In this document: positions 1 to 64,000 of the stretch, piece by piece
Layout: each line of letters begins with the position of its first letter
Position numbering within the stretch: position 1 is the first letter of the stretch
Assembly: GCF_004152845.1 (NCBI RefSeq)
Contig: NZ_SEON01000007.1
Location: 62,001-126,000, forward strand
DNA: 64,000 nucleotides
Direction of reading: 5' to 3'
Origin: Sphingobium fuliginis
Lineage (GTDB): Bacteria; Pseudomonadota; Alphaproteobacteria; Sphingomonadales; Sphingomonadaceae
The notes under the pieces: model-generated
The model's database searches: none
The model's input: only the letters and a program-made list of their open reading frames with translations
What the model was told of the DNA's origin: nothing
Position numbers and translations under genes: made by a program

Positions 1-1040
1 AGCCGCGCCGCCCGGTCGGCCAGCCGCACATAGCGCGACTTGCCCTGCCCCGCCTCCTCCATCAGCCGGGCGATGTCGGCAATAACGGTGTCGGCCCCCG
101 CCGCCGTCACCTCCACCCGGATCGGCCCGTCGATATTGAGCGCGCCCGCCTGCACATCGTCGCCGGGATGCACCCGCACCGGCGCGCTTTCCCCGGTCAG
201 GAAGGCGATGTCGAGCCCGCTTTCCCCCTCCGTCACACGCCCGTCGGCGGCCAGCCTTTCGCCCGCCGCCGCCAATATCGTCATGCCGGGGCGCAGCACG
301 TCGGCCCGCGTCCACCGGCTGCTCCCGTCCGCCTCCAGCACCAGCGCGCCCGGTGCGGTCTGCTTCAGCAGCGCCGCCACGCCCGCCCGCGCCCGCCCAC
401 GCATCATGCTATCGAGCGAACGCCCCGCCAGCAGGAAGAACAGCAACATCACCGCCCCGTCGAACCAGGCATGCGCCCCACTGGTGACGGTCTCATAGAG
501 ACTCATCCCGGTCGTCAGCAGCACGCCGATGCTGATCGGCACGTCCATATTGGTCCGCCCCTGCCGCAACGCCGCCCAGGCCGAACGGAAGAAGGGCTGG
601 CCCGCATAGGCCACCGTCGGCAGGGCGATCAGGGCGGAGAGCCAGTGGAACATCTCCCGCGTCGCCCCCGCCGCCCCGGACCAGACAGACACCGACAGCA
701 GCATGATGTTCATCGCCGCGAAGCCCGCCACCACCAGCGCCCGCGTCAGCCGCCGGCTTTCGGCCGCCGCCACGTCCAGCCCCGCATCGGCCAGCGGCTC
801 CGCCTCGAACCCCAGCGCGGCGATGGCGGCGCGCAGGTCGGGCGGGGTCAGCGCCGGATCGTGCCGGATGGCGACCCGCTTCGCCCCCATATTGACCCGC
901 GCCGACAGGATGCCGGGCTGGCGCGGCAATCCCTCCTCGATCTTGGCGATGCAGCCGACGCAATGGATGCCGGGGACGGCGAACAGGCTTTCGACCGTCT
1001 CTTCCGCCACCGGATCGGGGATCAGCGCCTTCGTGGCCAT
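1..1040 (-). CDS. ccoI: CcoI/FixI copper-transporting P-type ATPase, 3' end outside window
   Basis: Heavy-metal P1B-ATPase that supplies copper to the cbb3 oxidase in the inner membrane. About 346 codons are visible from the ATG, and the frame runs open off the left edge, so the catalytic DKTG and ATP-binding parts are not seen. The N-terminus carries an HMA-type metal site (GIHCVGC, around residues 20-30), followed by membrane segments and the start of the actuator domain with a TGES motif. Its start codon shares one base with the stop of ccoH (TGATG), which indicates translational coupling at the end of the ccoNOQPGHI operon. Assignment to CcoI rather than a general copper exporter rests on the operon position. 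Confidence 0.93.
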   Translation of the reverse strand, partial: MATKALIPDPVAEETVESLFAVPGIHCVGCIAKIEEGLPRQPGILSARVNMGAKRVAIRHDPALTPPDLRAAIAALGFEAEPLADAGLDVAAAESRRLTRALVVAGFAAMNIMLLSVSVWSGAAGATREMFHWLSALIALPTVAYAGQPFFRSAWAALRQGRTNMDVPISIGVLLTTGMSLYETVTSGAHAWFDGAVMLLFFLLAGRSLDSMMRGRARAGVAALLKQTAPGALVLEADGSSRWTRADVLRPGMTILAAAGERLAADGRVTEGESGLDIAFLTGESAPVRVHPGDDVQAGALNIDGPIRVEVTAAGADTVIADIARLMEEAGQGKSRYVRLADRAAR

Positions 1041-1516
1041 CAGTCGACCTCCCTCAACAGATGCTCCTCGCGCCCGGTCAGGCGCAGGTCGAAGCGGATC
1101 TGCCACCGCCCCTCCGGCACGGCCCGGTCGCTGGCATAGACGCCCGGCGCGGTCTCGCGAAAGACCAGCGACAGGTCCGGCGTCCGCCCCAGCGGATGCT
1201 GCGCCACCGCCGTCACCTTGCCGCCCGCCACTGGCGCGCCCCTGGCGTCGGTAAGGGCCAAGCCGACATGCCGCGCCGTATCCAGCGTCACCGCGTCCCG
1301 CCATCCCAGCCGCTTCTGCGCCCGCGCCTCGGCCAGCCAGCCGTTGAATTTCTGGCTGGCGACATAGCTGTTCTCGACCACCGTACCGCCGAAGGATCGC
1401 ACCGCAACGGTCGCCATCAGCATGTTGACCGCGATCACCACGGCGAAGAACGCCGCCAATATCGCCGTCATGTGCCAGCCGGTGAAGCGGCGGATGGGGG
1501 ATGGAGCAGGGGTCAT
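1040..1516 (-). CDS. ccoH: CcoH/FixH family cbb3 oxidase assembly protein
   Basis: A 158-residue protein with one hydrophobic segment near residues 15-38 (WHMTAILAAFFAVVIAVNML) and a soluble domain expected in the periplasm. This is the FixH/CcoH layout. CcoH acts in late assembly or stabilisation of cbb3 oxidase in the inner membrane. It lies 3 bases after ccoG and overlaps ccoI by one base, the usual ccoG-H-I order. The family evolves quickly, so the call leans on size, topology and position. Confidence 0.88.
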   Translation of the reverse strand: MTPAPSPIRRFTGWHMTAILAAFFAVVIAVNMLMATVAVRSFGGTVVENSYVASQKFNGWLAEARAQKRLGWRDAVTLDTARHVGLALTDARGAPVAGGKVTAVAQHPLGRTPDLSLVFRETAPGVYASDRAVPEGRWQIRFDLRLTGREEHLLREVD

Positions 1517-1519
1517 GCT

Positions 1520-2950
1520 TCAGGGCCTTTCAAATCGGGCGGGTTCGCTGGCGCTGCCGCCTTCGCGATCGATGGCGCGCACGGTGAAGCGGAAATCCTG
1601 CCGCGCCGGGCCGCGGGACGGCAGCGTCAGGAAGATGCGCAGCTTCGCCACGCTGTCGGCGGGCACGGTCGTGCGCACCGTCGTCGCGGCGGTTTCACGC
1701 AATCCCGCATCGGTCCACATCCGGCCGCCGGGCAGGCCGGTGAGGCCCACCTCCATCGGCCGGGGCCGCGCCTGCATATTGCGCAGCTTGACCGTATAGG
1801 CGTTGCGGATCGCGCCGTCAGACAGGCGCACGAAGATTGGGTTGCGGTCCTGCTGCGCGCTGATCTCCAGCCGCTCGCGCGCGCCCAGCGCGAACAGCAT
1901 GGCCGCGCCGATCCCCGCCCAGACCGCGAAATAGGCGATGGTGCGGGGCCGCAACAGCGTCTTCAGCACCGGTCGCGGCGCCGCGCCCTTCTGCTCCGCC
2001 TCCGCATCGTCCTGCGTGCAATAGTCGATCAGCCCGCGCGGCCGCCCGACCTGCGCCATCACCTTGTCGCAGGCGTCGATGCAGAGCGCGCAGGTAATGC
2101 AGCCGATCTGCGGCCCTTCGCGAATGTCGATGCCGGTCGGGCAGACCGCGACACACTGGTTGCAATCCACGCAGTCGCCAAACGCGCCCGGATGCGCCTG
2201 AGCCTTCTTCAGACTCCCGCGCGTCTCCCCGCGCCAATGCTTGTAGGTGACGATCAGCGACTTCTCGTCCAGCATCGCGGTCTGGATGCGCGGCCAGGGA
2301 CACATGTAGATGCACACCTGCTCCCGCATGAACCCGCCCAGCACGAAGGTCGTCGCGGTCAGCACGAAAGTCGTCGCATAGGCTTGCCACGCGGCGGTCC
2401 CGCTCCAGAACTCCCGTTGCAGCGTCGGGGCGTCCGCGAAATAGAATATCCACGCGCCTCCGGTGACGAAGGCGATCCCCAGCCAGACCGACCATTTGAA
2501 AAGCCGCCGGGCAATCTTCGCCGCCCCCCATGGCGCCTTGGCGAGCCGCAACTGCGCATTGCGGTCGCCGTCCACGAAGCGTTCGACATGCTGGTAGAGG
2601 TCGGTCCACACCGTCTGCGGACAAGCATAGCCGCACCAGGCCCGCCCCACCGCCGACGTGACGAGGAACAGCCCGATCCCCGCCATGATCAGCAGGCCCG
2701 CGACATAATAAAATTCCTGCGGCCAAATCTCGATGGAGAACATGTAGAAGCGCCGATGGGCCAGATCGACCAGCACCGCCTGATCGGGCGCATAAGGCCC
2801 CCGGTCCCAGCGCAGCCAGGGCGTGCCCCAGTAGATGGTCAGCGTCACCGCCATGATCGCCCATTTCAGGCGGCGGTAGAAGCCGTCCACCGCCTTGGGA
2901 TAGACGCCCTTGCGCTTCTCATAGAGCGAGGCGGAGCCGGACATGAACAT
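1520..2950 (-). CDS. ccoG: CcoG/FixG cytochrome c oxidase accessory protein (2x[4Fe-4S])
   Basis: A 476-residue membrane protein with several hydrophobic segments in the N-terminal half, a bacterial-ferredoxin-like pair of cysteine clusters (CVDCNQCVAVCP and CITCALCIDACD) and a C-terminal Ig-like domain typical of FixG_C. CcoG is the cupric reductase linked to copper delivery for the CuB site of cbb3 oxidase. It follows ccoP by 3 bases and precedes ccoH by 3, so it is part of the same transcript. Length and cluster spacing fit the family. Confidence 0.95.
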   Translation of the reverse strand: MFMSGSASLYEKRKGVYPKAVDGFYRRLKWAIMAVTLTIYWGTPWLRWDRGPYAPDQAVLVDLAHRRFYMFSIEIWPQEFYYVAGLLIMAGIGLFLVTSAVGRAWCGYACPQTVWTDLYQHVERFVDGDRNAQLRLAKAPWGAAKIARRLFKWSVWLGIAFVTGGAWIFYFADAPTLQREFWSGTAAWQAYATTFVLTATTFVLGGFMREQVCIYMCPWPRIQTAMLDEKSLIVTYKHWRGETRGSLKKAQAHPGAFGDCVDCNQCVAVCPTGIDIREGPQIGCITCALCIDACDKVMAQVGRPRGLIDYCTQDDAEAEQKGAAPRPVLKTLLRPRTIAYFAVWAGIGAAMLFALGARERLEISAQQDRNPIFVRLSDGAIRNAYTVKLRNMQARPRPMEVGLTGLPGGRMWTDAGLRETAATTVRTTVPADSVAKLRIFLTLPSRGPARQDFRFTVRAIDREGGSASEPARFERP

Positions 2951-2953
2951 GGC

Positions 2954-3859
2954 TTATCGACCTGCCCCCGCACCAGCGGGAGGGGCCGCCTCACCCCCGC
3001 CCAGGCTGTGCACATAGGCCGCCAGCATCCGGATGGTCGCCTTGTCCAGCTTGTCGTCCCAGCGCGGCATCACGCCATGGCGGCTGTTCCAGACGGTCTC
3101 GTGGATGGTCCCCGCATCGCCCCCGTAAAGCCAGATCGCATCGGTCAGATTGGGCGCGCCCAATTCCCGGTTGCCCTTGCCCGCCGGGCCATGGCAGACC
3201 GCGCAATTATCGGCAAAGACCTTGTCCCCGCGCCGCGAAGCCGCGCTTGGCCTGTCCTGCCCGCTGATCGCCCGGACATGCGCCACCACATCGTCCACCT
3301 GCGCCGCCGTCAGCAACTGGTCCTTGCCGAAGGCCGGCATCAGCGACTGCCGCGTGGCGTCGTGATCGGGATTGCGGACGCCAGCGGTGATCGTCTTCTC
3401 GATCGTTGCCAGATCGCCGCCCCACAGCCAGTCGTCGTCATTGAGGTTGGGATAACCCCTGGACCCCGCCGCGCCCGACCCATGGCACTGGACGCAATGC
3501 ACCCGGAAAGCCGCGCGCCCGCCCTCGACCGCCTGCTGCATCAGTTCCGGCCGCCCCGGCAGCGCCGTGACCGGCGTCTCCGCAATCGCCCGGCGGATCG
3601 GCGCAATCTGCCTTTCCCGCGCCGCCAATTCCTTGTCCAGCGCCCCCCGGCTAGACCAGCCCAGCATGCCGCCGGTCGCCCGGTCGATCATCGGGATAGC
3701 CGGATAGGCGATCATATAACCGATGGCGAACAGGATCGTCGCATAGAAGGTCCACAGCCACCAGCGCGGCAGCGGCGTATCCAGTTCCTGGATGCCGTCC
3801 CATTCATGATGCTTGATCTCCGTCCCGGTCGCGGGATCGATGCGCTTGTCGTCAGCCAT
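2954..3859 (-). CDS. ccoP: cbb3 cytochrome c oxidase subunit III, dihaem
   Basis: A 301-residue inner-membrane subunit. The N-terminus (HHEWDGIQELDTPLPRWW) is the FixP_N signature and is followed by one membrane helix. Two c-type haem sites follow, HCVQCH and NCAVCH. It passes electrons from soluble cytochrome c to the CcoO/CcoN core. I place the start at the internal ATG (MADDKR) because the longer open frame only reads through ccoQ in another frame. The start overlaps the ccoQ end by 8 bases. Confidence 0.96.
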   Translation of the reverse strand: MADDKRIDPATGTEIKHHEWDGIQELDTPLPRWWLWTFYATILFAIGYMIAYPAIPMIDRATGGMLGWSSRGALDKELAARERQIAPIRRAIAETPVTALPGRPELMQQAVEGGRAAFRVHCVQCHGSGAAGSRGYPNLNDDDWLWGGDLATIEKTITAGVRNPDHDATRQSLMPAFGKDQLLTAAQVDDVVAHVRAISGQDRPSAASRRGDKVFADNCAVCHGPAGKGNRELGAPNLTDAIWLYGGDAGTIHETVWNSRHGVMPRWDDKLDKATIRMLAAYVHSLGGGEAAPPAGAGAGR

Positions 3860-4019
3860 GCCCGGCCTCCGTCTGATCGTCGAAAATGGCGAGCGCGGCC
3901 TCCGCGATGCGCTGCCGCCCATGGGGCAGGAAATGCCAGCCGATGAGGGCCACATAGAGCACCCCCATGAACACCAGCCCCCAGCTATCGGCAAAATGCC
4001 GCAAGGCGTCGTAGCTCAT
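3852..4019 (-). CDS. ccoQ: CcoQ small subunit of cbb3 oxidase
   Basis: A 55-residue gene read directly from the minus strand (begins [14 protein letters not shown], ends TEAGHG). It has one membrane helix ([18 protein letters not shown]) followed by a short polar tail, which is the CcoQ/FixQ layout. Its ATG overlaps the ccoO stop in ATGA form and its end overlaps the ccoP start by 8 bases. CcoQ stabilises the cbb3 complex and the CcoP-core interaction. Such small genes are easily missed, but position, topology and length all agree. Confidence 0.92.
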
Positions 4020-4762
4020 CTGTCGACCTCCTGCGGTTTCGCGCTCTCCACGTCGACCAGCGTGCCCAGCATCTGGAGATAGGCGACCAGCGCGTCCATC
4101 TCCGTCAGCTTGGCCGGATCGCCGTCGAAATCGCGCGCCTGCGCCTTGGGATAGCGTTTCAGAAGGTCGCTGCTGTCCGCATCCGGATCGGCCTGCGCCT
4201 TCAGGTCGTCATTCGCCCTGTCGATGTCGTCCTTCGTATAGGGAACGCCGACATCATTGAGCGCCGTCAGGTCCTTGCGCATGTCGGGCAGCTTCAATTC
4301 CCGCTCCGCCAGGAAGGCATAGCCAGGCATGATCGATTCCGGCACCACGGCGCGGGGGTCCTTCAGATGCTGGACATGCCACTCGTCCGAATAGCGGCCG
4401 CCCACCCGCGCCAGATCCGGCCCGGTGCGCTTCGATCCCCACTGGAAGGGATGATCGTACATGCTCTCTGCCGCCAGGCTGTAATGGCCGTAGCGTTCCG
4501 TCTCGTCCCGGAAGGGACGGATCATCTGGCTATGACAATTATAGCAGCCCTCGCGGATGTAGATGTTCCGCCCCGCCAGCTCCAGCGGCGTATAGGGCCG
4601 CACGCCCTCCACTTTCTCGATCGTATTGTCGATCCAGAAGAGCGGCGCGATCTCTACAATGCCGCCGATGGCGACTGTAATCAGGGCAGCGATGCCCAGC
4701 AGCGAAACATTCCGCTCCAGCCTGCCATGGTCGAAGAATTTACCCTTGGATGGTGCAGTCAT
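4016..4762 (-). CDS. ccoO: cbb3 cytochrome c oxidase subunit II, monohaem
   Basis: A 248-residue subunit with an N-terminal membrane anchor and one c-haem site, CYNCHSQ, near residue 70. It also has the family signatures [10 protein letters not shown] and [15 protein letters not shown]. It relays electrons from CcoP to the binuclear centre of CcoN. I choose the ATG at 4762 (MTAPSK) because GAGGAA stands 7 bases upstream; the longer TTG start has no such site. A 93-base gap with an inverted repeat separates it from ccoN, the only real gap in the operon. Confidence 0.96.
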
Positions 4763-4784
4763 TATCCGGTTCCTCAAAGGAAAA

Positions 4785-4848
4785 CCTCCGTTCGCCCTGA
4801 GCCTGTCGAAGGGCTTTTCTTCTTCTTGAAGGCCCAGCCCGAACGGAG
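4785..4848. repeat. Intercistronic hairpin containing a dispersed repeat motif
   Basis: Between ccoN and ccoO, CTCCGTTCG (4786-4794) pairs perfectly with CGAACGGAG (4840-4848). The left arm runs into CCCTGAGCCTGTCGAAGGGC, a short repeat that I recognise as common in intergenic DNA of sphingomonads and other GC-rich bacteria. In mRNA it could act as a processing or stability element between the first two genes. There is no T-run, so termination is unlikely. Confidence 0.6.
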
Positions 4849-4855
4849 AGGGGTT

Positions 4856-6514
4856 TCAGGTCGCCGCGGGCACCAATGGCCGGTCGGCCTCCACATCATA
4901 GGCCGCATCGTTCATCGGCTTTTCCACACGCAACGGGCTGCCCGCGATGGTCTTGCCGATGTTCCAGGCCATGACGATCGCGCCGCTCAGGTACAGAAGA
5001 CCTCCCGCCGCCCGGATCAGGTACAAGGGGAACATGGCGCTCACCACTTCGGAGAAGGCGTAGACCAGATAACCGTCGCTGCCATATTCGCGCCACATCA
5101 ACCCCTGCATGATGCCCGCGACCCACATCGACGCCGCGTAGAGGACGATACCGACGGTCGCCAGCCAGAAGTGCCAGTTCACCAGCCGAAGACTGTACAG
5201 CCGCTCCCGCTTCCATAGTCGTGGCGTCAGATAATAGAGGCAGGCGAAAGTGATCAGCCCATTCCACCCCAGCGCACCACTATGCACATGGCCGATGGTC
5301 CAGTCGGTATAGTGGGATAGACTGTTGACCGCCTTCACCGACATCATCGGACCTTCGAAGGTCGACATGCCGTAAAAGGCCAGCGCCATCACCATCATGC
5401 GGATGATCGGATCGGTGCGGATGCGGTCCCATGCCCCGTTCAGCGTCATCAGCCCGTTGATCATCCCGCCCCAGCTCGGCATCCACAACATGACCGAAAA
5501 GACCATGCCCAAAGTCTGCGCCCAGTCGGGCAGCGCGGTATAATGAAGATGGTGCGGACCCGCCCAGATATAGAGGAAGATCAGCGACCAGAAGTGAATG
5601 ATGGAAAGCCTGTAACTATAGACCGGCCGCTCCGCCTGCTTGGGTACGAAATAATACATCATGGCCAGGAAACCGGCGGTCAGGAAGAAACCGACCGCAT
5701 TATGCCCGTACCACCATTGCGTCAGCGCATCCTGCACGCCCGCGAAGGCGCTGTAGCTCTTGGACCCGAGCCAGCTCACCGGCATGGAAAGATTGTTGAC
5801 GATATGCAGCATCGCGATCGTCAGGATGAAGCTCAGGTAAAACCAGTTCGCCACATAGATATGCGGCTCGCTGCGGCGCAGGATGGTGCCGCCGAACACG
5901 ACCAGATAGGCGACCCAGACGATGGTCAGCCACAGGTCGACATACCATTCCGGCTCGGCATATTCCTTGCCCTCGGTAATGCCCAGCAGATAGCCGGTCG
6001 CCGCCAGCACGATGAAAAGCTGATAGCCCCAGAAGACGAACCGGGCGAGCGCCGGAAAGGCCAGCCGCGCCCGGCATGTCCGCTGCACCACGTAGAAGCT
6101 GGTGGCGATCAGCGCATTGCCCCCGAAGGCGAAGATGACGGCGGAGGTATGCAGCGGCCGCAGCCGCCCGAAACTGGTATATTCGATCCCCAGGTTGAGC
6201 GCCGGAAAGGCCAGTTGAAGCGCGATGTACAACCCCGCGAGAAAGCCCGCCAGCCCCCAGAAGACGGTCGCGATCACGCCCCAGCGGATCGGGTCGTCGT
6301 CATATTTCCCCTGGGATGCGGGCATCTTCAGCAGCCCGCGGGTGATCGCCTCATAATCGGCGTGCCGCATCGTCAGCACGGCGACGGCCAGCGCGGCCGC
6401 GCACACGATCCCCATATGCACGGCAAAGCCGAAGTCCGCCGCCGCCAGCGCCGCCAGAAAGGCCAGCGTCGCGAGCGCGAACCAGCCGCCCGTCTTCCAA
6501 ACCAGTTGCTCCAT
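4856..6514 (-). CDS. ccoN: cbb3 cytochrome c oxidase catalytic subunit I
   Basis: A 552-residue haem-copper oxidase subunit with about 14 predicted membrane helices. Histidine motifs of the C-type family are visible: [17 protein letters not shown] early in the chain, [11 protein letters not shown] and [15 protein letters not shown] around the binuclear centre, and [16 protein letters not shown] for the two haem b ligands. It reduces O2 to water at very low oxygen while pumping protons. First gene of the ccoNOQPGHI operon. A perfect FNR box lies 58 bp upstream of the ATG, so expression should rise under oxygen limitation. An N-terminal extension of about 70 residues with two hydrophobic stretches is present before the core. 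Confidence 0.97.
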
Positions 6515-6571
6515 AGGATTTCCCCGTCAAAGGCTTTGCGGCGTCCTTCGTCCGGGAGCCGCCCTTATGCA

Positions 6572-6585
6572 TTGACCTCTGTCAA
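6572..6585. promoter_or_regulatory. FNR/FixK box upstream of ccoN
   Basis: TTGACctctGTCAA is a perfect palindrome of the FNR/FixK class (TTGAY-N4-RTCAA), ending 58 bp before the ccoN start. The adjacent FNR-type regulator has the E-xx-S-R recognition helix expected to bind this sequence. Oxygen-dependent activation of cco operons by FNR-like proteins is established in alphaproteobacteria. Confidence 0.88.
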
Positions 6586-6622
6586 AGCCCGCACCGCAGG
6601 TATGTAGGGGAATGTCCGTATC

Positions 6623-6788
6623 GGGTGGATTGCGGCAATTCCCCCTCCCGCAGGCGGGAGGGGGCTAGGGGGTGGGCTGGCGCGACATCAGCGTGAATTT
6701 TCAACGGCTAAGCTGGAAGCTCGCTACGCTCGCACCCACCCCTAACACCTCCCGTTTACGGGAGGGGAAGGTCCTGAATTGGCCAAAA
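6623..6788. repeat. 166-bp REPIN/MITE-like repeat, copy 1
   Basis: This copy matches 7630-7795 with only a handful of mismatches and no length change. Each end folds on itself: an 11-bp perfect hairpin at 6641-6664 and a CCTCCCG/CGGGAGG hairpin at 6748-6765. The two ends are also imperfect inverted copies of each other (left CTAGGGGGTGGGC, right CCCACCCCTAAC). That is the layout of two REP units in opposite orientation. The central core has no coding sense in any frame. The copy sits just downstream of the fnr stop, between fnr and ccoN. Confidence 0.85.
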
Positions 6789-6797
6789 ACAGCCCCC

Positions 6798-7577
6798 TCA
6801 CTCCCCCTCGGCCATCCCCTCCAGCCGCCCGGCATCCACGATCCGCACCCCGCGCCGCCCGGCGAGCGCGATCACGCCCATCCGCTTCAGATCGCCGATC
6901 TGCCGCGACACCGTCTCTATGGTCAGCCCCAGCACGTCCGCGATCTGCTGCCGCGACAGGGGCAGTTCGATCACCCCGGCCCGGTCCGCCCGCAACCGCC
7001 GGTGCATGTCGAGCAGCAGGGTCGCCACCTTCTCCCGCGCATTCTTCCGCCCCAGCAGCAGCATCCACGCCCGCGTCCGATCCAGATCGTCCAGCGTCCG
7101 CTGCAACAGCCGGTGCTCCAACGCCGGATGTTCCCGCGCAAAGCCGTCGAACGTCCCCCGCGGATAAAGGCACAGCCGCGCATCGGTCAGCGCCGTGACA
7201 CTGTGCGGCGTCCGCGCGCCGAAGGGGCGGCCGATGAAATCCGATGCATAGACGACGCCGACGATCTGCTCGCGCCCGTCGCCGGTGGAGGTGGACAGCT
7301 TCAGCGTCCCCTCGATCACATTGGCGACCAGCGTCGAACTGTCGCCTTCCCACATCACGGTCTGCCCGGCCTGCAGCGACACCCGCCGCCCGATCCGGTT
7401 CAGTGCCACGCGCTGCTTTTCGTCGAGATCGGCGCAGATCGCCTGATCGCGCACCTCGCACCGGTCGCAATATTGCCCACCGCAGCCCTTGGCCGGCGGC
7501 GTCGCCGCCATGACGAAGGCCCCATCGTCCTGCGCCTTTTGCGCCAGATCAAATCGCATATCCATGCGCCGACCCAT
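6798..7577 (-). CDS. FNR/FixK-family oxygen-responsive regulator with full [4Fe-4S] cysteine set
   Basis: Crp/Fnr-superfamily activator of 259 residues. The N-terminus has Cys32, Cys37, Cys40 and Cys48 (CxxC-x7-C spacing, as in FnrL-type proteins), and a central cysteine in TDARLCLYPR (136) matches the fourth cluster ligand of E. coli FNR. A cyclic-nucleotide-like beta-roll is followed by a dimer helix and a helix-turn-helix near 206-236. Its recognition helix ETVSR keeps the E-xx-SR residues that read TTGAT half sites. It should sense oxygen directly and activate ccoN, and probably ompW and hemN. The start is uncertain: ATGs exist at 7577, 7565 and 7559, and none has a strong ribosome site. 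The gene is bracketed by the two 166-bp repeats. Confidence 0.93.
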   Translation of the reverse strand: MGRRMDMRFDLAQKAQDDGAFVMAATPPAKGCGGQYCDRCEVRDQAICADLDEKQRVALNRIGRRVSLQAGQTVMWEGDSSTLVANVIEGTLKLSTSTGDGREQIVGVVYASDFIGRPFGARTPHSVTALTDARLCLYPRGTFDGFAREHPALEHRLLQRTLDDLDRTRAWMLLLGRKNAREKVATLLLDMHRRLRADRAGVIELPLSRQQIADVLGLTIETVSRQIGDLKRMGVIALAGRRGVRIVDAGRLEGMAEGE

Positions 7578-7629
7578 GCCGCCACCGCACGCCGCAACCT
7601 ATCCGTAATTGTCCCTAAGAGGCGAAAGT

Positions 7630-7795
7630 GGGTGGATTGCGGACATTCGCCCTCCCGCAGGCGGGAGGGGGCTAGGGGGTGGGCTGGCGCGACATCAGCG
7701 TGAATTTTCAACGGCTAAGCTGGAAGCTCGCTACGCTCGCGCCCACCCCTAACCCCTCCCGTTTACGGGAGGGGAAGGTCCTGAATCGGCCAAAA
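7630..7795. repeat. 166-bp REPIN/MITE-like repeat, copy 2
   Basis: Second copy of the element at 6623-6788, in the same orientation and exactly 1007 bp away, lying between the ompW stop and the fnr start. It keeps both terminal hairpins. The near identity of two flanking copies suggests a recent duplication or insertion. Direct orientation means recombination between them would delete fnr. Confidence 0.85.
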
Positions 7796-7812
7796 GCCGC
7801 CACCCCTTCCCA

Positions 7813-8475
7813 TCAGAACCTCATTCCCACACCCACGCCGAAGACAAAGGGATCAAGCTCCAGCTTCACCTTCTGCACCCCGGCAGCAGCAGTCGACAGC
7901 CGCGCCGTCGTATCGATGTCGATATATTTGAGGTCCAGATTCAGGAACACCCGCTCGTTAAGGTCGATGTCGACGCCGACCTGCCCCGCCCAGCCGAAGC
8001 TGTCGGACATATGCACCTTGGTCGCGCCCACAGCGCCCTCCAGCGCGTTCGACGCCTTCTCATTATAAAAGAGCGTATAATTCACCCCCGCCCCGACATA
8101 GGGCCGGATCTTTCCTTCGGGCAGGAAATGATATTGCGCGGTCAGCGTCGGCGGCAGCACCCAGGTCGACGCAAGCCTGCCGATGCCCCCGGTCGTGCCG
8201 GTCCGCCCGCTCGCGCTATGCTTGGTGGTCGCGGCGATCAGCTCGAAACCGATATGGTCGGTCGCCATATAGGTGACGTCCACTTCCGGCATCACGCTGT
8301 TGTCGACCTTCACTTTCTCGCCCGGAAAGGCGGGCAACACGCTCCCGCTCTTCTCGTTGGGCGCGACCATGATGCCGCGCAGCCGCACCAGCACATCGCC
8401 CTGCGCCGCCTGCGCCGGCGCGGCCAGAACGGCGCAGCCGGCAGCCGCCCCCAGCAGGATCGTCTTGAGGGTCAT
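7813..8475 (-). CDS. ompW: OmpW-family outer-membrane beta-barrel protein
   Basis: A 220-residue protein with a clear signal peptide (MTLKTILLGAAAGCAVLAAPAQA). It has OmpW features: GDVLVRLRGIMVAP near the mature N-terminus, PPTLTAQYHF, IRPYVGAGVNYTLFY, and a C-terminal strand ending DPFVFGVGVGMRF with the terminal phenylalanine needed for barrel assembly. It forms a small 8-stranded barrel with a hydrophobic channel. The ATG at 8475 has GGAG 9 bases upstream; an in-frame ATG at 8490 is the alternative. Imperfect FNR boxes lie upstream, which fits the known anaerobic induction of ompW in other bacteria. Confidence 0.92.
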   Translation of the reverse strand: MTLKTILLGAAAGCAVLAAPAQAAQGDVLVRLRGIMVAPNEKSGSVLPAFPGEKVKVDNSVMPEVDVTYMATDHIGFELIAATTKHSASGRTGTTGGIGRLASTWVLPPTLTAQYHFLPEGKIRPYVGAGVNYTLFYNEKASNALEGAVGATKVHMSDSFGWAGQVGVDIDLNERVFLNLDLKYIDIDTTARLSTAAAGVQKVKLELDPFVFGVGVGMRF

Positions 8476-8560
8476 GTCCTTGATCTCCATCCCTGTTTGT
8501 CGGTGCCGCCCTTCTGCCGCGCCCGAACGGACCCGGCATTGATCCTGCGCAACCGGCAAT

Positions 8561-8574
8561 TTGACCTGCCTCAA
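8561..8574. promoter_or_regulatory. Candidate FNR box upstream of ompW
   Basis: TTGACctgcCTCAA keeps the first half site and N4 spacing of an FNR box with one mismatch in the second half. A weaker TTGATcctgCGCAA lies at 8539-8552. Both sit 64-99 bp upstream of the ompW ATG, a normal activator position. Confidence 0.5.
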
Positions 8575-8584
8575 TGCCTCGGTC

Positions 8585-8736
8585 GCTCGCGTCCCTTCTT
8601 ATGCCGACGGCGCAGTGATGGCCCGGACGACGGTGCTGTCGATCATGTCGGCCGATCTCTCTCGGCCCGCCATTTCGGCCAAGGGTTTCAGGCATGGCGT
8701 CGAACGCCAGACATGCATCCGGTGACAACGCATTTG
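8585..8736 (-). pseudogene. Decayed IS5-like transposase fragment
   Basis: Reading the minus strand, residues LAEMAGRERSADMIDSTVVR, characteristic of IS5-group DDE transposases around the second catalytic aspartate (IDSTVVRA), are followed after a one-base frameshift by HHCAVGIRRD, the usual continuation. Only about 50 residues survive. It lies between ompW and the SDR gene, at one edge of the trehalose/acyl locus. The fragment has no inverted terminal repeats that I could recognise. Confidence 0.65.
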
Positions 8737-8812
8737 CAGTGGGCCGACAGCAGCCATGCCTCCCGTCACCGAACAGATTCCGGTCTCCGGATCAGGCAAA
8801 TGCGAGGCATTT

Positions 8813-9640
8813 CTACAAGCTGAGACCACCTGAAACGACCAGGACCTGCCCGCTGATGTAATCACTCTCGGGAACGCACAGCAGGTAGATGCTGTCCGCG
8901 GCCTCCCGCGCCGTTCCTGCCCGTCCCAACGGCACGCTGTCCAGCAGGGCGTCCCGTACCGCGGAAGGAATACCGGTGTGCAGGGGCTGCCCCCCGATCG
9001 GGATGGATGCCTCCGACCCCGAAATGGGCTGCGTCAACCGCGTGTCGATGATGCCGAAGGCCACGCAATTCACGCAGACTTTCAGGCGCCCCCATTCCTT
9101 GGACAGCGTCTTGGTCATGCCCACCAGGGCGGATTTGGCCGCGGAGTAGTTGATCTGTCCGGCATTGCCGTGCGTGCCGGCCATGGATGATATGTTGACG
9201 ACCTTGCGGATAACCTCGCGGCCTTCGGCGGCTTCTTTTCGGGCCATCGTTCGCAGAGGCTCCGCAGCTGCGCGCAGGATGCGAAACGGGGCCGATACGT
9301 GCACGTCGAGCATTGCCTGGAACTGCTCGTCCGTCTGCTTCTGGATGACGCCGTCGCGCGTGTAGCCGGCATTGTTGACGATGATGTCGAGCCCGCCGAA
9401 CGTCTCGAGAGCCGTGCGGACGAAGCGCTCGCCGAACTCATCGGCCGTGACATCGCCAACGCAGGCGGTCGCTGTCCCGCCCGCATCCCGGATCTGCGTG
9501 ACAACCTCATTGGCGGGCGCCTCGTCGAGATCGTTGACGACGACGCTTGCGCCCTGTCCCGCGAGCTTGAACGCCAGTTCACGGCCGATGCCGCGACCCG
9601 AGCCGGAGATGATCGCGACCTTGCCATCCAGTCTGCGCAT
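8813..9640 (-). CDS. SDR-family dehydrogenase, probably 3-hydroxyacyl-CoA
   Basis: Classical short-chain dehydrogenase of 275 residues: nucleotide motif GSGRGIG (residues 13-19), NNAG, catalytic serine in VVNISSMAG and YSAAK. The acidic residue in VVNDLDE after beta-strand 2 favours NAD(H). It is last in the operon after the thiolase, with 36 bases between them. The overall pattern resembles SDRs that oxidise 3-hydroxyacyl-CoA in beta-oxidation of bulky or branched side chains, which fits a thiolase partner; the substrate itself cannot be read from sequence. AAGGGA precedes the ATG by 5 bases. Confidence 0.85.
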   Translation of the reverse strand: MRRLDGKVAIISGSGRGIGRELAFKLAGQGASVVVNDLDEAPANEVVTQIRDAGGTATACVGDVTADEFGERFVRTALETFGGLDIIVNNAGYTRDGVIQKQTDEQFQAMLDVHVSAPFRILRAAAEPLRTMARKEAAEGREVIRKVVNISSMAGTHGNAGQINYSAAKSALVGMTKTLSKEWGRLKVCVNCVAFGIIDTRLTQPISGSEASIPIGGQPLHTGIPSAVRDALLDSVPLGRAGTAREAADSIYLLCVPESDYISGQVLVVSGGLSL

Positions 9641-9676
9641 GAAAGTCCCTTCGATGATTGATCGCCGAGCGGCCCG

Positions 9677-10861
9677 TCAGTCCGCCCGGCCGTACAGCGT
9701 CACTACGCACGCGCCGCCCAGACCGATATTATGCTGCAAGCCGAAGCGAATGCCGTCGACCTGCCGCTGCTCCGCCGTTCCCCGCAATTGGTGGGTCAAC
9801 TCGTAACATTGGGCGAGGCCGGTAGCGCCCAGCGGGTGCCCCTTGGACAACAGGCCTCCCGAAGGATTTGTGACGTGCTTGCCGCCATAGCTGTTCAGCC
9901 CGTCGCAAATATATTGCTCCGCCGTTCCCTCCGGCGTGAGGCCAAGCGCCTCGTAGGAGATGAGCTCGTTCGGCGTGAAGCAATCGTGCAGTTCCACGGC
10001 CTGAATATCGTCCGGACCAACGCCCGCGGCCTCATAGACCTGCCGGGCCGCCTCCCTCGTCATGTCATGGCCCACCACACTCATCATGCCGCGCTCCTCG
10101 AACGTGCCGGGCAGATCGGTGGTCAGCGCCTGCGCGACGATCTCCACCGAAGCGCTCAGCCCGTGCCGGGCGGCGAAGGCTGGCGAGACCAGGATAGCGG
10201 CGGCAGCGCCGCAGGTGGGCGGGCACGCCTGAAAGCGGGTTATCGGCCCATAAAGATGCTTGGAGGACATGACCTCTTCCAGGCTGATCGGTTCCCGCAG
10301 CAGCGCCAGCGGATTATTGGCCGCATGCCGTCTCGCCTTCACGCTGATGCGGGCGAAGGCTTCGTCGCTCGCGCCATAACGCGCCTGATAGCCCAGCCCC
10401 GCGCCACCGAACTGCTGGGCGGCGAATGGGGCGTTGTCGTCGGCCGCCTGCAACTGGCCCTGGCGCGTCAGCGCCATCTCCAGCGTGCCCTTGCGGTCAT
10501 TGAATATCATGCCAAGCGCGCCCGGCAGCATCTGCTCGAAGCCGACCGCCAGCACGCAGTCTGCCACGCCCGCTTCCACCATCTGGCGTGCAAGATACAG
10601 CGCGGTCGAGCCGGTGGAGCAATTATTGTTGACGTTGACGATGGGTATGCCGGTCAGTCCGACGCGATAGAGCGCGGACTGGCCGGCGGTGGAGTCGGCA
10701 TAGACATATCCGGCATAGGCTTGCTGGACCTGCCCGTAAGCGATCCCGGCGTCCGCCAGCGCCAGGCGGATTGCCTGTTCGGCCATGACGTCCCAGTCAT
10801 CGCTTCGCCCCGGCTTGGTGAAAGGAATCATGCCGACGCCGGCAATGCGCGCCTTGCTCAT
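9677..10861 (-). CDS. SCP-x type thiolase (acetyl-CoA acetyltransferase family)
   Basis: A 394-residue thiolase-fold enzyme of the SCP2/SCP-x group. The nucleophilic cysteine is in VNVNNNCSTGSTAL near residue 82, with HDCFTPNE and the C-terminal GHPLGATG motif also present. Such enzymes cleave 3-ketoacyl-CoA with branched or ring-bearing acyl chains. The operon partners (acyl-CoA ligase upstream, SDR downstream) make a partial beta-oxidation set. AGGAGA stands 5 bases before the ATG. No separate enoyl-CoA hydratase or intact acyl-CoA dehydrogenase is in this operon. Confidence 0.9.
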   Translation of the reverse strand: MSKARIAGVGMIPFTKPGRSDDWDVMAEQAIRLALADAGIAYGQVQQAYAGYVYADSTAGQSALYRVGLTGIPIVNVNNNCSTGSTALYLARQMVEAGVADCVLAVGFEQMLPGALGMIFNDRKGTLEMALTRQGQLQAADDNAPFAAQQFGGAGLGYQARYGASDEAFARISVKARRHAANNPLALLREPISLEEVMSSKHLYGPITRFQACPPTCGAAAAILVSPAFAARHGLSASVEIVAQALTTDLPGTFEERGMMSVVGHDMTREAARQVYEAAGVGPDDIQAVELHDCFTPNELISYEALGLTPEGTAEQYICDGLNSYGGKHVTNPSGGLLSKGHPLGATGLAQCYELTHQLRGTAEQRQVDGIRFGLQHNIGLGGACVVTLYGRAD

Positions 10862-11063
10862 GTCATTCTCCTGCGATGTCGGACGTGGGGGCTATGCCGC
10901 GAGCGTGGCGGCACCGATCTCGCAAAGCGCTGCCGCCGGCGCGTTCGCCGCGGCGGAGAACCGATCTCGCCAGGGCTTGCGATATGATCGAGGACGAAGC
11001 GCCGTTCTGCAATGGCAGGTTCGAAAGTCATACCCGAATATTCCAGTGATCGGTCGAAGGGCG
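10862..11063 (-). other. Gap in operon with possible remnant of an acyl-CoA dehydrogenase gene
   Basis: This 202-base gap is unusual in an otherwise tightly packed operon. On the minus strand from an ATG at 11031, a short frame (MTFEPAIAERRFVLDHIA) resembles the N-terminus of acyl-CoA dehydrogenases (a RFVLEH-type motif). A second fragment in another frame (ANAPAAALCEIGAATLAA) ends in a stop just before the thiolase ribosome site. An internal deletion of an acyl-CoA dehydrogenase would explain both, but the matches are short and it may simply be untranslated spacer. Confidence 0.3.
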
Positions 11064-12653
11064 TCAGCCCATGGGAAGAAGCGCCTGCAGATCCAAAGTC
11101 GCCACAGTGACGCCGCGTTCGCGCAGATCCGCCTTCTTCACCTTTTCGGTGCCCGTCCGTGGCAGGTCCGTCAGGAATTCGATGTAGCGGGGCTGCGCAT
11201 AGCGCGGCATCCGCGCCCGGGCGTGGGCAGCCAGCGCGGCGGGATCGATCTGGCCGTCGGCATGCGGCACGACGGCGCACATGATCTCATCCTCGCCGCC
11301 CGGAATGTCGGAAGGAACCGCAAAGGCGGCCACCTCCTTGACGCCGGGCAGTTCCGCCAGCGTGCGCTCGATGTCGGTGGCGGAGATATTTTCGCCCCGA
11401 CGGCGGATGCAATCCTTGATGCGGTCGACGAAGGTGACATAGCCGTCGGCATCCATCCGCCCCGCGTCGCCCGTGTGGAACCAGAGGTTCCGCCACGCCT
11501 CCACGGTCCTGTCGGGGAGGCCGAGATAACCGGCCATGAAGCCGTAGGGCACGCAAGGGCGAACCAATATTTCCCCCACTTCGCCCGGCCCAACCGGAAT
11601 GTCCGTCGCCGGGTCGGCGATCCGGACCTCGAAGCGCTCATAGGGGCGGCCACAGGTTCCGGGCCGCGCTTCGCCCCGGCGGCCGTAGAGCGGGATGTTG
11701 ATCTCCGTCATGCCATATCCGCCCAGCACTTCGGCAATGCCGAAGCGTTCGCGCCATATCCTATCGTGATCGGGATGATTGGGGGCGGAGGCGATCGCCC
11801 GAAGCTTGTGGTTTCGATCCCGCCCGCCCGGCGGCTGTGCGATCACGAACGCGCTGATCGCGCCCAGCGTGTTGGTCACGGTCGCACCCGAACGATGCAG
11901 GTCCGACAGCCAGCCACTCGCGGAAAACCGCTCCCGCACGGTAGCGGTGGCGCCCGCGATCAGCGTCGCGCCGAGCTGCATGAGCAAGCCGTTCGCATGG
12001 GAGAGGGGAAGGCAGACATAATAATGGTCGTCAGCCGTAACCCCCAGATTCTCCACCACGCCAAGGCCGAAGAGGAAGCAGTGGGCATGGGGCATCAGAA
12101 CGCCCTTGGGAGCGCCGGTCGTACCTGAAGTGTACATGATGCAGGCAATGTCGGCGGCGCCCGGAAGCGGAGCGTTCAGGGCGGTTGCGGAGCGCCATCG
12201 ATCGAACATGTCCCCAGCGGGCCGTTGGTCGGCGCCCGCGACGAAGATCTTCCGGACGCTCGACATCGCCGCATCCAGCCCGTCGAGCCGGGAGACATAT
12301 TGCGCGTCGACGATCAGGACGGACGGGGCGGAGTCCGCGAGCGGATGGGCCAGGAACGCGCCCGTCAGTTCGCTGTTCAGAATGACCGCCGTCGCCCCCA
12401 GCCGGCCTATACCCGCCCAGGCGCGCAGGAAGTCGAGTCCGCTCGGCAGCATGAGCGCGATCCGGTCTCCCGCCCGAGCCCCGGCCGCCGCCAGCATGCC
12501 GGCGACCTGCGCCGCGTCGTCCCGCAACTGCCGGTAGGTGATGCCCTCTCCCGTCGTCATGGTGACGAACGGCGCGTCGCCCAGCACCGCCGCCTGTTCC
12601 TCTATGACGAACGGAAAGGTCCATCGCCGCTGATCGGACAGGCCGGAATACAT
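11064..12653 (-). CDS. AMP-dependent acyl-CoA synthetase/ligase
   Basis: ANL-superfamily ligase of 529 residues. The phosphate loop YTSGTTGAPKG, GYGMTE, WFHTGDAGRMDADGY, DRIKDCIRRRGENIS and the C-terminal catalytic lysine region TGTEKVKK are all present in order. It activates a free carboxylic acid to its CoA thioester in the cytoplasm. Sequence does not separate fatty, aryl or terpenoid acids. It starts 2 bases after the upstream esterase gene ends, so an acid released by that esterase is the natural substrate candidate. Confidence 0.92.
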   Translation of the reverse strand: MYSGLSDQRRWTFPFVIEEQAAVLGDAPFVTMTTGEGITYRQLRDDAAQVAGMLAAAGARAGDRIALMLPSGLDFLRAWAGIGRLGATAVILNSELTGAFLAHPLADSAPSVLIVDAQYVSRLDGLDAAMSSVRKIFVAGADQRPAGDMFDRWRSATALNAPLPGAADIACIMYTSGTTGAPKGVLMPHAHCFLFGLGVVENLGVTADDHYYVCLPLSHANGLLMQLGATLIAGATATVRERFSASGWLSDLHRSGATVTNTLGAISAFVIAQPPGGRDRNHKLRAIASAPNHPDHDRIWRERFGIAEVLGGYGMTEINIPLYGRRGEARPGTCGRPYERFEVRIADPATDIPVGPGEVGEILVRPCVPYGFMAGYLGLPDRTVEAWRNLWFHTGDAGRMDADGYVTFVDRIKDCIRRRGENISATDIERTLAELPGVKEVAAFAVPSDIPGGEDEIMCAVVPHADGQIDPAALAAHARARMPRYAQPRYIEFLTDLPRTGTEKVKKADLRERGVTVATLDLQALLPMG

Positions 12654-12655
12654 GG

Positions 12656-13696
12656 TCAGCGCGCTCCCGCGTTCAGGCGGGCCTTCAGGAACCCCGCCAT
12701 CAGCGCGTTCGCCTGCTGCGTCTCGGGAATGTCCATATAGGCCCAGAAAGCGTGCGGCAGGCCGTCGAAGACGACAAGGCGGGCATCGACGCCCCGCTCC
12801 AGAAGGGCGCGGGCAAAGATCGATGTGGGGCTGAGCAATATGTCGCGGGTGCTGGTCACCAGCAACGTTGGCGGAAAACGGGAGATGTCGCCCTTGAGCG
12901 GAGACAGGACGGGATCGGCCGGCGGGGTCTTGCCGACATAGCTCGATACGCTCTCAGCCATGGTCCTGGCGCCGCCCGGCAACGGCATCCAGGATTCCGA
13001 ATCCCCGCTGGTGGTGAGATCGGCGCTGCCCGAGAAATAGCCCATGGCCGCGGGCATCGGCTTGCCAAGCTGCGTCAGGCGCGCGATCAGCTGCCCGCTC
13101 AGCGCCGCACCCGCCGAAGTGCCGTAGACGGCGATATGCGAAGCCGAACGGTCCTTTTCCAGCGCCTGATAGACGGCGAGCGCGTCGTCCAGCGCAGCGG
13201 GATAGGGATGTTCGGGCGCGAGCCGGTACAGCACGGCCACCACGGGAATGCCGGTAAGGGCGGCGATCGGGATCGTTTCCGTCAACGACCCGGAATCGAG
13301 CTGAAAGCCGCCGCCATGCAGATTCATCAATATCGGGGCCTTGCCCAGGGACGTCACGCCCTTGGGATAGACGATCCGCACCGGCACGCCGGCGATCGAC
13401 GACTGCTCCACGCGAACGCCATAGCGTTTGACCAGTTCCCGGCCCATGCCAGCCTGAAGATCGTCGACAAATTGTCGCTGCGCTTTCAGCGGCGGCTCAG
13501 GGTCCGGAACCGGCGCGGCGGCGATGGCCGCCGCCATGGCGCGGCCTTCCGGGCTGAGGGTGTTGGGCAGCGACCATTTGGCGATATTCTTCTGGTCCGT
13601 CGGCGCCGTTTGCGCGGTGGCCGACGCTTTTGCCGCGGCCGCCACCATGGCTGCCATCATGGCCTTGTGGATCAGGTAGCGAAGCTTCGAAAGCAT
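12656..13696 (-). CDS. Alpha/beta hydrolase (HSL-type esterase), probably exported
   Basis: A 346-residue hydrolase of the hormone-sensitive-lipase family: oxyanion motif HGGGFQ, nucleophile in YGTSAGAALS, and late Asp/His (STRDI, LPHAFWAYMD). The N-terminus (LRYLIHKAMMAAMVAAAAKASATAQT) looks like a signal peptide, so it may act in the periplasm, unlike the other two esterases in this region. It lies between the MFS transporter (6 bases) and the CoA ligase (2 bases). Likely role: release of an acyl group from an imported ester. Confidence 0.87.
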   Translation of the reverse strand: MLSKLRYLIHKAMMAAMVAAAAKASATAQTAPTDQKNIAKWSLPNTLSPEGRAMAAAIAAAPVPDPEPPLKAQRQFVDDLQAGMGRELVKRYGVRVEQSSIAGVPVRIVYPKGVTSLGKAPILMNLHGGGFQLDSGSLTETIPIAALTGIPVVAVLYRLAPEHPYPAALDDALAVYQALEKDRSASHIAVYGTSAGAALSGQLIARLTQLGKPMPAAMGYFSGSADLTTSGDSESWMPLPGGARTMAESVSSYVGKTPPADPVLSPLKGDISRFPPTLLVTSTRDILLSPTSIFARALLERGVDARLVVFDGLPHAFWAYMDIPETQQANALMAGFLKARLNAGAR

Positions 13697-13702
13697 GCGT
13701 GT

Positions 13703-14956
13703 CTAACTCCTTTCCGGCGACGCAGTGATCCCGCCGGGTTCAGCGGCAGGAGCGGCGCCCGGATCGCGCCGCGAAAAGAGAGGCCAGGCGAGCACGCCGG
13801 CAAACGCCGCCAGGACCGCCATGGCAAGATAGGAGAAGGCGACGCCATGCGGCCACAGCCATCCCGAACCGGCGGTCGTCACCGACAGCGCGAGGCCCAG
13901 CAGCACCGCGTTCAGGCCCTGCGCCGCCGCGCTCGACTGCATCGGCACCCATCTGGCGATGGTCAGCATGGCGCCAAGGATAGCGCCTGTCGCCGTCAAC
14001 CCCTGTAAAAGCTGGACGACGAACAGCGGGGCGACGCCCGGATTGCCGGCCATGATGATCCAGCGCAGCGCGGCGAAGCAGGCGGCGATCCAGATCATCC
14101 ATCTCGGGTCCCTCCGCCCCAGCAGCTTCGATCCGAACCAGAAGGCCAGGATTTCGGCGCTGACCGCGCAGGCCTGCAGCAGGCCGATCGTGCCCGTGCC
14201 GATGCCCCGCGCGCTCCATTGGATCGCGCCGAAGCTGGTCAGCACGCCATGGCTGGCCATGACAAGTGCGGAGGCGGCCATGGCGCGGATGAGCGCGCGG
14301 TCGGCCATGACCTCGCGCCAGCGTCCGCCGCGCACGGCGCTGGCCTGTATCATCCGCCGGTCGGACGGAACCAGGGCGGCCATCATCGCCGGCAGCAGCA
14401 GCAGCGCCGCCACGACCAGCGGCAGCGCTTCGATGCCGAGCAGGTCGAAGGCCCAGCCTGCGCTCGCGCTGGAGACGACCGCGCCGATGGAACCCCAGAC
14501 GCGCATGCGGCCGAAATCCAGTCCCCGGCTCCGCGCCGCCATCACCGCATAGGCGTCGGTCAGCACCGGCACCTGGTCCCAGACGATGGCGAAGGCCAGC
14601 ACGATGGCGATCCGGCCGATATGACCGGGCTCCAGGATCAGCAACGCGACCAGCGCGGCTGAACTGAGCGCCGTGACGAGGATCGAATCCCGCACCCGCC
14701 CGCTCTGGCCGGCCCAGGCGGAAAAGGGCGCGACGGTCACGAGCCGCAGGACCAGCGGGATCGCCATCAATATCCCGATCTCCCCGGCCGGCGCGCCCAT
14801 TTTCGCGAGCCAGAGCGGCAGGAAGGCGAAGAAGCCGAAATGAAGGTAGAGCGCCAGATAGAGGCCCGACACCTCCAGCGACAGGCGCTTGCCATCGGAT
14901 AGGGGCGGGGCCGCGGGCATGGCGTCCGCGCCTGACAGGATGGGCTGTTCAATCAT
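13703..14956 (-). CDS. MFS transporter, MFS_1_like/HcaT group
   Basis: A 417-residue protein with about 12 hydrophobic segments. The motif GRMRVWGSIGAVVSSASAGW is typical of the MFS_1_like branch that includes HcaT (phenylpropionate) and nucleoside/oligosaccharide permeases. It probably moves an acid or a sugar released in the periplasm across the inner membrane. It lies between the CoA-transferase (12 bases upstream) and the esterase. AAAGGAGG precedes the ATG. Substrate unknown. Confidence 0.85.
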   Translation of the reverse strand: MIEQPILSGADAMPAAPPLSDGKRLSLEVSGLYLALYLHFGFFAFLPLWLAKMGAPAGEIGILMAIPLVLRLVTVAPFSAWAGQSGRVRDSILVTALSSAALVALLILEPGHIGRIAIVLAFAIVWDQVPVLTDAYAVMAARSRGLDFGRMRVWGSIGAVVSSASAGWAFDLLGIEALPLVVAALLLLPAMMAALVPSDRRMIQASAVRGGRWREVMADRALIRAMAASALVMASHGVLTSFGAIQWSARGIGTGTIGLLQACAVSAEILAFWFGSKLLGRRDPRWMIWIAACFAALRWIIMAGNPGVAPLFVVQLLQGLTATGAILGAMLTIARWVPMQSSAAAQGLNAVLLGLALSVTTAGSGWLWPHGVAFSYLAMAVLAAFAGVLAWPLFSRRDPGAAPAAEPGGITASPERS

Positions 14957-14968
14957 CGGCCGCCTCCT

Positions 14969-16282
14969 TTACATCCGCCGGTCCAGTTGGGCCGCCAGTT
15001 CGTCCCGGAAGCGGGGGTGGGCGATGCCGATCAGCGCCTTTCCGCGCTCGGCCAGAGACTTGCCGCGCAGATCCGCCCAGCCGAACTCGGTGACGATGAT
15101 GTGCACGTCGTTGCGCGGCGTCGTGACCGGCCCATTGAGGCGCGGCACGATGCGCGAGACGGTGCCGCCCACCGCGGTGGCATGGCACGCGATGATGGAT
15201 TTGCCCCCCGGCGAAGCGCCCGCGCCGCGCACGAAGTCCAGTTGCCCGCCTGCCGCGCTATATTGACGGCCATTCACCACCTCCGAATTGCAGGCGCCCT
15301 GCAAATCGACTTCCAGGGTCGCGTTGACCGAAACCGCCCTGGGATTGCGCGCGATAATCGCGGCGTCGTTGACATGATCGACCGGATGCCCCTCCAGATC
15401 AGGATTGCCGTCGAGGAATTCGTAAAAGCGGCGATCGCCCATGGCGAAGGTGAAGATCGTCTTGCCCGGATGAACGGCCTTGCGGCTGTTGTCGACCACC
15501 CCCGATGCCATCAACCCGGCGAGCCCCGGGGTCAGGAGTTCGGTGTGGATGCCCAAATGGCGATGCCCCTTCAGGGCGGCGCACACCGCTTCGGGCACGG
15601 CGCCGATCCCCATCTGCAGGCAGGCGCCGTCATCGACGAGGCCGGCGATGATCGCCCCGATCGCATCGTCCTCCGGCCGCCGCGACACTGGCATGATCTC
15701 GGGCAGGGGCTGGTCGTGCTCGACGATCGCCGTCACCGCCGATAAGGGGACGACGCTCGCGCCGCCGGTCCGGGGCATGTGGCGATTGACCTCCACGATC
15801 ACCCGCGTGCAGCACCGCGCGGCAGCATGTGCATAATCGACATTGGTGCCGAGGCTGAAATTGCCATCCTCATCCGGGGGCGCCACCTGCGTGACGAGCG
15901 TATCCACCCCTATGTCGTCGCGCAGCATCTGCGGAACCCGGCTGAAGGCGACCGGGATGAGGTCGACCGGCCTGCCGCCCAGCGCCGATGCTTCCTTGTC
16001 GAGGGCACGTTCCACCGCGCTGTGAAAAAGGGACATGGGGCGGAGCCGCTCGCCCAGCCCACGCCGCAGCACACTCGTCCCGGCAATGGCGGTGGAGAGC
16101 AGATAATAGAGGCTGGCGCCTTCGATGTCGCCGATTTCCGCCCGCCTCGCCAGAGCCTGCAATATGGCCGGCGGCTGTGCCACGCCCAGCCCCATGCAGA
16201 TGCGCGCGCCATGGGGGATGGAGGCTGCGGCCTGCTCAGGGGACATCAGCTTGCTGCGATAGGCATCGGTATCGCGCGTCAT
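14969..16282 (-). CDS. Acetyl-CoA hydrolase/transferase family (4-hydroxybutyrate CoA-transferase like)
   Basis: A 437-residue class I CoA-transferase. It shows MGIGAVPEAV, LGIHTELLTPGL (whose glutamate is the expected thioester-forming residue) and the C-terminal EFGWADLRGKSLAERGKALI signature. It would exchange CoA between acetyl-CoA or succinyl-CoA and a small acid, letting the cell activate or release acids without ATP. Its ATG overlaps the trehalase stop by 4 bases, so the two are translationally coupled, an unusual pairing of a sugar hydrolase with a CoA enzyme. Confidence 0.88.
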   Translation of the reverse strand: MTRDTDAYRSKLMSPEQAAASIPHGARICMGLGVAQPPAILQALARRAEIGDIEGASLYYLLSTAIAGTSVLRRGLGERLRPMSLFHSAVERALDKEASALGGRPVDLIPVAFSRVPQMLRDDIGVDTLVTQVAPPDEDGNFSLGTNVDYAHAAARCCTRVIVEVNRHMPRTGGASVVPLSAVTAIVEHDQPLPEIMPVSRRPEDDAIGAIIAGLVDDGACLQMGIGAVPEAVCAALKGHRHLGIHTELLTPGLAGLMASGVVDNSRKAVHPGKTIFTFAMGDRRFYEFLDGNPDLEGHPVDHVNDAAIIARNPRAVSVNATLEVDLQGACNSEVVNGRQYSAAGGQLDFVRGAGASPGGKSIIACHATAVGGTVSRIVPRLNGPVTTPRNDVHIIVTEFGWADLRGKSLAERGKALIGIAHPRFRDELAAQLDRRM

Positions 16283-17964
16283 TCGATCGGTCCTTCCGGC
16301 ATGGCCGCAAAGCGGTCGGGCACGCCATGCACCGTTACCGGACCCCGGCCTTCCCGGCCTGATGAATGGATCCTCAGCAAGTCCATGAACGCCGCCGTCA
16401 CGCCGTTCGTCCAGCCGAAGCCCAGTTGCGGCGTATATTCTCCGCCTCCGCCGCCGATACCCCGCTCGACATCATATTTCTCGTGAATCCAGCCTGTGCG
16501 CTGGAACACCGAATCCACGGTCTCGACCCATCGCGCCGCGATGATGTCGGCAAGGCGGCGATGGCCATATCGGCGCAGGCCCATGAAGGCGATCCATTGC
16601 AGCGGCGCCCAGCCATTGGGCGCATCCCATTGCTCGCCCGTTTCGATCAGCGTCGTGCGTAGCCCGCCGGGGGCGATCAGGTGGTCGGACGTCAGCCTTG
16701 CCACGGCGGCCGCCTGGGCCTGGGTCGCTACGCCGGTAAATAGCGGGGCATGGGTCGCCGCCGTCAGCTGCCCGCAAAGTTGCCCGCTCTCCAGGTCGAA
16801 GTCGCTGAAATAGCCAGCCTCGCACCACAGCCAGCGGTGGATCGCGGCGCGCCGGCGCTTCCTCGCCCCGTCAAACTGCCGCGCGATCCTGTCTTCGCAC
16901 AGCTCGTCGGCAAGGCGGACGATGGCGCTCTCCATCCCGTAAAGAAAGGCGTTCAGGTCGACGGCGACGATGTGGTGGGTGCGAATGCTGTCCAGCGCGC
17001 CGCCCGGCGTGAACCACCGCGACGAAAAGTCCCAGCCGCTCTCGGCCCCGGCGCGCAGGGCGCGGAAGACATCTTCCGGCGGTCGCATCGTCGCGTTGGC
17101 GGTCGCGACATCTTCCAGATAGGATTCGTCCCGCGGCGTGTCGCGATCGTCCCAATAGCGGTTCAGCAGCGCGCCGTCGGGCATCCGCACGACGCGCTTC
17201 GCGCACTCGCCCGGTCCCAGCGCCGCCGCGCCGTCCATCCAGAAGCCATGTTCGATCAGAAGGGCGTCGAGCCGCTGACGCATCACCGCCGGTCTGGCGT
17301 CCGGCACCAGGTCCAGCATGGCGAAATAGAGCGGCGGCTGCGATCGGCTGAGATAATAGCTGCGCGTGCCGTTGGGAATCCGCCCATAGCGTTTCAGCAG
17401 ATCGGCAAGGGCTGTGACGATCCCCTGCGCGACATGTTCGAACCCGTCGCGCAGCAGGCCAAGGATGCTGAAATAACTGTCCCAATAGTAAAGTTCGACG
17501 AAGCGGCCGCCCGGAACGACATAGGGCCCGTTCACGGGAAGAAGCGAGCCGTTCTCAGGCGGATGCGCGCCATCCCGGTGCAGTTCAGGCCAGATCGAAC
17601 GGATGTAATGGCGCAGGTCCGGTTCACCGTGCGCCGGGTGCACACCGGCGGGATCGGGCAGGTCGAAATGGGCGATGACGAAGTCGCGAAGGCACTGGCT
17701 GTCGTGCGGCAGGGCCTCGAAGGCTCTCAGAATATCGTCGGTGCTCCTCCGGGGCACGGCATCGACGAAGGTCTTGCCGTCCTCAAACAGCTGATTGAGC
17801 TGCACCTGCGCCAGCATAGCCCCGTAAAGGTCGGCGGGCGTCGCCACATATCCCGCCTTGCCGCTGGGCGGCTTGCGGCCATGTTCCAGGCCGCAAGCCG
17901 TTCCGGATTGTACAGGCTCCGGAAAATAATCGATGAAGGTCGGCGCCGAACGCAAGGTCGTCAC
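16279..17964 (-). CDS. treA: GH37 alpha,alpha-trehalase
   Basis: A 561-residue glycoside hydrolase of family 37. Both signatures are exact: PGGRFVELYYWDSY (151-164) and QWDAPNGWAP (445-454). The glycine-rich GGGGGEY follows HEKYDVE. The acid/base candidates are Asp312 in WDFSSRWF and the Glu in HEKYD. It splits trehalose to two glucoses. No signal peptide is visible, so a cytoplasmic site is likely, although the two N-terminal signatures are the same in periplasmic forms. The GTG start overlaps the TonB receptor stop by 4 bases and its stop overlaps the CoA-transferase start, placing trehalose squarely in the substrate of this operon. Confidence 0.93.
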   Translation of the reverse strand: MTTLRSAPTFIDYFPEPVQSGTACGLEHGRKPPSGKAGYVATPADLYGAMLAQVQLNQLFEDGKTFVDAVPRRSTDDILRAFEALPHDSQCLRDFVIAHFDLPDPAGVHPAHGEPDLRHYIRSIWPELHRDGAHPPENGSLLPVNGPYVVPGGRFVELYYWDSYFSILGLLRDGFEHVAQGIVTALADLLKRYGRIPNGTRSYYLSRSQPPLYFAMLDLVPDARPAVMRQRLDALLIEHGFWMDGAAALGPGECAKRVVRMPDGALLNRYWDDRDTPRDESYLEDVATANATMRPPEDVFRALRAGAESGWDFSSRWFTPGGALDSIRTHHIVAVDLNAFLYGMESAIVRLADELCEDRIARQFDGARKRRRAAIHRWLWCEAGYFSDFDLESGQLCGQLTAATHAPLFTGVATQAQAAAVARLTSDHLIAPGGLRTTLIETGEQWDAPNGWAPLQWIAFMGLRRYGHRRLADIIAARWVETVDSVFQRTGWIHEKYDVERGIGGGGGEYTPQLGFGWTNGVTAAFMDLLRIHSSGREGRGPVTVHGVPDRFAAMPEGPIE

Positions 17965-20276
17965 CAGTGGAACCGCAATTGCGCGCCATAGGTGCGGGGT
18001 TCGTTATAGGTGTAGGTGACCGTGCCGCCGCCGACATTATACAGATCCTGCAACCCCGTCGCGAAGCTGTTGTCGGTCGCATTGGCCATGAACAGGTTGA
18101 GGTCCAGGTTCGACCCGCCGATGCCGTTGACCCCGGCCCGCAGCGCCAGCGTGTCGTAACCCGGCAGATTGCGCACCTGGGCAAGGTTGTTCTGCGCGGT
18201 CGAGAATTTGCTTTGATAGGCCCAGTTGGCCGACAGGGCCAGCGTCCCGACCGAGCCCAGATCGGCCTGGTAGCTGCCACCGAGCGTCACCTTGTGCCTG
18301 GGCGTATAGGGGAAAGCCGATCCCGTCAGGATCGCGCCGGCCGACGCATCGGCGACCCTGGTATATTTGGCGTCGATATAGGAATAGCTGCCGTTGAGCG
18401 TCAGGCCGCGCACCGGCTCGACAGCGGCCGTGACCTCGACGCCCTGGATGCGCCCCTTCGCCGCGCTGCGCGTGACGTTGATCAGCGCTCCCTCGATCAG
18501 TTCGGTCGTGGTGCGCTGGATATTCCTGTAGTTCCCCCGATAGGCCGCGACATTGAAGCGGGTCGGGACGCCTGCGATCCTCATCTGGCTCTTCAGGCCG
18601 ATTTCCACGTCTTGCAGCTTTTCGGGCGGGAAGGTGCGGAAGGAGGAACCTTCCGGCACCGGGCCGTTGACGCCGCCTGCCTTGTACGCGTTCCGGCTGG
18701 TGGCATAGACGTGCACGCCGGGCGAGATCACATAGTCGGCGCTGAGATTGTAGCTCGTATAGTCGAACTTCGCCGTCCCGCCCGTCGCCGGGAGTACGGA
18801 AATCTGGGTGAAGTTCGCCGTTTCGTCCCAGGTGTGGCGCAGGCCGCCGGTCAGGCTGAGGCCGGGGATCACGCCTGCCTTGCCAAGGTCGATCGTGGCC
18901 TGGCCGAAGACCGCATAGCTTCTTGCCGTCGTATTGATGACGGCGGGTATCTGGCCGATCAGCAGGCTGAGCGGATATTGCGTGAAGAGCCCGCCCTGAT
19001 CCTTGTGATGGCCGAAGCGATCATAATAGCCGCCCACGCTGAAATTGAGCGCGTCGTTCCAGAGCTTGCCCTGCAACTGCAATTCTTCGGTCAGATAGGT
19101 GGGCGCCTGCGTGGGATTGCCCGTCCGGCTGGTCTGGCCGCCGATCGGAAAGGGGCTCGCATCGTAATCATAGGCGTAGCGATAGGTCATTTCGGAATAG
19201 CTGACGATGTTCTTGAGCGTCAGTTCGTCCGTCAGATCGACGCGCGCCTGATTGAGGACCTGCCAGTAGGAGGTGGAGGAAAACTGGTCGAGATCGTAGG
19301 AAACCTGTCGCGGCCCACGGTCCTGCTGATCAGCCACCGCAGTGGCGAGGCCGGGGAAGAGGAGGAGCGCTGGCGCGGCGGGAACGCCGAGGGCCGGGTT
19401 GAACTGCGTGAGGACGGTGCCCGGACCATTGGTCCTGGAATGATAGTAGCGCGCGACGGTATAGAGTTCCACATTGTCCGTCGGGCGGACGATCAGGCTG
19501 GCCCGGACACTTTGATAGTCCAGATTGTCATATTTCTTGCCCGGAAAATAAGGGCCGACATCCCTGGTATAACCGTCTCTCCGGCCTTCTTCGCCAGCGA
19601 TACGGAACAGTATTTTGTCGCTTACGATCGGCAGGTTGACGGCAAATTCTGCCCGCACATCCTGCAGATTGCCGACCTCCAGTTGGAGATAGCCTTCCTG
19701 CCGGTCGGTCGGCCGCTGGGGTTCGAAGAGGATGTTGCCGCCGGTCGCGTTCTTGCCGAACAAGGTGCCCTGAGGGCCGGACAGAACCTGCACATTCGCC
19801 AAATCGAAATAGGAACCGACGCGGCCGTCGATGCCGACCAGTGCCGGAACTTCCGCGAAATAGTTGATCACGCCGGGAACGGAGCCAAAGGCCGGCCCCT
19901 GCCCGCGCAAGGCGAAGAAGGCAAACTCGCTCGGATAGCCGCCGGTGATCGTGATAAGAGATGGCGTGTAGTTGGCAAGGTCGGTCCGCCCGACAATGCG
20001 GCTCTCGCTCAGCGCCTCGGGCGAGAAGGCGGTTACGGAAAGGGGAACATCCTGAAGACGCTCACTTCTACGCCGCGCGGTGACTACGATGTCGCCGAAC
20101 GTCGTCTCGCCGCCCCCGCTCGCCTCATCAACGGACTGGCTCCTCGCCTGAGTCGCGCCCGCGCCGGAAGCCGCTGCCGTTTCACTATCGGCAAGGCCGG
20201 CAAGCTGCTGCGCGTGAGCAGGCGATATAAGCGCGATCGCCGAAGTGCTCGCCAGTATCAACATCCAACCCTTCAC
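17961..20276 (-). CDS. TonB-dependent outer-membrane receptor, first gene of the trehalase operon
   Basis: A 771-residue receptor with signal peptide (KGWMLILASTSAIALISPAHA), TonB box region GDIVVTARRR, plug motifs VLSGPQGTLFGKNATGGNI and a C-terminal strand ending QLRFHW. It imports a ligand through the outer membrane using TonB energy. I use the GTG at 20276, which has GGGAGG 6 bases upstream; longer frames have no site. A LacI-type operator lies 50 bases upstream, shared with the divergent esterase gene. Direct overlap with trehalase suggests a trehalose-containing ligand. Receptors of this subgroup are common in sphingomonads and their ligands are mostly unknown. Confidence 0.93.
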   Translation of the reverse strand: MKGWMLILASTSAIALISPAHAQQLAGLADSETAAASGAGATQARSQSVDEASGGGETTFGDIVVTARRRSERLQDVPLSVTAFSPEALSESRIVGRTDLANYTPSLITITGGYPSEFAFFALRGQGPAFGSVPGVINYFAEVPALVGIDGRVGSYFDLANVQVLSGPQGTLFGKNATGGNILFEPQRPTDRQEGYLQLEVGNLQDVRAEFAVNLPIVSDKILFRIAGEEGRRDGYTRDVGPYFPGKKYDNLDYQSVRASLIVRPTDNVELYTVARYYHSRTNGPGTVLTQFNPALGVPAAPALLLFPGLATAVADQQDRGPRQVSYDLDQFSSTSYWQVLNQARVDLTDELTLKNIVSYSEMTYRYAYDYDASPFPIGGQTSRTGNPTQAPTYLTEELQLQGKLWNDALNFSVGGYYDRFGHHKDQGGLFTQYPLSLLIGQIPAVINTTARSYAVFGQATIDLGKAGVIPGLSLTGGLRHTWDETANFTQISVLPATGGTAKFDYTSYNLSADYVISPGVHVYATSRNAYKAGGVNGPVPEGSSFRTFPPEKLQDVEIGLKSQMRIAGVPTRFNVAAYRGNYRNIQRTTTELIEGALINVTRSAAKGRIQGVEVTAAVEPVRGLTLNGSYSYIDAKYTRVADASAGAILTGSAFPYTPRHKVTLGGSYQADLGSVGTLALSANWAYQSKFSTAQNNLAQVRNLPGYDTLALRAGVNGIGGSNLDLNLFMANATDNSFATGLQDLYNVGGGTVTYTYNEPRTYGAQLRFHW

Positions 20277-20325
20277 GCTCACCCTCCCAAAAATTTCATT
20301 TGTGCGAACCGGCACTATCGGGCAA

Positions 20326-20339
20326 TGGTATCGATGTCA
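20326..20339. promoter_or_regulatory. LacI-family operator between TonB receptor and esterase
   Basis: TGGTATCGATGTCA, a near palindrome with the central CG typical of LacI-family sites, lies between two divergent genes (50 bases before the receptor start, 17 before the esterase start). Its reverse-strand partner occurs at 23305-23318, where 12 of 14 bases are the same. The regulator encoded between them is the obvious binder. Confidence 0.7.
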
Positions 20340-20356
20340 ATCGGAGATCATCACGC

Positions 20357-21349
20357 GTGAAAAAGTCTGTAGAAAAAGAGGATGAGGGGTTTGGCACCGA
20401 TAACAATTGGGATGGCGCCGCGGTGCCGCCGCCTCCGTTCGCCCGCTGGGTCAGCGGCATGGCCGGGGATCGGTTTGAGGCGATCAGGGCGGACGATGCG
20501 CCGCCGATCGAAAGCGTCGATGAATTGCGCCGTCACTACGACCGCATCAACTCAGCGCGCCTGGAAGTGGCAAGCCGTCACTATCCGGTCGAGACAGAGG
20601 CTCTCGTCATCAACGGGATACCGGCGCAGTTGGTGCGGCGTCCATCGGCGCCCCCGGACAAGATCCTCATCTGCCTTCATGGGGGCGCTTTCATGTGGGG
20701 GAACGGGGCGGGAGCCTTGATCGAGGCAGTGCCGGTCGCGGCGGTTGCGGATATGGCGGTTCTGGCCGTGGAATACCGCCTCGCGCCGGAACATCCTTAT
20801 CCCTGCGCCGTGCTGGACGTGCTCACCGTCATCGATGATCTCCGGTCGAAAAACCCTGCCCTCAAACTGGGCATCTATGGCTGCTCCGCGGGCGCGGTGC
20901 TGACGGCGCAGGTCGTGTCCCGCATGATCCAGCGCGGCGACCGGCTTCCGGAGGGGATAGCCATGCTCCATGCGGCCGGCGTCGATCTCGGCGGCGATTC
21001 GCTGGAGATGGCGGCGCTGCTCAACGGAACGGCGGATGCGGCGGCCGTCCAGCGGCTTCATGATCTGCCCTATTTCGCCGGTACCGATCCGAAGGACGCT
21101 TTTGTCTTTCCCGGTGAGCACCCCGCTGTTCTGGCACGATTCCCCCCCGCCCTGCTTGTGAGCGGGACCAGGGACTTCGCGGCCAGCTCCGTCACGGTCA
21201 TGCATCGGCGGCTGAGGGCGGCGGGCAGGGAGGCTGAATTGACGATGTTCGACGGCATGTGGCATGCGCACCACGTCGACGTTGACCTGCCGGAATCGCG
21301 GGAGGTATTCGCGCTTCTGGCGGCATTCTTCCAAAAACGCCTCTGCTGA
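20357..21349 (+). CDS. Alpha/beta hydrolase (HSL-type esterase), cytoplasmic
   Basis: A 330-residue hydrolase with HGGAFMWG oxyanion motif, nucleophile GCSAGAVL, and Asp/His in SGTRDF and MWHAHHVD. No signal peptide. Start set at GTG 20357, with GGAG about 10 bases upstream; an upstream GTG at 20300 would read through the operator. Transcribed divergently from the TonB receptor and sharing its operator, so it belongs to the same regulon. Family members hydrolyse short to medium acyl esters. Confidence 0.87.
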   Translation: MKKSVEKEDEGFGTDNNWDGAAVPPPPFARWVSGMAGDRFEAIRADDAPPIESVDELRRHYDRINSARLEVASRHYPVETEALVINGIPAQLVRRPSAPPDKILICLHGGAFMWGNGAGALIEAVPVAAVADMAVLAVEYRLAPEHPYPCAVLDVLTVIDDLRSKNPALKLGIYGCSAGAVLTAQVVSRMIQRGDRLPEGIAMLHAAGVDLGGDSLEMAALLNGTADAAAVQRLHDLPYFAGTDPKDAFVFPGEHPAVLARFPPALLVSGTRDFAASSVTVMHRRLRAAGREAELTMFDGMWHAHHVDVDLPESREVFALLAAFFQKRLC

Positions 21350-21364
21350 GCAGAAGCGGGTTCC

Positions 21365-22378
21365 TCAGCTGCTCTGCCGGACAATGAGTTCCACGGGAAG
21401 GATCGTGGAGGAAAAGCCTTTTTCTTCCCCCGCGACCGACTGCAGGATCGCCTCGCCCAACAGCCTGCCGGCAGCCGACCAGTCCTGGCGAATCGTGGTC
21501 AGGGGCGGCCGGTTGCTTGTGGCCACCGCAATATCGTCGAAACCGGTGATCGCGACCTCATCGGGCACTCGCATGCCTCTGTCGATAAGAGCGTCGCAAG
21601 CGCCGGCAGCGATAAAGTCGCTGGCCGCGATGATCGCGTCGAACTCCATATTCTGGCTCAACGCCTGTTGCACGGCTGACGCACCCGCCACGCGCGAGAA
21701 TTCGCAAGCGATGCTGCCGACGAGCGCCGCCGTCGTGGCGGCCACGACATCGCGAACCCCTTCCAGGCGTTCGCCCACCTCCGGGTGGCGATGATCGCCC
21801 AGGAAAAGAATTTTGCGCCGGCCCCTTTCCACCAGATGCCCGGCGGCGAGCCGTCCACCCTGCCGGTTATCGCTCCCGATGACGGTCAGGCCATTTGCGG
21901 CAGTGACGGCGCCCCATATCACCATGGGCAAGCCCAATGCGGCGATCGGCTTCACCCTTTCCCCCTTCAGGCCCTGTCCCAGCATGATGATGCCGTCCGC
22001 ATCGATGGCGTTATGATCAAGATAGTGATCGCTGGTGGTCAGAAGCATGGCGTAGCCGGAAGGGGTCAGGATTTCCAGCAGGCCGCCGATCATCGCAAGC
22101 AGCAGCGGATCGGATATGGGGCGGTCGCCGGCGATCAGGCGTTCGATGACCATGGCGATGGTATGCGACCGCCTCGTCCGCAACGACCGTGCCGCAGAGT
22201 TCATCCGATAGCCGGCCTCACGGGCAATCTCGACTATTTTTTCGCGCAACTCGGGCCGCACAAGGGCACTGCCGCCCAGAGCGCGGGACACGGTGATCTT
22301 GGATACTCCCGCCATCTTTGCGACCATCGCCATGGTGGGGCGGGCTGGGGCGCTCTCTTTCTTGGGTGGCGTACTCAT
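21365..22378 (-). CDS. LacI-family transcriptional regulator
   Basis: A 337-residue regulator with N-terminal helix-turn-helix (MVAKMAGVSKITVSRAL, about 18-34), hinge region NSAARSLRTRRSHTIAMV, and a periplasmic-binding-protein-like sensor domain with GSDNRQGG and the C-terminal ITGFDDIAVATSNRPPLTTI motif. It probably represses the flanking genes until a sugar is bound. Its start overlaps the stop of the upstream esterase by 4 bases, so it is co-transcribed from a promoter carrying the same operator, which gives autoregulation. The sugar could be trehalose or a derivative. Confidence 0.94.
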   Translation of the reverse strand: MSTPPKKESAPARPTMAMVAKMAGVSKITVSRALGGSALVRPELREKIVEIAREAGYRMNSAARSLRTRRSHTIAMVIERLIAGDRPISDPLLLAMIGGLLEILTPSGYAMLLTTSDHYLDHNAIDADGIIMLGQGLKGERVKPIAALGLPMVIWGAVTAANGLTVIGSDNRQGGRLAAGHLVERGRRKILFLGDHRHPEVGERLEGVRDVVAATTAALVGSIACEFSRVAGASAVQQALSQNMEFDAIIAASDFIAAGACDALIDRGMRVPDEVAITGFDDIAVATSNRPPLTTIRQDWSAAGRLLGEAILQSVAGEEKGFSSTILPVELIVRQSS

Positions 22379-23286
22379 CTGTCACCGAAATAGGATTTGA
22401 GGCATTGTGCCAACTGGTCGAATGCACGATCTACCGCCTGAAGGGACGTCGGCAAGACCATAAAGCCATGCGGCAGCCCCGGCAGACGCTGAATCAACAC
22501 TTCGGTCCCGGCCCGGGCAAGTGCCAGGGCGTAATTCTCGCCATCGTCGCGAAGCGGGTCGACCTCCACGGTATAGATGACGGAGCGGGGAAGATTCGAC
22601 AGATCCGGGCATCGCATGGGAGAAATCCATGGGTGCGACGCATCCTGGTCCCCAACATATATTCGCACGCACGCTTCCAGATATGACCGCGTCATGCCGG
22701 GAAGCGAGACATCATCGATACTGGATTGGCCCAACAGCAGGTCCGTTGCCGGATGAACGAGGAACTGGAAGGCGGGCTGGTCCTGGGCCCGATCGCGAAA
22801 GCGGATGGTCAGGGCGGCGCAAAGATTGGCGCCGGCGCTCTCTCCGCCAAGGGCGATCCGATCCGCGTCGCACCCCAAAGACCCGGCATTGGCCAACGCC
22901 CATTCAAAGGCATTGGCGCAATCGTCGAGCGCCGCGGGAAAAGGATGTTCGGGCGCGAGACGATAGCCTACGGCCAGCACCGCGCATTGCGCCCTGTCCG
23001 CAAGGACTCTGCACGGCGCATCGTGGCTTTCGATATCGCCAAGCATCCAGCCGCCCCCATGAAGGAAGACCAGGAGTGGCGTTGGAACATGCTGCATGCC
23101 ATGCGGCTTGTATAACCGCACCGGAACGCCATTGGCTTCGTGATCCTGGATCTCCAGCGTCGGCGCCGGCAAAGCGGCCCCGGCCATTCGCATTCCTTCG
23201 CGCATCGCGGAAATCCCCGACGCGTCGAAAATGGGATGAGCATCCGATCCCGGGCCCAGGAACTTGGCAATTTCTTCATTGAGCAT
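22375..23286 (-). CDS. Alpha/beta hydrolase (HSL-type esterase), cytoplasmic
   Basis: A 303-residue hydrolase: HGGGWMLG, nucleophile GGESAGANLC (GESAG form), and Asp/His near EVDPLRDDGE and LPGLPHGFM. Start placed at ATG 23286 (MLNEEIAKFL), with AAAGG upstream; a longer frame would begin inside the operator. It is the third HSL-type esterase in 11 kb and is translationally coupled to the LacI gene. The three proteins are diverged from one another, so they probably attack different esters or positions. Confidence 0.87.
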   Translation of the reverse strand: MLNEEIAKFLGPGSDAHPIFDASGISAMREGMRMAGAALPAPTLEIQDHEANGVPVRLYKPHGMQHVPTPLLVFLHGGGWMLGDIESHDAPCRVLADRAQCAVLAVGYRLAPEHPFPAALDDCANAFEWALANAGSLGCDADRIALGGESAGANLCAALTIRFRDRAQDQPAFQFLVHPATDLLLGQSSIDDVSLPGMTRSYLEACVRIYVGDQDASHPWISPMRCPDLSNLPRSVIYTVEVDPLRDDGENYALALARAGTEVLIQRLPGLPHGFMVLPTSLQAVDRAFDQLAQCLKSYFGDR

Positions 23287-23304
23287 CCGGCGCCTTTCCC
23301 AAAA

Positions 23305-23318
23305 TGACATCGATAGCA
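23305..23318. promoter_or_regulatory. LacI-family operator upstream of esterase-lacI
   Basis: TGACATCGATAGCA; its reverse complement TGCTATCGATGTCA differs from the site at 20326-20339 at two positions. It ends 19 bases upstream of the chosen esterase start, where bound repressor would block transcription. Confidence 0.68.
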
Positions 23319-23439
23319 TTTTTCGGGCTCATGCGCATTTTTTAATGCAAGTGCAAACAGGCGAATGGAATACGGTCCATCGCCGCTTCAGCCGTCGGTG
23401 CCATGCCGGGCTATGGGAGGGGGTATTGGAGGCACCGAC

Positions 23440-23582
23440 CGCCCCTCCACGACTTCATTGACGCGTACGACTTTGGCCGCCGCCTCAAAACCCTGCGCGG
23501 CCTCACGCCATACGAACATATCTGCAAAAGAGCCGCAGCGGTTTACGCTCGACCCACACCATCAGATGCAGGGACTAAACAA
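23440..23582 (+). pseudogene. Remnant of IS481-type transposase C-terminus
   Basis: From 23451 the plus strand reads DFIDAYDFGRRLKTLRGLTP and on to YEHICK. After an indel near 23526 another frame continues KEPQRFTLDPHHQMQGLN. Together these match the C-terminal tail of IS481-family transposases (YNFARRLKTLKGLTPYEFICK, EPERFTLDP, HQMPGLN). Only the last 40-45 residues remain and they are frameshifted, so it is a fossil. It abuts the stop of tldD and marks the right edge of the trehalose/acyl locus. Confidence 0.72.
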
Positions 23583-25049
23583 TCAGGCAGTTCCGCCAAC
23601 GACCATCTCATCGATCCGAATGGTCGGCTGGCCGACACAGACGGGAACAGTCTGCCCTTCCTTGCCGCAAACGCCATCAGCGAAACGCAGATCATTGCCG
23701 ATCATGGACACATGCTTGAGCGCCTCGTGGCCGAGGCCGATCAACACGGCGCCCTGGATCGGGGCGGTCACCTTTCCATCTTCGATCAGATAGGCTTCGG
23801 TGGCCGAAAAATTGAACTGGCCACTCGTAATGTCCACCGTGCCACCGCCAAAAGCGACGGCATAGACACCGTGTCTGACCGACCGGATAATCTCCTCCGG
23901 CTCCTTGTCGCCGGGGGCAAGGTAGGTGTTGGTCATCCGCGGCATCGGCAGATGAGCATGGCTTTGGCGCCGGCCGTTGCCAGTGGGCGCCCGCCCCATC
24001 AGACGAGCGCTTTTCCGATCCTGCATCAAACCGGTGAGATGCCCGTTTTCGATCAGGACGTTGCGTGAGGTGGGCACGCCTTCGTCATCCACGTTCAGCG
24101 AGCCGCGATGTTCGGCCAGGGTGCCGTCATCGATCACCGTCACGCCCTCCGCCGCGATCCGCCCGTTCATTCGTTCCGTAAAGACCGAGGACCGCTTGAG
24201 GTGCGCGTCCGCTTCCAGGCCGTGGCCGACCGCTTCGTGCAGCAGGACACCGGGGAAACCATTGCCCAGCACCACCGACATCACACCCGACGGCGCCGGC
24301 CGGGCGTCGAGGTTCACAAGCGCTATTCTCACGGCGGTGCGCACCAGCCGTTCCAGCCGCTCGCCGTGGAACTCGGCCAGGGTGAAGCGTCCTCCCTCCA
24401 CGCCGGTGCCCATGGCCCGGCGCGTCCCGGACTGGGCGATGACGGTGACGGCCAGCTGCACCAATGGCCGCACATCGGCCGCGACCGATGCGTCGCTGTC
24501 CATGACCAGGATAATGTTGTGCGAGGCTTCCAGCCGGCCTGATACCTGAACGATACGCGGATCGGCCTCGCGGCAGCGACGATCGAGTTCCTGTAGGAGC
24601 AAAATCTTCCCGGCGTCAGGCAACGACTCCAGCGGATTGTCGATGCCATACAGCAGCGGGCGCTTGTTGCCGGTGTCGATGGCCACACCCCCGCTCCGTC
24701 GCGCGTCATCGCCATGCAGCAGCATGCTTCGCACGGTACCGGTGGCCGCCTCGATCGCCTTGGGCGTCATATCGCCGGAATATGCGAAGGCTGTCTGCTC
24801 TCCGGTGACCGCGCGTGCGCCGAAGCCTTGCGAGATGGAGAACTGTCCCGCGGACACCTTGCCGTCGTCAAGGCTCCAGCTTTCGGCCTGGCCTGCCTCG
24901 AAGTAGAGATCGGCATGGTCGGCACCGTTGCCGAGCAGCCTGTCGACAGCGGCAGCCACTGTCCCGCGCACCAGTCCGGCGGGTTCCAGCAACCGGTGCT
25001 CCGCGATCGACACCGCATCCTGTTGCGACATTTCCTGATAGGCCGACAT
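23583..25049 (-). CDS. tldD: TldD metallopeptidase subunit
   Basis: A 488-residue member of the TldD/PmbA family. The zinc motif HEAVGHGLEAD (271-281) is intact, with GFPGVLLHEA before it and the C-terminal TDD-type region (FADGVCGKEGQTVPVCVG). TldD pairs with TldE to form a heterodimeric peptidase that takes unfolded or modified peptides (microcin B17 leader, CcdA). The gene is last in the seven-gene operon starting with a TonB receptor, 19 bases after tldE. AGGAGA precedes the ATG. Many genomes keep tldD and tldE apart from transport genes, so the linkage here is informative. Confidence 0.94.
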   Translation of the reverse strand: MSAYQEMSQQDAVSIAEHRLLEPAGLVRGTVAAAVDRLLGNGADHADLYFEAGQAESWSLDDGKVSAGQFSISQGFGARAVTGEQTAFAYSGDMTPKAIEAATGTVRSMLLHGDDARRSGGVAIDTGNKRPLLYGIDNPLESLPDAGKILLLQELDRRCREADPRIVQVSGRLEASHNIILVMDSDASVAADVRPLVQLAVTVIAQSGTRRAMGTGVEGGRFTLAEFHGERLERLVRTAVRIALVNLDARPAPSGVMSVVLGNGFPGVLLHEAVGHGLEADAHLKRSSVFTERMNGRIAAEGVTVIDDGTLAEHRGSLNVDDEGVPTSRNVLIENGHLTGLMQDRKSARLMGRAPTGNGRRQSHAHLPMPRMTNTYLAPGDKEPEEIIRSVRHGVYAVAFGGGTVDITSGQFNFSATEAYLIEDGKVTAPIQGAVLIGLGHEALKHVSMIGNDLRFADGVCGKEGQTVPVCVGQPTIRIDEMVVGGTA

Positions 25050-25068
25050 GGTTTCTCCTGCTCCGCGA

Positions 25069-26472
25069 TCACCGGCCCGCGATGCGCATGGACTCGATCA
25101 GAACGGACCCGGTCCGCACCGCGCCGCTGCGATGAACATCGCCGCCGATCGCGACGATCTGCCGCAGCATCACCGGCAGTTCACCGGCAATCGTGATGTC
25201 CTGCACCGGAAAGGCGACGGCGCCATTCTCGATCCAGAACCCCGCGGCTGCCTTCGAATAGGTACCCGTGACCGGGTCGACGGCCCCCCCGATCAACTCA
25301 GTGACCCAAAGTCCCCGATCCAGAAGACGCAGCAGCGCCGCTGTCGATCGGGGGGGATGGCGGCTGGTGAAATGCAGGTTGCGGACGCCATCGGCATTGC
25401 CCGTCGGTTGAAGGCCGAGCTTGCGCGCGTAGAAGCACGATAGAAAATAATCCTCCACGCGCCCACCTGAAATCACGAAACGGTGGATGCTCGCGACGCC
25501 CTCGCTGTCGCACACGCCGCTGCCAAGGCCATAAGGTTCGAACGGGTCCTCAAGCAGATCGACATGGCCGGAAAGTGCCTGCGCGCCCTTGCCCCCGGTC
25601 AGGAACGTCGCGCCCCTATATTGGGCCGCGCCGGTCAGTGCCCCGACAATATCGTACACCAGGCTCGCGGCGACCGGCGCGTCGAACAGGACGGGGCATG
25701 TTTGCGTGTCGACTGTGCGACCGCCCCGCTTGCGCAACGCGCGGTCCGCCGCCGTCCTGCCGACCATGAAGGGCGGCAGGAGCTGCGATACGCGCCGATC
25801 GGAACTCGACCAGCTATCCTGCACCATCATCCCGTCTTGCTCGGCGATGGCGCTGCACCAGATATCATGTCTGGACGCGACGAGCGAACGATCGAAATCG
25901 CGCCCGATCGCCATGGCGGCGCTGGCGTCGATGCTGGCGGCGCCGGCGTCATTGACGCGGACCGACCCGCCGCCTGTCGCCAGGGCCGCCTCTTCGATCT
26001 CCAGCGCCATGCCGCCAAGATCCTGCGCGGTGAGGTTCGAAGGCTCGAACATCGGCACCTCGGACGCGGACCGTGCAAGCCACTCGTCCGCGGCGGGAGC
26101 GGCGTCGGGATCGGGCTCGACCGTGCGGGCGATCGCGATGGCGCGTTCCGCCGCGAGATCAAGGCCCGCCCGGGTCAGGGCGGAGGTGGTCGCCGTTCCG
26201 GTACGGCCGCGATCGAATACCCGAATGCTGACGACCTGCTTGCCTTCGCGGACCGCGCTGCCGAACACGCCGCCGCGCGCGCGCATGACGATGCCTGCGA
26301 CTTCGTTGGCGGAAGCAACGACCTGCTGCGCGCCACGCTGCATGGCGCGGTTTGCTGCGTCTCGCGCGATCTGCGCCAAATCTTCCCTGCTTTTCAGGAG
26401 ATAACCGTCGCCTGAGCCACGCACGATCCCGTTCCTCCTCACCCAGTCCAGTCGCTGTACGGCCGATGACAT
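25069..26472 (-). CDS. tldE: TldE/PmbA subunit
   Basis: A 467-residue PmbA/TldE protein, homologous to TldD but lacking the HExxxH motif, as expected for the non-catalytic partner that closes the active-site cavity. Family features: RGGVFGSAVREGKQVVSIRV, LFDAPVAASLVYDI, TGGKGAQALS, and a C-terminal GGAVDPVTGTYSKAAAGFWI with IGGDVHRSGAVRTGSV. It is 45 bases after the preceding gene and 19 before tldD. Slightly longer than E. coli TldE (450). Role: substrate threading with TldD in the cytoplasm. Confidence 0.93.
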   Translation of the reverse strand: MSSAVQRLDWVRRNGIVRGSGDGYLLKSREDLAQIARDAANRAMQRGAQQVVASANEVAGIVMRARGGVFGSAVREGKQVVSIRVFDRGRTGTATTSALTRAGLDLAAERAIAIARTVEPDPDAAPAADEWLARSASEVPMFEPSNLTAQDLGGMALEIEEAALATGGGSVRVNDAGAASIDASAAMAIGRDFDRSLVASRHDIWCSAIAEQDGMMVQDSWSSSDRRVSQLLPPFMVGRTAADRALRKRGGRTVDTQTCPVLFDAPVAASLVYDIVGALTGAAQYRGATFLTGGKGAQALSGHVDLLEDPFEPYGLGSGVCDSEGVASIHRFVISGGRVEDYFLSCFYARKLGLQPTGNADGVRNLHFTSRHPPRSTAALLRLLDRGLWVTELIGGAVDPVTGTYSKAAAGFWIENGAVAFPVQDITIAGELPVMLRQIVAIGGDVHRSGAVRTGSVLIESMRIAGR

Positions 26473-26517
26473 CCTGTTGATCCTGCCCCGTCGCCCATAC
26501 GGCCCGTCACCGCCGTT

Positions 26518-27408
26518 TCAGGCGCTCACCATCGAAGCCGGCGCGGTGGACAGAGAGGCGACCTGGCGCAACAAACCGTCTCGACCGAGGCGGTACATAT
26601 TGTCGACCGCGGCCCGCGTCCGCTGGCCATAAAGATCGAGGTCGGAAGGATTGGCGGCGATGAAGTCGGCCACACCCTTGTTATAGGCGTCGCGATAGAA
26701 GGGCGTCGTCTCGATGGGCCCTCCTTCAGGCGCTACGTCAGTGCCTTCCGCTCTTGCCTGCTGCACGGCGGCGTCTGCGTTTGCACGGGCGGAGGCGGCC
26801 ATGCGATCGAAGCGCTCGTTGGCCGCGGATTGCTTTTCCGCGGTCCACTCCAGGTCCCGGCCCACTTCAGCGAACAGCATGGCCTTCCAGGCGTAGATCA
26901 TGTCGGCCGCTGCGCCAGGCGCGCTGCCAAGGTCCCAGGCTGCCGCGGCAATCCCCTCAATCGCTGCCGCCTGCACGTCATCGCCGCCATCGCGGCTCGC
27001 CAGCCTGATCCGCACCTGTCGCCAGTCGCTGCGAGCCACGTCCTCGCCCGCAGCGGCACGGCGCTGGAGGTCGCAGACCCTGTCCCCGCTCGCCCGCAGC
27101 ACGGCATCGCCAACCCGATTTCGAAGTCCGGTCTCCGCATCCGTCCATAGCCATTCGATCCAGCGCGCAGCGGCAATCCGGCCGTCCGCGCCTGGCGGCA
27201 GTGCTTCAACGACCTGGCGCCAGAAGCCCACGTCGCCGGTCGCGAAGGTCATGATCAGGTTCAGGAAACTAAGGTCGAGATCATATCGGGCTGCAAAAGC
27301 CGAGACCTCCGCCGCCGGCGTTGCATAGAATGGCAATGCCGCCGCATCGCCGTTCCGCTCGGCCTCCGCGATCAGCGTCAGCAGAGCGCGCCTGCTCGCG
27401 ATGCTCAC
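26518..27408 (-). CDS. Unknown helical protein A, paralogue of the gene at 27817
   Basis: I do not recognise the family. The 296-residue protein is rich in Ala, Arg, Asp and Trp, has no signal peptide or membrane segment, and looks all-helical. Its middle part aligns with the protein at 27817-28629: WIEWLWTDA against WLLWLWNDA, then RRAAAGEDV against RRVLAGEAV, AAWDLGSAPGAAAD against SMWDLHATPGAVAD, and EWTAEKQ against GWTAAEH. Its GTG start overlaps the thioredoxin stop by 4 bases, so it is made together with thioredoxin. It could be a substrate-handling, cofactor or scaffold protein for the TldDE step; this is inference from position only. Confidence 0.85.
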   Translation of the reverse strand: MSIASRRALLTLIAEAERNGDAAALPFYATPAAEVSAFAARYDLDLSFLNLIMTFATGDVGFWRQVVEALPPGADGRIAAARWIEWLWTDAETGLRNRVGDAVLRASGDRVCDLQRRAAAGEDVARSDWRQVRIRLASRDGGDDVQAAAIEGIAAAAWDLGSAPGAAADMIYAWKAMLFAEVGRDLEWTAEKQSAANERFDRMAASARANADAAVQQARAEGTDVAPEGGPIETTPFYRDAYNKGVADFIAANPSDLDLYGQRTRAAVDNMYRLGRDGLLRQVASLSTAPASMVSA

Positions 27409-27740
27409 TGGGCGGCCTCGATGGCGGCTTCCAGCGCCGCTGCCAATTTCGACCGGCTCATGCTGCCGGTGAACCGTTCCACCAGTTCGCCGCGGTTGAA
27501 GATCATGAACGTGGGGACGCCCATGATGCCCTGGGCATGACGGGTGTCGGGATTCTCGTCGATGTCGACCAGATAGACTGCCGCCTCGCCCTCATATTCG
27601 CGCGCAAGGTCCTCGATCGCCGGCGCCATCGCCTTGCACGGCCCGCACCAGGCCGCCGTAAAGTCGACAAGCACGGGAATGTCCGACTTCAGGACCTTTT
27701 CCTCGAAGGTTGCGTCGGTGGCCGATGGGATATTTGCCAT
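27405..27740 (-). CDS. Thioredoxin
   Basis: A 111-residue single-domain thioredoxin with WCGPC (31-35), VDFTAAWCGPCKAMAP and the cis-proline motif GVPTFMIF. No signal peptide, so it is a cytoplasmic disulfide reductase. Unlike a housekeeping trx it is embedded between two paralogous unknown genes, coupled by GTGA overlap to the second. A thioredoxin reductase gene lies about 8 kb away in the same region. Likely job: reducing a disulfide in the imported peptide or in the partner proteins. GAGGAA precedes the ATG. Confidence 0.94.
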   Translation of the reverse strand: MANIPSATDATFEEKVLKSDIPVLVDFTAAWCGPCKAMAPAIEDLAREYEGEAAVYLVDIDENPDTRHAQGIMGVPTFMIFNRGELVERFTGSMSRSKLAAALEAAIEAAQ

Positions 27741-27816
27741 GATATGTTCCTCAATGGTGGCCGATCTTCGCCGTTCTCAAACGGGAAGAAGGGGCGTGAT
27801 GTGTTGGGTGAAGGGG

Positions 27817-28629
27817 TCAGCGGCTGACGATGCCGCACAATCCGGCCCGCAATTCTTCAACGCGCGCGGTCATGATCTTCTGCCGCTCCGCCTGCCAGGT
27901 CCGCCAATTGTCGAAATCGTCCGAGCTGAGCGGGACGGGGTTCTCCAGCGTGTATCGCTGCAGGCGTTCACCGAAGGCGGCATCGTCTTCGCCGGGCAGC
28001 CTGCGGTTATGATGCGCCTGCTCGATGCCATAGGCGTCCCAGGTCGATTGCACCCGATGATGCTCGGCTGCCGTCCAGCCTGCCGGTTCAAAGGCATCCG
28101 CAGCGCTGGATTGGACTATCCAGGTGCTGGCGACGTCGGCCACGGCTCCCGGCGTCGCATGGAGGTCCCACATAGACGACATGATCGCTTCGACCGCTGC
28201 CTCGGGAGCGTCCGGCGTCATCGCCGCTGCGAACTGCCGGCGGGCCGCGCGCCAGACCGGGTTGCTGACCGCCTCTCCGGCAAGCACGCGCCGGTGGATC
28301 TCCATGACTTCCTCGACCGCCCGAATGTCGCGCTCTTCGGACAGGCGGGACCGTATCGGCGTCGGCGCATCGTTCCACAACCACAGCAACCAACGCAGCC
28401 CGTCCCCCGGCTGGATTCGCGCTTCTTCCACAATGGCCGTGACGAAAGCCGCCTGTCCATGCTCGTCCATGCGGGACAATTCGCCTGCAAGCAGGATGGT
28501 GGCCGCATCAATGCCTCGCGATCCTGCCCATTCGATCAGCGCCGCAGAGCGCGAACCGTCAGTGAAAAGCGGGGCGACCGGGTCGGCGGCGGCGGCCACG
28601 TCCTGTAACCTCTGATTGTGCTCAGTCAT
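27817..28629 (-). CDS. Unknown helical protein B, paralogue of the gene at 26518
   Basis: A 270-residue protein of unknown family, homologous to protein A over about 130 central residues (see WLLWLWNDA, HRRVLAGEAV, SSMWDLHATPGAVADVAS, GWTAAEHH). No signal peptide, no membrane segment, and only one cysteine, near the C-terminus. Its start overlaps the ABC transporter stop by 8 bases and it precedes thioredoxin by 76 bases. Two diverged copies in one operon suggest either a heterodimer or two similar sequential steps. Nothing in the sequence shows a catalytic motif that I can name. Confidence 0.85.
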   Translation of the reverse strand: MTEHNQRLQDVAAAADPVAPLFTDGSRSAALIEWAGSRGIDAATILLAGELSRMDEHGQAAFVTAIVEEARIQPGDGLRWLLWLWNDAPTPIRSRLSEERDIRAVEEVMEIHRRVLAGEAVSNPVWRAARRQFAAAMTPDAPEAAVEAIMSSMWDLHATPGAVADVASTWIVQSSAADAFEPAGWTAAEHHRVQSTWDAYGIEQAHHNRRLPGEDDAAFGERLQRYTLENPVPLSSDDFDNWRTWQAERQKIMTARVEELRAGLCGIVSR

Positions 28630-30448
28630 TATGGGATCTTTCAGACTGGTTGATTAGCGCCCCCTCGGCAGCCCCCTTGAGCTCGGCGATCGTGACCCCA
28701 CCATTCTCGATCTGCAGCTGATGGCTATGATATCGAGTCAGCCGGTCGGTATGGGCGATCGTGACGAGCGACGTGTCGGGCAGTCGCCGGGCAAGCACGT
28801 CGAACATCGCCGCTTCCGTCTTGGGATCGAGCGAGCTCGTCGCCTCGTCCAGGAACAGGAAATCGGGCTTTTGCAGCAGCGCCCGGGCGAGCACCACGCG
28901 CTGCTGTTCCCCGGGAGAAAGCCGTTTCGCCCAGCTCCGCGCGGCGCCGATGTCGCCGATCAGGCGCTCAAGCCGAATGTCCGTCAGCACTGCACGATAG
29001 TCCGCCGGGGCGAACGCATCGGAAGGACTGGGATAGCTCAGCAGCTCCGCCAACGTGCCGTTCGGCAGATAAGGCTTCTGCGGCAGGAACATGACCCTCG
29101 ATCCTTGCGACGGATGCTCTACCGTGCCCGATCCAAACGGCCAGATGCCAGACATGACCCGGAAGAAGGTGCTCTTGCCCGATCCGGACATGCCCCGCAC
29201 CAGCCAGCGCTCTCCGGCGCCGATCGTGAGCTTGTCGATCGAGAACAGCTTATGGCCGGCCGCGGTTCGTACTTCCAGGTCGCGCACCGCAAACTCAGGC
29301 CTGTCGGCAGCGGCGTGCACGAAGCCCGAGGACTGCTCATATGACAGCGACTCGTCCATCAGCTGGATACGCTGCGACGCCGATCGCAGGAGCGCAAATC
29401 CGTCATAATTTGTTGAGATGCTGCCAAATGCGTGAAACACCGCGCCGAATGCCACCCCCGCGATGGTAAGGTCGCCGACCTGCATCTTGCCGGCCAGAAC
29501 GAGTGGGAAGAGAAGGACAGTCGGAATGACCGACGCCAACAGGGTGATCAGCACCCGCACCGCCTCAAGGCTCGCGGCACTCCCCGTGTACGGTCGCCAG
29601 TTCCGCCGGATCAGTGCATAGTCGTGCCGGGCACGGGCTTCCTCGAGCGCCTGCCCGCCGCCCAGAACGATCTGTTCGGCAAATTCGCGGGCCTGACCGA
29701 GATCGTGGCGGAAACCTGCCTCGATCCGCTGCCGCACCACGTCCAGCCGCGTATAGATCCGGCCGATCAGGTGAGCGCTGAGCGTCGCAACGATCGCCGT
29801 CGCGATCGCCAGAACATAGAGCGCCCGTGGTATGATGATCTGCCCGCCGGACGGCATGGAGACTGGCAGCGGTGAAGACAGCAGCCATAACTGGTTGGAG
29901 TAAAGGTAGAACGTCGTGGCCGACGTAACCAGCGCGGGAGCCAGCTGAATAAGATACAGGCCAAAATTATAGACATCTTCCTGGACCCGCTGTTCGGGAT
30001 GGTCGAGCGCGTGGTCCTGCAACGGACGATAAAAGCCGCGGCCGCCCAGCCACCGCCTCAATAGCTCGCCCGTGAGCGCCGTCCTGATGCGGATACGCAG
30101 GGTATAGGCGAGTGCCGATTGCAAGCCATGATGGATTGCGGTCAGGACGATGAAGACCACCGCGCCTGTCAGCGCGGCGACCACGGCAGGACGATTGCTG
30201 ACGACCAGACCGTTGGTGACGTTTGCAAGCTCCCTGATGTACCGCAATTGCAGGTAAGAGCCGACCGCGCCCGCGCCTAGCAAAAGAACCCACAAAGGCA
30301 CGGCAAAAATCCAGTCCCGCCTGACGTGAAACGCAAGGAGGCGGACCATGTAGGCGACGTCTCCCCAGACATTGCGATGTGCAAAATCCGGGGGACATTC
30401 GGTCGCGACTACGGCATCAGCACCAATGTCGGATACGCTCGCGGTCAC
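28622..30448 (-). CDS. SbmA/BacA-like ABC transporter with fused ATPase
   Basis: A 608-residue transporter: an N-terminal ABC_membrane_2 (SbmA/BacA-like) domain with about six membrane segments to residue 350, then an ATPase domain with Walker A GMSGSGKST (419-427), signature LSPGEQQR and Walker B FLFLDEATS. This is the YddA/Rv1819c layout. SbmA and BacA, without ATPase, import peptides, and Rv1819c imports hydrophilic molecules such as cobalamin, so import of a peptide across the inner membrane is the best guess, though export is possible. GTG start with GAGGT upstream; it begins 3 bases after the TonB receptor gene. Confidence 0.9.
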   Translation of the reverse strand: MTASVSDIGADAVVATECPPDFAHRNVWGDVAYMVRLLAFHVRRDWIFAVPLWVLLLGAGAVGSYLQLRYIRELANVTNGLVVSNRPAVVAALTGAVVFIVLTAIHHGLQSALAYTLRIRIRTALTGELLRRWLGGRGFYRPLQDHALDHPEQRVQEDVYNFGLYLIQLAPALVTSATTFYLYSNQLWLLSSPLPVSMPSGGQIIIPRALYVLAIATAIVATLSAHLIGRIYTRLDVVRQRIEAGFRHDLGQAREFAEQIVLGGGQALEEARARHDYALIRRNWRPYTGSAASLEAVRVLITLLASVIPTVLLFPLVLAGKMQVGDLTIAGVAFGAVFHAFGSISTNYDGFALLRSASQRIQLMDESLSYEQSSGFVHAAADRPEFAVRDLEVRTAAGHKLFSIDKLTIGAGERWLVRGMSGSGKSTFFRVMSGIWPFGSGTVEHPSQGSRVMFLPQKPYLPNGTLAELLSYPSPSDAFAPADYRAVLTDIRLERLIGDIGAARSWAKRLSPGEQQRVVLARALLQKPDFLFLDEATSSLDPKTEAAMFDVLARRLPDTSLVTIAHTDRLTRYHSHQLQIENGGVTIAELKGAAEGALINQSERSHND

Positions 30449-30451
30449 ATT

Positions 30452-32785
30452 CTACCTCGATTTCGGCAAAGCCGCGGTGAAGACGAGCCGAAATTCCCGG
30501 CCGACCCCCTGGTAAAGGCTGTTGGCCACCAGCGGCGTATAAATATTGAACCGATCGAACAGATTGTTGACCGTCAGGTTCAGCTTATATGGACCGTAGG
30601 TATAACCGACGGCGGCATCGAAACGAACATATTTAATCGGAAACTTCGGATAAGTGGTTATGCCGGTCAAGGAATCGGTCTTAACCAGATTGACATTGCT
30701 CTGATAGTTGCCGCCAAAGCCGATGTCGAGTTGCTGCCTGTCGCCAAGCGTGAAGGACTTCAGCAGCCAGGCATTTGCCTGATAACGCGGCGCTGAAACA
30801 AGGGGTGTTGCGCTTCTGGAGGTGGTGTAGGCAAATCCGCTCTGCAGGAACAGCGTTGGCGTGATCTTCCCACTTTGATTGATCTCGAAACCCTCCGACT
30901 TCTGCCCGGGACCGGGAATGTAAAAACCCGGATGCGCCGGATCGATCAGGGGATAATTGTTGTTGTCCTTTCGGAAATAGTCGCCGGTTACCGAAAGGCG
31001 GCCACCGAAAAGCTCCAGCTTGACGCCGGCTTCGTGCCCTGTGCTGATGGCGGCCGGAAATGGCGCCCCCCGATAGGTCCGGACCCCCAAATTAGGGGGG
31101 GTTACGGCCTTCTGATAGGTGTAATAGATCGACGCCCATTTCGTGGCGCTAAAGACCAATCCGCCGGTCGGCAGCAGCTTGCTGATGCGCTGATCCGCGT
31201 CGTTGTTGATAAGATAGGGGTAAAAGACCTGCCGACTTGTCAAATCGTACCAGGTCTGGCGCGCACTGAGGAGGGCATGAAAGGGCCCCCAGCTTATCTG
31301 GTCCTGAACCACGAGGCCGTAATCCTTGCGGGTTGCCCGCAGCTCATTCCTGTTGGGATTGCTGCTGTCGGGAATAGACCCAAGCGAAGGAAGCGGCTGG
31401 AAGGGGACCAATGCGCTATAACCGGATGCGATCTGGTTGATCTTCTGCCATGAATAATCGAAAGCGACGATAAATTGCTGCGTGACCGATCCGGTCTCAA
31501 GCTTGGCGTAAAGGTCGCTCGATGAGCTGAACTGATAGTTTTTCGAGAAACTGTTGTTGCCTGTCACCAAGTCGATGATGCCGATGGCGCCGCCGAAATT
31601 ATACTTGCCCTGATAAAGCTGGTTTTGAAGGGTCTGCTCGGCATATTGATACCGCATTCGCGATCGCAAGCGGAGCGTGAACGCCTCGGACGTGACAAGA
31701 TCGCGTTCGACGCCCAGATTCTGCGACAGCGACCGGGTTTTATAATAGTTGTTATCGTTGGAAAAAATTGTCACCGGCTGAACGGTGTTTGTCGTCGGGT
31801 CTGCATAATATAGTTTGCCGTAGACAATGCGAGTGTCGTAGACTTGGGAACTTGCGTCGATCTTCCATCCATTGTCCCGGTAACCGAAGATCGCGGAAGC
31901 CGCATAGGAATGTGGATTTTGCCCTCCATTGCTTTGCCGGTCCGCATGCTCCGACAAGCCGACAAAACGCCAATACAGCCGGTCGGATTCGGAGATCGTT
32001 CCTCCGACATCCACTGAACCACGAATATAGTCGTTGCTGCCCACGCCGAAGTCGAATTGGGGAAGGCTTGTCCCCGTCGCCCTTTTCGGGTTGAGATTGA
32101 CCAGGCCGCCAGCCACCGAGGTCCCGGTCAGAACGGATGACGGTCCTTTCAAAACCTCGATCGACTCCACGTCGATCGTAGGCGCGTCTCCCCCCGCAAT
32201 CGAGTTTCGGAGGCCGTTGGTGAACGAAGCGCCCCGCGTGCTGTCCCCACGTGAACTGATCTGGCTCGGCGGACCTGGGGTATAAGTCACGCCCGGCAGG
32301 TTCCGAATAGCTTCGTTCAATGAAGTCGTGTTCTGGGTTGCGAGCACCGATTGCGTCACCGACACGATCGTTCCCGGCGTATCCTTCAAGGGCGTGTCGG
32401 AGCGGGTGAGAAGATTGGAGTCCTCCTTGCGAAGAGGATCGCGCCTGCCAGTGACGATGATGTCCGCGTTTCCGCCGGAGCGGGCGATACGAACCTGTCC
32501 GTTACCCGCCGTCTCGACGAACCACTTGCTGCCTGCCAGCGCCTCCCGAAGGGCTTGCGCAAGTGTCAAATTACCGCGTACAGGCCCCACGACCTGATCG
32601 AGCCCCTTGTCGGCCGCGTCAGCGAACGATACGTCAGCACCTGCGATACCGGCGATTGTCTGGATGACCTGCCGCCGCGGGCCTGCCGCAACATCGAAGT
32701 CGTAGCGCGTGACGGTCTGCCCATAAGCCTGTTGCGCGCCGCACACGGCCAGCGCCACCACAGCGGTTGTAGTTCCCCACCTCAT
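30452..32785 (-). CDS. TonB-dependent receptor with N-terminal STN domain
   Basis: A 777-residue receptor. A signal peptide (MRWGTTTAVVALAVCGAQQAYG) is followed by an STN domain (YDFDVAAGPRRQVIQTIAGI and on to about residue 100), as in FecA-type transducing receptors. Then come the TonB box DIIVTGRR, a plug with IEVLKGPSSVLTGTSVAGGL, and a beta-barrel ending REFRLVFTAALP. Sequence relatives are annotated as siderophore receptors, but the operon points to a peptide or modified peptide ligand. The ATG at 32785 has GGGAGGA 6 bases upstream. No sigma/anti-sigma pair is nearby. The gene is noticeably more A/T-rich than its neighbours. Confidence 0.92.
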   Translation of the reverse strand: MRWGTTTAVVALAVCGAQQAYGQTVTRYDFDVAAGPRRQVIQTIAGIAGADVSFADAADKGLDQVVGPVRGNLTLAQALREALAGSKWFVETAGNGQVRIARSGGNADIIVTGRRDPLRKEDSNLLTRSDTPLKDTPGTIVSVTQSVLATQNTTSLNEAIRNLPGVTYTPGPPSQISSRGDSTRGASFTNGLRNSIAGGDAPTIDVESIEVLKGPSSVLTGTSVAGGLVNLNPKRATGTSLPQFDFGVGSNDYIRGSVDVGGTISESDRLYWRFVGLSEHADRQSNGGQNPHSYAASAIFGYRDNGWKIDASSQVYDTRIVYGKLYYADPTTNTVQPVTIFSNDNNYYKTRSLSQNLGVERDLVTSEAFTLRLRSRMRYQYAEQTLQNQLYQGKYNFGGAIGIIDLVTGNNSFSKNYQFSSSSDLYAKLETGSVTQQFIVAFDYSWQKINQIASGYSALVPFQPLPSLGSIPDSSNPNRNELRATRKDYGLVVQDQISWGPFHALLSARQTWYDLTSRQVFYPYLINNDADQRISKLLPTGGLVFSATKWASIYYTYQKAVTPPNLGVRTYRGAPFPAAISTGHEAGVKLELFGGRLSVTGDYFRKDNNNYPLIDPAHPGFYIPGPGQKSEGFEINQSGKITPTLFLQSGFAYTTSRSATPLVSAPRYQANAWLLKSFTLGDRQQLDIGFGGNYQSNVNLVKTDSLTGITTYPKFPIKYVRFDAAVGYTYGPYKLNLTVNNLFDRFNIYTPLVANSLYQGVGREFRLVFTAALPKSR

Positions 32786-33207
32786 TCCGAGTCCTCCCTT
32801 TCGTGCCTCGACGCCCGGGATCTGTTTCACCGAACATCGCAATCCAGGCTGGCATGACCATCTCCGCAGCTGCCGCGCTCCTTGCAGCGCATTTGTCGAG
32901 TTTGCGCTGAAACGGAAGAAGAAGGGGCGAGGTGACGGCGAATCGTTATCCCATCTCGGGTTGGCAGGAGCGACATTAATTCGCCATATTGATATATTCA
33001 AGGGATTATGTTCGCTTTATATGACGAATAATCTAATTTTCTTTATCACGCGGAGTTTGCGGTGGTTTTTCGTTTCGCTGTCTCGTCGTCCCGGCAGCCT
33101 TCAGCTATGGTGCCATGCCACATTCAGCGCCGATCTTGGCTGATCTATTGACCCGAAATCGCTATGCCCTCACGGCAAAATCGACGCCGGGCATTAAGGA
33201 GAGCGAC
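32786..33207. promoter_or_regulatory. A/T-rich divergent promoter region between TonB receptor and Lrp-type regulator
   Basis: These 422 bases hold no convincing gene. The part from about 32975 to 33070 is strongly A/T-rich (GATATATTC, CTTTATATGACG, AATCTAATTTTCTTTATC) against a GC-rich background, which fits promoters and binding sites for the Lrp/AsnC protein encoded next to it. I could not define a clear operator. Confidence 0.55.
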
Positions 33208-33702
33208 GTGCACGATTTCGACCTTCACGACATCAAGATATTGGGGATTGTGCAGGATAATGCCAATGTAACGATCAAGGAGGTTGCCGAACTCGTGGGG
33301 CTGTCCCAGAATGCCTGCTGGAAGAGGATCAAATCTTTTGAAGACCGCGGCGTCATCAAGAGGCGAGTGACCGTATTAAATCCGTCTTCATTGGGGTTTC
33401 ATCTGATAGCCTTTGTCAACGTCAAGGCAGCGGAGCATTCCGAGGAATGGAACACCAGTTTTCAACAGGCGGTTTTAAGCATACCGCAGGTCATCGAGTT
33501 TTACAGGCTTGCCGGCAGCGTTGATTACATCATCAAGGTCCTTCTGCCCGACATTGCGGGTTTCGACTCATTCTACAAGGTGCTGACCAGCAAAGTTCGC
33601 CTCACCGAAGTTTCGACGTCCTTCGCAGTGGGGGAATATCGCAATTCAAGCGCCATTCCCCTGCCTTTGCCATTGAACACGTCCCCGGACGCGGCTGAGT
33701 AA
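33208..33702 (+). CDS. Lrp/AsnC-family transcriptional regulator
   Basis: A 164-residue regulator: N-terminal helix-turn-helix (TIKEVAELVGLSQNACWKRI) and a RAM/AsnC effector domain (FYRLAGSVDYIIKVLLPDI). Members sense amino acids or small metabolites. The GTG at 33208 is chosen because AAGGAG stands 6 bases upstream; a longer ATG frame from 33115 lacks a site. Divergent from the receptor-ABC-TldDE operon, so it is the likely local regulator, tuned to an amino acid released from the peptide. Confidence 0.92.
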   Translation: MHDFDLHDIKILGIVQDNANVTIKEVAELVGLSQNACWKRIKSFEDRGVIKRRVTVLNPSSLGFHLIAFVNVKAAEHSEEWNTSFQQAVLSIPQVIEFYRLAGSVDYIIKVLLPDIAGFDSFYKVLTSKVRLTEVSTSFAVGEYRNSSAIPLPLPLNTSPDAAE

Positions 33703-33743
33703 TCCATTTCGGCATGCGCTGGTTTACAGGGGCATCGTCCGCC

Positions 33744-35783
33744 TCAACGGTGCTCCACGATCAACCCGTGCCGCTTCAGGATCGCGCTGTTGTCGGGGTC
33801 CCGGCCGCGAAAGGCGCGGAAGCTGTTGGCCGCCGGGCGGCTGGCTCCCCTAGAGAGGACCTCGTCGCGAAACAACTCGCCGGTCGAGCGATCGACAAGG
33901 CCGGCTTCCGCGAACCTTTGAAACCCATCGGCTGCGAGTATCTCTGCCCAGAGATAGCTATAGTAGCCCGCAGCATAGCTTCCCGCGAAGATATGCGTGA
34001 AAGCATGCGGGAAGCGGTGCCACGCGGGCGGGCGAACGACGGCGACCTCTTCGCGGACCGCCTCGATCACCTCCATCGGATCGGAGCCCATCGTACCCAG
34101 ATGCAGCAGGATGTCGAACATCGACAACTCCACCTGCCTGACGATGAACATGCCCGACTGGAAGTGCCGGGCTGCGGACAGCCTGTCGAACAGCGACTGC
34201 GGCAAAGGTTCGCCGGTCACATGATGACCCGACATGCCGGTCAACACATCGCGATCCCAGGCGAAATCCTCCATGAGCTGGCTCGGCAACTCGATCGCGT
34301 CCCACTCGAAGCCCGTCGTTCCCGCGATGCTCGGCCGATCGACCCGCGTGAAGAGGTGGTGGAGGCAATGTCCGGTCTCGTGAAGGAGCGTCAGCACATC
34401 GGTATGAGACAGCAGCGAAGGCGCCGCTTCGCTTTTCGGCGTGAAGTTGCAGACCATATAGGCGACCGGCACGCCGATCATATCGCCATCGCTCAGCCGA
34501 GGACGCGCTGGAGCCATCCACGCGCCGCCGCGCTTGCCCGTCCGCGCGTGCAGATCGAGGTACAAACCGGCAATCGCCACGCCGCTCTCGTCGGCTACAT
34601 CGAAGTAGCGGGCGTCCTCATGCCACAGCGCGACATCCTGACGTTCGATCAGGCTGATGCCGAAAAGGCGCTTGAGAAGCGTTCCCCAACCCTGGAGGAC
34701 ACGCTGAACCGGGAAGTATGCGCGCACCGCCTGTTCATCGACCGAGTAACGCGCCTGCCGCAAACGGTTTGCGGTGAAGCCGATGTCCCATGGCTGGAGG
34801 GTTTCGATGCCCAGTTCGGCGGCGGCATGGTCGCGCAATTCCGCAAGGTCGCACTCTGCCACCGGCTTGGCGCGCTTCGCCAGGTCTCGCAGGAAGGCAA
34901 GAATCTCGCCGGCGTCGCTCGCCATCTTGGTGGCAAGCGACCAGTCGACCGGATCGGCGAAGCCCAACAGATGCGCTGCCTGGTGCCTCAACTCCAGAAT
35001 TCGCGCGATCCTCGCGGAATTGTCGAACTTCCCGGCCTGCGGTCCCTGATCGGAGCCGCGCGTGCCATAGGCTTCGTACACACGAGCGCGAAGTTCGCGA
35101 TTTTCGGCGAAAGTCAGCACGGCGTTGACGCTCGGTTGCTGCAATGTGACCAGCCACCCCTCTCGTCCCATTGCGAGAGCGGCCGCACGGAACATATCCT
35201 TGTCCGTGTCGGAAATCCCGGCGAGCAGCGCTTCATCGGTCACCAGTTCGGACCAGGCATCGGTCGCGTCGAGCACGGCGCTCGCAAATTCGGTCGAAAG
35301 CCGGGACAGTTCGACCGACATCTCGGCGTAGCTTGCCCGTGCCTCTGGTTCCAGCGCCACGCCGGACAGCCTGAAGTCGCGCAGGGCATGCTCGACCGCG
35401 ACCCGATCGGCAGCCGGCCGTTCTGCGAAGCCGGGCGATGTGGAGAGCGCCGTCAGAACATCGAACAGATCGCGATTCTGTCGCTTGCGCATATCGGCTT
35501 CGACCAGCCTGGCCTCGCCTGCGGCATAAGCAGCGCGAAGTTCCGACGTGTCCGCCACGGCATGCAGATGATAAACCGCTGACCAGAGCGCCTCGATCGC
35601 AACCCCGGCCCGCTCAAGCGGAAGCCATGTCTCCGTGAACGCGGTGGGCCGGTGCCGGACCAGCGCTTCGATGACCGCATCCTGCGCCGCAATGGCGACA
35701 TCCAGCGCTGATCCGATCGCCTCCGGCGTGATCGCCCCGAACGGAGGCAGTTCATTCGCTTGCAGCAGCGCGTTGATCGGCAT
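33744..35783 (-). CDS. M3-family oligopeptidase (oligopeptidase A/Dcp type)
   Basis: A 679-residue zinc metallopeptidase with the M3 motif LLHETGHCLHHLF about two thirds along, followed by GFEWDAIELPSQLMEDFAWD and YAAGYYSYLWAEI. Size matches oligopeptidase A (680). It cuts short peptides in the cytoplasm. The start at ATG 35783 (MPINALLQ) has AGAGG upstream; the longer frame lacks one. It lies downstream of trxB, 69 bases away, in the same direction. It would finish off fragments from TldDE. Confidence 0.93.
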   Translation of the reverse strand: MPINALLQANELPPFGAITPEAIGSALDVAIAAQDAVIEALVRHRPTAFTETWLPLERAGVAIEALWSAVYHLHAVADTSELRAAYAAGEARLVEADMRKRQNRDLFDVLTALSTSPGFAERPAADRVAVEHALRDFRLSGVALEPEARASYAEMSVELSRLSTEFASAVLDATDAWSELVTDEALLAGISDTDKDMFRAAALAMGREGWLVTLQQPSVNAVLTFAENRELRARVYEAYGTRGSDQGPQAGKFDNSARIARILELRHQAAHLLGFADPVDWSLATKMASDAGEILAFLRDLAKRAKPVAECDLAELRDHAAAELGIETLQPWDIGFTANRLRQARYSVDEQAVRAYFPVQRVLQGWGTLLKRLFGISLIERQDVALWHEDARYFDVADESGVAIAGLYLDLHARTGKRGGAWMAPARPRLSDGDMIGVPVAYMVCNFTPKSEAAPSLLSHTDVLTLLHETGHCLHHLFTRVDRPSIAGTTGFEWDAIELPSQLMEDFAWDRDVLTGMSGHHVTGEPLPQSLFDRLSAARHFQSGMFIVRQVELSMFDILLHLGTMGSDPMEVIEAVREEVAVVRPPAWHRFPHAFTHIFAGSYAAGYYSYLWAEILAADGFQRFAEAGLVDRSTGELFRDEVLSRGASRPAANSFRAFRGRDPDNSAILKRHGLIVEHR

Positions 35784-35852
35784 GGGTACCTCTTCGAAAC
35801 AGAAAGGACATGGCAGCGTGGCGCCCGGCCTGTGCCGCACGCGCCGACGCGC

Positions 35853-36830
35853 TCAGACAGTGACGGGAGCCCCGGGCTCCGCGGCGATGGCGTGAGGCAT
35901 ATGGCCTGCAAGATAGCGCTCGGCCTCCAGCGCCGCCATGCAACCCATGCCGGCGGACGTCACGGCCTGACGAAACAGCTTGTCCTGCACGTCACCGGCC
36001 GCGAATATGCCGGGCACGCTGGTGGCGGTCGAACCGGGGGTCACCAGAATATAGCCCTCCGCATCCATCGCGATCTGACCGGCGAACAGCGACGTGGCGG
36101 GATCGTGCCCGATCGCCACGAACAACCCATCGACGGCCAGCGCACGCGCTTGCCCATTACGGACATCGCGAAGCTCGACACCCGTCACGACGCGGCCATC
36201 GCCCCGGACCTCGGCCACTTCGGCATGCCAGACCATCTCGATCTTGGGATTGGCATGGAGGCGCGCCTGGTTGGTGCGGTCGGCGCGCAGTTCGCCCCTG
36301 CGATGGATCAAATAGACCTTTTCAGCGAAATTGGTGAGGTACAGCGCTTCCTCGACCGCGGTGTTTCCGCCGCCCACCACGGCAACCACGCGGTCGCGAT
36401 AGAAGAAGCCATCGCAAGTCGCGCAAGCGGATACGCCCGCGCCGCGATACCGCGTCTCGCTGTCGAGCCCCAGCCAGCGTGCCGACGCCCCTGTCGCGAT
36501 GACGACGGTATCGCCCGTATAGCGCGCGCCGCTGTCCCCAACCGCGACGAACGGCGTTGCGGCAAGATCGACCTCAACGATCGTGTCGGAAACGACCTCC
36601 GTGCCGACATGCGCCACCTGGGCAGCCATCCGCGCCATGAGGTCGGGACCCAGCACGCTCCTGTCCCCCGGCCAGTTCTCGACATCGGTGGTGATGGTAA
36701 GCTGACCACCGGGCTGCATCCCTTCGATCAACAGGGGCTTCAGCGCGGCACGCGCCGCATAGACTGCCGCGGTGTAGCCCGCCGGCCCCGAGCCAATGAT
36801 GAGCACCTTGCTATGGCGATCACGCGGCAT
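35853..36830 (-). CDS. trxB: Thioredoxin reductase
   Basis: A 325-residue FAD/NADPH enzyme: FAD motif [16 protein letters not shown] (13-28), redox pair CATC (136-139) and NADPH motif [14 protein letters not shown], ending [12 protein letters not shown]. It reduces thioredoxin at the cost of NADPH. It is paired here with the M3 peptidase and lies 8 kb from the operon thioredoxin. Whether this is the only trxB of the genome cannot be seen; if a second copy exists this one is likely dedicated to the local pathway. Confidence 0.95.
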
Positions 36831-37116
36831 TCCTTACCCCTTGCCAATATTCGTCGAACCAGTCGCCGCGGCCTATTACACAGTTTCATAAATAAAGAAA
36901 CAGACAAGATGCCGCTGTGATCGGACCCGCCATCGCGCAATCGGCCGCTCCGCCGGGAAGTCGCCCACTGTTCCGACCCCGCAACGTCAGGCCCCCTCCC
37001 CTTTCTTCACGTTCCGGCTGCGCGGGCGGCGATGGTTTTCGATTGGCGCGCGACTTCGATGCAGCCGCCAGGCGCATCGCACATGATGGGTCATGACGCT
37101 GACCGGATCTCCAGCC

Positions 37117-37506
37117 TCAGCTTCTGTCCACCACCGCGAACATGGCCGCCGATCCGACATGAGCGCGCCGTGCGGGAGCATCCTCGCGCCTTATCCCGGC
37201 TTCGAGCGGATCGTTGCTGCCGAAGGCGGCGACTACGATCCGCACCACAGCGGCGGTCCGCTCGTCGATCAACCGGTAAACGACGGACTTGGCATCCCGC
37301 CGCTGGGCGACGAGTTCTGCACGCCGAAGCTCGCCCAATTGTTGGCTCAGGGCCGGCTGGCCGATCCCCGTGGCGGCATCGATGGCGGCCACCGACTGTT
37401 CGCCTTGAAGAAGGGCCGTCAGGATCGCCAGTCTTTGCGGCTGGGCAAAGACCCGCAATCGCTCCACGATCTCGGTCGCTGTCGCCCGGTCGATCGGATC
37501 AGCCAT
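37117..37506 (-). CDS. ArsR-family regulator without cysteines
   Basis: A 129-residue winged-helix repressor (QRLAILTALLQGEQSVAAI, IGQPALSQQLGELRRAELV, RRDAKSVVYRL). Its closest pattern is the BigR/SqrR/YgaV branch that senses sulfane sulfur or redox state, yet it contains no cysteine at all, so it must sense otherwise. Start MADPID at 37506 overlaps the peroxiredoxin stop by 8 bases; a longer frame would run far into that gene. It probably regulates the peroxiredoxin operon. Confidence 0.88.
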   Translation of the reverse strand: MADPIDRATATEIVERLRVFAQPQRLAILTALLQGEQSVAAIDAATGIGQPALSQQLGELRRAELVAQRRDAKSVVYRLIDERTAAVVRIVVAAFGSNDPLEAGIRREDAPARRAHVGSAAMFAVVDRS

Positions 37507-38161
37507 GATCGGGACGCTCGCGATAAAACCAGAGCTCGTCCCCCGCCTCGCCCAGCGCGCTCCCATGCTGGGGCGCGGGCAGGAGGACCGATCGCCCGGG
37601 CCGCCATCCCTCGGGCGCCAGCACCTCTCCCGTGGCCGTCTTCTGGAGCGCGTCCAGCATGCGCAGCAGCTCGTCCACGGAGCGGCCGACCGACAAGGGA
37701 TACCATATCATCGCCCGAACGATGCCGTCCGGATCGATGAAGTAGACCGCGCGCACCGACGAGCTGTCGGGGTCGCTGCGATCCACCATGCCATAGGCTT
37801 CCCCGATCGCCATCGACGGATCTTCGATGATGGGAAACGATATGGTCACGCCCAGGCGCTGGCGAATGACGTCGATCCAGGCCAGATGCGAATACAGGCT
37901 GTCGACCGAGAGCCCCAGTAGATCGCAATCGCGCCTGGCGAATTCGTCGGCAGCGCGAGCCAGCGCAATGAACTCGCTCGTGCAGACGGGCGTGAAGTCG
38001 GCCGGGTGGGCGAACAAGATCAGCCAGCGGCCACGGAAGTCGCGAAGCTGGACTTCGCCCATGGTGGTACGGGCGCGAAAATTCGGCGCCGCATCGCCGA
38101 TGCGCAAAGCCGTCCGTCGCTGCACGGAGCCGGGGTCGGGAAGGCACGGGCTGGAGGTCAT
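37499..38161 (-). CDS. Prx6-type peroxiredoxin
   Basis: A 220-residue peroxiredoxin with the Prx6 motif AHPADFTPVCTSEF (peroxidatic Cys60) and the long C-terminal domain of the 1-Cys group (WYPLSVGRSVDELLRMLDAL). It reduces peroxides using a thiol donor. The ATG at 38161 has AGGAGG 4-5 bases upstream. Co-transcribed with the ArsR gene. Two further cysteines (6 and in RRDCDLLG) could act in resolution, but the 1-Cys pattern is the simplest reading. Confidence 0.92.
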   Translation of the reverse strand: MTSSPCLPDPGSVQRRTALRIGDAAPNFRARTTMGEVQLRDFRGRWLILFAHPADFTPVCTSEFIALARAADEFARRDCDLLGLSVDSLYSHLAWIDVIRQRLGVTISFPIIEDPSMAIGEAYGMVDRSDPDSSSVRAVYFIDPDGIVRAMIWYPLSVGRSVDELLRMLDALQKTATGEVLAPEGWRPGRSVLLPAPQHGSALGEAGDELWFYRERPDHG

Positions 38162-38239
38162 CACCCCTCCTACAAAAGCTTGCGGCGCGAGCAAAGAGCG
38201 GTTCGCGCGACAGGGCGCAAGTTGCGGCTATTTCCGCGA

Positions 38240-39238
38240 TCAGGCCGCCACATGGCCATCGTCCGCCGTCAGGGCGAGGACAGCGAAGGTCGCAAGCCAG
38301 TGCTCGCCCATATAGTCGTCGGCAAGGTGGGGCAGCGCCGAACCCAGATGGATCGAGGCGATGTCCCTTATCCGTTCGGGCAGGGGCAGAAAGGGCGCCA
38401 GCGAGAACCAGCACCATGCGCGCGAAAGATTGAGCCCGTCCATATGTGCCAGCCGCCCGTCGGTTCGGTCGGTCACCGTCGCGGGGGACGTGAGGGCGCG
38501 CATATCGTCCCCGAACGGGTCCGGCATGAACGCGGCCAGCCAGCCGGCAAATCTCTCGCCGCCCACCTCGCGCATCAACATGGCTTCGCATAATGTGGGC
38601 GACAGGAAGTCCTCGCCGCTCGGCTCCCATGGCCGTGCCGCCCGGTCGCCGCCGAACCAGCCGGTCGCCCGCTCCTCGATCAGCAATGCCAGATCCGCTC
38701 TGCGGCGTCGTGCCCAACGAAGCGCGTGCACCAGGGCAAAGGCCGTATTATCGTGCTTGCCGCTGCGCACCGGGTAGCAAAGCCGGGGCAGGTAGGCGGC
38801 AAGACGGTCAGCGATCCGTTCGGCCAAGGGCGCCAAAGCCTTCGCCCACGGCCGTGCAGGCCGGAAGGCGAGTTCGTCGTGAAGCGCGAGAAGCCATCCC
38901 CAGCCATAGGGCCGCTCGAAGGCGGCGGCCATGGGACGATCGAGCGACATGCACTCGCCCATGATCGCCTCTTGAGTCAGCGTGCCGTCGGCAAGCGCGT
39001 CGACCGCCTGGACCTCGGGAAGATGCGGGAACAGCCGGCAGAGCCGCATGACCTGCCACCAGCCATGGACGCAGCTGTGCCAATCGAAACTGCCGTAGAA
39101 CGCCGGATGGAGCGAACGTGGCGTCGCCAGATCGTCCGGCGAGGCAAGTATCTGATCGAGCTTGTACGGCCATTCGCGCGTGAGGTGCCCCAGCGTCAGC
39201 CGAAGGAAGCGGCCCGCCATGGCCTCGTCCAGCCTCAT
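38240..39238 (-). CDS. DUF2891 family protein
   Basis: A 332-residue protein with DUF2891 signatures: HPAFYGSFDWHSCVHGWW, PVRSGKHDNTAFAL, EPSGEDFLSP, HMDGLNLSRAWCW and YMGEHWLATFAVLAL. No function is established that I know of; the pattern of conserved His, Asp, Trp and Glu suggests an alpha/alpha-barrel enzyme. Its start overlaps the oxoprolinase stop by 4 bases, so the two are co-produced, which ties it to cyclic-amide or 5-oxoproline metabolism. No signal peptide. Confidence 0.88.
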   Translation of the reverse strand: MRLDEAMAGRFLRLTLGHLTREWPYKLDQILASPDDLATPRSLHPAFYGSFDWHSCVHGWWQVMRLCRLFPHLPEVQAVDALADGTLTQEAIMGECMSLDRPMAAAFERPYGWGWLLALHDELAFRPARPWAKALAPLAERIADRLAAYLPRLCYPVRSGKHDNTAFALVHALRWARRRRADLALLIEERATGWFGGDRAARPWEPSGEDFLSPTLCEAMLMREVGGERFAGWLAAFMPDPFGDDMRALTSPATVTDRTDGRLAHMDGLNLSRAWCWFSLAPFLPLPERIRDIASIHLGSALPHLADDYMGEHWLATFAVLALTADDGHVAA

Positions 39239-42200
39239 GGCAATCGACCAAAACCGCCGCCGCCCGGCGTCTCGACGACCAGCACGTCGCCTGTCTGCAT
39301 ATCGACTTCTGCCGTCGAGCCAAGCGGCTCGATATGTCCGCTGGCCCGCTCGATCCGCACGGCGCCGGCTGCGCCGTTTTTCCCGCCGTCAAGACCGAAC
39401 GGGGGCACCCGATGCCGATTGGCGAGCAGGCAGGCGGTCATCGGGCGAAGGAAACGAATTCGCCGCACGGCGCCGTCGCCGCCGCGGTTCAGGCCTTCGC
39501 CGCCAGAACCGCGGCGTATCGCGAAGGCCTCGACGAGACAGGATGTCCGCCCCTCGAATATCTCGGGGTCGGTCATGCGGCTGTTGGTCATGTGGGTCTG
39601 GATCACGGATGCACCGTCAAACCCCGGTCCGGCCCCCGCGCCGCCCGCGATGGTTTCATAATATTGGTATGCGTCGTCGCCCAGGGTAAGATTGTTCATC
39701 GTGCCCTGCGAAGCGGCAACCGCGCCCAGCGCCCCGAACAGCGCGTCGGTGACCACCTGGCTGGTTTCGACATTGCCGGCGACCACCGCCGCGGGATGGC
39801 ACGGCTTCAGCATCGAACCTTCGGGAATATGAATGTCCACGTGACGCAGACAGCCGTCGTTGAGCGGGATCGCATCATCCAGCATCGTGCGCACGACGTA
39901 CAGCACGGCTGCCCGCACGATGGCAGCAGGCGCATTGAAGTTATTTTGGCGCTGCGCACTGGTGCCTGTGAAATCGACCGACAACCGCTCCCGCTCGCGG
40001 TCGATCCTTATCTGGACCCGCACGACCGCGCCATCGTCCATCTCATAGGCGAACGCCCCATTCGCCAGCGTCGGCAAGAGCCGGCGAACCGCTGCGTCCG
40101 AATGTGCCTGGACATGCTCCATATAGGCGGTGACGACATCGGCTCCATGACTTTCGGCCATGTGAGCCAGACCCTCCGCCCCCCTTGCACAGGCGGCGAG
40201 TTGAGCGGTGAGATCGGCGATGTTCTGGTCGATATTCCGCGCCGGATACGGGCCAGCGGCAAACATCAGACGCAGTTCGGTTTCAAGGAACCGTCCCTCA
40301 TCGACCACCAGGACATTGTCGAGCAGCACGCCCTCCTCCTGAAGGGTGCGACTGTTGGGCGGCATCGATCCCGGCGTTACGCCGCCCACATCGGCATGGT
40401 GACCGCGCGCGGCCACGAACCAGGTCGGCTTGTCCGCCGCTTCGTCTGCGAACACGGGCATGATGACGGTGATGTCGGGCAGATGGGTGCCGCCACGATA
40501 GGGTGCGTTGAGCGCATAGGCGTCACCCCGGCGCATACCCCGTCCGTCGCGGCAGTCGCCACGGTCAGCGATGATCGTGCGGATGCTGTCCCCCATCGAG
40601 CCGAGATGCACCGGGATGTGCGGCGCATTGGCGACGAGATTGCCGCTGGCATCGAATAGCGCGCAGCTGAAATCCAGCCGTTCGCGGATGTTGACGGAGG
40701 TTGCCGTGCGCTGGACCGCCGCCCCCATTTCCTCGGCTATGTTCATGAACAGCCCGGCGAAGATCGCGAGACGGACAGGATCCGCTTGCGTGGCGTCGGC
40801 CACGACCTCGTTCGTGCGGGGTTCGACGCGGTCCAGGATCAGGCTGCCCTGCGGATCGACACTGGCGCTCCATCCCGGCTCCACGACTGTTGTGGACACG
40901 GCGTCGATGATCAGGGCGGGTCCTTTCACGATCGCGCCGGCCGGCAGCCGCTCGCGCGCGTGCACCGCCGCCTCCCGCCAGGCGCCGGCCATGCGGACAG
41001 GCGCTGAATCCAGCGGCGGCGACGGCTCGCGCGGCAGGGAAACCACAGCGTCCTGGGAAACATCCGATGCCGAAATCGCCTCCGCAACCATACGGTCGAC
41101 AATCAGGGCCGCGCGGGCGTCGAAGCCGAACTGCGCACGGTGCGCCGCATCGAACGCGGCGGCCATCGCGTCTGTCTCGCCGAAGGGAATCTCGATCGTA
41201 TGCTCCGTATCGCCGCGACGCAGATGAACGCGCTGATCGACCTTGATCGACGCCGGATCGACGCCCTGCCGCCGCAGCGCCTCGCGCGCCTGCTCGGTCA
41301 GCGCGTCCAGCGCACTGACCAGCGCTGCCCGATCGGACGCCGGCGTGCCGAGGCTCGCCTCCCGAACCTCGCGCCGGTCCGCAAGTCCCATGCCATAGGC
41401 GGACAACACCCCCGCGAGAGGATGGATCATCACCCGATCCATCGCCAGCGCATCAGCGACAAGGCAGGCATGCTGCCCGCCCGCACCGCCGAAGCAGGCC
41501 AGGACATACCGGGTCACGTCATGGCCCCGCGCGACGGAAATGGTGCGGATCGCATTGGCCATGTTCGCGACCGCCACGGCGACGAACCCCTCCGCCGCGC
41601 TTGCCGGATCGAGCGGAAGCTCCGCAAATCGCGCTTCCACCGCTTCGCGGTCGGGCGGAAGGCTCCCGTCGGGTCCGAACAGCGCCGGGAAATATTCCGG
41701 GCGGAGTTTCCCCAGCAGAAGGTTGCAGTCGGTGACCGTCAAGGGGCCGCCGCGCCTGTAGCAGGCAGGACCCGGCACCGCCCCGGCGCTTTCAGGCCCC
41801 ACGACAAGGCGCCCGTTGTCGAGGCGGCAGATCGATCCGCCGCCCGCCGCGACGGTGTGGATGCGGAGCATCGGGACCCGAACGCGCACGCCCGCGACGA
41901 TCGTCTCCGAATCCCGCTCGAACTCGCCGGCATAGTGGGAGACATCGGTCGAGGTCCCGCCCATGTCGAAGCCGATCACGCGGTCGAAGCCGGCCTGGGC
42001 CGCAGTGACCGTCATGCCGACGATGCCGCCCGCCGGGCCGGAAAGGATCGCATCCTTTCCCCGGAAAGCCTTGCCGGCAACCAGACCCCCGGAAGACTGC
42101 ATGAACAGCGCCTCCCTTTCAAGGGCGGCGGTCAACCGTTCGACATAGTTCCGGACGACAGGCGACAGATAGGCGTCGGCGACGGTCGTGTCGCCGCGGC

Positions 42201-42786
42201 CGATGAGCTTCACCACGGGCGCGACGCGATGACTGACGGAAATCTGCGTGAATCCCTGCCGTTCCGCCAGCGCCATCAGCGCCGCCTCGTGCATCGGGAA
42301 ACGCCACCCGTGCATCAGCACGATGGCGATGGCCCTGTATCCCGCCTCGAACGCCTGCCTGAGATGCTCTGCCGCTTTCACCCTGTCCAGCGGCTGCAAG
42401 ACCCGGCCGTCTTCGGCGACCCGTTCCTCGACCTCTATCGTCCGGGAAAAAAGGGGCGGCGGCCGGTGCGGATCGCGCGCGAAGATGTCGGGCCTTTCCT
42501 GATGGCCGATCAGCAACGCATCACCAAATCCGCGCGTGATGGCCAGCACCGTCGGCTCGCCCTTGCGCTCCAGCAGAGCATTGGTCGCGACCGTCGTGCC
42601 GATCCGCAGCTCGAAATCGACAGGCGCGCCTTCCGTCAGCCGCCGGATCGCTTCAACCGCGGCATCCTCGTAGCGTTCCGGGTCTTCCGACAGGAGCTTG
42701 GCCGTGACGATTTCACCGCCCGGCTTCCGCGCCACGACATCGGTGAACGTGCCGCCCCGATCGATCCAGAACCGCCAGCCAGTCAT
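39235..42786 (-). CDS. Fused hydantoinase/5-oxoprolinase (HyuA-HyuB)
   Basis: A 1183-residue protein. The HyuA half starts WIDRGGTFTDVV and has RIGTTVATNALLERKG and GFDMGGTSTDVSHY, an ATPase fold. The HyuB half begins near residue 690 (FMNIAEEMGAAVQRTATSVNI) and ends GGGGFGRLP. Fusion and length match eukaryotic-type 5-oxoprolinase, which opens 5-oxoproline to glutamate with ATP; hydantoins or related lactams are alternatives. The ATG at 42786 has AAGGA 6 bases upstream. It is coupled to DUF2891 and follows the cysteine desulfhydrase-like gene by 101 bases. Confidence 0.93.
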   Translation of the reverse strand: MTGWRFWIDRGGTFTDVVARKPGGEIVTAKLLSEDPERYEDAAVEAIRRLTEGAPVDFELRIGTTVATNALLERKGEPTVLAITRGFGDALLIGHQERPDIFARDPHRPPPLFSRTIEVEERVAEDGRVLQPLDRVKAAEHLRQAFEAGYRAIAIVLMHGWRFPMHEAALMALAERQGFTQISVSHRVAPVVKLIGRGDTTVADAYLSPVVRNYVERLTAALEREALFMQSSGGLVAGKAFRGKDAILSGPAGGIVGMTVTAAQAGFDRVIGFDMGGTSTDVSHYAGEFERDSETIVAGVRVRVPMLRIHTVAAGGGSICRLDNGRLVVGPESAGAVPGPACYRRGGPLTVTDCNLLLGKLRPEYFPALFGPDGSLPPDREAVEARFAELPLDPASAAEGFVAVAVANMANAIRTISVARGHDVTRYVLACFGGAGGQHACLVADALAMDRVMIHPLAGVLSAYGMGLADRREVREASLGTPASDRAALVSALDALTEQAREALRRQGVDPASIKVDQRVHLRRGDTEHTIEIPFGETDAMAAAFDAAHRAQFGFDARAALIVDRMVAEAISASDVSQDAVVSLPREPSPPLDSAPVRMAGAWREAAVHARERLPAGAIVKGPALIIDAVSTTVVEPGWSASVDPQGSLILDRVEPRTNEVVADATQADPVRLAIFAGLFMNIAEEMGAAVQRTATSVNIRERLDFSCALFDASGNLVANAPHIPVHLGSMGDSIRTIIADRGDCRDGRGMRRGDAYALNAPYRGGTHLPDITVIMPVFADEAADKPTWFVAARGHHADVGGVTPGSMPPNSRTLQEEGVLLDNVLVVDEGRFLETELRLMFAAGPYPARNIDQNIADLTAQLAACARGAEGLAHMAESHGADVVTAYMEHVQAHSDAAVRRLLPTLANGAFAYEMDDGAVVRVQIRIDRERERLSVDFTGTSAQRQNNFNAPAAIVRAAVLYVVRTMLDDAIPLNDGCLRHVDIHIPEGSMLKPCHPAAVVAGNVETSQVVTDALFGALGAVAASQGTMNNLTLGDDAYQYYETIAGGAGAGPGFDGASVIQTHMTNSRMTDPEIFEGRTSCLVEAFAIRRGSGGEGLNRGGDGAVRRIRFLRPMTACLLANRHRVPPFGLDGGKNGAAGAVRIERASGHIEPLGSTAEVDMQTGDVLVVETPGGGGFGRLP

Positions 42787-42887
42787 GCCGCATCCTTGCC
42801 ATGTCGGCGCACGATCGGCCACAGGCGATCGCATCGCGCCCGTTCGGTGCGCCTGTTGTGGCCAGCGACGCTCATGTCAGTGCGCCA

Positions 42888-43958
42888 TCAGCGGTCGAGC
42901 GCCAGAAACGACGCCAGCCGGGCGGCAGATGGCGCCCAGCAAATGTCACGTTCGGCCATCCAGTCATCGTCATAATAGGTGCAGCCATAGCGGTCTCCGC
43001 TGTCGCACAGCAGCGTCACGACGCTTCCTGTTTCGCCAGCAGACGCCATTTCCCGGATCAGCGCCTCGCACGCCACCAGATTGGTTCCCGTCGAACCGCC
43101 GACCCGTCGGCCGAGCCGGTCGGACAAGGCGCGCATCGCCCCAAGGCTGTCGGCATCATCGACTGCGAGCATCCGGTCGATGACCGAGGGCAGGAAACTG
43201 GGCTCCACCCGCGGCCGCCCGATCCCCTCGATGTAGGACGCGCAACCTTCGGGCAAGGCGACCACATCGGCGGCATCGAAATGGCGATGGAAGACCGAAT
43301 GGAGCGGATCGGCGACGCACAGCCGGGTGGTGTGACGCTGGTAACGGATGAAGCGGCCGATCGTCGCGGAGGTTCCACCCGTTCCCGCGCCGCAAACGAT
43401 CCAGGATGGAACGGGGTGTTCCTCATGCGCCATCTGCGCGAAAATCGATTCGGCGATATTGTTGTTGCCGCGCCAGTCGGTCGCCCGTTCCGCATAGGTG
43501 AACTGGTCGAGATAGTGGCCGCCGGTCTGGGCCGCCAGCTCATGCGCCACCTCATAGACCTTGCGCGGATCTTCAACCGGATGGATCTCGCCACCATAGA
43601 AGCGGATCGCCTCCAGCTTGGGCGCGGCCGTGCTGGCCGGCACGACGGCGATGAAGCGAAGCCCGAGCATGCGTGAAAAATAGGCCTCGCTCACCGCGGT
43701 CGAGCCGGAGGAAGCTTCGATCACGCACGTATCGGGCCCGATCCAGCCGCTGCAAAGCGCATAAAGGAACAGCGAACGCGCCAGCCGATGCTTCAGGCTG
43801 CCGGTGGGATGTGAGCTCTCATCCTTGAGGTAGAGGGTGATACCGGGATAGCGGGGCAGATCCAGGCGGATCAAATGCGTGTCGGCTGAGCGATTATAGT
43901 CCGCCTCGATCCGACGTACCGCCTCCGCGCGCCATTCACGAACGTCCTGCCTCATCAT
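42888..43958 (-). CDS. PLP-dependent cysteine synthase-family enzyme, Cds1-like
   Basis: A 356-residue fold-type II PLP enzyme. The PLP lysine is in [17 protein letters not shown], followed by [20 protein letters not shown] and the phosphate-binding [14 protein letters not shown]. This pattern is the Cds1 group (L-cysteine desulfhydrase of mycobacteria) rather than CysK, which has TGNT in place of SGST. It would release H2S, pyruvate and ammonia from cysteine. The start is uncertain: tandem ATGs at 43958/43955 or a GTG at 43985, none with a strong ribosome site. Confidence 0.85.
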
Positions 43959-44216
43959 GCCGCGACGTTCCCGCCGGCTCGACACTTGCCGTGCAACTTA
44001 TCGATCGTGCCACCAGCGGTGATTGGCGATATGCCGCTCATCAGCCCGTTCCCTCCACTTCCAGCTCCGCCAGCGAAACCCCAGCGAAATTTTCATTACA
44101 CGATTCAGGTAATATTGAAAGTGTTTGCGTTCGGTCAGGATCAACTACGGCTATCCAGACCACACCCCCCAAATGCGAGAGACCGCTTTACGATAATCCC
44201 GATAGATAGGCAGCCA

Positions 44217-45137
44217 TCAGAATGCGAAGGCTTCGGTGATCCGCCGCTCCGCAATCAGGAAGGCGTCGGAGACAAGCCGTAGCGGCCTTATATCCACATC
44301 GCTTTGCCCCGCTGCGATCAACTCCGCGAACCGGGCGTAGAGGCGTGCATATTCCCGGTCCGCCGCAATGCTCTCCGGTTCGCCGGGAAGTTGCAATATG
44401 CTGCCGCCCATGGCGAGGCGCAGGGTGCCGGCGTCGGTATCGACTTCTATGGACCAAATCTGCGGGCCGGTTTCGAGAAAGTCGAATATCGCGTGCACTA
44501 CGGCATCGCCGCAGCGCATCCTGAGGTCGGCGGCGATGGGAGACATGCGTCCTGCCGGCACATCCAGGCTGGCCTGCTCAAGCAGCAGTTCGTGCGGCAG
44601 GATCTCGGTCGCAATCGACAGGGCGTTGATGCCGGGGTCGAATACGCCAAAGCCCCCCGAACCGAGGATCCATTCCTGATCCGGATGCCAGCGGCGGATG
44701 TCTTCGCGCCAGTCGATCCGGACGGCGAGAATGCGTTTATCGGCAAGCCACGCGCGCGCTGGAGCCACACCCGCCGCCTCGCGCGAATGCCAGGTTGCAA
44801 AGAGCGTCACGCCTGCCGCACGCGCGGCCTGCGTCAGTGCCGCGATATGCGAAAGCGTCACCGTCGGCGGCTTTTCCAGCATGACATGCAGCCCGGCTTC
44901 CAGGGCGGTCAGCGCCTGTGCGTAGCGCCCATCCGGCGGCGTGCAGAGTGAAACCGCGTCCAGTCGGCAGGCTCTGATCATATCCTCAATGTCATGATAG
45001 CCGTCGATCCCCTCCACGCGGCCCTGACGACTGGCAGTGGCGGCAAGGCGGAAGCGGCGGTCGGCGGCGATGGCGGGCAGATGCTGGTCCCTGGCGATCT
45101 TGCCGATGCCCACGAGACCCAATCGGACAGGCTCCAC
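44217..45137 (-). CDS. gal: D-galactose 1-dehydrogenase (Gfo/Idh/MocA family)
   Basis: A 306-residue NAD(P)-dependent oxidoreductase: GLVGIGKIARDQHLPAI at the N-terminus, EKP (88-90) with the conserved lysine, and a sheet domain for dimerisation. Its pattern matches the galactose 1-dehydrogenase of pseudomonads, which oxidises galactose to galactonolactone. The GTG at 45137 has GAGGA 6 bases upstream. It lies 61 bases after the GntR gene, in the same direction. Neighbouring dgoK, dgoA, lactonase and dehydratase complete the De Ley-Doudoroff pathway, which supports the substrate. Confidence 0.85.
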   Translation of the reverse strand: MEPVRLGLVGIGKIARDQHLPAIAADRRFRLAATASRQGRVEGIDGYHDIEDMIRACRLDAVSLCTPPDGRYAQALTALEAGLHVMLEKPPTVTLSHIAALTQAARAAGVTLFATWHSREAAGVAPARAWLADKRILAVRIDWREDIRRWHPDQEWILGSGGFGVFDPGINALSIATEILPHELLLEQASLDVPAGRMSPIAADLRMRCGDAVVHAIFDFLETGPQIWSIEVDTDAGTLRLAMGGSILQLPGEPESIAADREYARLYARFAELIAAGQSDVDIRPLRLVSDAFLIAERRITEAFAF

Positions 45138-45198
45138 GGTAAATCCTCTTGTCTGGACAGGATGCAGGCTGAACGCCTGGCCGGCCATTGGCGCTGGT

Positions 45199-45972
45199 CT
45201 AGGGCAACCGATCCTCGATAAGGAGGAGCACATCGCCAATGATCCGCCGCATGGCGATCCGCGCCCCGTCGGGATCGTGCAGGACGATGGCATCGCGCAC
45301 CTTGGCATGCTCGACGACGTCGGCGGTGCGGCCCTTGATACGATTGGTGAAGCGGATCGAGGTGCGCAACGCGGTACTCACCACATCCCGCAACTGGATG
45401 TAGAAGGGGTTTTTCGACGCGCGGAGCACGGCGACGTGAAAAGCGATATCCGCTTCCAGCGGGTCATCCAGCCCGTTTTCCGCCGCCTGCATACGCTGCA
45501 GGCCATCGTCGATGCGCTTGACATCGTCCTCCCCCGCGACTCGCGCGGCCAGGGCGGCCGCCTCCGGCTCCACCGCCACGCGCAGCTCGTTGAACTGGCG
45601 CAGCAGGTTCACCGAAAGCTGGCGTTCCAGCATCCAGCGCAGCACGTCGGTGTCGAACAGATTCCATGAGGAGGTCGGCTGCACGGTCGTGCCCTGGCGC
45701 GGGCGGGCGCTCAGCAGACCCTTGGCGGTGAGCATCTTGACCGCTTCCCGCGTGACGGAGCGGCTGACGCCATGCTGCTTGGCAAGTTCCCCCTCGGTGG
45801 GGAAGACGACATCGTCGAACCGGCCGGTAACGATGGCGCGGCCGATGCTGTCGAGCAGGCCATAGGTCAGATTGCGGCCAAGCTGCGCTGCCGGTTCGTC
45901 CACGATGAGATGAGATGCCTCTGCCAAGACGCTGTCCTTGTCCTTACCCGCTCCGATGCCATGGCAATCCAT
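45199..45972 (-). CDS. GntR/FadR-type regulator (FCD domain)
   Basis: A 257-residue regulator: winged helix with FPTEGELAKQHGVSRSVTRE (around 58-80) and an FCD effector domain (LEADIAFHVAVLRASKN), of the DgoR sort that binds galactonate or its derivatives. Two tandem copies of TTCATATGATAA lie 33-61 bases upstream, so it likely controls itself and galactose dehydrogenase, and perhaps the divergent and distal operons. GGAG is found about 11 bases upstream of the ATG. Confidence 0.92.
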   Translation of the reverse strand: MDCHGIGAGKDKDSVLAEASHLIVDEPAAQLGRNLTYGLLDSIGRAIVTGRFDDVVFPTEGELAKQHGVSRSVTREAVKMLTAKGLLSARPRQGTTVQPTSSWNLFDTDVLRWMLERQLSVNLLRQFNELRVAVEPEAAALAARVAGEDDVKRIDDGLQRMQAAENGLDDPLEADIAFHVAVLRASKNPFYIQLRDVVSTALRTSIRFTNRIKGRTADVVEHAKVRDAIVLHDPDGARIAMRRIIGDVLLLIEDRLP

Positions 45973-46004
45973 GTTAATGCCCGCTCCAGCCCAGGCAAGG
46001 TCCT

Positions 46005-46033
46005 TTCATATGATAAGTCAATTCATATGATAA
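46005..46033. promoter_or_regulatory. Tandem GntR operators
   Basis: TTCATATGATAA occurs at 46005-46016 and again at 46022-46033, a 17-bp period (about 1.6 helix turns), each with the palindromic core TCATATGA. Position just upstream of gntR fits autoregulation. No other exact copy was noticed in the window. Confidence 0.7.
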
Positions 46034-46118
46034 TTCCGACAGGCATTGGACGCCCCTTTGCGCACCTCTATGGGCCGGATCGTGCCGCAGGTGAGCGCGG
46101 CACGAGCACGGCCGCCTC

Positions 46119-47189
46119 TCACCTGCGGTTCGGAAACGCCTTCACCAGCCTATCATATTGCTCCTTGCTGATCTCGACCATGGAGCCGTGGCGCAGTCCG
46201 GCGGGCATCTCGAAGCGGTTCCATTCCGGCACGCCCGAATTGCCCGAGACCTGGAACCAGGGGCCCGTCAGGCGCGGCGCCTTGGACAGGCCATAGCTCG
46301 TTCCCGCATATTGCTCATAGTACATCAGCCAATCCTCGCCGTTCGGCGCGCGGATGACGGTCGGCGCTTCGCGGAAATTGGGGCTGACCGGCGGTCCCGG
46401 CGGCGGATAGGGACCAAGCAGGTCCTTGGCGCAGGAGATGCGCACCGTCTTGCCGGTGGTCCAGTTGTAGCTGGGATAGCGCTCATCCTTCACGATAGCG
46501 CAATAGGCGCTGCCATCGGCCTCCGGCCGGATGAAGGTGTCGATCGTCGCCATGTCCCAGTCGAACAGGCGGCGCGGCGGCTTCGCGAAGCGCTTGAGAT
46601 CGGGCGAGAGGACGTAGAGCGTGCGCTGGCTCGCCCAATAACGCTCCGGGTCTTCGGGAACGCCGGGGACGGTGGCGGTGTGCCACGTCAGCAGGAACTG
46701 TCCCGACGGCTTGTCGAAGAACAGCTTGGGCGCGCCGATCCGCTGCATGGCGTGCGGCAGGCCGGGGATGTTCGACAGGTCGGGACGATAGGTGCCATAG
46801 GGTTTCCAACCGACCAGATCGTCGGAGACCCAGAAGCGGATATAGGGGTCTTCGTCGCTCTTGTTGCCGACCAGATAATAGCGCCCGTCGCCCCCGCGCG
46901 CGATCGAGGCGTGGCCGTGATAATCCTCCGACACCGGCCTGCCGCCGTTGATCTGCTCCCAGTGCAGCCCGTCCCGGCTGACCGAATAATAGAGCACGCC
47001 ATAGCGCTCCTTGGTCATGTGGGCGAAGAGATAGGCCTTGTCCGGATCGACATAGGGCGTCTCAGGCGCGCCGGGCACGACCTCGGCGCGCACCGGTTTC
47101 GACTGGGCTGCGGCGGGAATTTGCATGAATGAAAGCGTGATGGCGGCCGATGCCGCAGCAAGCGCGAAAAGCGATTTGCCCCGAGCCAA
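46119..47189 (-). CDS. Secreted five-bladed beta-propeller glycosidase, GH43-like
   Basis: A 356-residue protein with a signal peptide (to about residue 29, IPAAAQS). It shows the beta-propeller hydrolase pattern: YLFAHMTKERYGVLYYSVSR, DGLHWEQINGG, an Asp/Glu-rich set of blades with FREAPTVIRAPNGEDWLMYY. This resembles GH43 and related clans of exo-acting galactosidases and arabinosidases. Placed upstream of gntR-gal, so release of galactose from a side chain is plausible. Exact family uncertain; catalytic residues not assigned. Confidence 0.75.
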   Translation of the reverse strand: MARGKSLFALAAASAAITLSFMQIPAAAQSKPVRAEVVPGAPETPYVDPDKAYLFAHMTKERYGVLYYSVSRDGLHWEQINGGRPVSEDYHGHASIARGGDGRYYLVGNKSDEDPYIRFWVSDDLVGWKPYGTYRPDLSNIPGLPHAMQRIGAPKLFFDKPSGQFLLTWHTATVPGVPEDPERYWASQRTLYVLSPDLKRFAKPPRRLFDWDMATIDTFIRPEADGSAYCAIVKDERYPSYNWTTGKTVRISCAKDLLGPYPPPGPPVSPNFREAPTVIRAPNGEDWLMYYEQYAGTSYGLSKAPRLTGPWFQVSGNSGVPEWNRFEMPAGLRHGSMVEISKEQYDRLVKAFPNRR

Positions 47190-47358
47190 TTTCCGTCTCC
47201 CTTGATTGTTCGGCGGAAGATAGACCTCTCCATCGAAATATTGTCAAGATTGATATTATAAATATGTGTTTTATGAAGAAGCAGATCGGCAGGCCCGGAT
47301 CACGCGATTCGCGGCCATGCGACCGGCACGTCCGTTGCTGGAAGATTGGGGAGACGAG
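47190..47358. promoter_or_regulatory. Divergent promoter region, symporter/dgo operon
   Basis: An A/T-rich stretch at about 47238-47275 holds TTGATATTATAA, which matches 10 of 12 bases of the GntR operator TTCATATGATAA, and a possible promoter (TTGATA, 16 bases, TATGAA). This suggests that the same GntR protein controls the plus-strand operon. The match is degenerate, so this is tentative. Confidence 0.4.
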
Positions 47359-48939
47359 ATGGGACTGGCGACGATCGACATCAGCGTGGTCGTGATCTAC
47401 GCAATCGGCATATTCGGCCTCGCGCAATGGGTCAGCCGCGACAAGGCGGGGGCCGGGCCGAAAAATTCGACCGACTATTTCCTGGCGTCGAAGAACCTGC
47501 CCTGGTGGGCCATCGGCGCCTCGCTGATCGCGGCGAACATCTCGGCGGAGCAGATCGTCGGCATGTCCGGTTCGGGCTATGCCATCGGCCTCGCCATCGC
47601 TTCCTATGAATGGATGGCGGCGGCGACGCTGCTGATCGTCGGCAAATTCTTCCTGCCGATCTTCCTGCGCAACGAGATCTACACCATGCCGCAATTCCTG
47701 GAACGGCGCTACGGCAACGGCATCCGGACGCTGATGGCGATATTCTGGCTGGTCCTCTACGTCTTCGTGAACCTGACCAGCATCATCTGGCTCGGATCGG
47801 TCGCGGTGATGAAGGTGGCGGGCGTCAACCAGGACGTGGCGCTGGTCGCGCTCGGCGTCTTCGCCTTGCTCTACCAGCTTCGCGGCGGGCTGAAGGCGGT
47901 GGCGCTGACCGACATCGTGCAGGTGACGCTGCTGGTTCTGGGCGGCCTCGTCATCGCCGTGCTGACACTGGGGGAGATCGGCGGGGGCGCAGGCGTCATC
48001 GCCGGTTTCTCGCGCCTGGTCGAACGCGCGCCCGACCATTTCCACATGATCCTCCAGAAAGGCGACCCGCATTATATGGACCTGCCCGGCCTTTCGGTGC
48101 TGGTCGGCGGCATGTGGATCGCGAACCTCAGCTATTGGGGCTTCAACCAATATATCATCCAGCGCGCCCTGGCGGCGAAATCGGTGGACGAGGCGCAGCG
48201 CGGCATGCTGTTCGCGGCCTTCCTGAAGCTCATCATGCCGATCATCATCGTGCTGCCGGGCATCGCCGCCGTCGTCCTGGCGCCCGACCTCGCCAAGCCG
48301 GACGAAGCCTATCCGACGATGATGCGGCTGCTGCCGCCGGGCCTGCTCGGCCTCGTCTTCGCGGCGCTGGTGGCGGCGATCATCGCGTCCACCGCGTCGA
48401 AGATCAATTCGATCGCCACCATCTTCACCCTCGACGTCTGGGCAAAGTTCCGCAGGATGGAGGAACCCGGCGAAAGGCGGGAACGCCATCTGGTGCTGGT
48501 GGGCCGCGTCGCCGCCGCGATCGCGATCCTCATCGCCATCCTCACCGCCCGGCCACTGGTGGGCTCCAGCGAACAGGCGTTCCAGTTCATCCAGGAATTC
48601 ACCGGCTTCTTCACGCCGGGCATCACCGTGATCTTCCTGCTCGGCCTGTTCTGGCGGCGCGCCAACGAGCCGGGCGCGATCACGGCGGCGGTGGCATCGG
48701 TGGCGCTGTCCTGGGGCTTCAAGCTCTGGGCGCCGGGCGTCCCCTTCCTCGACCGCATGGGCCTGGTCTTCCTCGCGGCGCTGGCGCTGGCGGTCGCCGT
48801 CTCCCTCGTCACCCCGGCGCGGCGCGACAAGGACAGCATAGCGACCGGCGACGTGCGCTACGCCACCTCGACCGGGTTCAATGCAGGAGCGATCGCGGTG
48901 ATTCTGGTGCTCTGCGTCCTTTACGCGGTGTTCTGGTGA
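47359..48939 (+). CDS. Sodium/sugar symporter (SSS family, SGLT-like)
   Basis: A 526-residue inner-membrane symporter with about 14 membrane helices. Family motifs: DYFLASKNLPWWAIGASLIAAN, ISAEQIVGMSGSGYAIG, YTMPQFLERRYG, QLRGGLKAVALTDIVQ and AALVAAIIASTASKINSIAT, which contains the sodium-site serines. It most resembles the Vibrio Na+/galactose transporter. The ATG at 47359 has GGGGAG upstream. Its stop overlaps the dgoK start (GTGA), and it leads the catabolic operon, so galactose uptake is the likely role. Confidence 0.93.
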   Translation: MGLATIDISVVVIYAIGIFGLAQWVSRDKAGAGPKNSTDYFLASKNLPWWAIGASLIAANISAEQIVGMSGSGYAIGLAIASYEWMAAATLLIVGKFFLPIFLRNEIYTMPQFLERRYGNGIRTLMAIFWLVLYVFVNLTSIIWLGSVAVMKVAGVNQDVALVALGVFALLYQLRGGLKAVALTDIVQVTLLVLGGLVIAVLTLGEIGGGAGVIAGFSRLVERAPDHFHMILQKGDPHYMDLPGLSVLVGGMWIANLSYWGFNQYIIQRALAAKSVDEAQRGMLFAAFLKLIMPIIIVLPGIAAVVLAPDLAKPDEAYPTMMRLLPPGLLGLVFAALVAAIIASTASKINSIATIFTLDVWAKFRRMEEPGERRERHLVLVGRVAAAIAILIAILTARPLVGSSEQAFQFIQEFTGFFTPGITVIFLLGLFWRRANEPGAITAAVASVALSWGFKLWAPGVPFLDRMGLVFLAALALAVAVSLVTPARRDKDSIATGDVRYATSTGFNAGAIAVILVLCVLYAVFW

Positions 48940-49808
48940 GCGGCGCGGCGTTCATCGCGGTCGATTGGGGCACGACCAACCGCCGCGCCTATCTGATCGA
49001 GGGCGGCGAGGTCGTCGCCACCGAGCGCGACGATATGGGCATCCTCTCGGTTCCGCCGGGCGGCTTTCCCGCCGCCGTGGCGGGGCTGCGCGAGCGCCAT
49101 GGCGGGCTGCCGATGCTACTCGCGGGCATGGTCGGCTCCAACCGGGGATGGCATGATGCAGGCTATGTGCTGGCTCCTGCCTCGCTCGCGGACCTTGCGG
49201 CGCGCCTTGTCTCGCCCGAAGAGGGCGTCGCGATCGTGCCGGGCGTCTGCCGCGACGGCGACGAGCGGCAGGACGTCATGCGCGGCGAGGAAGTGCAGCT
49301 TCTGGGCGCGGTTGCGGCGGGGCTGGCCCCCGGCGACGCGCTGCTGTGCCAGCCGGGCACCCATGCCAAATGGGCGCTCATGAAGGACGGCGCGCTTGCC
49401 GACTTCATCACCGCCATGACCGGCGAGATGTTCGCGCTGCTCAAGGGTCATGCGCTGATCGGCAGCGAAATGACCGGCGAGGTCGAGGCGGATGCGGATT
49501 TCCGCAAGGGCGTCGAAGCCAGCGCCGACCGGGACCTGCTTTCCGCCCTTTTCGGCGTGCGCGCCGCGGCGGTGCTGGGCAGACGCGCGCCCGGCGCGGC
49601 GGCCGCCTATGTCAGCGGCCTGCTGATCGGCAGCGACTGCCGGGCACGGATCACGCTGCCGGGGCAGCAGGTCCATCTGCTGGCTGACGGCCTGCTTGCG
49701 CGACTTTATTCCGCCGCCATCGCCATCGCCGGAGGACAGGCTGTCGTCGTCGACAGCCACGCTTCCTTCGTCGCCGGCATCACCCGCATCTGGGACATCA
49801 AAGCATGA
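48936..49808 (+). CDS. dgoK: 2-dehydro-3-deoxygalactonokinase
   Basis: A 290-residue sugar kinase: FIAVDWGTTNRRAYLIEGG (phosphate-1 motif), LAGMVGSNRGWHDAGYV, PGVCRDGDERQDVMRGEEVQ, QPGTHAKWALMKDG and ITAMTGEMFALLKGHA are all DgoK signatures. It phosphorylates 2-keto-3-deoxygalactonate at C6 with ATP. GTG start overlapping the symporter stop by 4 bases; its end overlaps dgoA by 4. Confidence 0.95.
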   Translation: MSGAAFIAVDWGTTNRRAYLIEGGEVVATERDDMGILSVPPGGFPAAVAGLRERHGGLPMLLAGMVGSNRGWHDAGYVLAPASLADLAARLVSPEEGVAIVPGVCRDGDERQDVMRGEEVQLLGAVAAGLAPGDALLCQPGTHAKWALMKDGALADFITAMTGEMFALLKGHALIGSEMTGEVEADADFRKGVEASADRDLLSALFGVRAAAVLGRRAPGAAAAYVSGLLIGSDCRARITLPGQQVHLLADGLLARLYSAAIAIAGGQAVVVDSHASFVAGITRIWDIKA

Positions 49809-50440
49809 TCGATTTTTCCGACGCCTTCTCGCAACTCCCACTGGTCGCCATCCTGCGCGGCATCCGCCCCGATGAGGTGGAGGCCGCCGCCGACGCGCTG
49901 GTCGAGGCGGGCTTCCGCCTGATAGAGGTTCCGCTCAATTCGCCCGATCCGCTGCTCAGCATCGAAAGGCTGGCGCGCCGCGTCGGGGATGCCGCCATCG
50001 TCGGCGCGGGCACGGTGCTGACCGTCGATCAGGTGGCGCAGGTGCAGGATGCGGGCGGCGCGATGGTGGTTTCGCCCAACACCGACATCGCCGTCATTGC
50101 CGAAACCGCCAAGCGCGGCATGGTCTCGCTGCCCGGCTATTTCACGCCCAGCGAAGCCTTTGCCGCGCTGGCGGCGGGCGCGAGCGGGCTCAAGCTGTTC
50201 CCGGCGGAGGCGGCGACCCCCGCCGTGGTCAAGGCGCAGCGGGCGGTGCTGCCCAAAGAGGTGCCGCTGCTGGTGGTCGGCGGCATCACCCCCACCAATA
50301 TGGAACCCTGGCGTCAGGCAGGCGCGGACGGTTTCGGGCTGGGATCGGCGCTGTACCGCATAGGCGCCACCACGGAAGAGATCGCCGCCAGCGCCCGCGC
50401 CTTCGCGCAAGGCTGGGCCGGACTGGAGGGCCGCTCATGA
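49805..50440 (+). CDS. dgoA: 2-dehydro-3-deoxy-6-phosphogalactonate aldolase
   Basis: A 211-residue class I KDPG-type aldolase: VAILRGIRPDEV, catalytic Glu41 in RLIEVPLNSP, VGAGTVLT and Schiff-base Lys129 in GLKLFPAE, with GGITPTNMEPW. The NSP after the glutamate strand is the DgoA rather than the Eda pattern. It cleaves KDPGal to pyruvate and glyceraldehyde 3-phosphate. Overlaps dgoK and the next gene by 4 bases each. Confidence 0.95.
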   Translation: MIDFSDAFSQLPLVAILRGIRPDEVEAAADALVEAGFRLIEVPLNSPDPLLSIERLARRVGDAAIVGAGTVLTVDQVAQVQDAGGAMVVSPNTDIAVIAETAKRGMVSLPGYFTPSEAFAALAAGASGLKLFPAEAATPAVVKAQRAVLPKEVPLLVVGGITPTNMEPWRQAGADGFGLGSALYRIGATTEEIAASARAFAQGWAGLEGRS

Positions 50441-51474
50441 TCCGCGCCTTCGCTCCCCTGACTCTGGCTCCCCTGACTCTGGCCGCCCTGCTGGCGCTTG
50501 GCGGCTGCGCCACCGCCAGCACGCAGCAGGCCGCCCCGACGCTCGCCAATCCGCTGCTATCGAGCGGGCCTGACCCGTGGATCGTCCATCATGGCGCGAC
50601 CTTCTATTTCCTCGGGACCAAGGGCGACCGCATCGCCATCCGCCAGACCGACGATCTCGCGAAACTGGCCGACGCGCCCGAGCATGTGATCTGGACCCCG
50701 CCCGCCAGCGGCCCCAATGCGATCTCGATCTGGGCGCCGGAACTGCACCGGCTCGACGGCAAATGGTATGTCTATTACACCGCCGCGGAGGCCGGGCATG
50801 ATGACGACGCCCATCGCGGCGTCTTCGTGCTGGAAAATGCCAACGCCGATCCGCTGAAAGGCGAATGGATCGATCGCGGGCGCGTCAACACGCGCATGAC
50901 CGGGCTGGACGGCACGGTGTTCGAGCATGGCGGCAAGCGCTATTTCGTCTATTCGGCCTATGACGGGCCGGACAGCGTGCTCGCCATCGCGCCGATGACC
51001 AATGCATGGACGCTCGGCCCCGGCGAAACGGTGATCGCGCGCCCCGACCAGCCGTTCGAGCGTCAGGGCGGGCGGCAGATATTGGAGGGCCCGGAATTTC
51101 TGCCCGGCCCCAAGGGCGACCTGTTCCTCACCTATTCGGCCAGCGCCTGCTGGTCGGACGATTATGCGCTCGGCCTGCTTCACGCCCGGCCCGGCAGCGA
51201 TCCCATGAACCCGGCAAGCTGGACCAAGGCGCCGCGCCCGGTGCTGGCCAAGGCGCCGCAGAACAATGTCTATGCGACCGGCCATAACGGCTTCTTCACG
51301 ACCGATGGCGGCAGGCAGACATGGATCGTCTATCACGCCAATGACGGGGCGGACCGGAAATGCACCGCCGCCCGCTCCCCCCGCGTGCAGCGCATGGAAT
51401 GGAGCAGGGACGGGATGCCGATCTTCCCTGTGCCCTCGCGCGCGGGCGAGGCTGTGGCAGCCCCAAAGCCGTGA
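50437..51474 (+). CDS. GH43 family glycosidase, lipoprotein
   Basis: A 345-residue protein with a lipobox (LLALGGC, so lipid-anchored) preceded by a small tandem repeat in the signal (LTLAPLTLA). GH43 features: general base in GPDPWIVHHGATFYF, pKa-modulating aspartate in GLDGTVFEHGGKRYFVYS, and acid in ILEGPEFLPGPKGDLFLTYS. These fit alpha-L-arabinofuranosidase/exo-arabinanase groups. ATGA overlap with dgoA puts it in the galactose operon, suggesting arabinose-decorated galactan as substrate. Confidence 0.88.
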   Translation: MIRAFAPLTLAPLTLAALLALGGCATASTQQAAPTLANPLLSSGPDPWIVHHGATFYFLGTKGDRIAIRQTDDLAKLADAPEHVIWTPPASGPNAISIWAPELHRLDGKWYVYYTAAEAGHDDDAHRGVFVLENANADPLKGEWIDRGRVNTRMTGLDGTVFEHGGKRYFVYSAYDGPDSVLAIAPMTNAWTLGPGETVIARPDQPFERQGGRQILEGPEFLPGPKGDLFLTYSASACWSDDYALGLLHARPGSDPMNPASWTKAPRPVLAKAPQNNVYATGHNGFFTTDGGRQTWIVYHANDGADRKCTAARSPRVQRMEWSRDGMPIFPVPSRAGEAVAAPKP

Positions 51475-51499
51475 AGAAGCTGCGGATTCTCCGCCCGGA

Positions 51500-52678
51500 T
51501 CAGTTTGCCGGGCGGAGCGCCGAAAGATCCACCGCATCCCCCATGGCGCGCAGACCCGCGTCATTGGGGTGGAGGTGGTCGCCCGGATCATAGTCGGGCC
51601 GCAGGTCGGCGGGCGAGGCCGGATCGCGCACCGCTGCGTCGAAATCGACGACATCGTCGAAAATCGCCCCGGTCCGGATCGCGGCGTTCACCGCCTGCCG
51701 CGTCCGCTCCTTGGCGGGCGACATATAGCCCGCATGAAGCGCGGGCGTCATGGTCCCGCCGATCACCCTGATCCCCAGCGCATGGGCCCGCGCCACGAAC
51801 TGGCGATAGCCCTGGACGAGCTGGTCGGGCGCCGTCGCCTCCGGACCGCTGTCCTTGCCCGCGCCGATGTCGTTTATGCCCTCCAGGAAGATCACATGGG
51901 TAACGTTGGGCACGCTCGCCACGTCGCGCCAGAAGCGGTCGAGCGCGGACGTCGCCCGGCCCCGGCGCAGCACGCGGTTGCCGCTGATGCCCATGTTGAC
52001 GACGCCGCAGCGCCGGGCAGAGGGCAGCGCCGCCAGACGCTCGGCCAGACGGCCCGGCCAGCCGCGGGTCTGCGGCGAAAGGCCAAGGAAGCCGTCGGTG
52101 ATCGAATCCCCGAAGGCGACCACGGTGCAGGGCGCCCGCTTTGCCCGCACCGACGCGAGCGAGAGATAGGATCGCACCTTGATCGGCGTGAATAGCGGCT
52201 CGGCCCCGGCGGGCGCGAACGCCATCTCCAGCCCCAGATTGGTGCGCGCCGGCCGCGTCGGCGTCGTGAAGGTGACGCTGACGATCACGTCCTGCCCGAC
52301 ACGGAACGGCGCGGCCAGCGGATCGCTGACGACCGTATGTCCTTCGGGCAGCGCGATCCCCGACTGGCCTGAGAAAGTGAGCGGACGGAGCGGATTGGCG
52401 CCGATCTCCGTGCCGGTGGCGGCCGAAGGATCGGCAATGCCGACCGTCGCGATCGCCAGCGGCCTGTCCCCTTCCGCATTGCTGAAACTGAGCTGCAAGG
52501 CGTCGCCGGCCTGCGTCAGCCTTACCCGGTACCGATAGGTGCCGGGCGGCTGTTCGGGCTCGCGGGCATCGCTGTCGGCCGGAGCATAGCCCCATGCCCC
52601 TGCCCACACCGACGCGGCATGGGCGGGAACGGACAGCGCAAGACCGCAGAGAGCGGTCAATAGCGGGACGGTGCGCAT
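51500..52678 (-). CDS. Secreted SGNH/GDSL hydrolase
   Basis: A 392-residue protein with signal peptide (to VPAHA) and an N-terminal beta-sandwich of about 160 residues, then an SGNH domain: block I VAFGDSITDGF, block II GISGNR, block III EGINDIG and block V DHLHPND. Likely a carbohydrate esterase (acetyl or feruloyl) in the periplasm. It is the distal gene of the minus-strand operon starting at the dehydratase, 30 bases after the GH-A hydrolase. It converges with the plus-strand GH43 gene, with 25 bases between stops. Confidence 0.88.
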   Translation of the reverse strand: MRTVPLLTALCGLALSVPAHAASVWAGAWGYAPADSDAREPEQPPGTYRYRVRLTQAGDALQLSFSNAEGDRPLAIATVGIADPSAATGTEIGANPLRPLTFSGQSGIALPEGHTVVSDPLAAPFRVGQDVIVSVTFTTPTRPARTNLGLEMAFAPAGAEPLFTPIKVRSYLSLASVRAKRAPCTVVAFGDSITDGFLGLSPQTRGWPGRLAERLAALPSARRCGVVNMGISGNRVLRRGRATSALDRFWRDVASVPNVTHVIFLEGINDIGAGKDSGPEATAPDQLVQGYRQFVARAHALGIRVIGGTMTPALHAGYMSPAKERTRQAVNAAIRTGAIFDDVVDFDAAVRDPASPADLRPDYDPGDHLHPNDAGLRAMGDAVDLSALRPAN

Positions 52679-52708
52679 GCAGCTCTCTCCTCGAACCGGC
52701 TGACCGGC

Positions 52709-53842
52709 TTATTTCTTCGCGGGCACCACGCCCTTGGGCGCCTTGGCCAGCGAACGTATCAGGTCGGTTTCGGCCTGGCGATAGGGCGTGCCGTCGTTGC
52801 GGAAGACCTCATGGAACCAGATGGTCGGCTCATCCTGCGTATAGGGTTTTTTCCAGCTATCCCAGGGCAGGCGGGTCTGCGTCCTGCCGTCGACGAAGCC
52901 CCAGTTCATCATCGCCACATTCTCGCGCTTGCCGATCGGCAGCGATCCGTCGAAGGTCGAGCCATTGCCCCGCGCCATATATTCGGTGCACAGGATCGGG
53001 CGGCCATAGACCTTGAGCTGGTTCACGCGGTCCTGGAATTTCTCCGGCCAGTTATAGTCGTGGAAGGAGATCACGTCCGACTGGCTGAGTTGCAGCTTCT
53101 CCATCGGCGTCAGCGCGCTTTCGGTCTTCCAGTCGTCATGCTGCCACACGCCCGAGGTGAGCGGCTGCGTCGGGTCCACGTCGCGCGCCCAGCCATAGAC
53201 TTTGGTGAGCAGGGCCAGGACCAGGGGCTGCTTGCCTTCCTGGCCCTTATACTGGTCGGCGCCATTGTCGGGCTCGTTCCACAGATCCCAGCCAAGCACG
53301 CGGTCGTCCTTGGCGAAGGCGCCGACGACGCCCTGCACATAGGCCTTCAGGCGCGGTTCCTGCGCGGGGTCGCGCAGCGCGGGCAGGCCCGGGCTCTGGA
53401 CCCAGCCGGAATTATGGACGCCGGGGATGGGCGGGCGCTGCGGCCCCAGCACCGGATTGGGGTCCCAGCAACTGTCGAACAGCACGAACAGCGGCTTGAT
53501 CCTGTGCTTCGCCGCGATCGTCAGAAACTGGTCGATGCGCTTCCTGAAACCCTCGGCATCCTGCTGCCAGAGCTGATCGTGCAGGAACACGCGCATCGTG
53601 TTCATGCCGATGCCCTCCGCAAGGCCCAGTTCGTGATCGATGCGCGCCGGGTCCCATGTCTCCGCCTGCCACATCTCAAGCTGGTTGATGGCGTTGGCGG
53701 GCGCATAGTTGGAACCGACCAGCCAGGGCTGCTTGGCATACCACGCCTTGGCTTCCACAGGCGTCCATTGCGGGCGCGCATCGGCGGGCATGGCGGTCAG
53801 CGCGGCGACGGAGGCCAGCAGGCAGGTGGTGAGAGCTTTCAC
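52709..53842 (-). CDS. Secreted clan GH-A glycoside hydrolase (GH5-like)
   Basis: A 377-residue protein with signal peptide (to MPADA). TIM-barrel signatures: WLVGSNYAPANAINQLEMWQ, acid/base glutamate in LGWDLWNEPDNGA, SFHDYNWPEKF and nucleophile in ILCTEYMARGNGS. Relatives are labelled cellulase-family or 1,4-beta-xylanase proteins; in this setting endo- or exo-galactanase activity is equally possible. It follows the epimerase gene by 12 bases. Confidence 0.82.
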   Translation of the reverse strand: MKALTTCLLASVAALTAMPADARPQWTPVEAKAWYAKQPWLVGSNYAPANAINQLEMWQAETWDPARIDHELGLAEGIGMNTMRVFLHDQLWQQDAEGFRKRIDQFLTIAAKHRIKPLFVLFDSCWDPNPVLGPQRPPIPGVHNSGWVQSPGLPALRDPAQEPRLKAYVQGVVGAFAKDDRVLGWDLWNEPDNGADQYKGQEGKQPLVLALLTKVYGWARDVDPTQPLTSGVWQHDDWKTESALTPMEKLQLSQSDVISFHDYNWPEKFQDRVNQLKVYGRPILCTEYMARGNGSTFDGSLPIGKRENVAMMNWGFVDGRTQTRLPWDSWKKPYTQDEPTIWFHEVFRNDGTPYRQAETDLIRSLAKAPKGVVPAKK

Positions 53843-53854
53843 GAACAGTCCCCT

Positions 53855-54991
53855 CTATTGTGCGACGAAGAATTTGTAGGTCATGACATTCCGGTAGGTC
53901 TTGCCCGGATCGAGGCGGACCGACGGGAATTGCGGCTGGTTCGGGCTATCCGGGAAAAGCTGCGGCTCGAACACCAGCGAGTCGCCCTCGCGGTAGATCT
54001 GCCCGCCCTTGCCGACGATCGTGCCGTCCATGAAATTGCCCGAATAAAATTGCAGGCCCGGCTGGTTCGACCAGAGTTCGAAGCCGCGGCCGGACGCCGG
54101 TTCGGTGACGCGGGCCATCAGATGCTGGTCTTTGGTGACGGCGTTTCCGACCACCCAATTATGGTCATAACCGCGCCCGTAGCGGATCTGCTCGTCGCCG
54201 CCTTCGCGCACGCGCGCGCCGACCGGGGTGGGCTGGCGGAAATCGAACACGGTGCCCGCGACGCTGCGGTGCTGGCCAAGCGGAATGGAGGTCGCGTCGG
54301 TGGGCGTGAAGCGATCCGCCGGAATGGTCAGCACATGGTCCATCGCCGTGCGGCCCGGCCCTGCGAGGTTCCAATAGGCATGATTGGAGATATTCACCAC
54401 GGTCGGCTTGTCCGTGGTCGCGGTATAGCTGATCGTCAGATTGCCCTGCTCATCCAGCGCATAGGTCGCGTCGGTGGTCAGCGTGCCGGGATAGCCCTGA
54501 TCGCCGTCGGGGCTGACATAACGCATGGTGACGCTGGCCGATCCGCCGGATTTCCGGCCCTGCTTCACCTCGCGGATGGTCCAGACGACCTTGTCGAAGC
54601 CCTTCGTCCCGCCATGCAACGAATTGGGACCGTTGTTGACGGGCACTGCATAGGCCTTGCCGTCGAGGCTGAATCGGCCCTTGGCGATGCGGTTGGCGAC
54701 CCGGCCCACCGTCGCGCCGAAGAACTGGCCGTCCTTCGCATAGCCTTCCAGGCTGTCATAGCCGACCGCGATGTCCACGGCCTTGCCGTCGCGGCCCGGC
54801 ATCATCACCGACTGGATCGACGCGCCCAGCGTCATCACGCGCACCGACATGCCCTTGGCGTTGGTGAGCGTCACCGCCTCCACCGCCGTGCCGTCCGGCA
54901 TCCGGCCGAAGGTCTCGCGCCGGGCCTCGGCCGCCAAAGCGGAAGTCGACACCGCGCCCAGCAGGGCGACGGCGGTCATGGTCCTCAGCAT
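53855..54991 (-). CDS. galM: Aldose 1-epimerase, exported
   Basis: A 378-residue protein with signal peptide (MLRTMTAVALLGAVSTSALA). Epimerase motifs: VGRVANRIAKGRF, NNGPNSLHGGTKGFDKVVW, NISNHAYWNLAG with the catalytic histidine, and EPQLFPDSPNQPQFPS with the late glutamate region. It interconverts alpha and beta galactose in the periplasm so that transporter and dehydrogenase receive the right anomer. The ATG at 54991 has AGGAGA upstream; the open frame extends 90 codons further but reads through the lactonase gene in another frame. Confidence 0.93.
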   Translation of the reverse strand: MLRTMTAVALLGAVSTSALAAEARRETFGRMPDGTAVEAVTLTNAKGMSVRVMTLGASIQSVMMPGRDGKAVDIAVGYDSLEGYAKDGQFFGATVGRVANRIAKGRFSLDGKAYAVPVNNGPNSLHGGTKGFDKVVWTIREVKQGRKSGGSASVTMRYVSPDGDQGYPGTLTTDATYALDEQGNLTISYTATTDKPTVVNISNHAYWNLAGPGRTAMDHVLTIPADRFTPTDATSIPLGQHRSVAGTVFDFRQPTPVGARVREGGDEQIRYGRGYDHNWVVGNAVTKDQHLMARVTEPASGRGFELWSNQPGLQFYSGNFMDGTIVGKGGQIYREGDSLVFEPQLFPDSPNQPQFPSVRLDPGKTYRNVMTYKFFVAQ

Positions 54992-55010
54992 CGTCTCTCC
55001 TCTCGAAACT

Positions 55011-55862
55011 TCAGTCTTGATACAGGAACGGGGCCAGCCCGCGGCAACCCGGATCGATCTCGAACAGCGCGCCGCCCTGCGCTTCCTCGACGCCATCGGC
55101 GGCGCTCGTGACATAGATCCGGTCGAGGTCCGGGCCGCCGAACACGCAATTGCTGATCTGGCTCGCGGGCAGCGCGATGCGACGGACCGGCGTGCCGTCC
55201 GGCGCGAAGCGGGTGACGCAGGAGGCGCCCCAGCACGCGACCCAGAGATACCCTTCGGCATCGAAGGTCATCCCGTCCGGCGCGCCCCAGCCCGCCTCGA
55301 AGCTGATGAACGGTTCGCGCTTGCCAAGCAGGCCATCCTCCAGCGGATAGCGGAAGATCACGCCCATCGCGCTGTCCGTATGCAGCAGGAAGCGCCCTTC
55401 GGGATCGATCGCGGGACCGTTGGGAATCGTATAGGGCGCGGCGTCGGCGCGAGTGAACGAACCCTTCGCGAAGCGGTGGAAAGCCCCTGTCGGCCCATCG
55501 CAGGCGAAGGGCATGGTGCCCAGCCAAAGGCGGCCCTGCGCATCGGCGGCGGCGTCGTTGACGCGATTGGCCTCCGGCTCGCCGGGGATCGTCGCCAGCG
55601 TCTCGCAGGAAAAGGGATCGAGCGACACGCTGGCGACCGAACGGCCGATCCCGGCCACGAAGCCGCCGCTGGCCCGCCCGATGATCCAGCCGACGACGTC
55701 CGGCGCTTCCCAGCTCTCGACCTGCCCCGTGGCCGGCGTCAGGCGGTTGATCCGCTTGCCCAATATATCCGTCCACAGCAGCGCGCCGTCGCGGACCGAC
55801 CAGAACAGCCCCTCGCCCAGAATATCCACGCGGTCGCGGGCGATGACGCGCACGGGGTCCAT
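55011..55862 (-). CDS. SMP-30/gluconolactonase family lactonase
   Basis: A 283-residue six-bladed propeller: metal ligand Glu in ILGEGLFWSV, NRVNDAAADAQGRLWLGTM (Asn/Asp ligands), IPNGPAIDPEGRFLLHTDS and GAPDGMTFDAEGYLW. It hydrolyses sugar lactones, here most likely galactonolactone from galactose dehydrogenase. Its start overlaps the dehydratase stop by one base. Confidence 0.92.
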   Translation of the reverse strand: MDPVRVIARDRVDILGEGLFWSVRDGALLWTDILGKRINRLTPATGQVESWEAPDVVGWIIGRASGGFVAGIGRSVASVSLDPFSCETLATIPGEPEANRVNDAAADAQGRLWLGTMPFACDGPTGAFHRFAKGSFTRADAAPYTIPNGPAIDPEGRFLLHTDSAMGVIFRYPLEDGLLGKREPFISFEAGWGAPDGMTFDAEGYLWVACWGASCVTRFAPDGTPVRRIALPASQISNCVFGGPDLDRIYVTSAADGVEEAQGGALFEIDPGCRGLAPFLYQD

Positions 55863-57676
55863 CAGTGGCTGTCCCTCGGCAATCCGCGCGTCTGGGCGAT
55901 GCGCTGATATTTTTCGGAACCTTCCAGGATCGCGCCGGTCGCGAACTGGCCCACCAGGCTGCGCTGGATTTCCTGCCAGGGCGTCTGCGATTCGGGCGTG
56001 ACGGCGCGTTCGATCTCCGCAAGTTCCTCCCGCCGGCGGGCGATCTCCGCATCATCGACCAGCATGTCCGCGCTGCGGTTCTTGAGGTCGATGCGCACCC
56101 GATCCCCCGTGCGCAGCAGCGCGAGGCCCCCGCCCACCGCCGCCTCCGGCGAGGCGTTGAGGATGGAGGGGCTGCCCGACGTGCCGGACTGCCGCCCGTC
56201 GCCGATGCAGGGCAAGGCGTGGATTCCGGCGCGGATCAGCGCTGTGGGCGGGCGCATGTTCACCACTTCGGCGCCGCCCGGATAGCCGACCGGCCCTGCG
56301 CCGCGAATGACGAGGATGCAATTTTCGTCGATGCCAAGGTCCGGGTCGTCGATGCGCCGGTGATAATCCTCCGGCCCGTCGAACACGACGACGCGGCCTT
56401 CGAACCTGTCGGGATGCTCGGGATCGGAGAGATAGCGGCTGCGGAACTCCTCGGAGATCACCGACAGCTTCATCACGGCGCCCTCGAACAGATTGCCGCT
56501 GAGCACGGTCAGCCCGGCCGCCTGCTTCAGCGGGCGCCCGAACGGCCGGATCACATCCTCGTCATGGATTTTCGCGCCCGCCAGATTCTCCGCGACGGTG
56601 AGGCCATTGGCGGTCAGAGCATCGCCGTCGATCAGGCCCGCCTTGAACAATTCGCCCATCACGGCTGGCACGCCGCCCGCCCGGTAATAATCCTCGCCCA
56701 GATATTCGCCGGCAGGCTGGAGATTGACCAGCAGCGGCACGTCCGCCCCCTGCTCCTCCCAATCCTCCAGCGTCAGTTCGACGCCGACATGGCGGGCGAT
56801 GGCGTTGAGGTGGATCGGCGCGTTGGTCGACCCGCCAATGGCCGAATTCACCCGGATCGCATTGAGGAAAGCCGGGCGGGTGAGGATGTCGGAGGGCTTG
56901 CGGTCGGCCTTCACCATCTCGACAATGGCGCGTCCCGTCTCCCAGGCGCATTCCTGCCGGTCGCGATAGGGCGCGGGGATCGCCGCCGATCCGGGCAGCG
57001 ACATGCCCAGCGCTTCGGCCAGCGAGTTCATCGTCGTCGCCGTGCCCATGGTGTTGCAATAGCCGGTCGATGGCGAACCCGATGCGACCAGCTTCAGGAA
57101 GCCCTGATAGTCCAGCTCCCCCTTCGCCAGCATCTCGCGCGCTTTCCAGATGATGGTGCCCGCGCCGGTGCGCTTCCCCTCATGCCAGCCGTTGAGCATC
57201 GGACCGACCGACAGCGCGATCGCGGGAATGTTCACCGTCGCCGCCGCCATCAGCGCGGAGGGCGTGGTCTTGTCGCAACCGATGGTCAGCACCACGCCGT
57301 CCAGCGGATAGCCGTAGAGCAGCTCGACCAGGCTGATATAGGCCAGGTTGCGGTCAAGGCCCGCCGTCGGCCGCTTGCCGGTTTCCTGCAACGGATGGCT
57401 CGGAAATTCGATCGGGATGCCGCCCGCGTCCCGGATGCCCGCCTTGATCCGCTCGGCAAGGACCAGATGATGGCGGTTGCACGGCACCAGATCGCTGCCC
57501 GACTGGGCGATGCCGATGATCGGTCGGCCCGACTGCATCTCCTCGATCGAGAGGCCGTAGTTCAGATAGCGCTCCAGATAGAGCGCCGTCATGTCAGGAT
57601 GGCTGGGATCATCGAACCATGCGCGGGAGCGCAGCTTCAGGGCCGGTTCGATCTTGCCCTCATCAGCAGAAGAAAT
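55862..57676 (-). CDS. IlvD/Edd-family sugar-acid dehydratase, probable AUU start
   Basis: [Fe-S] dehydratase of the IlvD/Edd group, 604 residues from the start proposed here. Cluster cysteines are in SDLVPCNRHH, LTIGCDKTTPSA and SPSTGYCNTMGT; the late motif GRQSGTSGSPSILN is also seen. It probably turns galactonate (or arabinonate) into its 2-keto-3-deoxy acid. The first in-frame ATG (57592) would drop the conserved N-terminal LRSRAWFDDPSHPD. The frame stays open upstream to a stop at 57695-57697 with no ATG/GTG/TTG, and ATT at 57674-57676 has GGGAGG 5 bases upstream. AUU is therefore the best start. Confidence 0.9.
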   Translation of the reverse strand: MSSADEGKIEPALKLRSRAWFDDPSHPDMTALYLERYLNYGLSIEEMQSGRPIIGIAQSGSDLVPCNRHHLVLAERIKAGIRDAGGIPIEFPSHPLQETGKRPTAGLDRNLAYISLVELLYGYPLDGVVLTIGCDKTTPSALMAAATVNIPAIALSVGPMLNGWHEGKRTGAGTIIWKAREMLAKGELDYQGFLKLVASGSPSTGYCNTMGTATTMNSLAEALGMSLPGSAAIPAPYRDRQECAWETGRAIVEMVKADRKPSDILTRPAFLNAIRVNSAIGGSTNAPIHLNAIARHVGVELTLEDWEEQGADVPLLVNLQPAGEYLGEDYYRAGGVPAVMGELFKAGLIDGDALTANGLTVAENLAGAKIHDEDVIRPFGRPLKQAAGLTVLSGNLFEGAVMKLSVISEEFRSRYLSDPEHPDRFEGRVVVFDGPEDYHRRIDDPDLGIDENCILVIRGAGPVGYPGGAEVVNMRPPTALIRAGIHALPCIGDGRQSGTSGSPSILNASPEAAVGGGLALLRTGDRVRIDLKNRSADMLVDDAEIARRREELAEIERAVTPESQTPWQEIQRSLVGQFATGAILEGSEKYQRIAQTRGLPRDSH

Positions 57677-57882
57677 GTTCGCCTCCCATCCATTTTACCC
57701 GATTCGGCCGCTCGCCACGCAAAGCAGCATCTCTCGGGAATGTTAAGGATGCCGCTACCATCGGCTTTTCATACAGGCAACCTATTTATCCTACAAATAT
57801 GTCTTGTCCGATCAGACCGCGAGGGTTATGAGCCCCACCAAGGCCCAACACAGGGCCGAGCTGCTGTTCGAAGGGGAGGACC
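57677..57882. promoter_or_regulatory. Divergent promoter region, dehydratase operon and TonB receptor
   Basis: This 206-base region between divergent genes contains a quasi-palindrome ATTTATCCTACAAAT around 57784-57798, whose reverse strand TTTGTAGGATAA matches the GntR operator at 9 of 12 positions. It may be a regulator site for both directions. The evidence is weak; nothing else stands out. Confidence 0.35.
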
Positions 57883-60609
57883 ATGAACCGTATCGCCCGC
57901 TCACTTATCTGGACGTCTTCCGCACTGGCGATCTTCGCCGGCATACCGGCCCATGCGCAGGACGCGGCCGCGCCGGCCGACGATAGCGCCGACATCATCG
58001 TCACCGGCCAACGCGCCAGCCTTGAAGCCGCGCGCAATGTGAAGAGGAATTCCGACCTCGTCGTCGACTCGATCGTGGCGGAGGACATCGGCAAGCTGCC
58101 CGACACCTCGGTCGCCTCCGCGCTTCAGCGCATCGCGGGCGTGCAGGTGCAGAACGGCTTCAACAACGAAATCCAGAATCCGATCATTCGCGGCATCGGG
58201 GACATATTGACCACGCTGGACGGGCGGGAGATCTTCACCGGCGTCGGCCGTGGCTTCTCGTTCCAGGACCTGCCCGCCGAAGCGATCGGCGGCATCGACG
58301 TCTACAAGTCGAACTCAGCCAATCTGATCGAAGGCGGCGTCGCGGGCGTCATCGACATGAAGCTGCAGAAGCCCTTCAATTTCAGCAAGGGCTTCACGGT
58401 CGCCGCCAACGGCCGCGTCTATCGCGGCGACATTTCCGGCGAGACCAGCTATACCGGCGGTCTTCTCGTCTCGAACCGCTGGGATGCGGGCGACGGCGAA
58501 ATGGGCCTGCTGGTCGATGTTTCCTATGGGCGCAACAATTTCAGCCGCCCGATCTCCTCCAACTGCGATCCGCGGTCGAGCAACCATGGCCCGGCGGGCG
58601 CCGCGAACATCGTCCTGCCCACCTGCGTCGGCGGCCTGACCGATACCGGCCACAACACCCGCCCGCAGGTCAACGCCGCCTTCCAGTGGCAGATCACGCC
58701 GGAACTGCAATTCTATCTCGATGGCCTCTACACCGGCTATCGCTCGACCTTCGCGACGAACTTCATCTTCTCGGACCTGTTTGCGGGCAGTTCGATCACC
58801 AATGCGGTCGCAGGCAATGACTGCTTTTCCGGGCTGGTCGATTCCGGAGGCTTTCCGACGACCGATGCAGAAAACCCCAATAACAGGATCGAAAATCTTT
58901 GCATTGGCAAGTCGGCCACCTTCAACGGCGTGGACGTGCTCACCAGCACCCAGGCGAAGAAGCAGCGCACCGACCAATATGTGTTCGGCGGCGGTCTCAA
59001 ATGGGACAGCGACACGGTGCATCTCGTCTTCGACGGCAGCTACATCCAGTCGAAGAACGCGAACCGCACGATCATCGTCGACACCGCCAAGCATGGCGCG
59101 TCGGTGGACATCATCGTCAATGACGGCGGCCACGGCACCACCGTCATGCAGGGCGATCCGCTCGGCAATCCCGACGGCTTCGTCTTCGCGAACTCGCTGT
59201 TCCAGGATCTGAGCAAATCGAACAGCCGCCAATATGCGTTCAAGCTCGACTCGGCCTTCGACATCGAAAGCAATTTCCTGCGCCAGTTCCAGGTCGGCCT
59301 GCGCTATTCCGACCGCACCGGAACGTTCCGCGCGGTTGCGGGCGGTCCGAACTTCCCTGGGGCGAACCGCGCCACGCTGGTCTCCTCGGTGGGCCTGCCG
59401 TCGGACTTCATGGTGCTTTCACCGGACTCGATCCCGTACATCAACAACGGGGCCCACTGGTACACGCCGAACCCGGACTATCTGCTCAGCAACACGGATG
59501 ACCTGCGTGCACTCTATGGCGCCCCCGCCGGCGATCCCGCCTGGGATCCGACGCGCAACTATGAAGCGGCCGAGAAGACCTGGGCGGCCTACATTCAGGG
59601 CAAGTATCAGATCGACCTCGGCGGGTCCTCGTTGATCGACGGCCTGGTCGGCGTTCGCCTGGTCGACACCAAGCGCACGCTGGACGGCACCTCGCGCGTG
59701 ATCGGCGCAGGTCCGAACAATACCGACCTGTTCAATCCGATCAGCCGGGGCACCCGTGACTTCTACGCGCTTCCGAACGCCAGCATCCGCTTCCGCGCCA
59801 CGCCGAACCTGCAGTTCCGCGCGAGCTACGCCAAGACCGTCGCGCGGCCGACCTTTGGCGACCTCAACCCCGGCCTGTCGCTGGCGGCTCCCGGTGGCAA
59901 CCCGAACGTCAGGCTGGCCGGTTCGGGCGGCAACCCGGACCTCAAGGCGCAGATGTCCGACAATTTCGACGTCACCGCCGAATATTATTTCGGCCGGTCA
60001 AGCTATGTCTCGGTCGCCGGCTATTACCGCAAGCTGAAGGATCGCGTTGCGCCCTCCAACTCGGTGCAGGTCATCAACGGCCAGACCTACCTGATCACCC
60101 AGCCGCGCAACCTCGGGTCCTCCAAGCTCAAGGGCATCGAAGTCGCGGGCCAGGCCTTCTTCGACTTCCTGCCGGAAGGTTTCGATGGCCTGGGCGTGAT
60201 GGGCACCTTCACCCTCGCTGACAGCGAGGTGACGACCCCCGGCGATCCGCTGGAAGGCAAGGAACTGCTCGGCGTCTCCAAATATAGCTACACCGCCGGT
60301 GCGCTCTACGAGAAGTACGGCATCACCGCGCGCGTCGTCTATACTTGGCGCTCGGGTTACAACGAGTCGCTGTTCGGCGCCGGCACCCTTACCAGCCCGG
60401 ATTACGACAGCCAGTTCAACAAGGTCAAATCCAATGGCCGCCTCGACTTTTCGGTCGGCTATGACGTGACGCCGAACATCACCGTGACGGTGGACGGCGT
60501 GAACGTGAACGGCGGCAAATATTACAGCTATTTCGACTCGCCGGCCTTCCCGCACGACATCCGCATCGATGACAAGTTCTACGGTGCGAGCGTCCGCGTG
60601 AAATATTGA
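57883..60609 (+). CDS. TonB-dependent receptor, carbohydrate type (TonB-Xanth-Caul group)
   Basis: A 908-residue receptor: signal peptide (MNRIARSLIWTSSALAIFAG, cleavage near AHAQ), TonB box DIIVTGQRASLE, then the group signature VDSIVAEDIGKLPDTSVASA, LQRIAGVQVQ, plug motif VYKSNSANLIEGGVAGVIDM, and a barrel ending DKFYGASVRVKY. Receptors of this group often take up oligosaccharides in Caulobacter, Xanthomonas and sphingomonads. AGGGGAGGA precedes the ATG. Faces the galactose operon, so galactan or arabinogalactan oligosaccharides are likely ligands. Confidence 0.95.
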   Translation: MNRIARSLIWTSSALAIFAGIPAHAQDAAAPADDSADIIVTGQRASLEAARNVKRNSDLVVDSIVAEDIGKLPDTSVASALQRIAGVQVQNGFNNEIQNPIIRGIGDILTTLDGREIFTGVGRGFSFQDLPAEAIGGIDVYKSNSANLIEGGVAGVIDMKLQKPFNFSKGFTVAANGRVYRGDISGETSYTGGLLVSNRWDAGDGEMGLLVDVSYGRNNFSRPISSNCDPRSSNHGPAGAANIVLPTCVGGLTDTGHNTRPQVNAAFQWQITPELQFYLDGLYTGYRSTFATNFIFSDLFAGSSITNAVAGNDCFSGLVDSGGFPTTDAENPNNRIENLCIGKSATFNGVDVLTSTQAKKQRTDQYVFGGGLKWDSDTVHLVFDGSYIQSKNANRTIIVDTAKHGASVDIIVNDGGHGTTVMQGDPLGNPDGFVFANSLFQDLSKSNSRQYAFKLDSAFDIESNFLRQFQVGLRYSDRTGTFRAVAGGPNFPGANRATLVSSVGLPSDFMVLSPDSIPYINNGAHWYTPNPDYLLSNTDDLRALYGAPAGDPAWDPTRNYEAAEKTWAAYIQGKYQIDLGGSSLIDGLVGVRLVDTKRTLDGTSRVIGAGPNNTDLFNPISRGTRDFYALPNASIRFRATPNLQFRASYAKTVARPTFGDLNPGLSLAAPGGNPNVRLAGSGGNPDLKAQMSDNFDVTAEYYFGRSSYVSVAGYYRKLKDRVAPSNSVQVINGQTYLITQPRNLGSSKLKGIEVAGQAFFDFLPEGFDGLGVMGTFTLADSEVTTPGDPLEGKELLGVSKYSYTAGALYEKYGITARVVYTWRSGYNESLFGAGTLTSPDYDSQFNKVKSNGRLDFSVGYDVTPNITVTVDGVNVNGGKYYSYFDSPAFPHDIRIDDKFYGASVRVKY

Positions 60610-60674
60610 CGCCTCCCTTCCGGGGGCGGGGCGGACTGCACGCCGCCCTACACCTCCAATGCCCCCGGTGGATC

Positions 60675-60710
60675 GGGCGGGACGGCGATGGCCGTTCCGC
60701 CCTTTTTTTT
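60675..60710 (+). terminator. Rho-independent terminator after the TonB receptor
   Basis: GGGCGGGACGGC (60675-60686), loop GATG, and GCCGTTCCGCCC form a 12-bp stem with one G-T pair, followed by eight T. It stands 66 bases after the receptor stop. Confidence 0.92.
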
Positions 60711-61084
60711 CCAGATCATGCGCCGCAACTTCACCGTCCACCTTTGCCGTGGAATTCGCCGATCGATAGTCAGGTAGGACCTCCGTCCCTGCCTTGCGTG
60801 ATGCCGACCGCCGCGCACCGTCCATAAACGAAGGCTTCCCAAAGTATCGCCGTTGATTTTGAGGCACATCAAGACGCGCTGGCGATCATTGGGCTACATG
60901 GCTTTCAACGCTTGTGACCGATACCAGCTGAAGCGTCAGACATCTCTTCGACGGAGCTATCGCCATGTTCATCGCGCATCGTGCCGCGAAATCCCCTCCG
61001 CTGGTGAACAGAGCGCGGCCACAAGCCGAAAGCTGCGGAAATCCGTGGCTTTCGGTAGGACATTCGGCGCGTTCCTGAGTGGAA
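60711..61084. other. Non-coding stretch upstream of hemN
   Basis: 374 bases with no convincing gene on either strand. It contains the candidate FNR box at 60859-60872 and presumably the hemN promoter. No repeat or RNA gene was recognised. Confidence 0.5.
60859..60872. promoter_or_regulatory. Candidate FNR box upstream of hemN
   Basis: TTGAGgcacATCAA matches the FNR palindrome except for the fifth base. It is 212 bases from the hemN start, which needs a long leader. hemN is a known FNR-type target in alphaproteobacteria, which lends support. Confidence 0.5.
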
Positions 61085-62395
61085 ATGATGTGGACCTACC
61101 ATCCCGACCTGCTCGCCCGGCCCGTGCCGCGCTACACCAGCTATCCCACCGCCGCGCAGTTCAGCGGCGATGTCGGCGCGGCGGAGCTTGCCGCCCGGCT
61201 GGACGGGGTGGAAAGGAACGACCCGCTCTCGCTCTACGTCCACATCCCCTATTGCCACGACATATGCTGGTATTGCGGCTGCAACACGGGCGCGGCGAAC
61301 CGCGTCCAGCGCCTCACCGCCTATGTCGAATCGCTGGAGCGGGAGATTGCCACGGTCGCCGGGCGGCTGAACGGCAAGGGCCGGGTGCAGCGCATCGCCT
61401 TCGGCGGCGGCAGCCCCAACAGCCTGCCGCTGGTCGATTTCGTCCGGCTGCTCCAGCAATTGCTGCTCTGCTTCGATGCGCATCATGCCGAACTGTCGGT
61501 CGAACTCGATCCCCGCCGCCTCGATGGGCCATGGATCGCGACCATGGCCGCCATGGGCGTCGACCGGGCGAACCTCGGCGTCCAGACCTTCACCCCCCAT
61601 GTCCAGGCGCGGATCGGCCGCGTCCAGCCGCTCGACATGGTGGAGCGCGCCGTCGACCGGCTTCGCGCCGCCGGCATCGCGACGGGTTTCGACCTGATGT
61701 ACGGCCTGCCCGGCCAGACGCCGGATGACCTCGCCGCCACGCTGGAGGCCGCCATCGCCATGCGGCCCGCCCGCATCGCCCTGTTCGGCTATGCCCATAT
61801 GCCCCGGCTGCTGCCCCGCCAGCGCCGCATCGACGCCAGCGACCTGCCCGATCTCGCCGCCCGCTTCGCCATGGCGGCGCAGGGCCATGGGACGCTGACC
61901 GGCGCGGGCTATGTACCCATTGGCTTCGACCATTTCGCCCTGCCTGAAGACGGCATGGCCCGCGCCGCCCGCCAAGGCACGCTGCGCCGCAATTTCCAGG
62001 GCTTCACCGACGACCCGGCGGAGATATTGCTGGGTCTGGGCGCCAGCGCGATCAGCCAGTTCCCCGACCTCATCGTCCAGAACGAAAAGCAGGCCGGTCC
62101 CTGGCGCGAACTGGCCGATGCGGGCCGATTATCCGCCACCCGCGGCACGCCGCGCACGCCGGAGGACCGCCGCCGCGGCCGCATCATCGAAGCCCTGCTC
62201 TGCCAGGGCGAGGCGCATGTCGGCACCGCCCATCCCATGCCCGATTTCAGCCGCTTCGAGGAACTGGGCCTTGTCCGCGTCAGCGAGGGCCGGGTGGCGC
62301 TGACGCGGGACGCGCTGCCCTATGCGCGCAGCATCGCCGCCTGCTTCGACGCCTGGCTGGAACCGGCGGAAAAGCGGTTCAGCCATGCGGTCTAG
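61085..62395 (+). CDS. hemN: Oxygen-independent coproporphyrinogen III oxidase
   Basis: A 436-residue radical-SAM enzyme. It has the HemN-specific cluster motif HIPYCHDICWYCGC (CxxxCxxC plus the extra Cys), FGGGSPNSL, GVDRANLGVQTF and GFDLMYGLPGQT, with the N-terminal RYTSYPTA of true HemN. It makes protoporphyrinogen precursor without O2, needed for haem of the cbb3 oxidase at low oxygen. The start could be ATG 61085, ATG 61088 or GTG 61079. The gene overlaps the next small gene by 11 bases. Confidence 0.94.
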   Translation: MMWTYHPDLLARPVPRYTSYPTAAQFSGDVGAAELAARLDGVERNDPLSLYVHIPYCHDICWYCGCNTGAANRVQRLTAYVESLEREIATVAGRLNGKGRVQRIAFGGGSPNSLPLVDFVRLLQQLLLCFDAHHAELSVELDPRRLDGPWIATMAAMGVDRANLGVQTFTPHVQARIGRVQPLDMVERAVDRLRAAGIATGFDLMYGLPGQTPDDLAATLEAAIAMRPARIALFGYAHMPRLLPRQRRIDASDLPDLAARFAMAAQGHGTLTGAGYVPIGFDHFALPEDGMARAARQGTLRRNFQGFTDDPAEILLGLGASAISQFPDLIVQNEKQAGPWRELADAGRLSATRGTPRTPEDRRRGRIIEALLCQGEAHVGTAHPMPDFSRFEELGLVRVSEGRVALTRDALPYARSIAACFDAWLEPAEKRFSHAV

Positions 62396-62597
62396 CGCGC
62401 TGGCCCTGCTGGCCGTCATCCCGCTGACGACAGTCCATGCGCCCGCCGCCGCCATGCCGAACCCCTGGTATTGCGGCTCCGCGCCGCCGGGCTGGACGCC
62501 CCCCTGGCAGCGCAAGCCCGTCAATCCGGACGACAAGAACGCCCCCTGTCATGTCATCCCCTGCGACCGGAAGAAGATTCGCGAAACCCGCCAATAA
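62385..62597 (+). CDS. Small secreted protein of unknown function
   Basis: A 70-residue product with a signal peptide (MRSSALALLAVIPLTTVHAP, cleavage near AAA-MP). The mature part of about 45 residues is rich in Pro and Trp and has three cysteines (WYCGS, APCHVIPCDRKK). It overlaps the hemN end by 11 bases and so is probably translated by coupling. Not recognised as a known family; coding status rests on signal peptide, overlap and composition. Confidence 0.6.
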   Translation: MRSSALALLAVIPLTTVHAPAAAMPNPWYCGSAPPGWTPPWQRKPVNPDDKNAPCHVIPCDRKKIRETRQ

Positions 62598-62608
62598 AGC
62601 GGATTCCA

Positions 62609-62630
62609 TGCTCCCGCGAAGGCAGGAGCA
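62609..62630. repeat. Short inverted repeat between convergent genes
   Basis: TGCTCC, 10 bases, GGAGCA, with the CCCGCGAAGGC core that recurs between genes in sphingomonad DNA. It lies between the stops of the small secreted gene and the LuxR gene. No T-run; it may still act as a weak bidirectional stop. Confidence 0.5.
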
Positions 62631-62671
62631 CGGACCGCTCAATGGCAACCGCCAGCCAAAGCCGAACAAAT

Positions 62672-63760
62672 TCAGGCCAAAGCCAGCACGCTCGTCAGAA
62701 TATAGCGCACCAGTTCCGCCTGCCCCCGCGCCCCCGTCTTGGCGTAGATCTTCTTCGAATAATTCCGCGCCGTCTCCACCGTCAGCCCCAAATCGGCGGC
62801 CGCCTCGCTGATCGACATGCCCTGCGCGATGGCCCAGGCCAGCCGCGCCTCGCTGGGCGACAGGCCGAACAGGTCGACCAGCTGGTCGCACCGGTCCGCC
62901 TGCGACCAGCGGTCCCCGCTGATATAGGCGATGGCGACGGGCGCCGACTGGGCGGACAGCGACCGGTCCTGGATCGGCCGCACCAGCATGTCCATCAACG
63001 GATCGCGGCTCAGGTTGATCGCCCTCGGCCGCGCATCCCGATCCGCCGCGAAGCTCTTGACCAAGGCGGTCAGTTCCCGGTCGACCGCCGGGGAAGCCGG
63101 CGTCAGCCGGTCATAACGCCCCCGGCGCAACAGCCGCGACCGCTGGAAAAGCTGCTCCAGATGCGGCGTCATGTCGACGATGCGGCACTGGGCGTCCAAC
63201 GTCAGCCAACCGAAATTGAGCCGGCCGAACGCCTCCGAATTGACCGAGGAACGGAACTTCTCCCGCTCGAACGCGACGAAGCTGCGCAGCGCGATCCGCA
63301 GATGCGGCACCAGCGCGGTCAGCAGCGCGCCGACGCCCGACCCCACTTCCCGCCCCCCCGCGCAGCTCAGCCAGGCGTCCATGCCGCTCGGCTCGGTGAC
63401 GCGGACCGAACGCATGTTGGTGATGCCCAGCGGCTCCAGAAACTCGGCGCGATAGCCTTGCTGCACCCTGTCGCCGGGGTCGAGCAGTTCGTCCAGCGTA
63501 TAGACCCGCGCCTCCCGCATCCGCCGGTAGGGCAATGGATCGCGCCCATATTTCTGGTTGAACAGCCGGTCGAGATGCAGCGGCGTCGGCGGCCCGGCAT
63601 AGAGTTCGACGATCCGCTCCTCATCCACCGGGCGGAAGGCCAGGCTGGCATAGGCGGCCCCCGACCGCGCGCGCAGCCTGTCGAGGAACCCGTGCCAAAG
63701 GGGTTGCTCGAACATACCCTCATGGAGAGCCGCCAATAATCCGCCGTCGTCCAGTCGCAT
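62672..63760 (-). CDS. LuxR-type helix-turn-helix regulator
   Basis: A 362-residue protein. The last 65 residues hold a LuxR/GerE domain (LSPSEARLAWAIAQGMSISE, LGLTVETARNYSKKIYAKTG). The first 290 residues do not match autoinducer or receiver domains that I know; related sphingomonad proteins are simply called LuxR-type regulators. A perfect 16-bp palindrome lies 15 bases upstream of its ATG, between it and cysD, and may be its own binding site. Confidence 0.88.
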   Translation of the reverse strand: MRLDDGGLLAALHEGMFEQPLWHGFLDRLRARSGAAYASLAFRPVDEERIVELYAGPPTPLHLDRLFNQKYGRDPLPYRRMREARVYTLDELLDPGDRVQQGYRAEFLEPLGITNMRSVRVTEPSGMDAWLSCAGGREVGSGVGALLTALVPHLRIALRSFVAFEREKFRSSVNSEAFGRLNFGWLTLDAQCRIVDMTPHLEQLFQRSRLLRRGRYDRLTPASPAVDRELTALVKSFAADRDARPRAINLSRDPLMDMLVRPIQDRSLSAQSAPVAIAYISGDRWSQADRCDQLVDLFGLSPSEARLAWAIAQGMSISEAAADLGLTVETARNYSKKIYAKTGARGQAELVRYILTSVLALA

Positions 63761-63775
63761 GGCTAATATGTATAT

Positions 63776-63791
63776 CCTCCCATATGGGAGG
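63776..63791. promoter_or_regulatory. 16-bp perfect palindrome between luxR-type gene and cysD
   Basis: CCTCCCATATGGGAGG is a perfect palindrome, 15 bases before the regulator ATG and 53 before cysD. It suits a dimeric repressor or activator acting on both genes. It could also form a small hairpin in either leader. Confidence 0.5.
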
Positions 63792-63844
63792 TCCAGAGCT
63801 TCGCCACTTCTGCCATCAGGCAGTCACGAAACAAGGCGGTGAAC

Positions 63845-64000
63845 ATGATCGATTCGAAAAGGCTGACGCATTTGGAGCGTCTGGAGGCGGAAAGCATCCA
63901 CATACTGCGCGAAGTGGTGGCGGAGGCCGAAAAGCCGGTGATGCTGTACAGCGTGGGCAAGGACTCGGCCGTGATGCTGCATCTGGCGCGCAAGGCCTTC
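63845..64000 (+). CDS. cysD: Sulfate adenylyltransferase subunit 2, 5' part
   Basis: 52 codons are seen before the window ends. They read [20 protein letters not shown], then [20 protein letters not shown], the N-terminus of CysD with the PP-loop (S-x-GKDS). CysD with CysN makes adenosine phosphosulfate from sulfate and ATP. AAGGCGG stands just upstream of the ATG. It probably begins a sulfate assimilation operon that continues to the right. Confidence 0.93.

Follow-up and report, generated by a model that had tools for sequence, protein, structure and literature searches.

What do two proteins without a named family do on either side of a thioredoxin gene in Sphingobium fuliginis? The window, by which we mean the whole 64,000-nucleotide stretch of DNA that was analyzed, encodes both on the minus strand: protein A (26518–27408; 296 aa, GTG start) and protein B (27817–28629; 270 aa, ATG start), the latter being the second member of the same thioredoxin-linked helical family, which we call the AB family. 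A first-pass annotation had proposed from four short motifs that the two are paralogs, tied by position or overlap to the thioredoxin or to an ABC transporter gene, and that they form either a heterodimeric reductase partner or a peptide-binding pair. Both open reading frames were present at these coordinates, and the translations of both contained all four motifs: RWIEWLWTDA in A and RWLLWLWNDA in B, RRAAAGEDV in A and RRVLAGEAV in B, WDLGSAPGAAAD in A and WDLHATPGAVAD in B, and WTA in each.

Paralogy and predicted fold of A and B

The proposed relation between A and B held when the two proteins were compared directly. BLASTP aligned them at 38% identity across 93 residues (E 9e-14), and their local alignment score was 183, whereas 500 shuffled versions of B averaged 42.7 (sd 7.8) and peaked at 78. 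The positional ties were confirmed as well: the start of A overlaps the stop of the thioredoxin gene by 4 bp (27405–27408), B shares 8 bp with the ABC gene (28622–28629), and 76 bp separate the thioredoxin gene from B. In a tree of the family, A and B were not nearest relatives of each other, and the forks were weak; the row for locus L166, which was in the wrong frame, stood alone at the root, and only distant forks were used, as weak evidence.

Neither protein matched a family model in Pfam or NCBIfam, and B gave a single weak and unrelated Pfam line (E 0.095). A profile built from 14 AB-family sequences found nothing better than E 0.54 among solved structures. AlphaFold models made from 17-row alignments (mean pLDDT 89.7 for A and 83.2 for B) were predicted to be all-helical, with their helices in a similar order. 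Fold searches with the model of A returned a best PDB hit by Foldseek of E 0.27, and a best VIA-align score of Z 6.0 over 47 residues, which is a common arrangement by the tool's own scale. The BFVD search with the same model returned two uncharacterised phage proteins at a probability of 1.00 but with E values of 0.024 and 0.15. The PADLOC anti-phage defence models, searched at E up to 0.1, did not match A, B, or the family proteins of loci L026, L119, and L033. We concluded that A and B are paralogs belonging to an all-helical family that has no Pfam or NCBIfam model.

The operon, the wider island and their counterparts

The minus-strand genes are transcribed in the order TonB-dependent receptor, ABC transporter, B, thioredoxin, A, TldE, TldD, and the largest gap between them is 76 bp. 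The FhuA/FoxA-like receptor (30452–33001) carries PF00593 and PF07715 domains, with FhuA as its best solved relative (E 9.7e-26). Its listed start codon is TTG and may lie too far upstream. The ABC transporter (28622–30448) is an SbmA/YddA/ABCD-like fusion of permease and ATPase with PF06472, PF00005, and PF05992 domains. The thioredoxin (27405–27740; 111 aa; PF00085 E 2.3e-29; TIGR01068 100.7 bits, cut-off 96.8) is the product of the genome's second TrxA-type gene. Downstream lie the genes for a TldE/PmbA-like protein (25069–26472; PF19289 E 7.6e-51) and a TldD-like metallopeptidase (23583–25049; NF008006 518.9 bits, cut-off 513). TldD has an HExxxH metal motif at residue 271, which TldE lacks, and a C-terminal GVCGKEGQ with a near-C-terminal Cys; a Cys ligand in TldD is given in the relevant part of PMC5810440.

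Divergent from the TonB gene is a plus-strand Lrp/AsnC-type regulator (33115–33702), which matched an annotated plasmid-locus Lrp/AsnC gene at 39% by BLAST. Beyond it lies a second minus-strand block comprising an M3 oligopeptidase (33744–35840; PF01432 E 4.4e-124), a thioredoxin reductase (35853–36830; TIGR01292 392 bits, cut-off 343), a peroxiredoxin that is likely part of the wider island (37499–38194; NF009668 233.8 bits, cut-off 211), a DUF2891 protein (38240–39238; PF11199 E 1.4e-112), a HyuA/HyuB-type ATP-dependent lactam hydrolase of the hydantoinase/5-oxoprolinase kind (39235–42834; caprolactamase alpha/beta models match well below their cut-off), and a Cds1-like L-cysteine desulfhydrase, a PLP enzyme (42888–43985; NF052478 547 bits, just under the cut-off of 600). 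Active-site motifs are intact in the thioredoxin (WCGPC), TldD (HEAVGH), and the M3 peptidase (HETGH). Because the genome also holds two PF19289 places outside the cluster, another thioredoxin reductase at 57%, and other thioredoxins, the copies in the cluster are additional and dedicated. A scan for promoters and terminators gave a result near the shuffled expectation, and a BLAST search with an M16 query over positions 20000–46000 of the window found no M16 gene.

This arrangement bears on the possibility that the operon makes a RiPP, with A and B binding the precursor or being the precursor themselves, TldD/E cutting the leader, the ABC transporter exporting the product, and the TonB receptor re-importing it. 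The part of PMC5810440 on microcin B17 describes its maturation by TldD/E, TldD/E occurs in other RiPP loci as well, and the ABC family also contains exporters. We nevertheless judge RiPP biosynthesis distinctly unlikely, because the interval 23583–33001 is packed end to end with no space for a precursor gene, and no modifying enzyme was recognized among the genes scanned. Furthermore, A and B are modeled with high confidence as globular folds of 270–296 aa that have no Cys-rich or repetitive core of the kind a precursor should have, and the M3 peptidase, thioredoxin reductase, and Cds1-like enzyme indicate breakdown.

Counterparts of the cluster were compared in a neighborhood set of 26 loci: the window, 15 loci that came from searches with the family itself, and 10 reached via TldE. 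An ABC gene was present in 23 loci, TldD plus TldE in 19, thioredoxin reductase in 11, M3 in 10, Cds1 in 8, DUF2891 and Lrp in 4 each (Lrp homologs thus occur in 3 of the 25 other loci), and HyuA/B in 2; these and the other companion counts given below are lower bounds, as many loci stop at a contig or fetch edge. The link to TldD/E is partly by construction, with 10 of its 19 loci having been found via TldE. Receptors resembling that of the window by BLAST occurred in 20 of the 26 loci, and L039 has another kind. In L165 and L166, the ~20 kb covered contained no match to the ABC gene.

The receptor raises the alternative of a metal or siderophore uptake operon, in which the thioredoxin and A/B would free the metal in the cytosol by reducing its ligand or opening a disulfide of the siderophore, and the peptidases would digest a peptidic siderophore. 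Its nearest solved relatives are siderophore receptors (FhuA, FoxA, and the pseudopaline and pyochelin receptors), a likeness that would fit a non-peptide ligand; FecI/FecR-type regulators adjoin the Paraburkholderia locus, and ExbB/D was found in 6 of the 26 loci. However, the receptor scored 161.5 bits, under the TonB-siderophore cut-off of 223.5 bits, and no siderophore biosynthesis or siderophore reductase family was seen among the genes annotated. To our knowledge, several dedicated peptidases together with a cysteine desulfhydrase are atypical of siderophore loci, which also counts against this alternative, and we consider it unlikely.

Thioredoxin linkage, distribution and phage relatives

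In 25 of the 26 loci (24 of 25 when the window is left out), a family gene either lay next to a thioredoxin gene or formed a fusion with one; the exception was L164. The link was seen by both routes of discovery, in 14 of 15 loci found by the family and in 10 of 10 found via TldE. Another locus found by the family, L167, lies outside the set of 26 and had no match to any window protein. Fusions to a thioredoxin-family domain in one frame were found in L033, on a B. glumae plasmid (412 aa), and in L165 and L166, which come from two genomes in a single genus. The family profile had L033 and L034 among its rows, and the membership of these two rests on weak plasmid matches and on the viral profile described below (E 1.8e-4 and 0.033, respectively). 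In L163, the family domain (matching 2–284 of the profile) is fused to an S9 peptidase (S9 domain at 696–909) in a protein of 935 aa whose gene lies directly after a thioredoxin gene.

The first-pass idea of a reductase partner fared unevenly. Partnership with the thioredoxin was borne out by its presence in those 24 other loci and by the three fusions, whereas the AB family as a redox-active reductase subunit was not supported by the sequences. Among 29 family members (L166 left out), CxxC occurred in none, CxxxC in four, and four had no cysteine at all; because of these last four, A/B would not itself be redox-active. Nor was an obligate heterodimer supported, as more than one family gene was present in just 5 of the 26 loci. 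The G213 cluster holds three family genes and three thioredoxin genes. The peptide-binding role that had been suggested for A and B may still apply, and is near to the explanation that we consider best.

Two further readings of the linkage must be weighed. A/B could be a structural subunit with the thioredoxin serving as scaffold rather than reductant, for instance in docking on the ABC transporter. This would agree with the overlap of the B and ABC genes and with the thioredoxins of L029 and L032, which have lost the tryptophan before CxxC. Yet CxxC is retained in 13 of 13 cluster thioredoxins checked (L166 left out), and thioredoxin reductase is a frequent companion, which makes a pure scaffold the least probable of the explanations that we weighed. 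Alternatively, thioredoxin and A/B might form a redox sensor or regulator, in which A/B would shift its state along with the thioredoxin pool and regulate either transporter or operon. The genes for A and B are of regulator size and tightly coupled to the thioredoxin gene, and Lrp, AraC, and ECF sigma regulators are common nearby. However, those Lrp, AraC, or sigma genes already act as regulators, A and B match no DNA-binding family in Pfam or NCBIfam, and the family lacks a conserved cysteine for sensing. The fusion to an S9 peptidase also fits substrate handling better, and we regard a sensor as very unlikely.

The AB family is rare and patchy among bacteria. With A as query, the family group of 199 genomes gave matches in 5, four of them marginal (E 0.001–0.008); with B, 6 of 94 genomes in the genus matched, three marginally (E 0.003–0.006; two with internal stop codons). 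Wider scans gave matches in at least 5 of 396 genomes from the order, at least 2 of 385 from the class, of which one was judged a chance match, and at least 8 of 398 from the phylum, of which two were marginal (E 0.004 and 0.0096); these three counts are lower bounds, with six candidates scored per genome. The chance match, in genome G739 of the class scan (E 3.6e-4), fell within a coiled-coil-like ORF. A single-protein scan of genome contigs with B gave no match. By tblastn against plasmids, neither B, the A-like protein of L019, nor the L016 protein had a match, A found one weak Paraburkholderia record (E 6e-3), and the L026 protein found 20 records, 17 of which were Burkholderia glumae at E 0.09. 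A TldE-based search yielded 80 loci, and a profile search over their ORFs detected family genes in 12. The remaining loci look like ordinary PmbA loci, 12 of the 80 having been annotated by gene.

A phage protein family is, on the strength of profile comparisons, related more distantly to the AB family. Although a tblastn search of phages with the L026 protein returned nothing, later profile-based searching, a scan of viral contigs by pattern plus tblastn, gathered 35 loci with viral relatives (L119–L153). The viral proteins have a common N-terminal region of ~110 residues followed by Ala-rich C-terminal repeats; weak NCBIfam matches of L119 fell within the Ala-rich part and were set aside. 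A profile of 25 viral proteins, cut before the repeats, placed 29 family ORFs at the top of 3075 ORFs, 23 of them at E below 0.01 (best 5.7e-21), in a comparison that was not blind, the viral loci having been gathered with AB-family patterns. The same profile reached window A at E 5 and did not list window B or L018. The A-type profile, which includes A and B, matched the L094-type profile at 98.1% probability (E 9.4e-14), and on this match A and B would be tied to the phage family through intermediates. The phage family overlaps PHROG 3416 and 18326, to which no function is assigned there. Its likeness to the AB family lies in the N-terminal part; it differs in its Ala-rich repeats, in having CxxxC in 23 of 25 forms as against 4 of 29 bacterial ones, and in its surroundings, because a search of the viral loci for the cluster proteins matched none. 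Given that no thioredoxin accompanies the family genes of L164 and L167 and that no cluster gene lies near the phage relatives, thioredoxin cannot be needed for the activity of the wider family.

A candidate import-and-breakdown route

Which role, then, would account for a thioredoxin, a helical partner, transporters, and peptidases in one cluster? The explanation that we favor, tentatively and at somewhat less than an even chance, is that A/B is a cytosolic helical adaptor or holdase that aids a dedicated thioredoxin in the import and breakdown of disulfide-bonded peptides. A disulfide-bonded peptide or small protein would cross the outer membrane through the TonB receptor and the inner membrane through the SbmA/YddA-like ABC transporter. 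It would then be bound in the cytosol by A/B while the thioredoxin, recharged by the thioredoxin reductase of the cluster, opens the disulfides of the substrate. The opened chain would then pass to TldD/E and to the M3 or S9 peptidases, and freed cysteine would go to the Cds1-like desulfhydrase.

Several observations are consistent with these steps. The best solved relatives of the ABC transporter are 6tqe, which we take to be mycobacterial Rv1819c, and the ABCD family (ABCD1 and the lysosomal cobalamin transporter ABCD4), and it aligns with E. coli YddA at 26% over 484 aa (E 3e-49); on account of these relatives, its sequence suggests that it acts in import. Because the fusions join the family domain to a thioredoxin and to a peptidase, we interpret A/B as partnering the thioredoxin in handling the substrate, after import and before proteolysis. 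As PMC5810440 describes, the TldD/E protease of E. coli accepts chains only when they are unfolded and threads them via a narrow channel. A disulfide-locked substrate would thus first need opening.

CnoX/YbbN is a chaperedoxin made of a thioredoxin domain and a helical TPR domain, and acts as a holdase with redox function. The AB system is alike in joining a thioredoxin to a helical domain and in the combined holdase-redox role proposed here. It differs in that A and B have no TPR match (Pfam, E up to 1), that thioredoxin and helical part are mostly encoded by separate genes, and that CxxC is kept. A bolder and more doubtful version of our reading is that the thioredoxin and A/B constitute a new import chaperedoxin that feeds TldD/E to obtain food and sulfur, with a helical part that is phage-shared or phage-derived. 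Such a two-part machine of the cytosol would take over disulfide-locked peptides or small proteins of hosts or competitors once these have been imported across both membranes, and would open and hold them.

Peptides are known to enter by routes of the TonB plus SbmA/YddA type, and in Fus systems a whole protein does so. We know of hardly any description of the cytosolic fate that follows import of the TonB/SbmA type. In the window, the transporter gene seems to be accompanied by those for the cytosolic half: a new helical partner, peptidases, and a dedicated thioredoxin with its reductase. If this is true, bacterial eating of whole disulfide-bonded peptides or proteins becomes directly testable in harmless strains of Sphingobium, and a family common in phages too would gain its first function. 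Full-text literature searching, with most subscription journals outside its scope, found no description of this TonB/ABC/thioredoxin/TldD module.

Among known systems, the window shares with the Fus ferredoxin uptake system (FusABCD) and the related protease-associated import systems, such as YddA-YddB-PqqL of E. coli, a TonB receptor and a fused ABC transporter in one cluster, and its ABC transporter is homologous to YddA. An M16 protease also occurs in two related loci, L029 and L032 (2 of 26, including the locus that supplied the M16 query), and one of these proteins resembles PqqL weakly over 247 aa (E 3e-12). In contrast, the window operon has no M16, its receptor has no similarity to E. 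coli YddB (BLAST E 0.58), and it adds a cytosolic thioredoxin, thioredoxin reductase, TldD/E, and the AB family. We file the window system as a putative variant import system rather than as a Fus member. Parts of PMC5095587, PMC6793856, and PMC13253070 cover Fus systems and their E. coli counterparts, and the words 'thioredoxin' and 'TldD' are absent from the main text of PMC6793856.

The window ABC transporter shares its ABC_membrane_2 and SbmA_BacA domains and its fused ATPase with transporters of the SbmA/BacA/BclA and YddA-like groups, of which the BclA kind combines an SbmA_BacA-type domain with a fused ATPase. It differs in its low identity to them and in its linkage to a TonB receptor and peptidases. 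A survey of such transporters (PMC12003926) contains neither 'thioredoxin' nor 'sphingo' in its main text. The TldE and TldD genes of the window are adjacent, with HExxxH only in TldD, as in the known TldD/E protease; the pair differs in being extra to the genome's two other PF19289 places and in a TldE that falls well below the PmbA cut-off.

Lastly, we compared rates of change over five loci, taken from the six in which all eight components are present. Mean percent identity among the five was lowest for the family protein (61) and the TonB receptor (71), followed by the ABC transporter (75), TldE (78), M3 (80), thioredoxin (83), Cds1 (84), and TldD (85). The family protein together with the receptor is thus the fastest-changing part. 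This pattern is as expected if the receptor, the transporter, and the family protein meet a varying substrate, and rapid divergence can also reflect weak constraint. A substrate-handling role for A/B fits both this fast divergence, through contact with the substrate, and the lost conservation of cysteine, as no electrons would be carried. The window compared with the five loci gave average identities of 27 for A, 28 for the TonB receptor, 32 for the ABC transporter, 68 for M3, and 78 for Cds1.

Plasmid carriage of the cluster

Large plasmids carried the cluster in several sphingomonads and in one Paraburkholderia (loci L030, L031, L032 and L034), which agrees with its patchy distribution. In the L031 plasmid copy, the thioredoxin reductase read as two pieces in overlapping frames (9884–10879); this is possibly a broken gene. 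Burkholderia glumae plasmids (L033 and further matches) carried a fusion of a thioredoxin-family protein to an A/B-family domain, together with TonB, ExbB/D and ABC components. The one fusion plasmid examined was typed as conjugative, and the sulfur genes sfnG/msuE lay close to the fusion.

Fusions, multi-copy loci and probable phage relatives

Another fusion, at L163 (9169–11976), encoded a 935 aa protein with an A/B-family domain and an S9 prolyl-oligopeptidase-type domain; its gene was flanked by thioredoxin on one side and a Cds1-like gene on the other. A congeneric genome (G213; L019 and L180) had a single cluster with three A/B-family genes and three thioredoxin genes, between which lay an AraC-type gene and an ECF-sigma-like gene. 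In Caulobacter radicis (L041, 16041–20674), two SbmA/YddA-like ABC genes, one of them reading in two frames, stood either side of an Lrp-type regulator. The phage protein family on viral contigs L119–L153 is a probable distant relative of A/B; its members conserved a CxxGC-like motif and carried long C-terminal Ala-rich repeats (WAA/SAA/AYA).

Other genes in the window

The neighbouring block at 12656–22378 looks like a separate unit. It contains a second TonB receptor (17961–20315) and a trehalase-like gene (16279–17964), along with a number of alpha/beta hydrolases and a regulator of the LacI type. Elsewhere, the gene for a HyuA/B-type ATP-dependent lactam hydrolase (39235–42834) overlapped the DUF2891 gene (38240–39238) by 4 bp. 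Because this pair recurs in L048, there on opposite strands, the DUF2891 protein may share the hydrolase's substrate.
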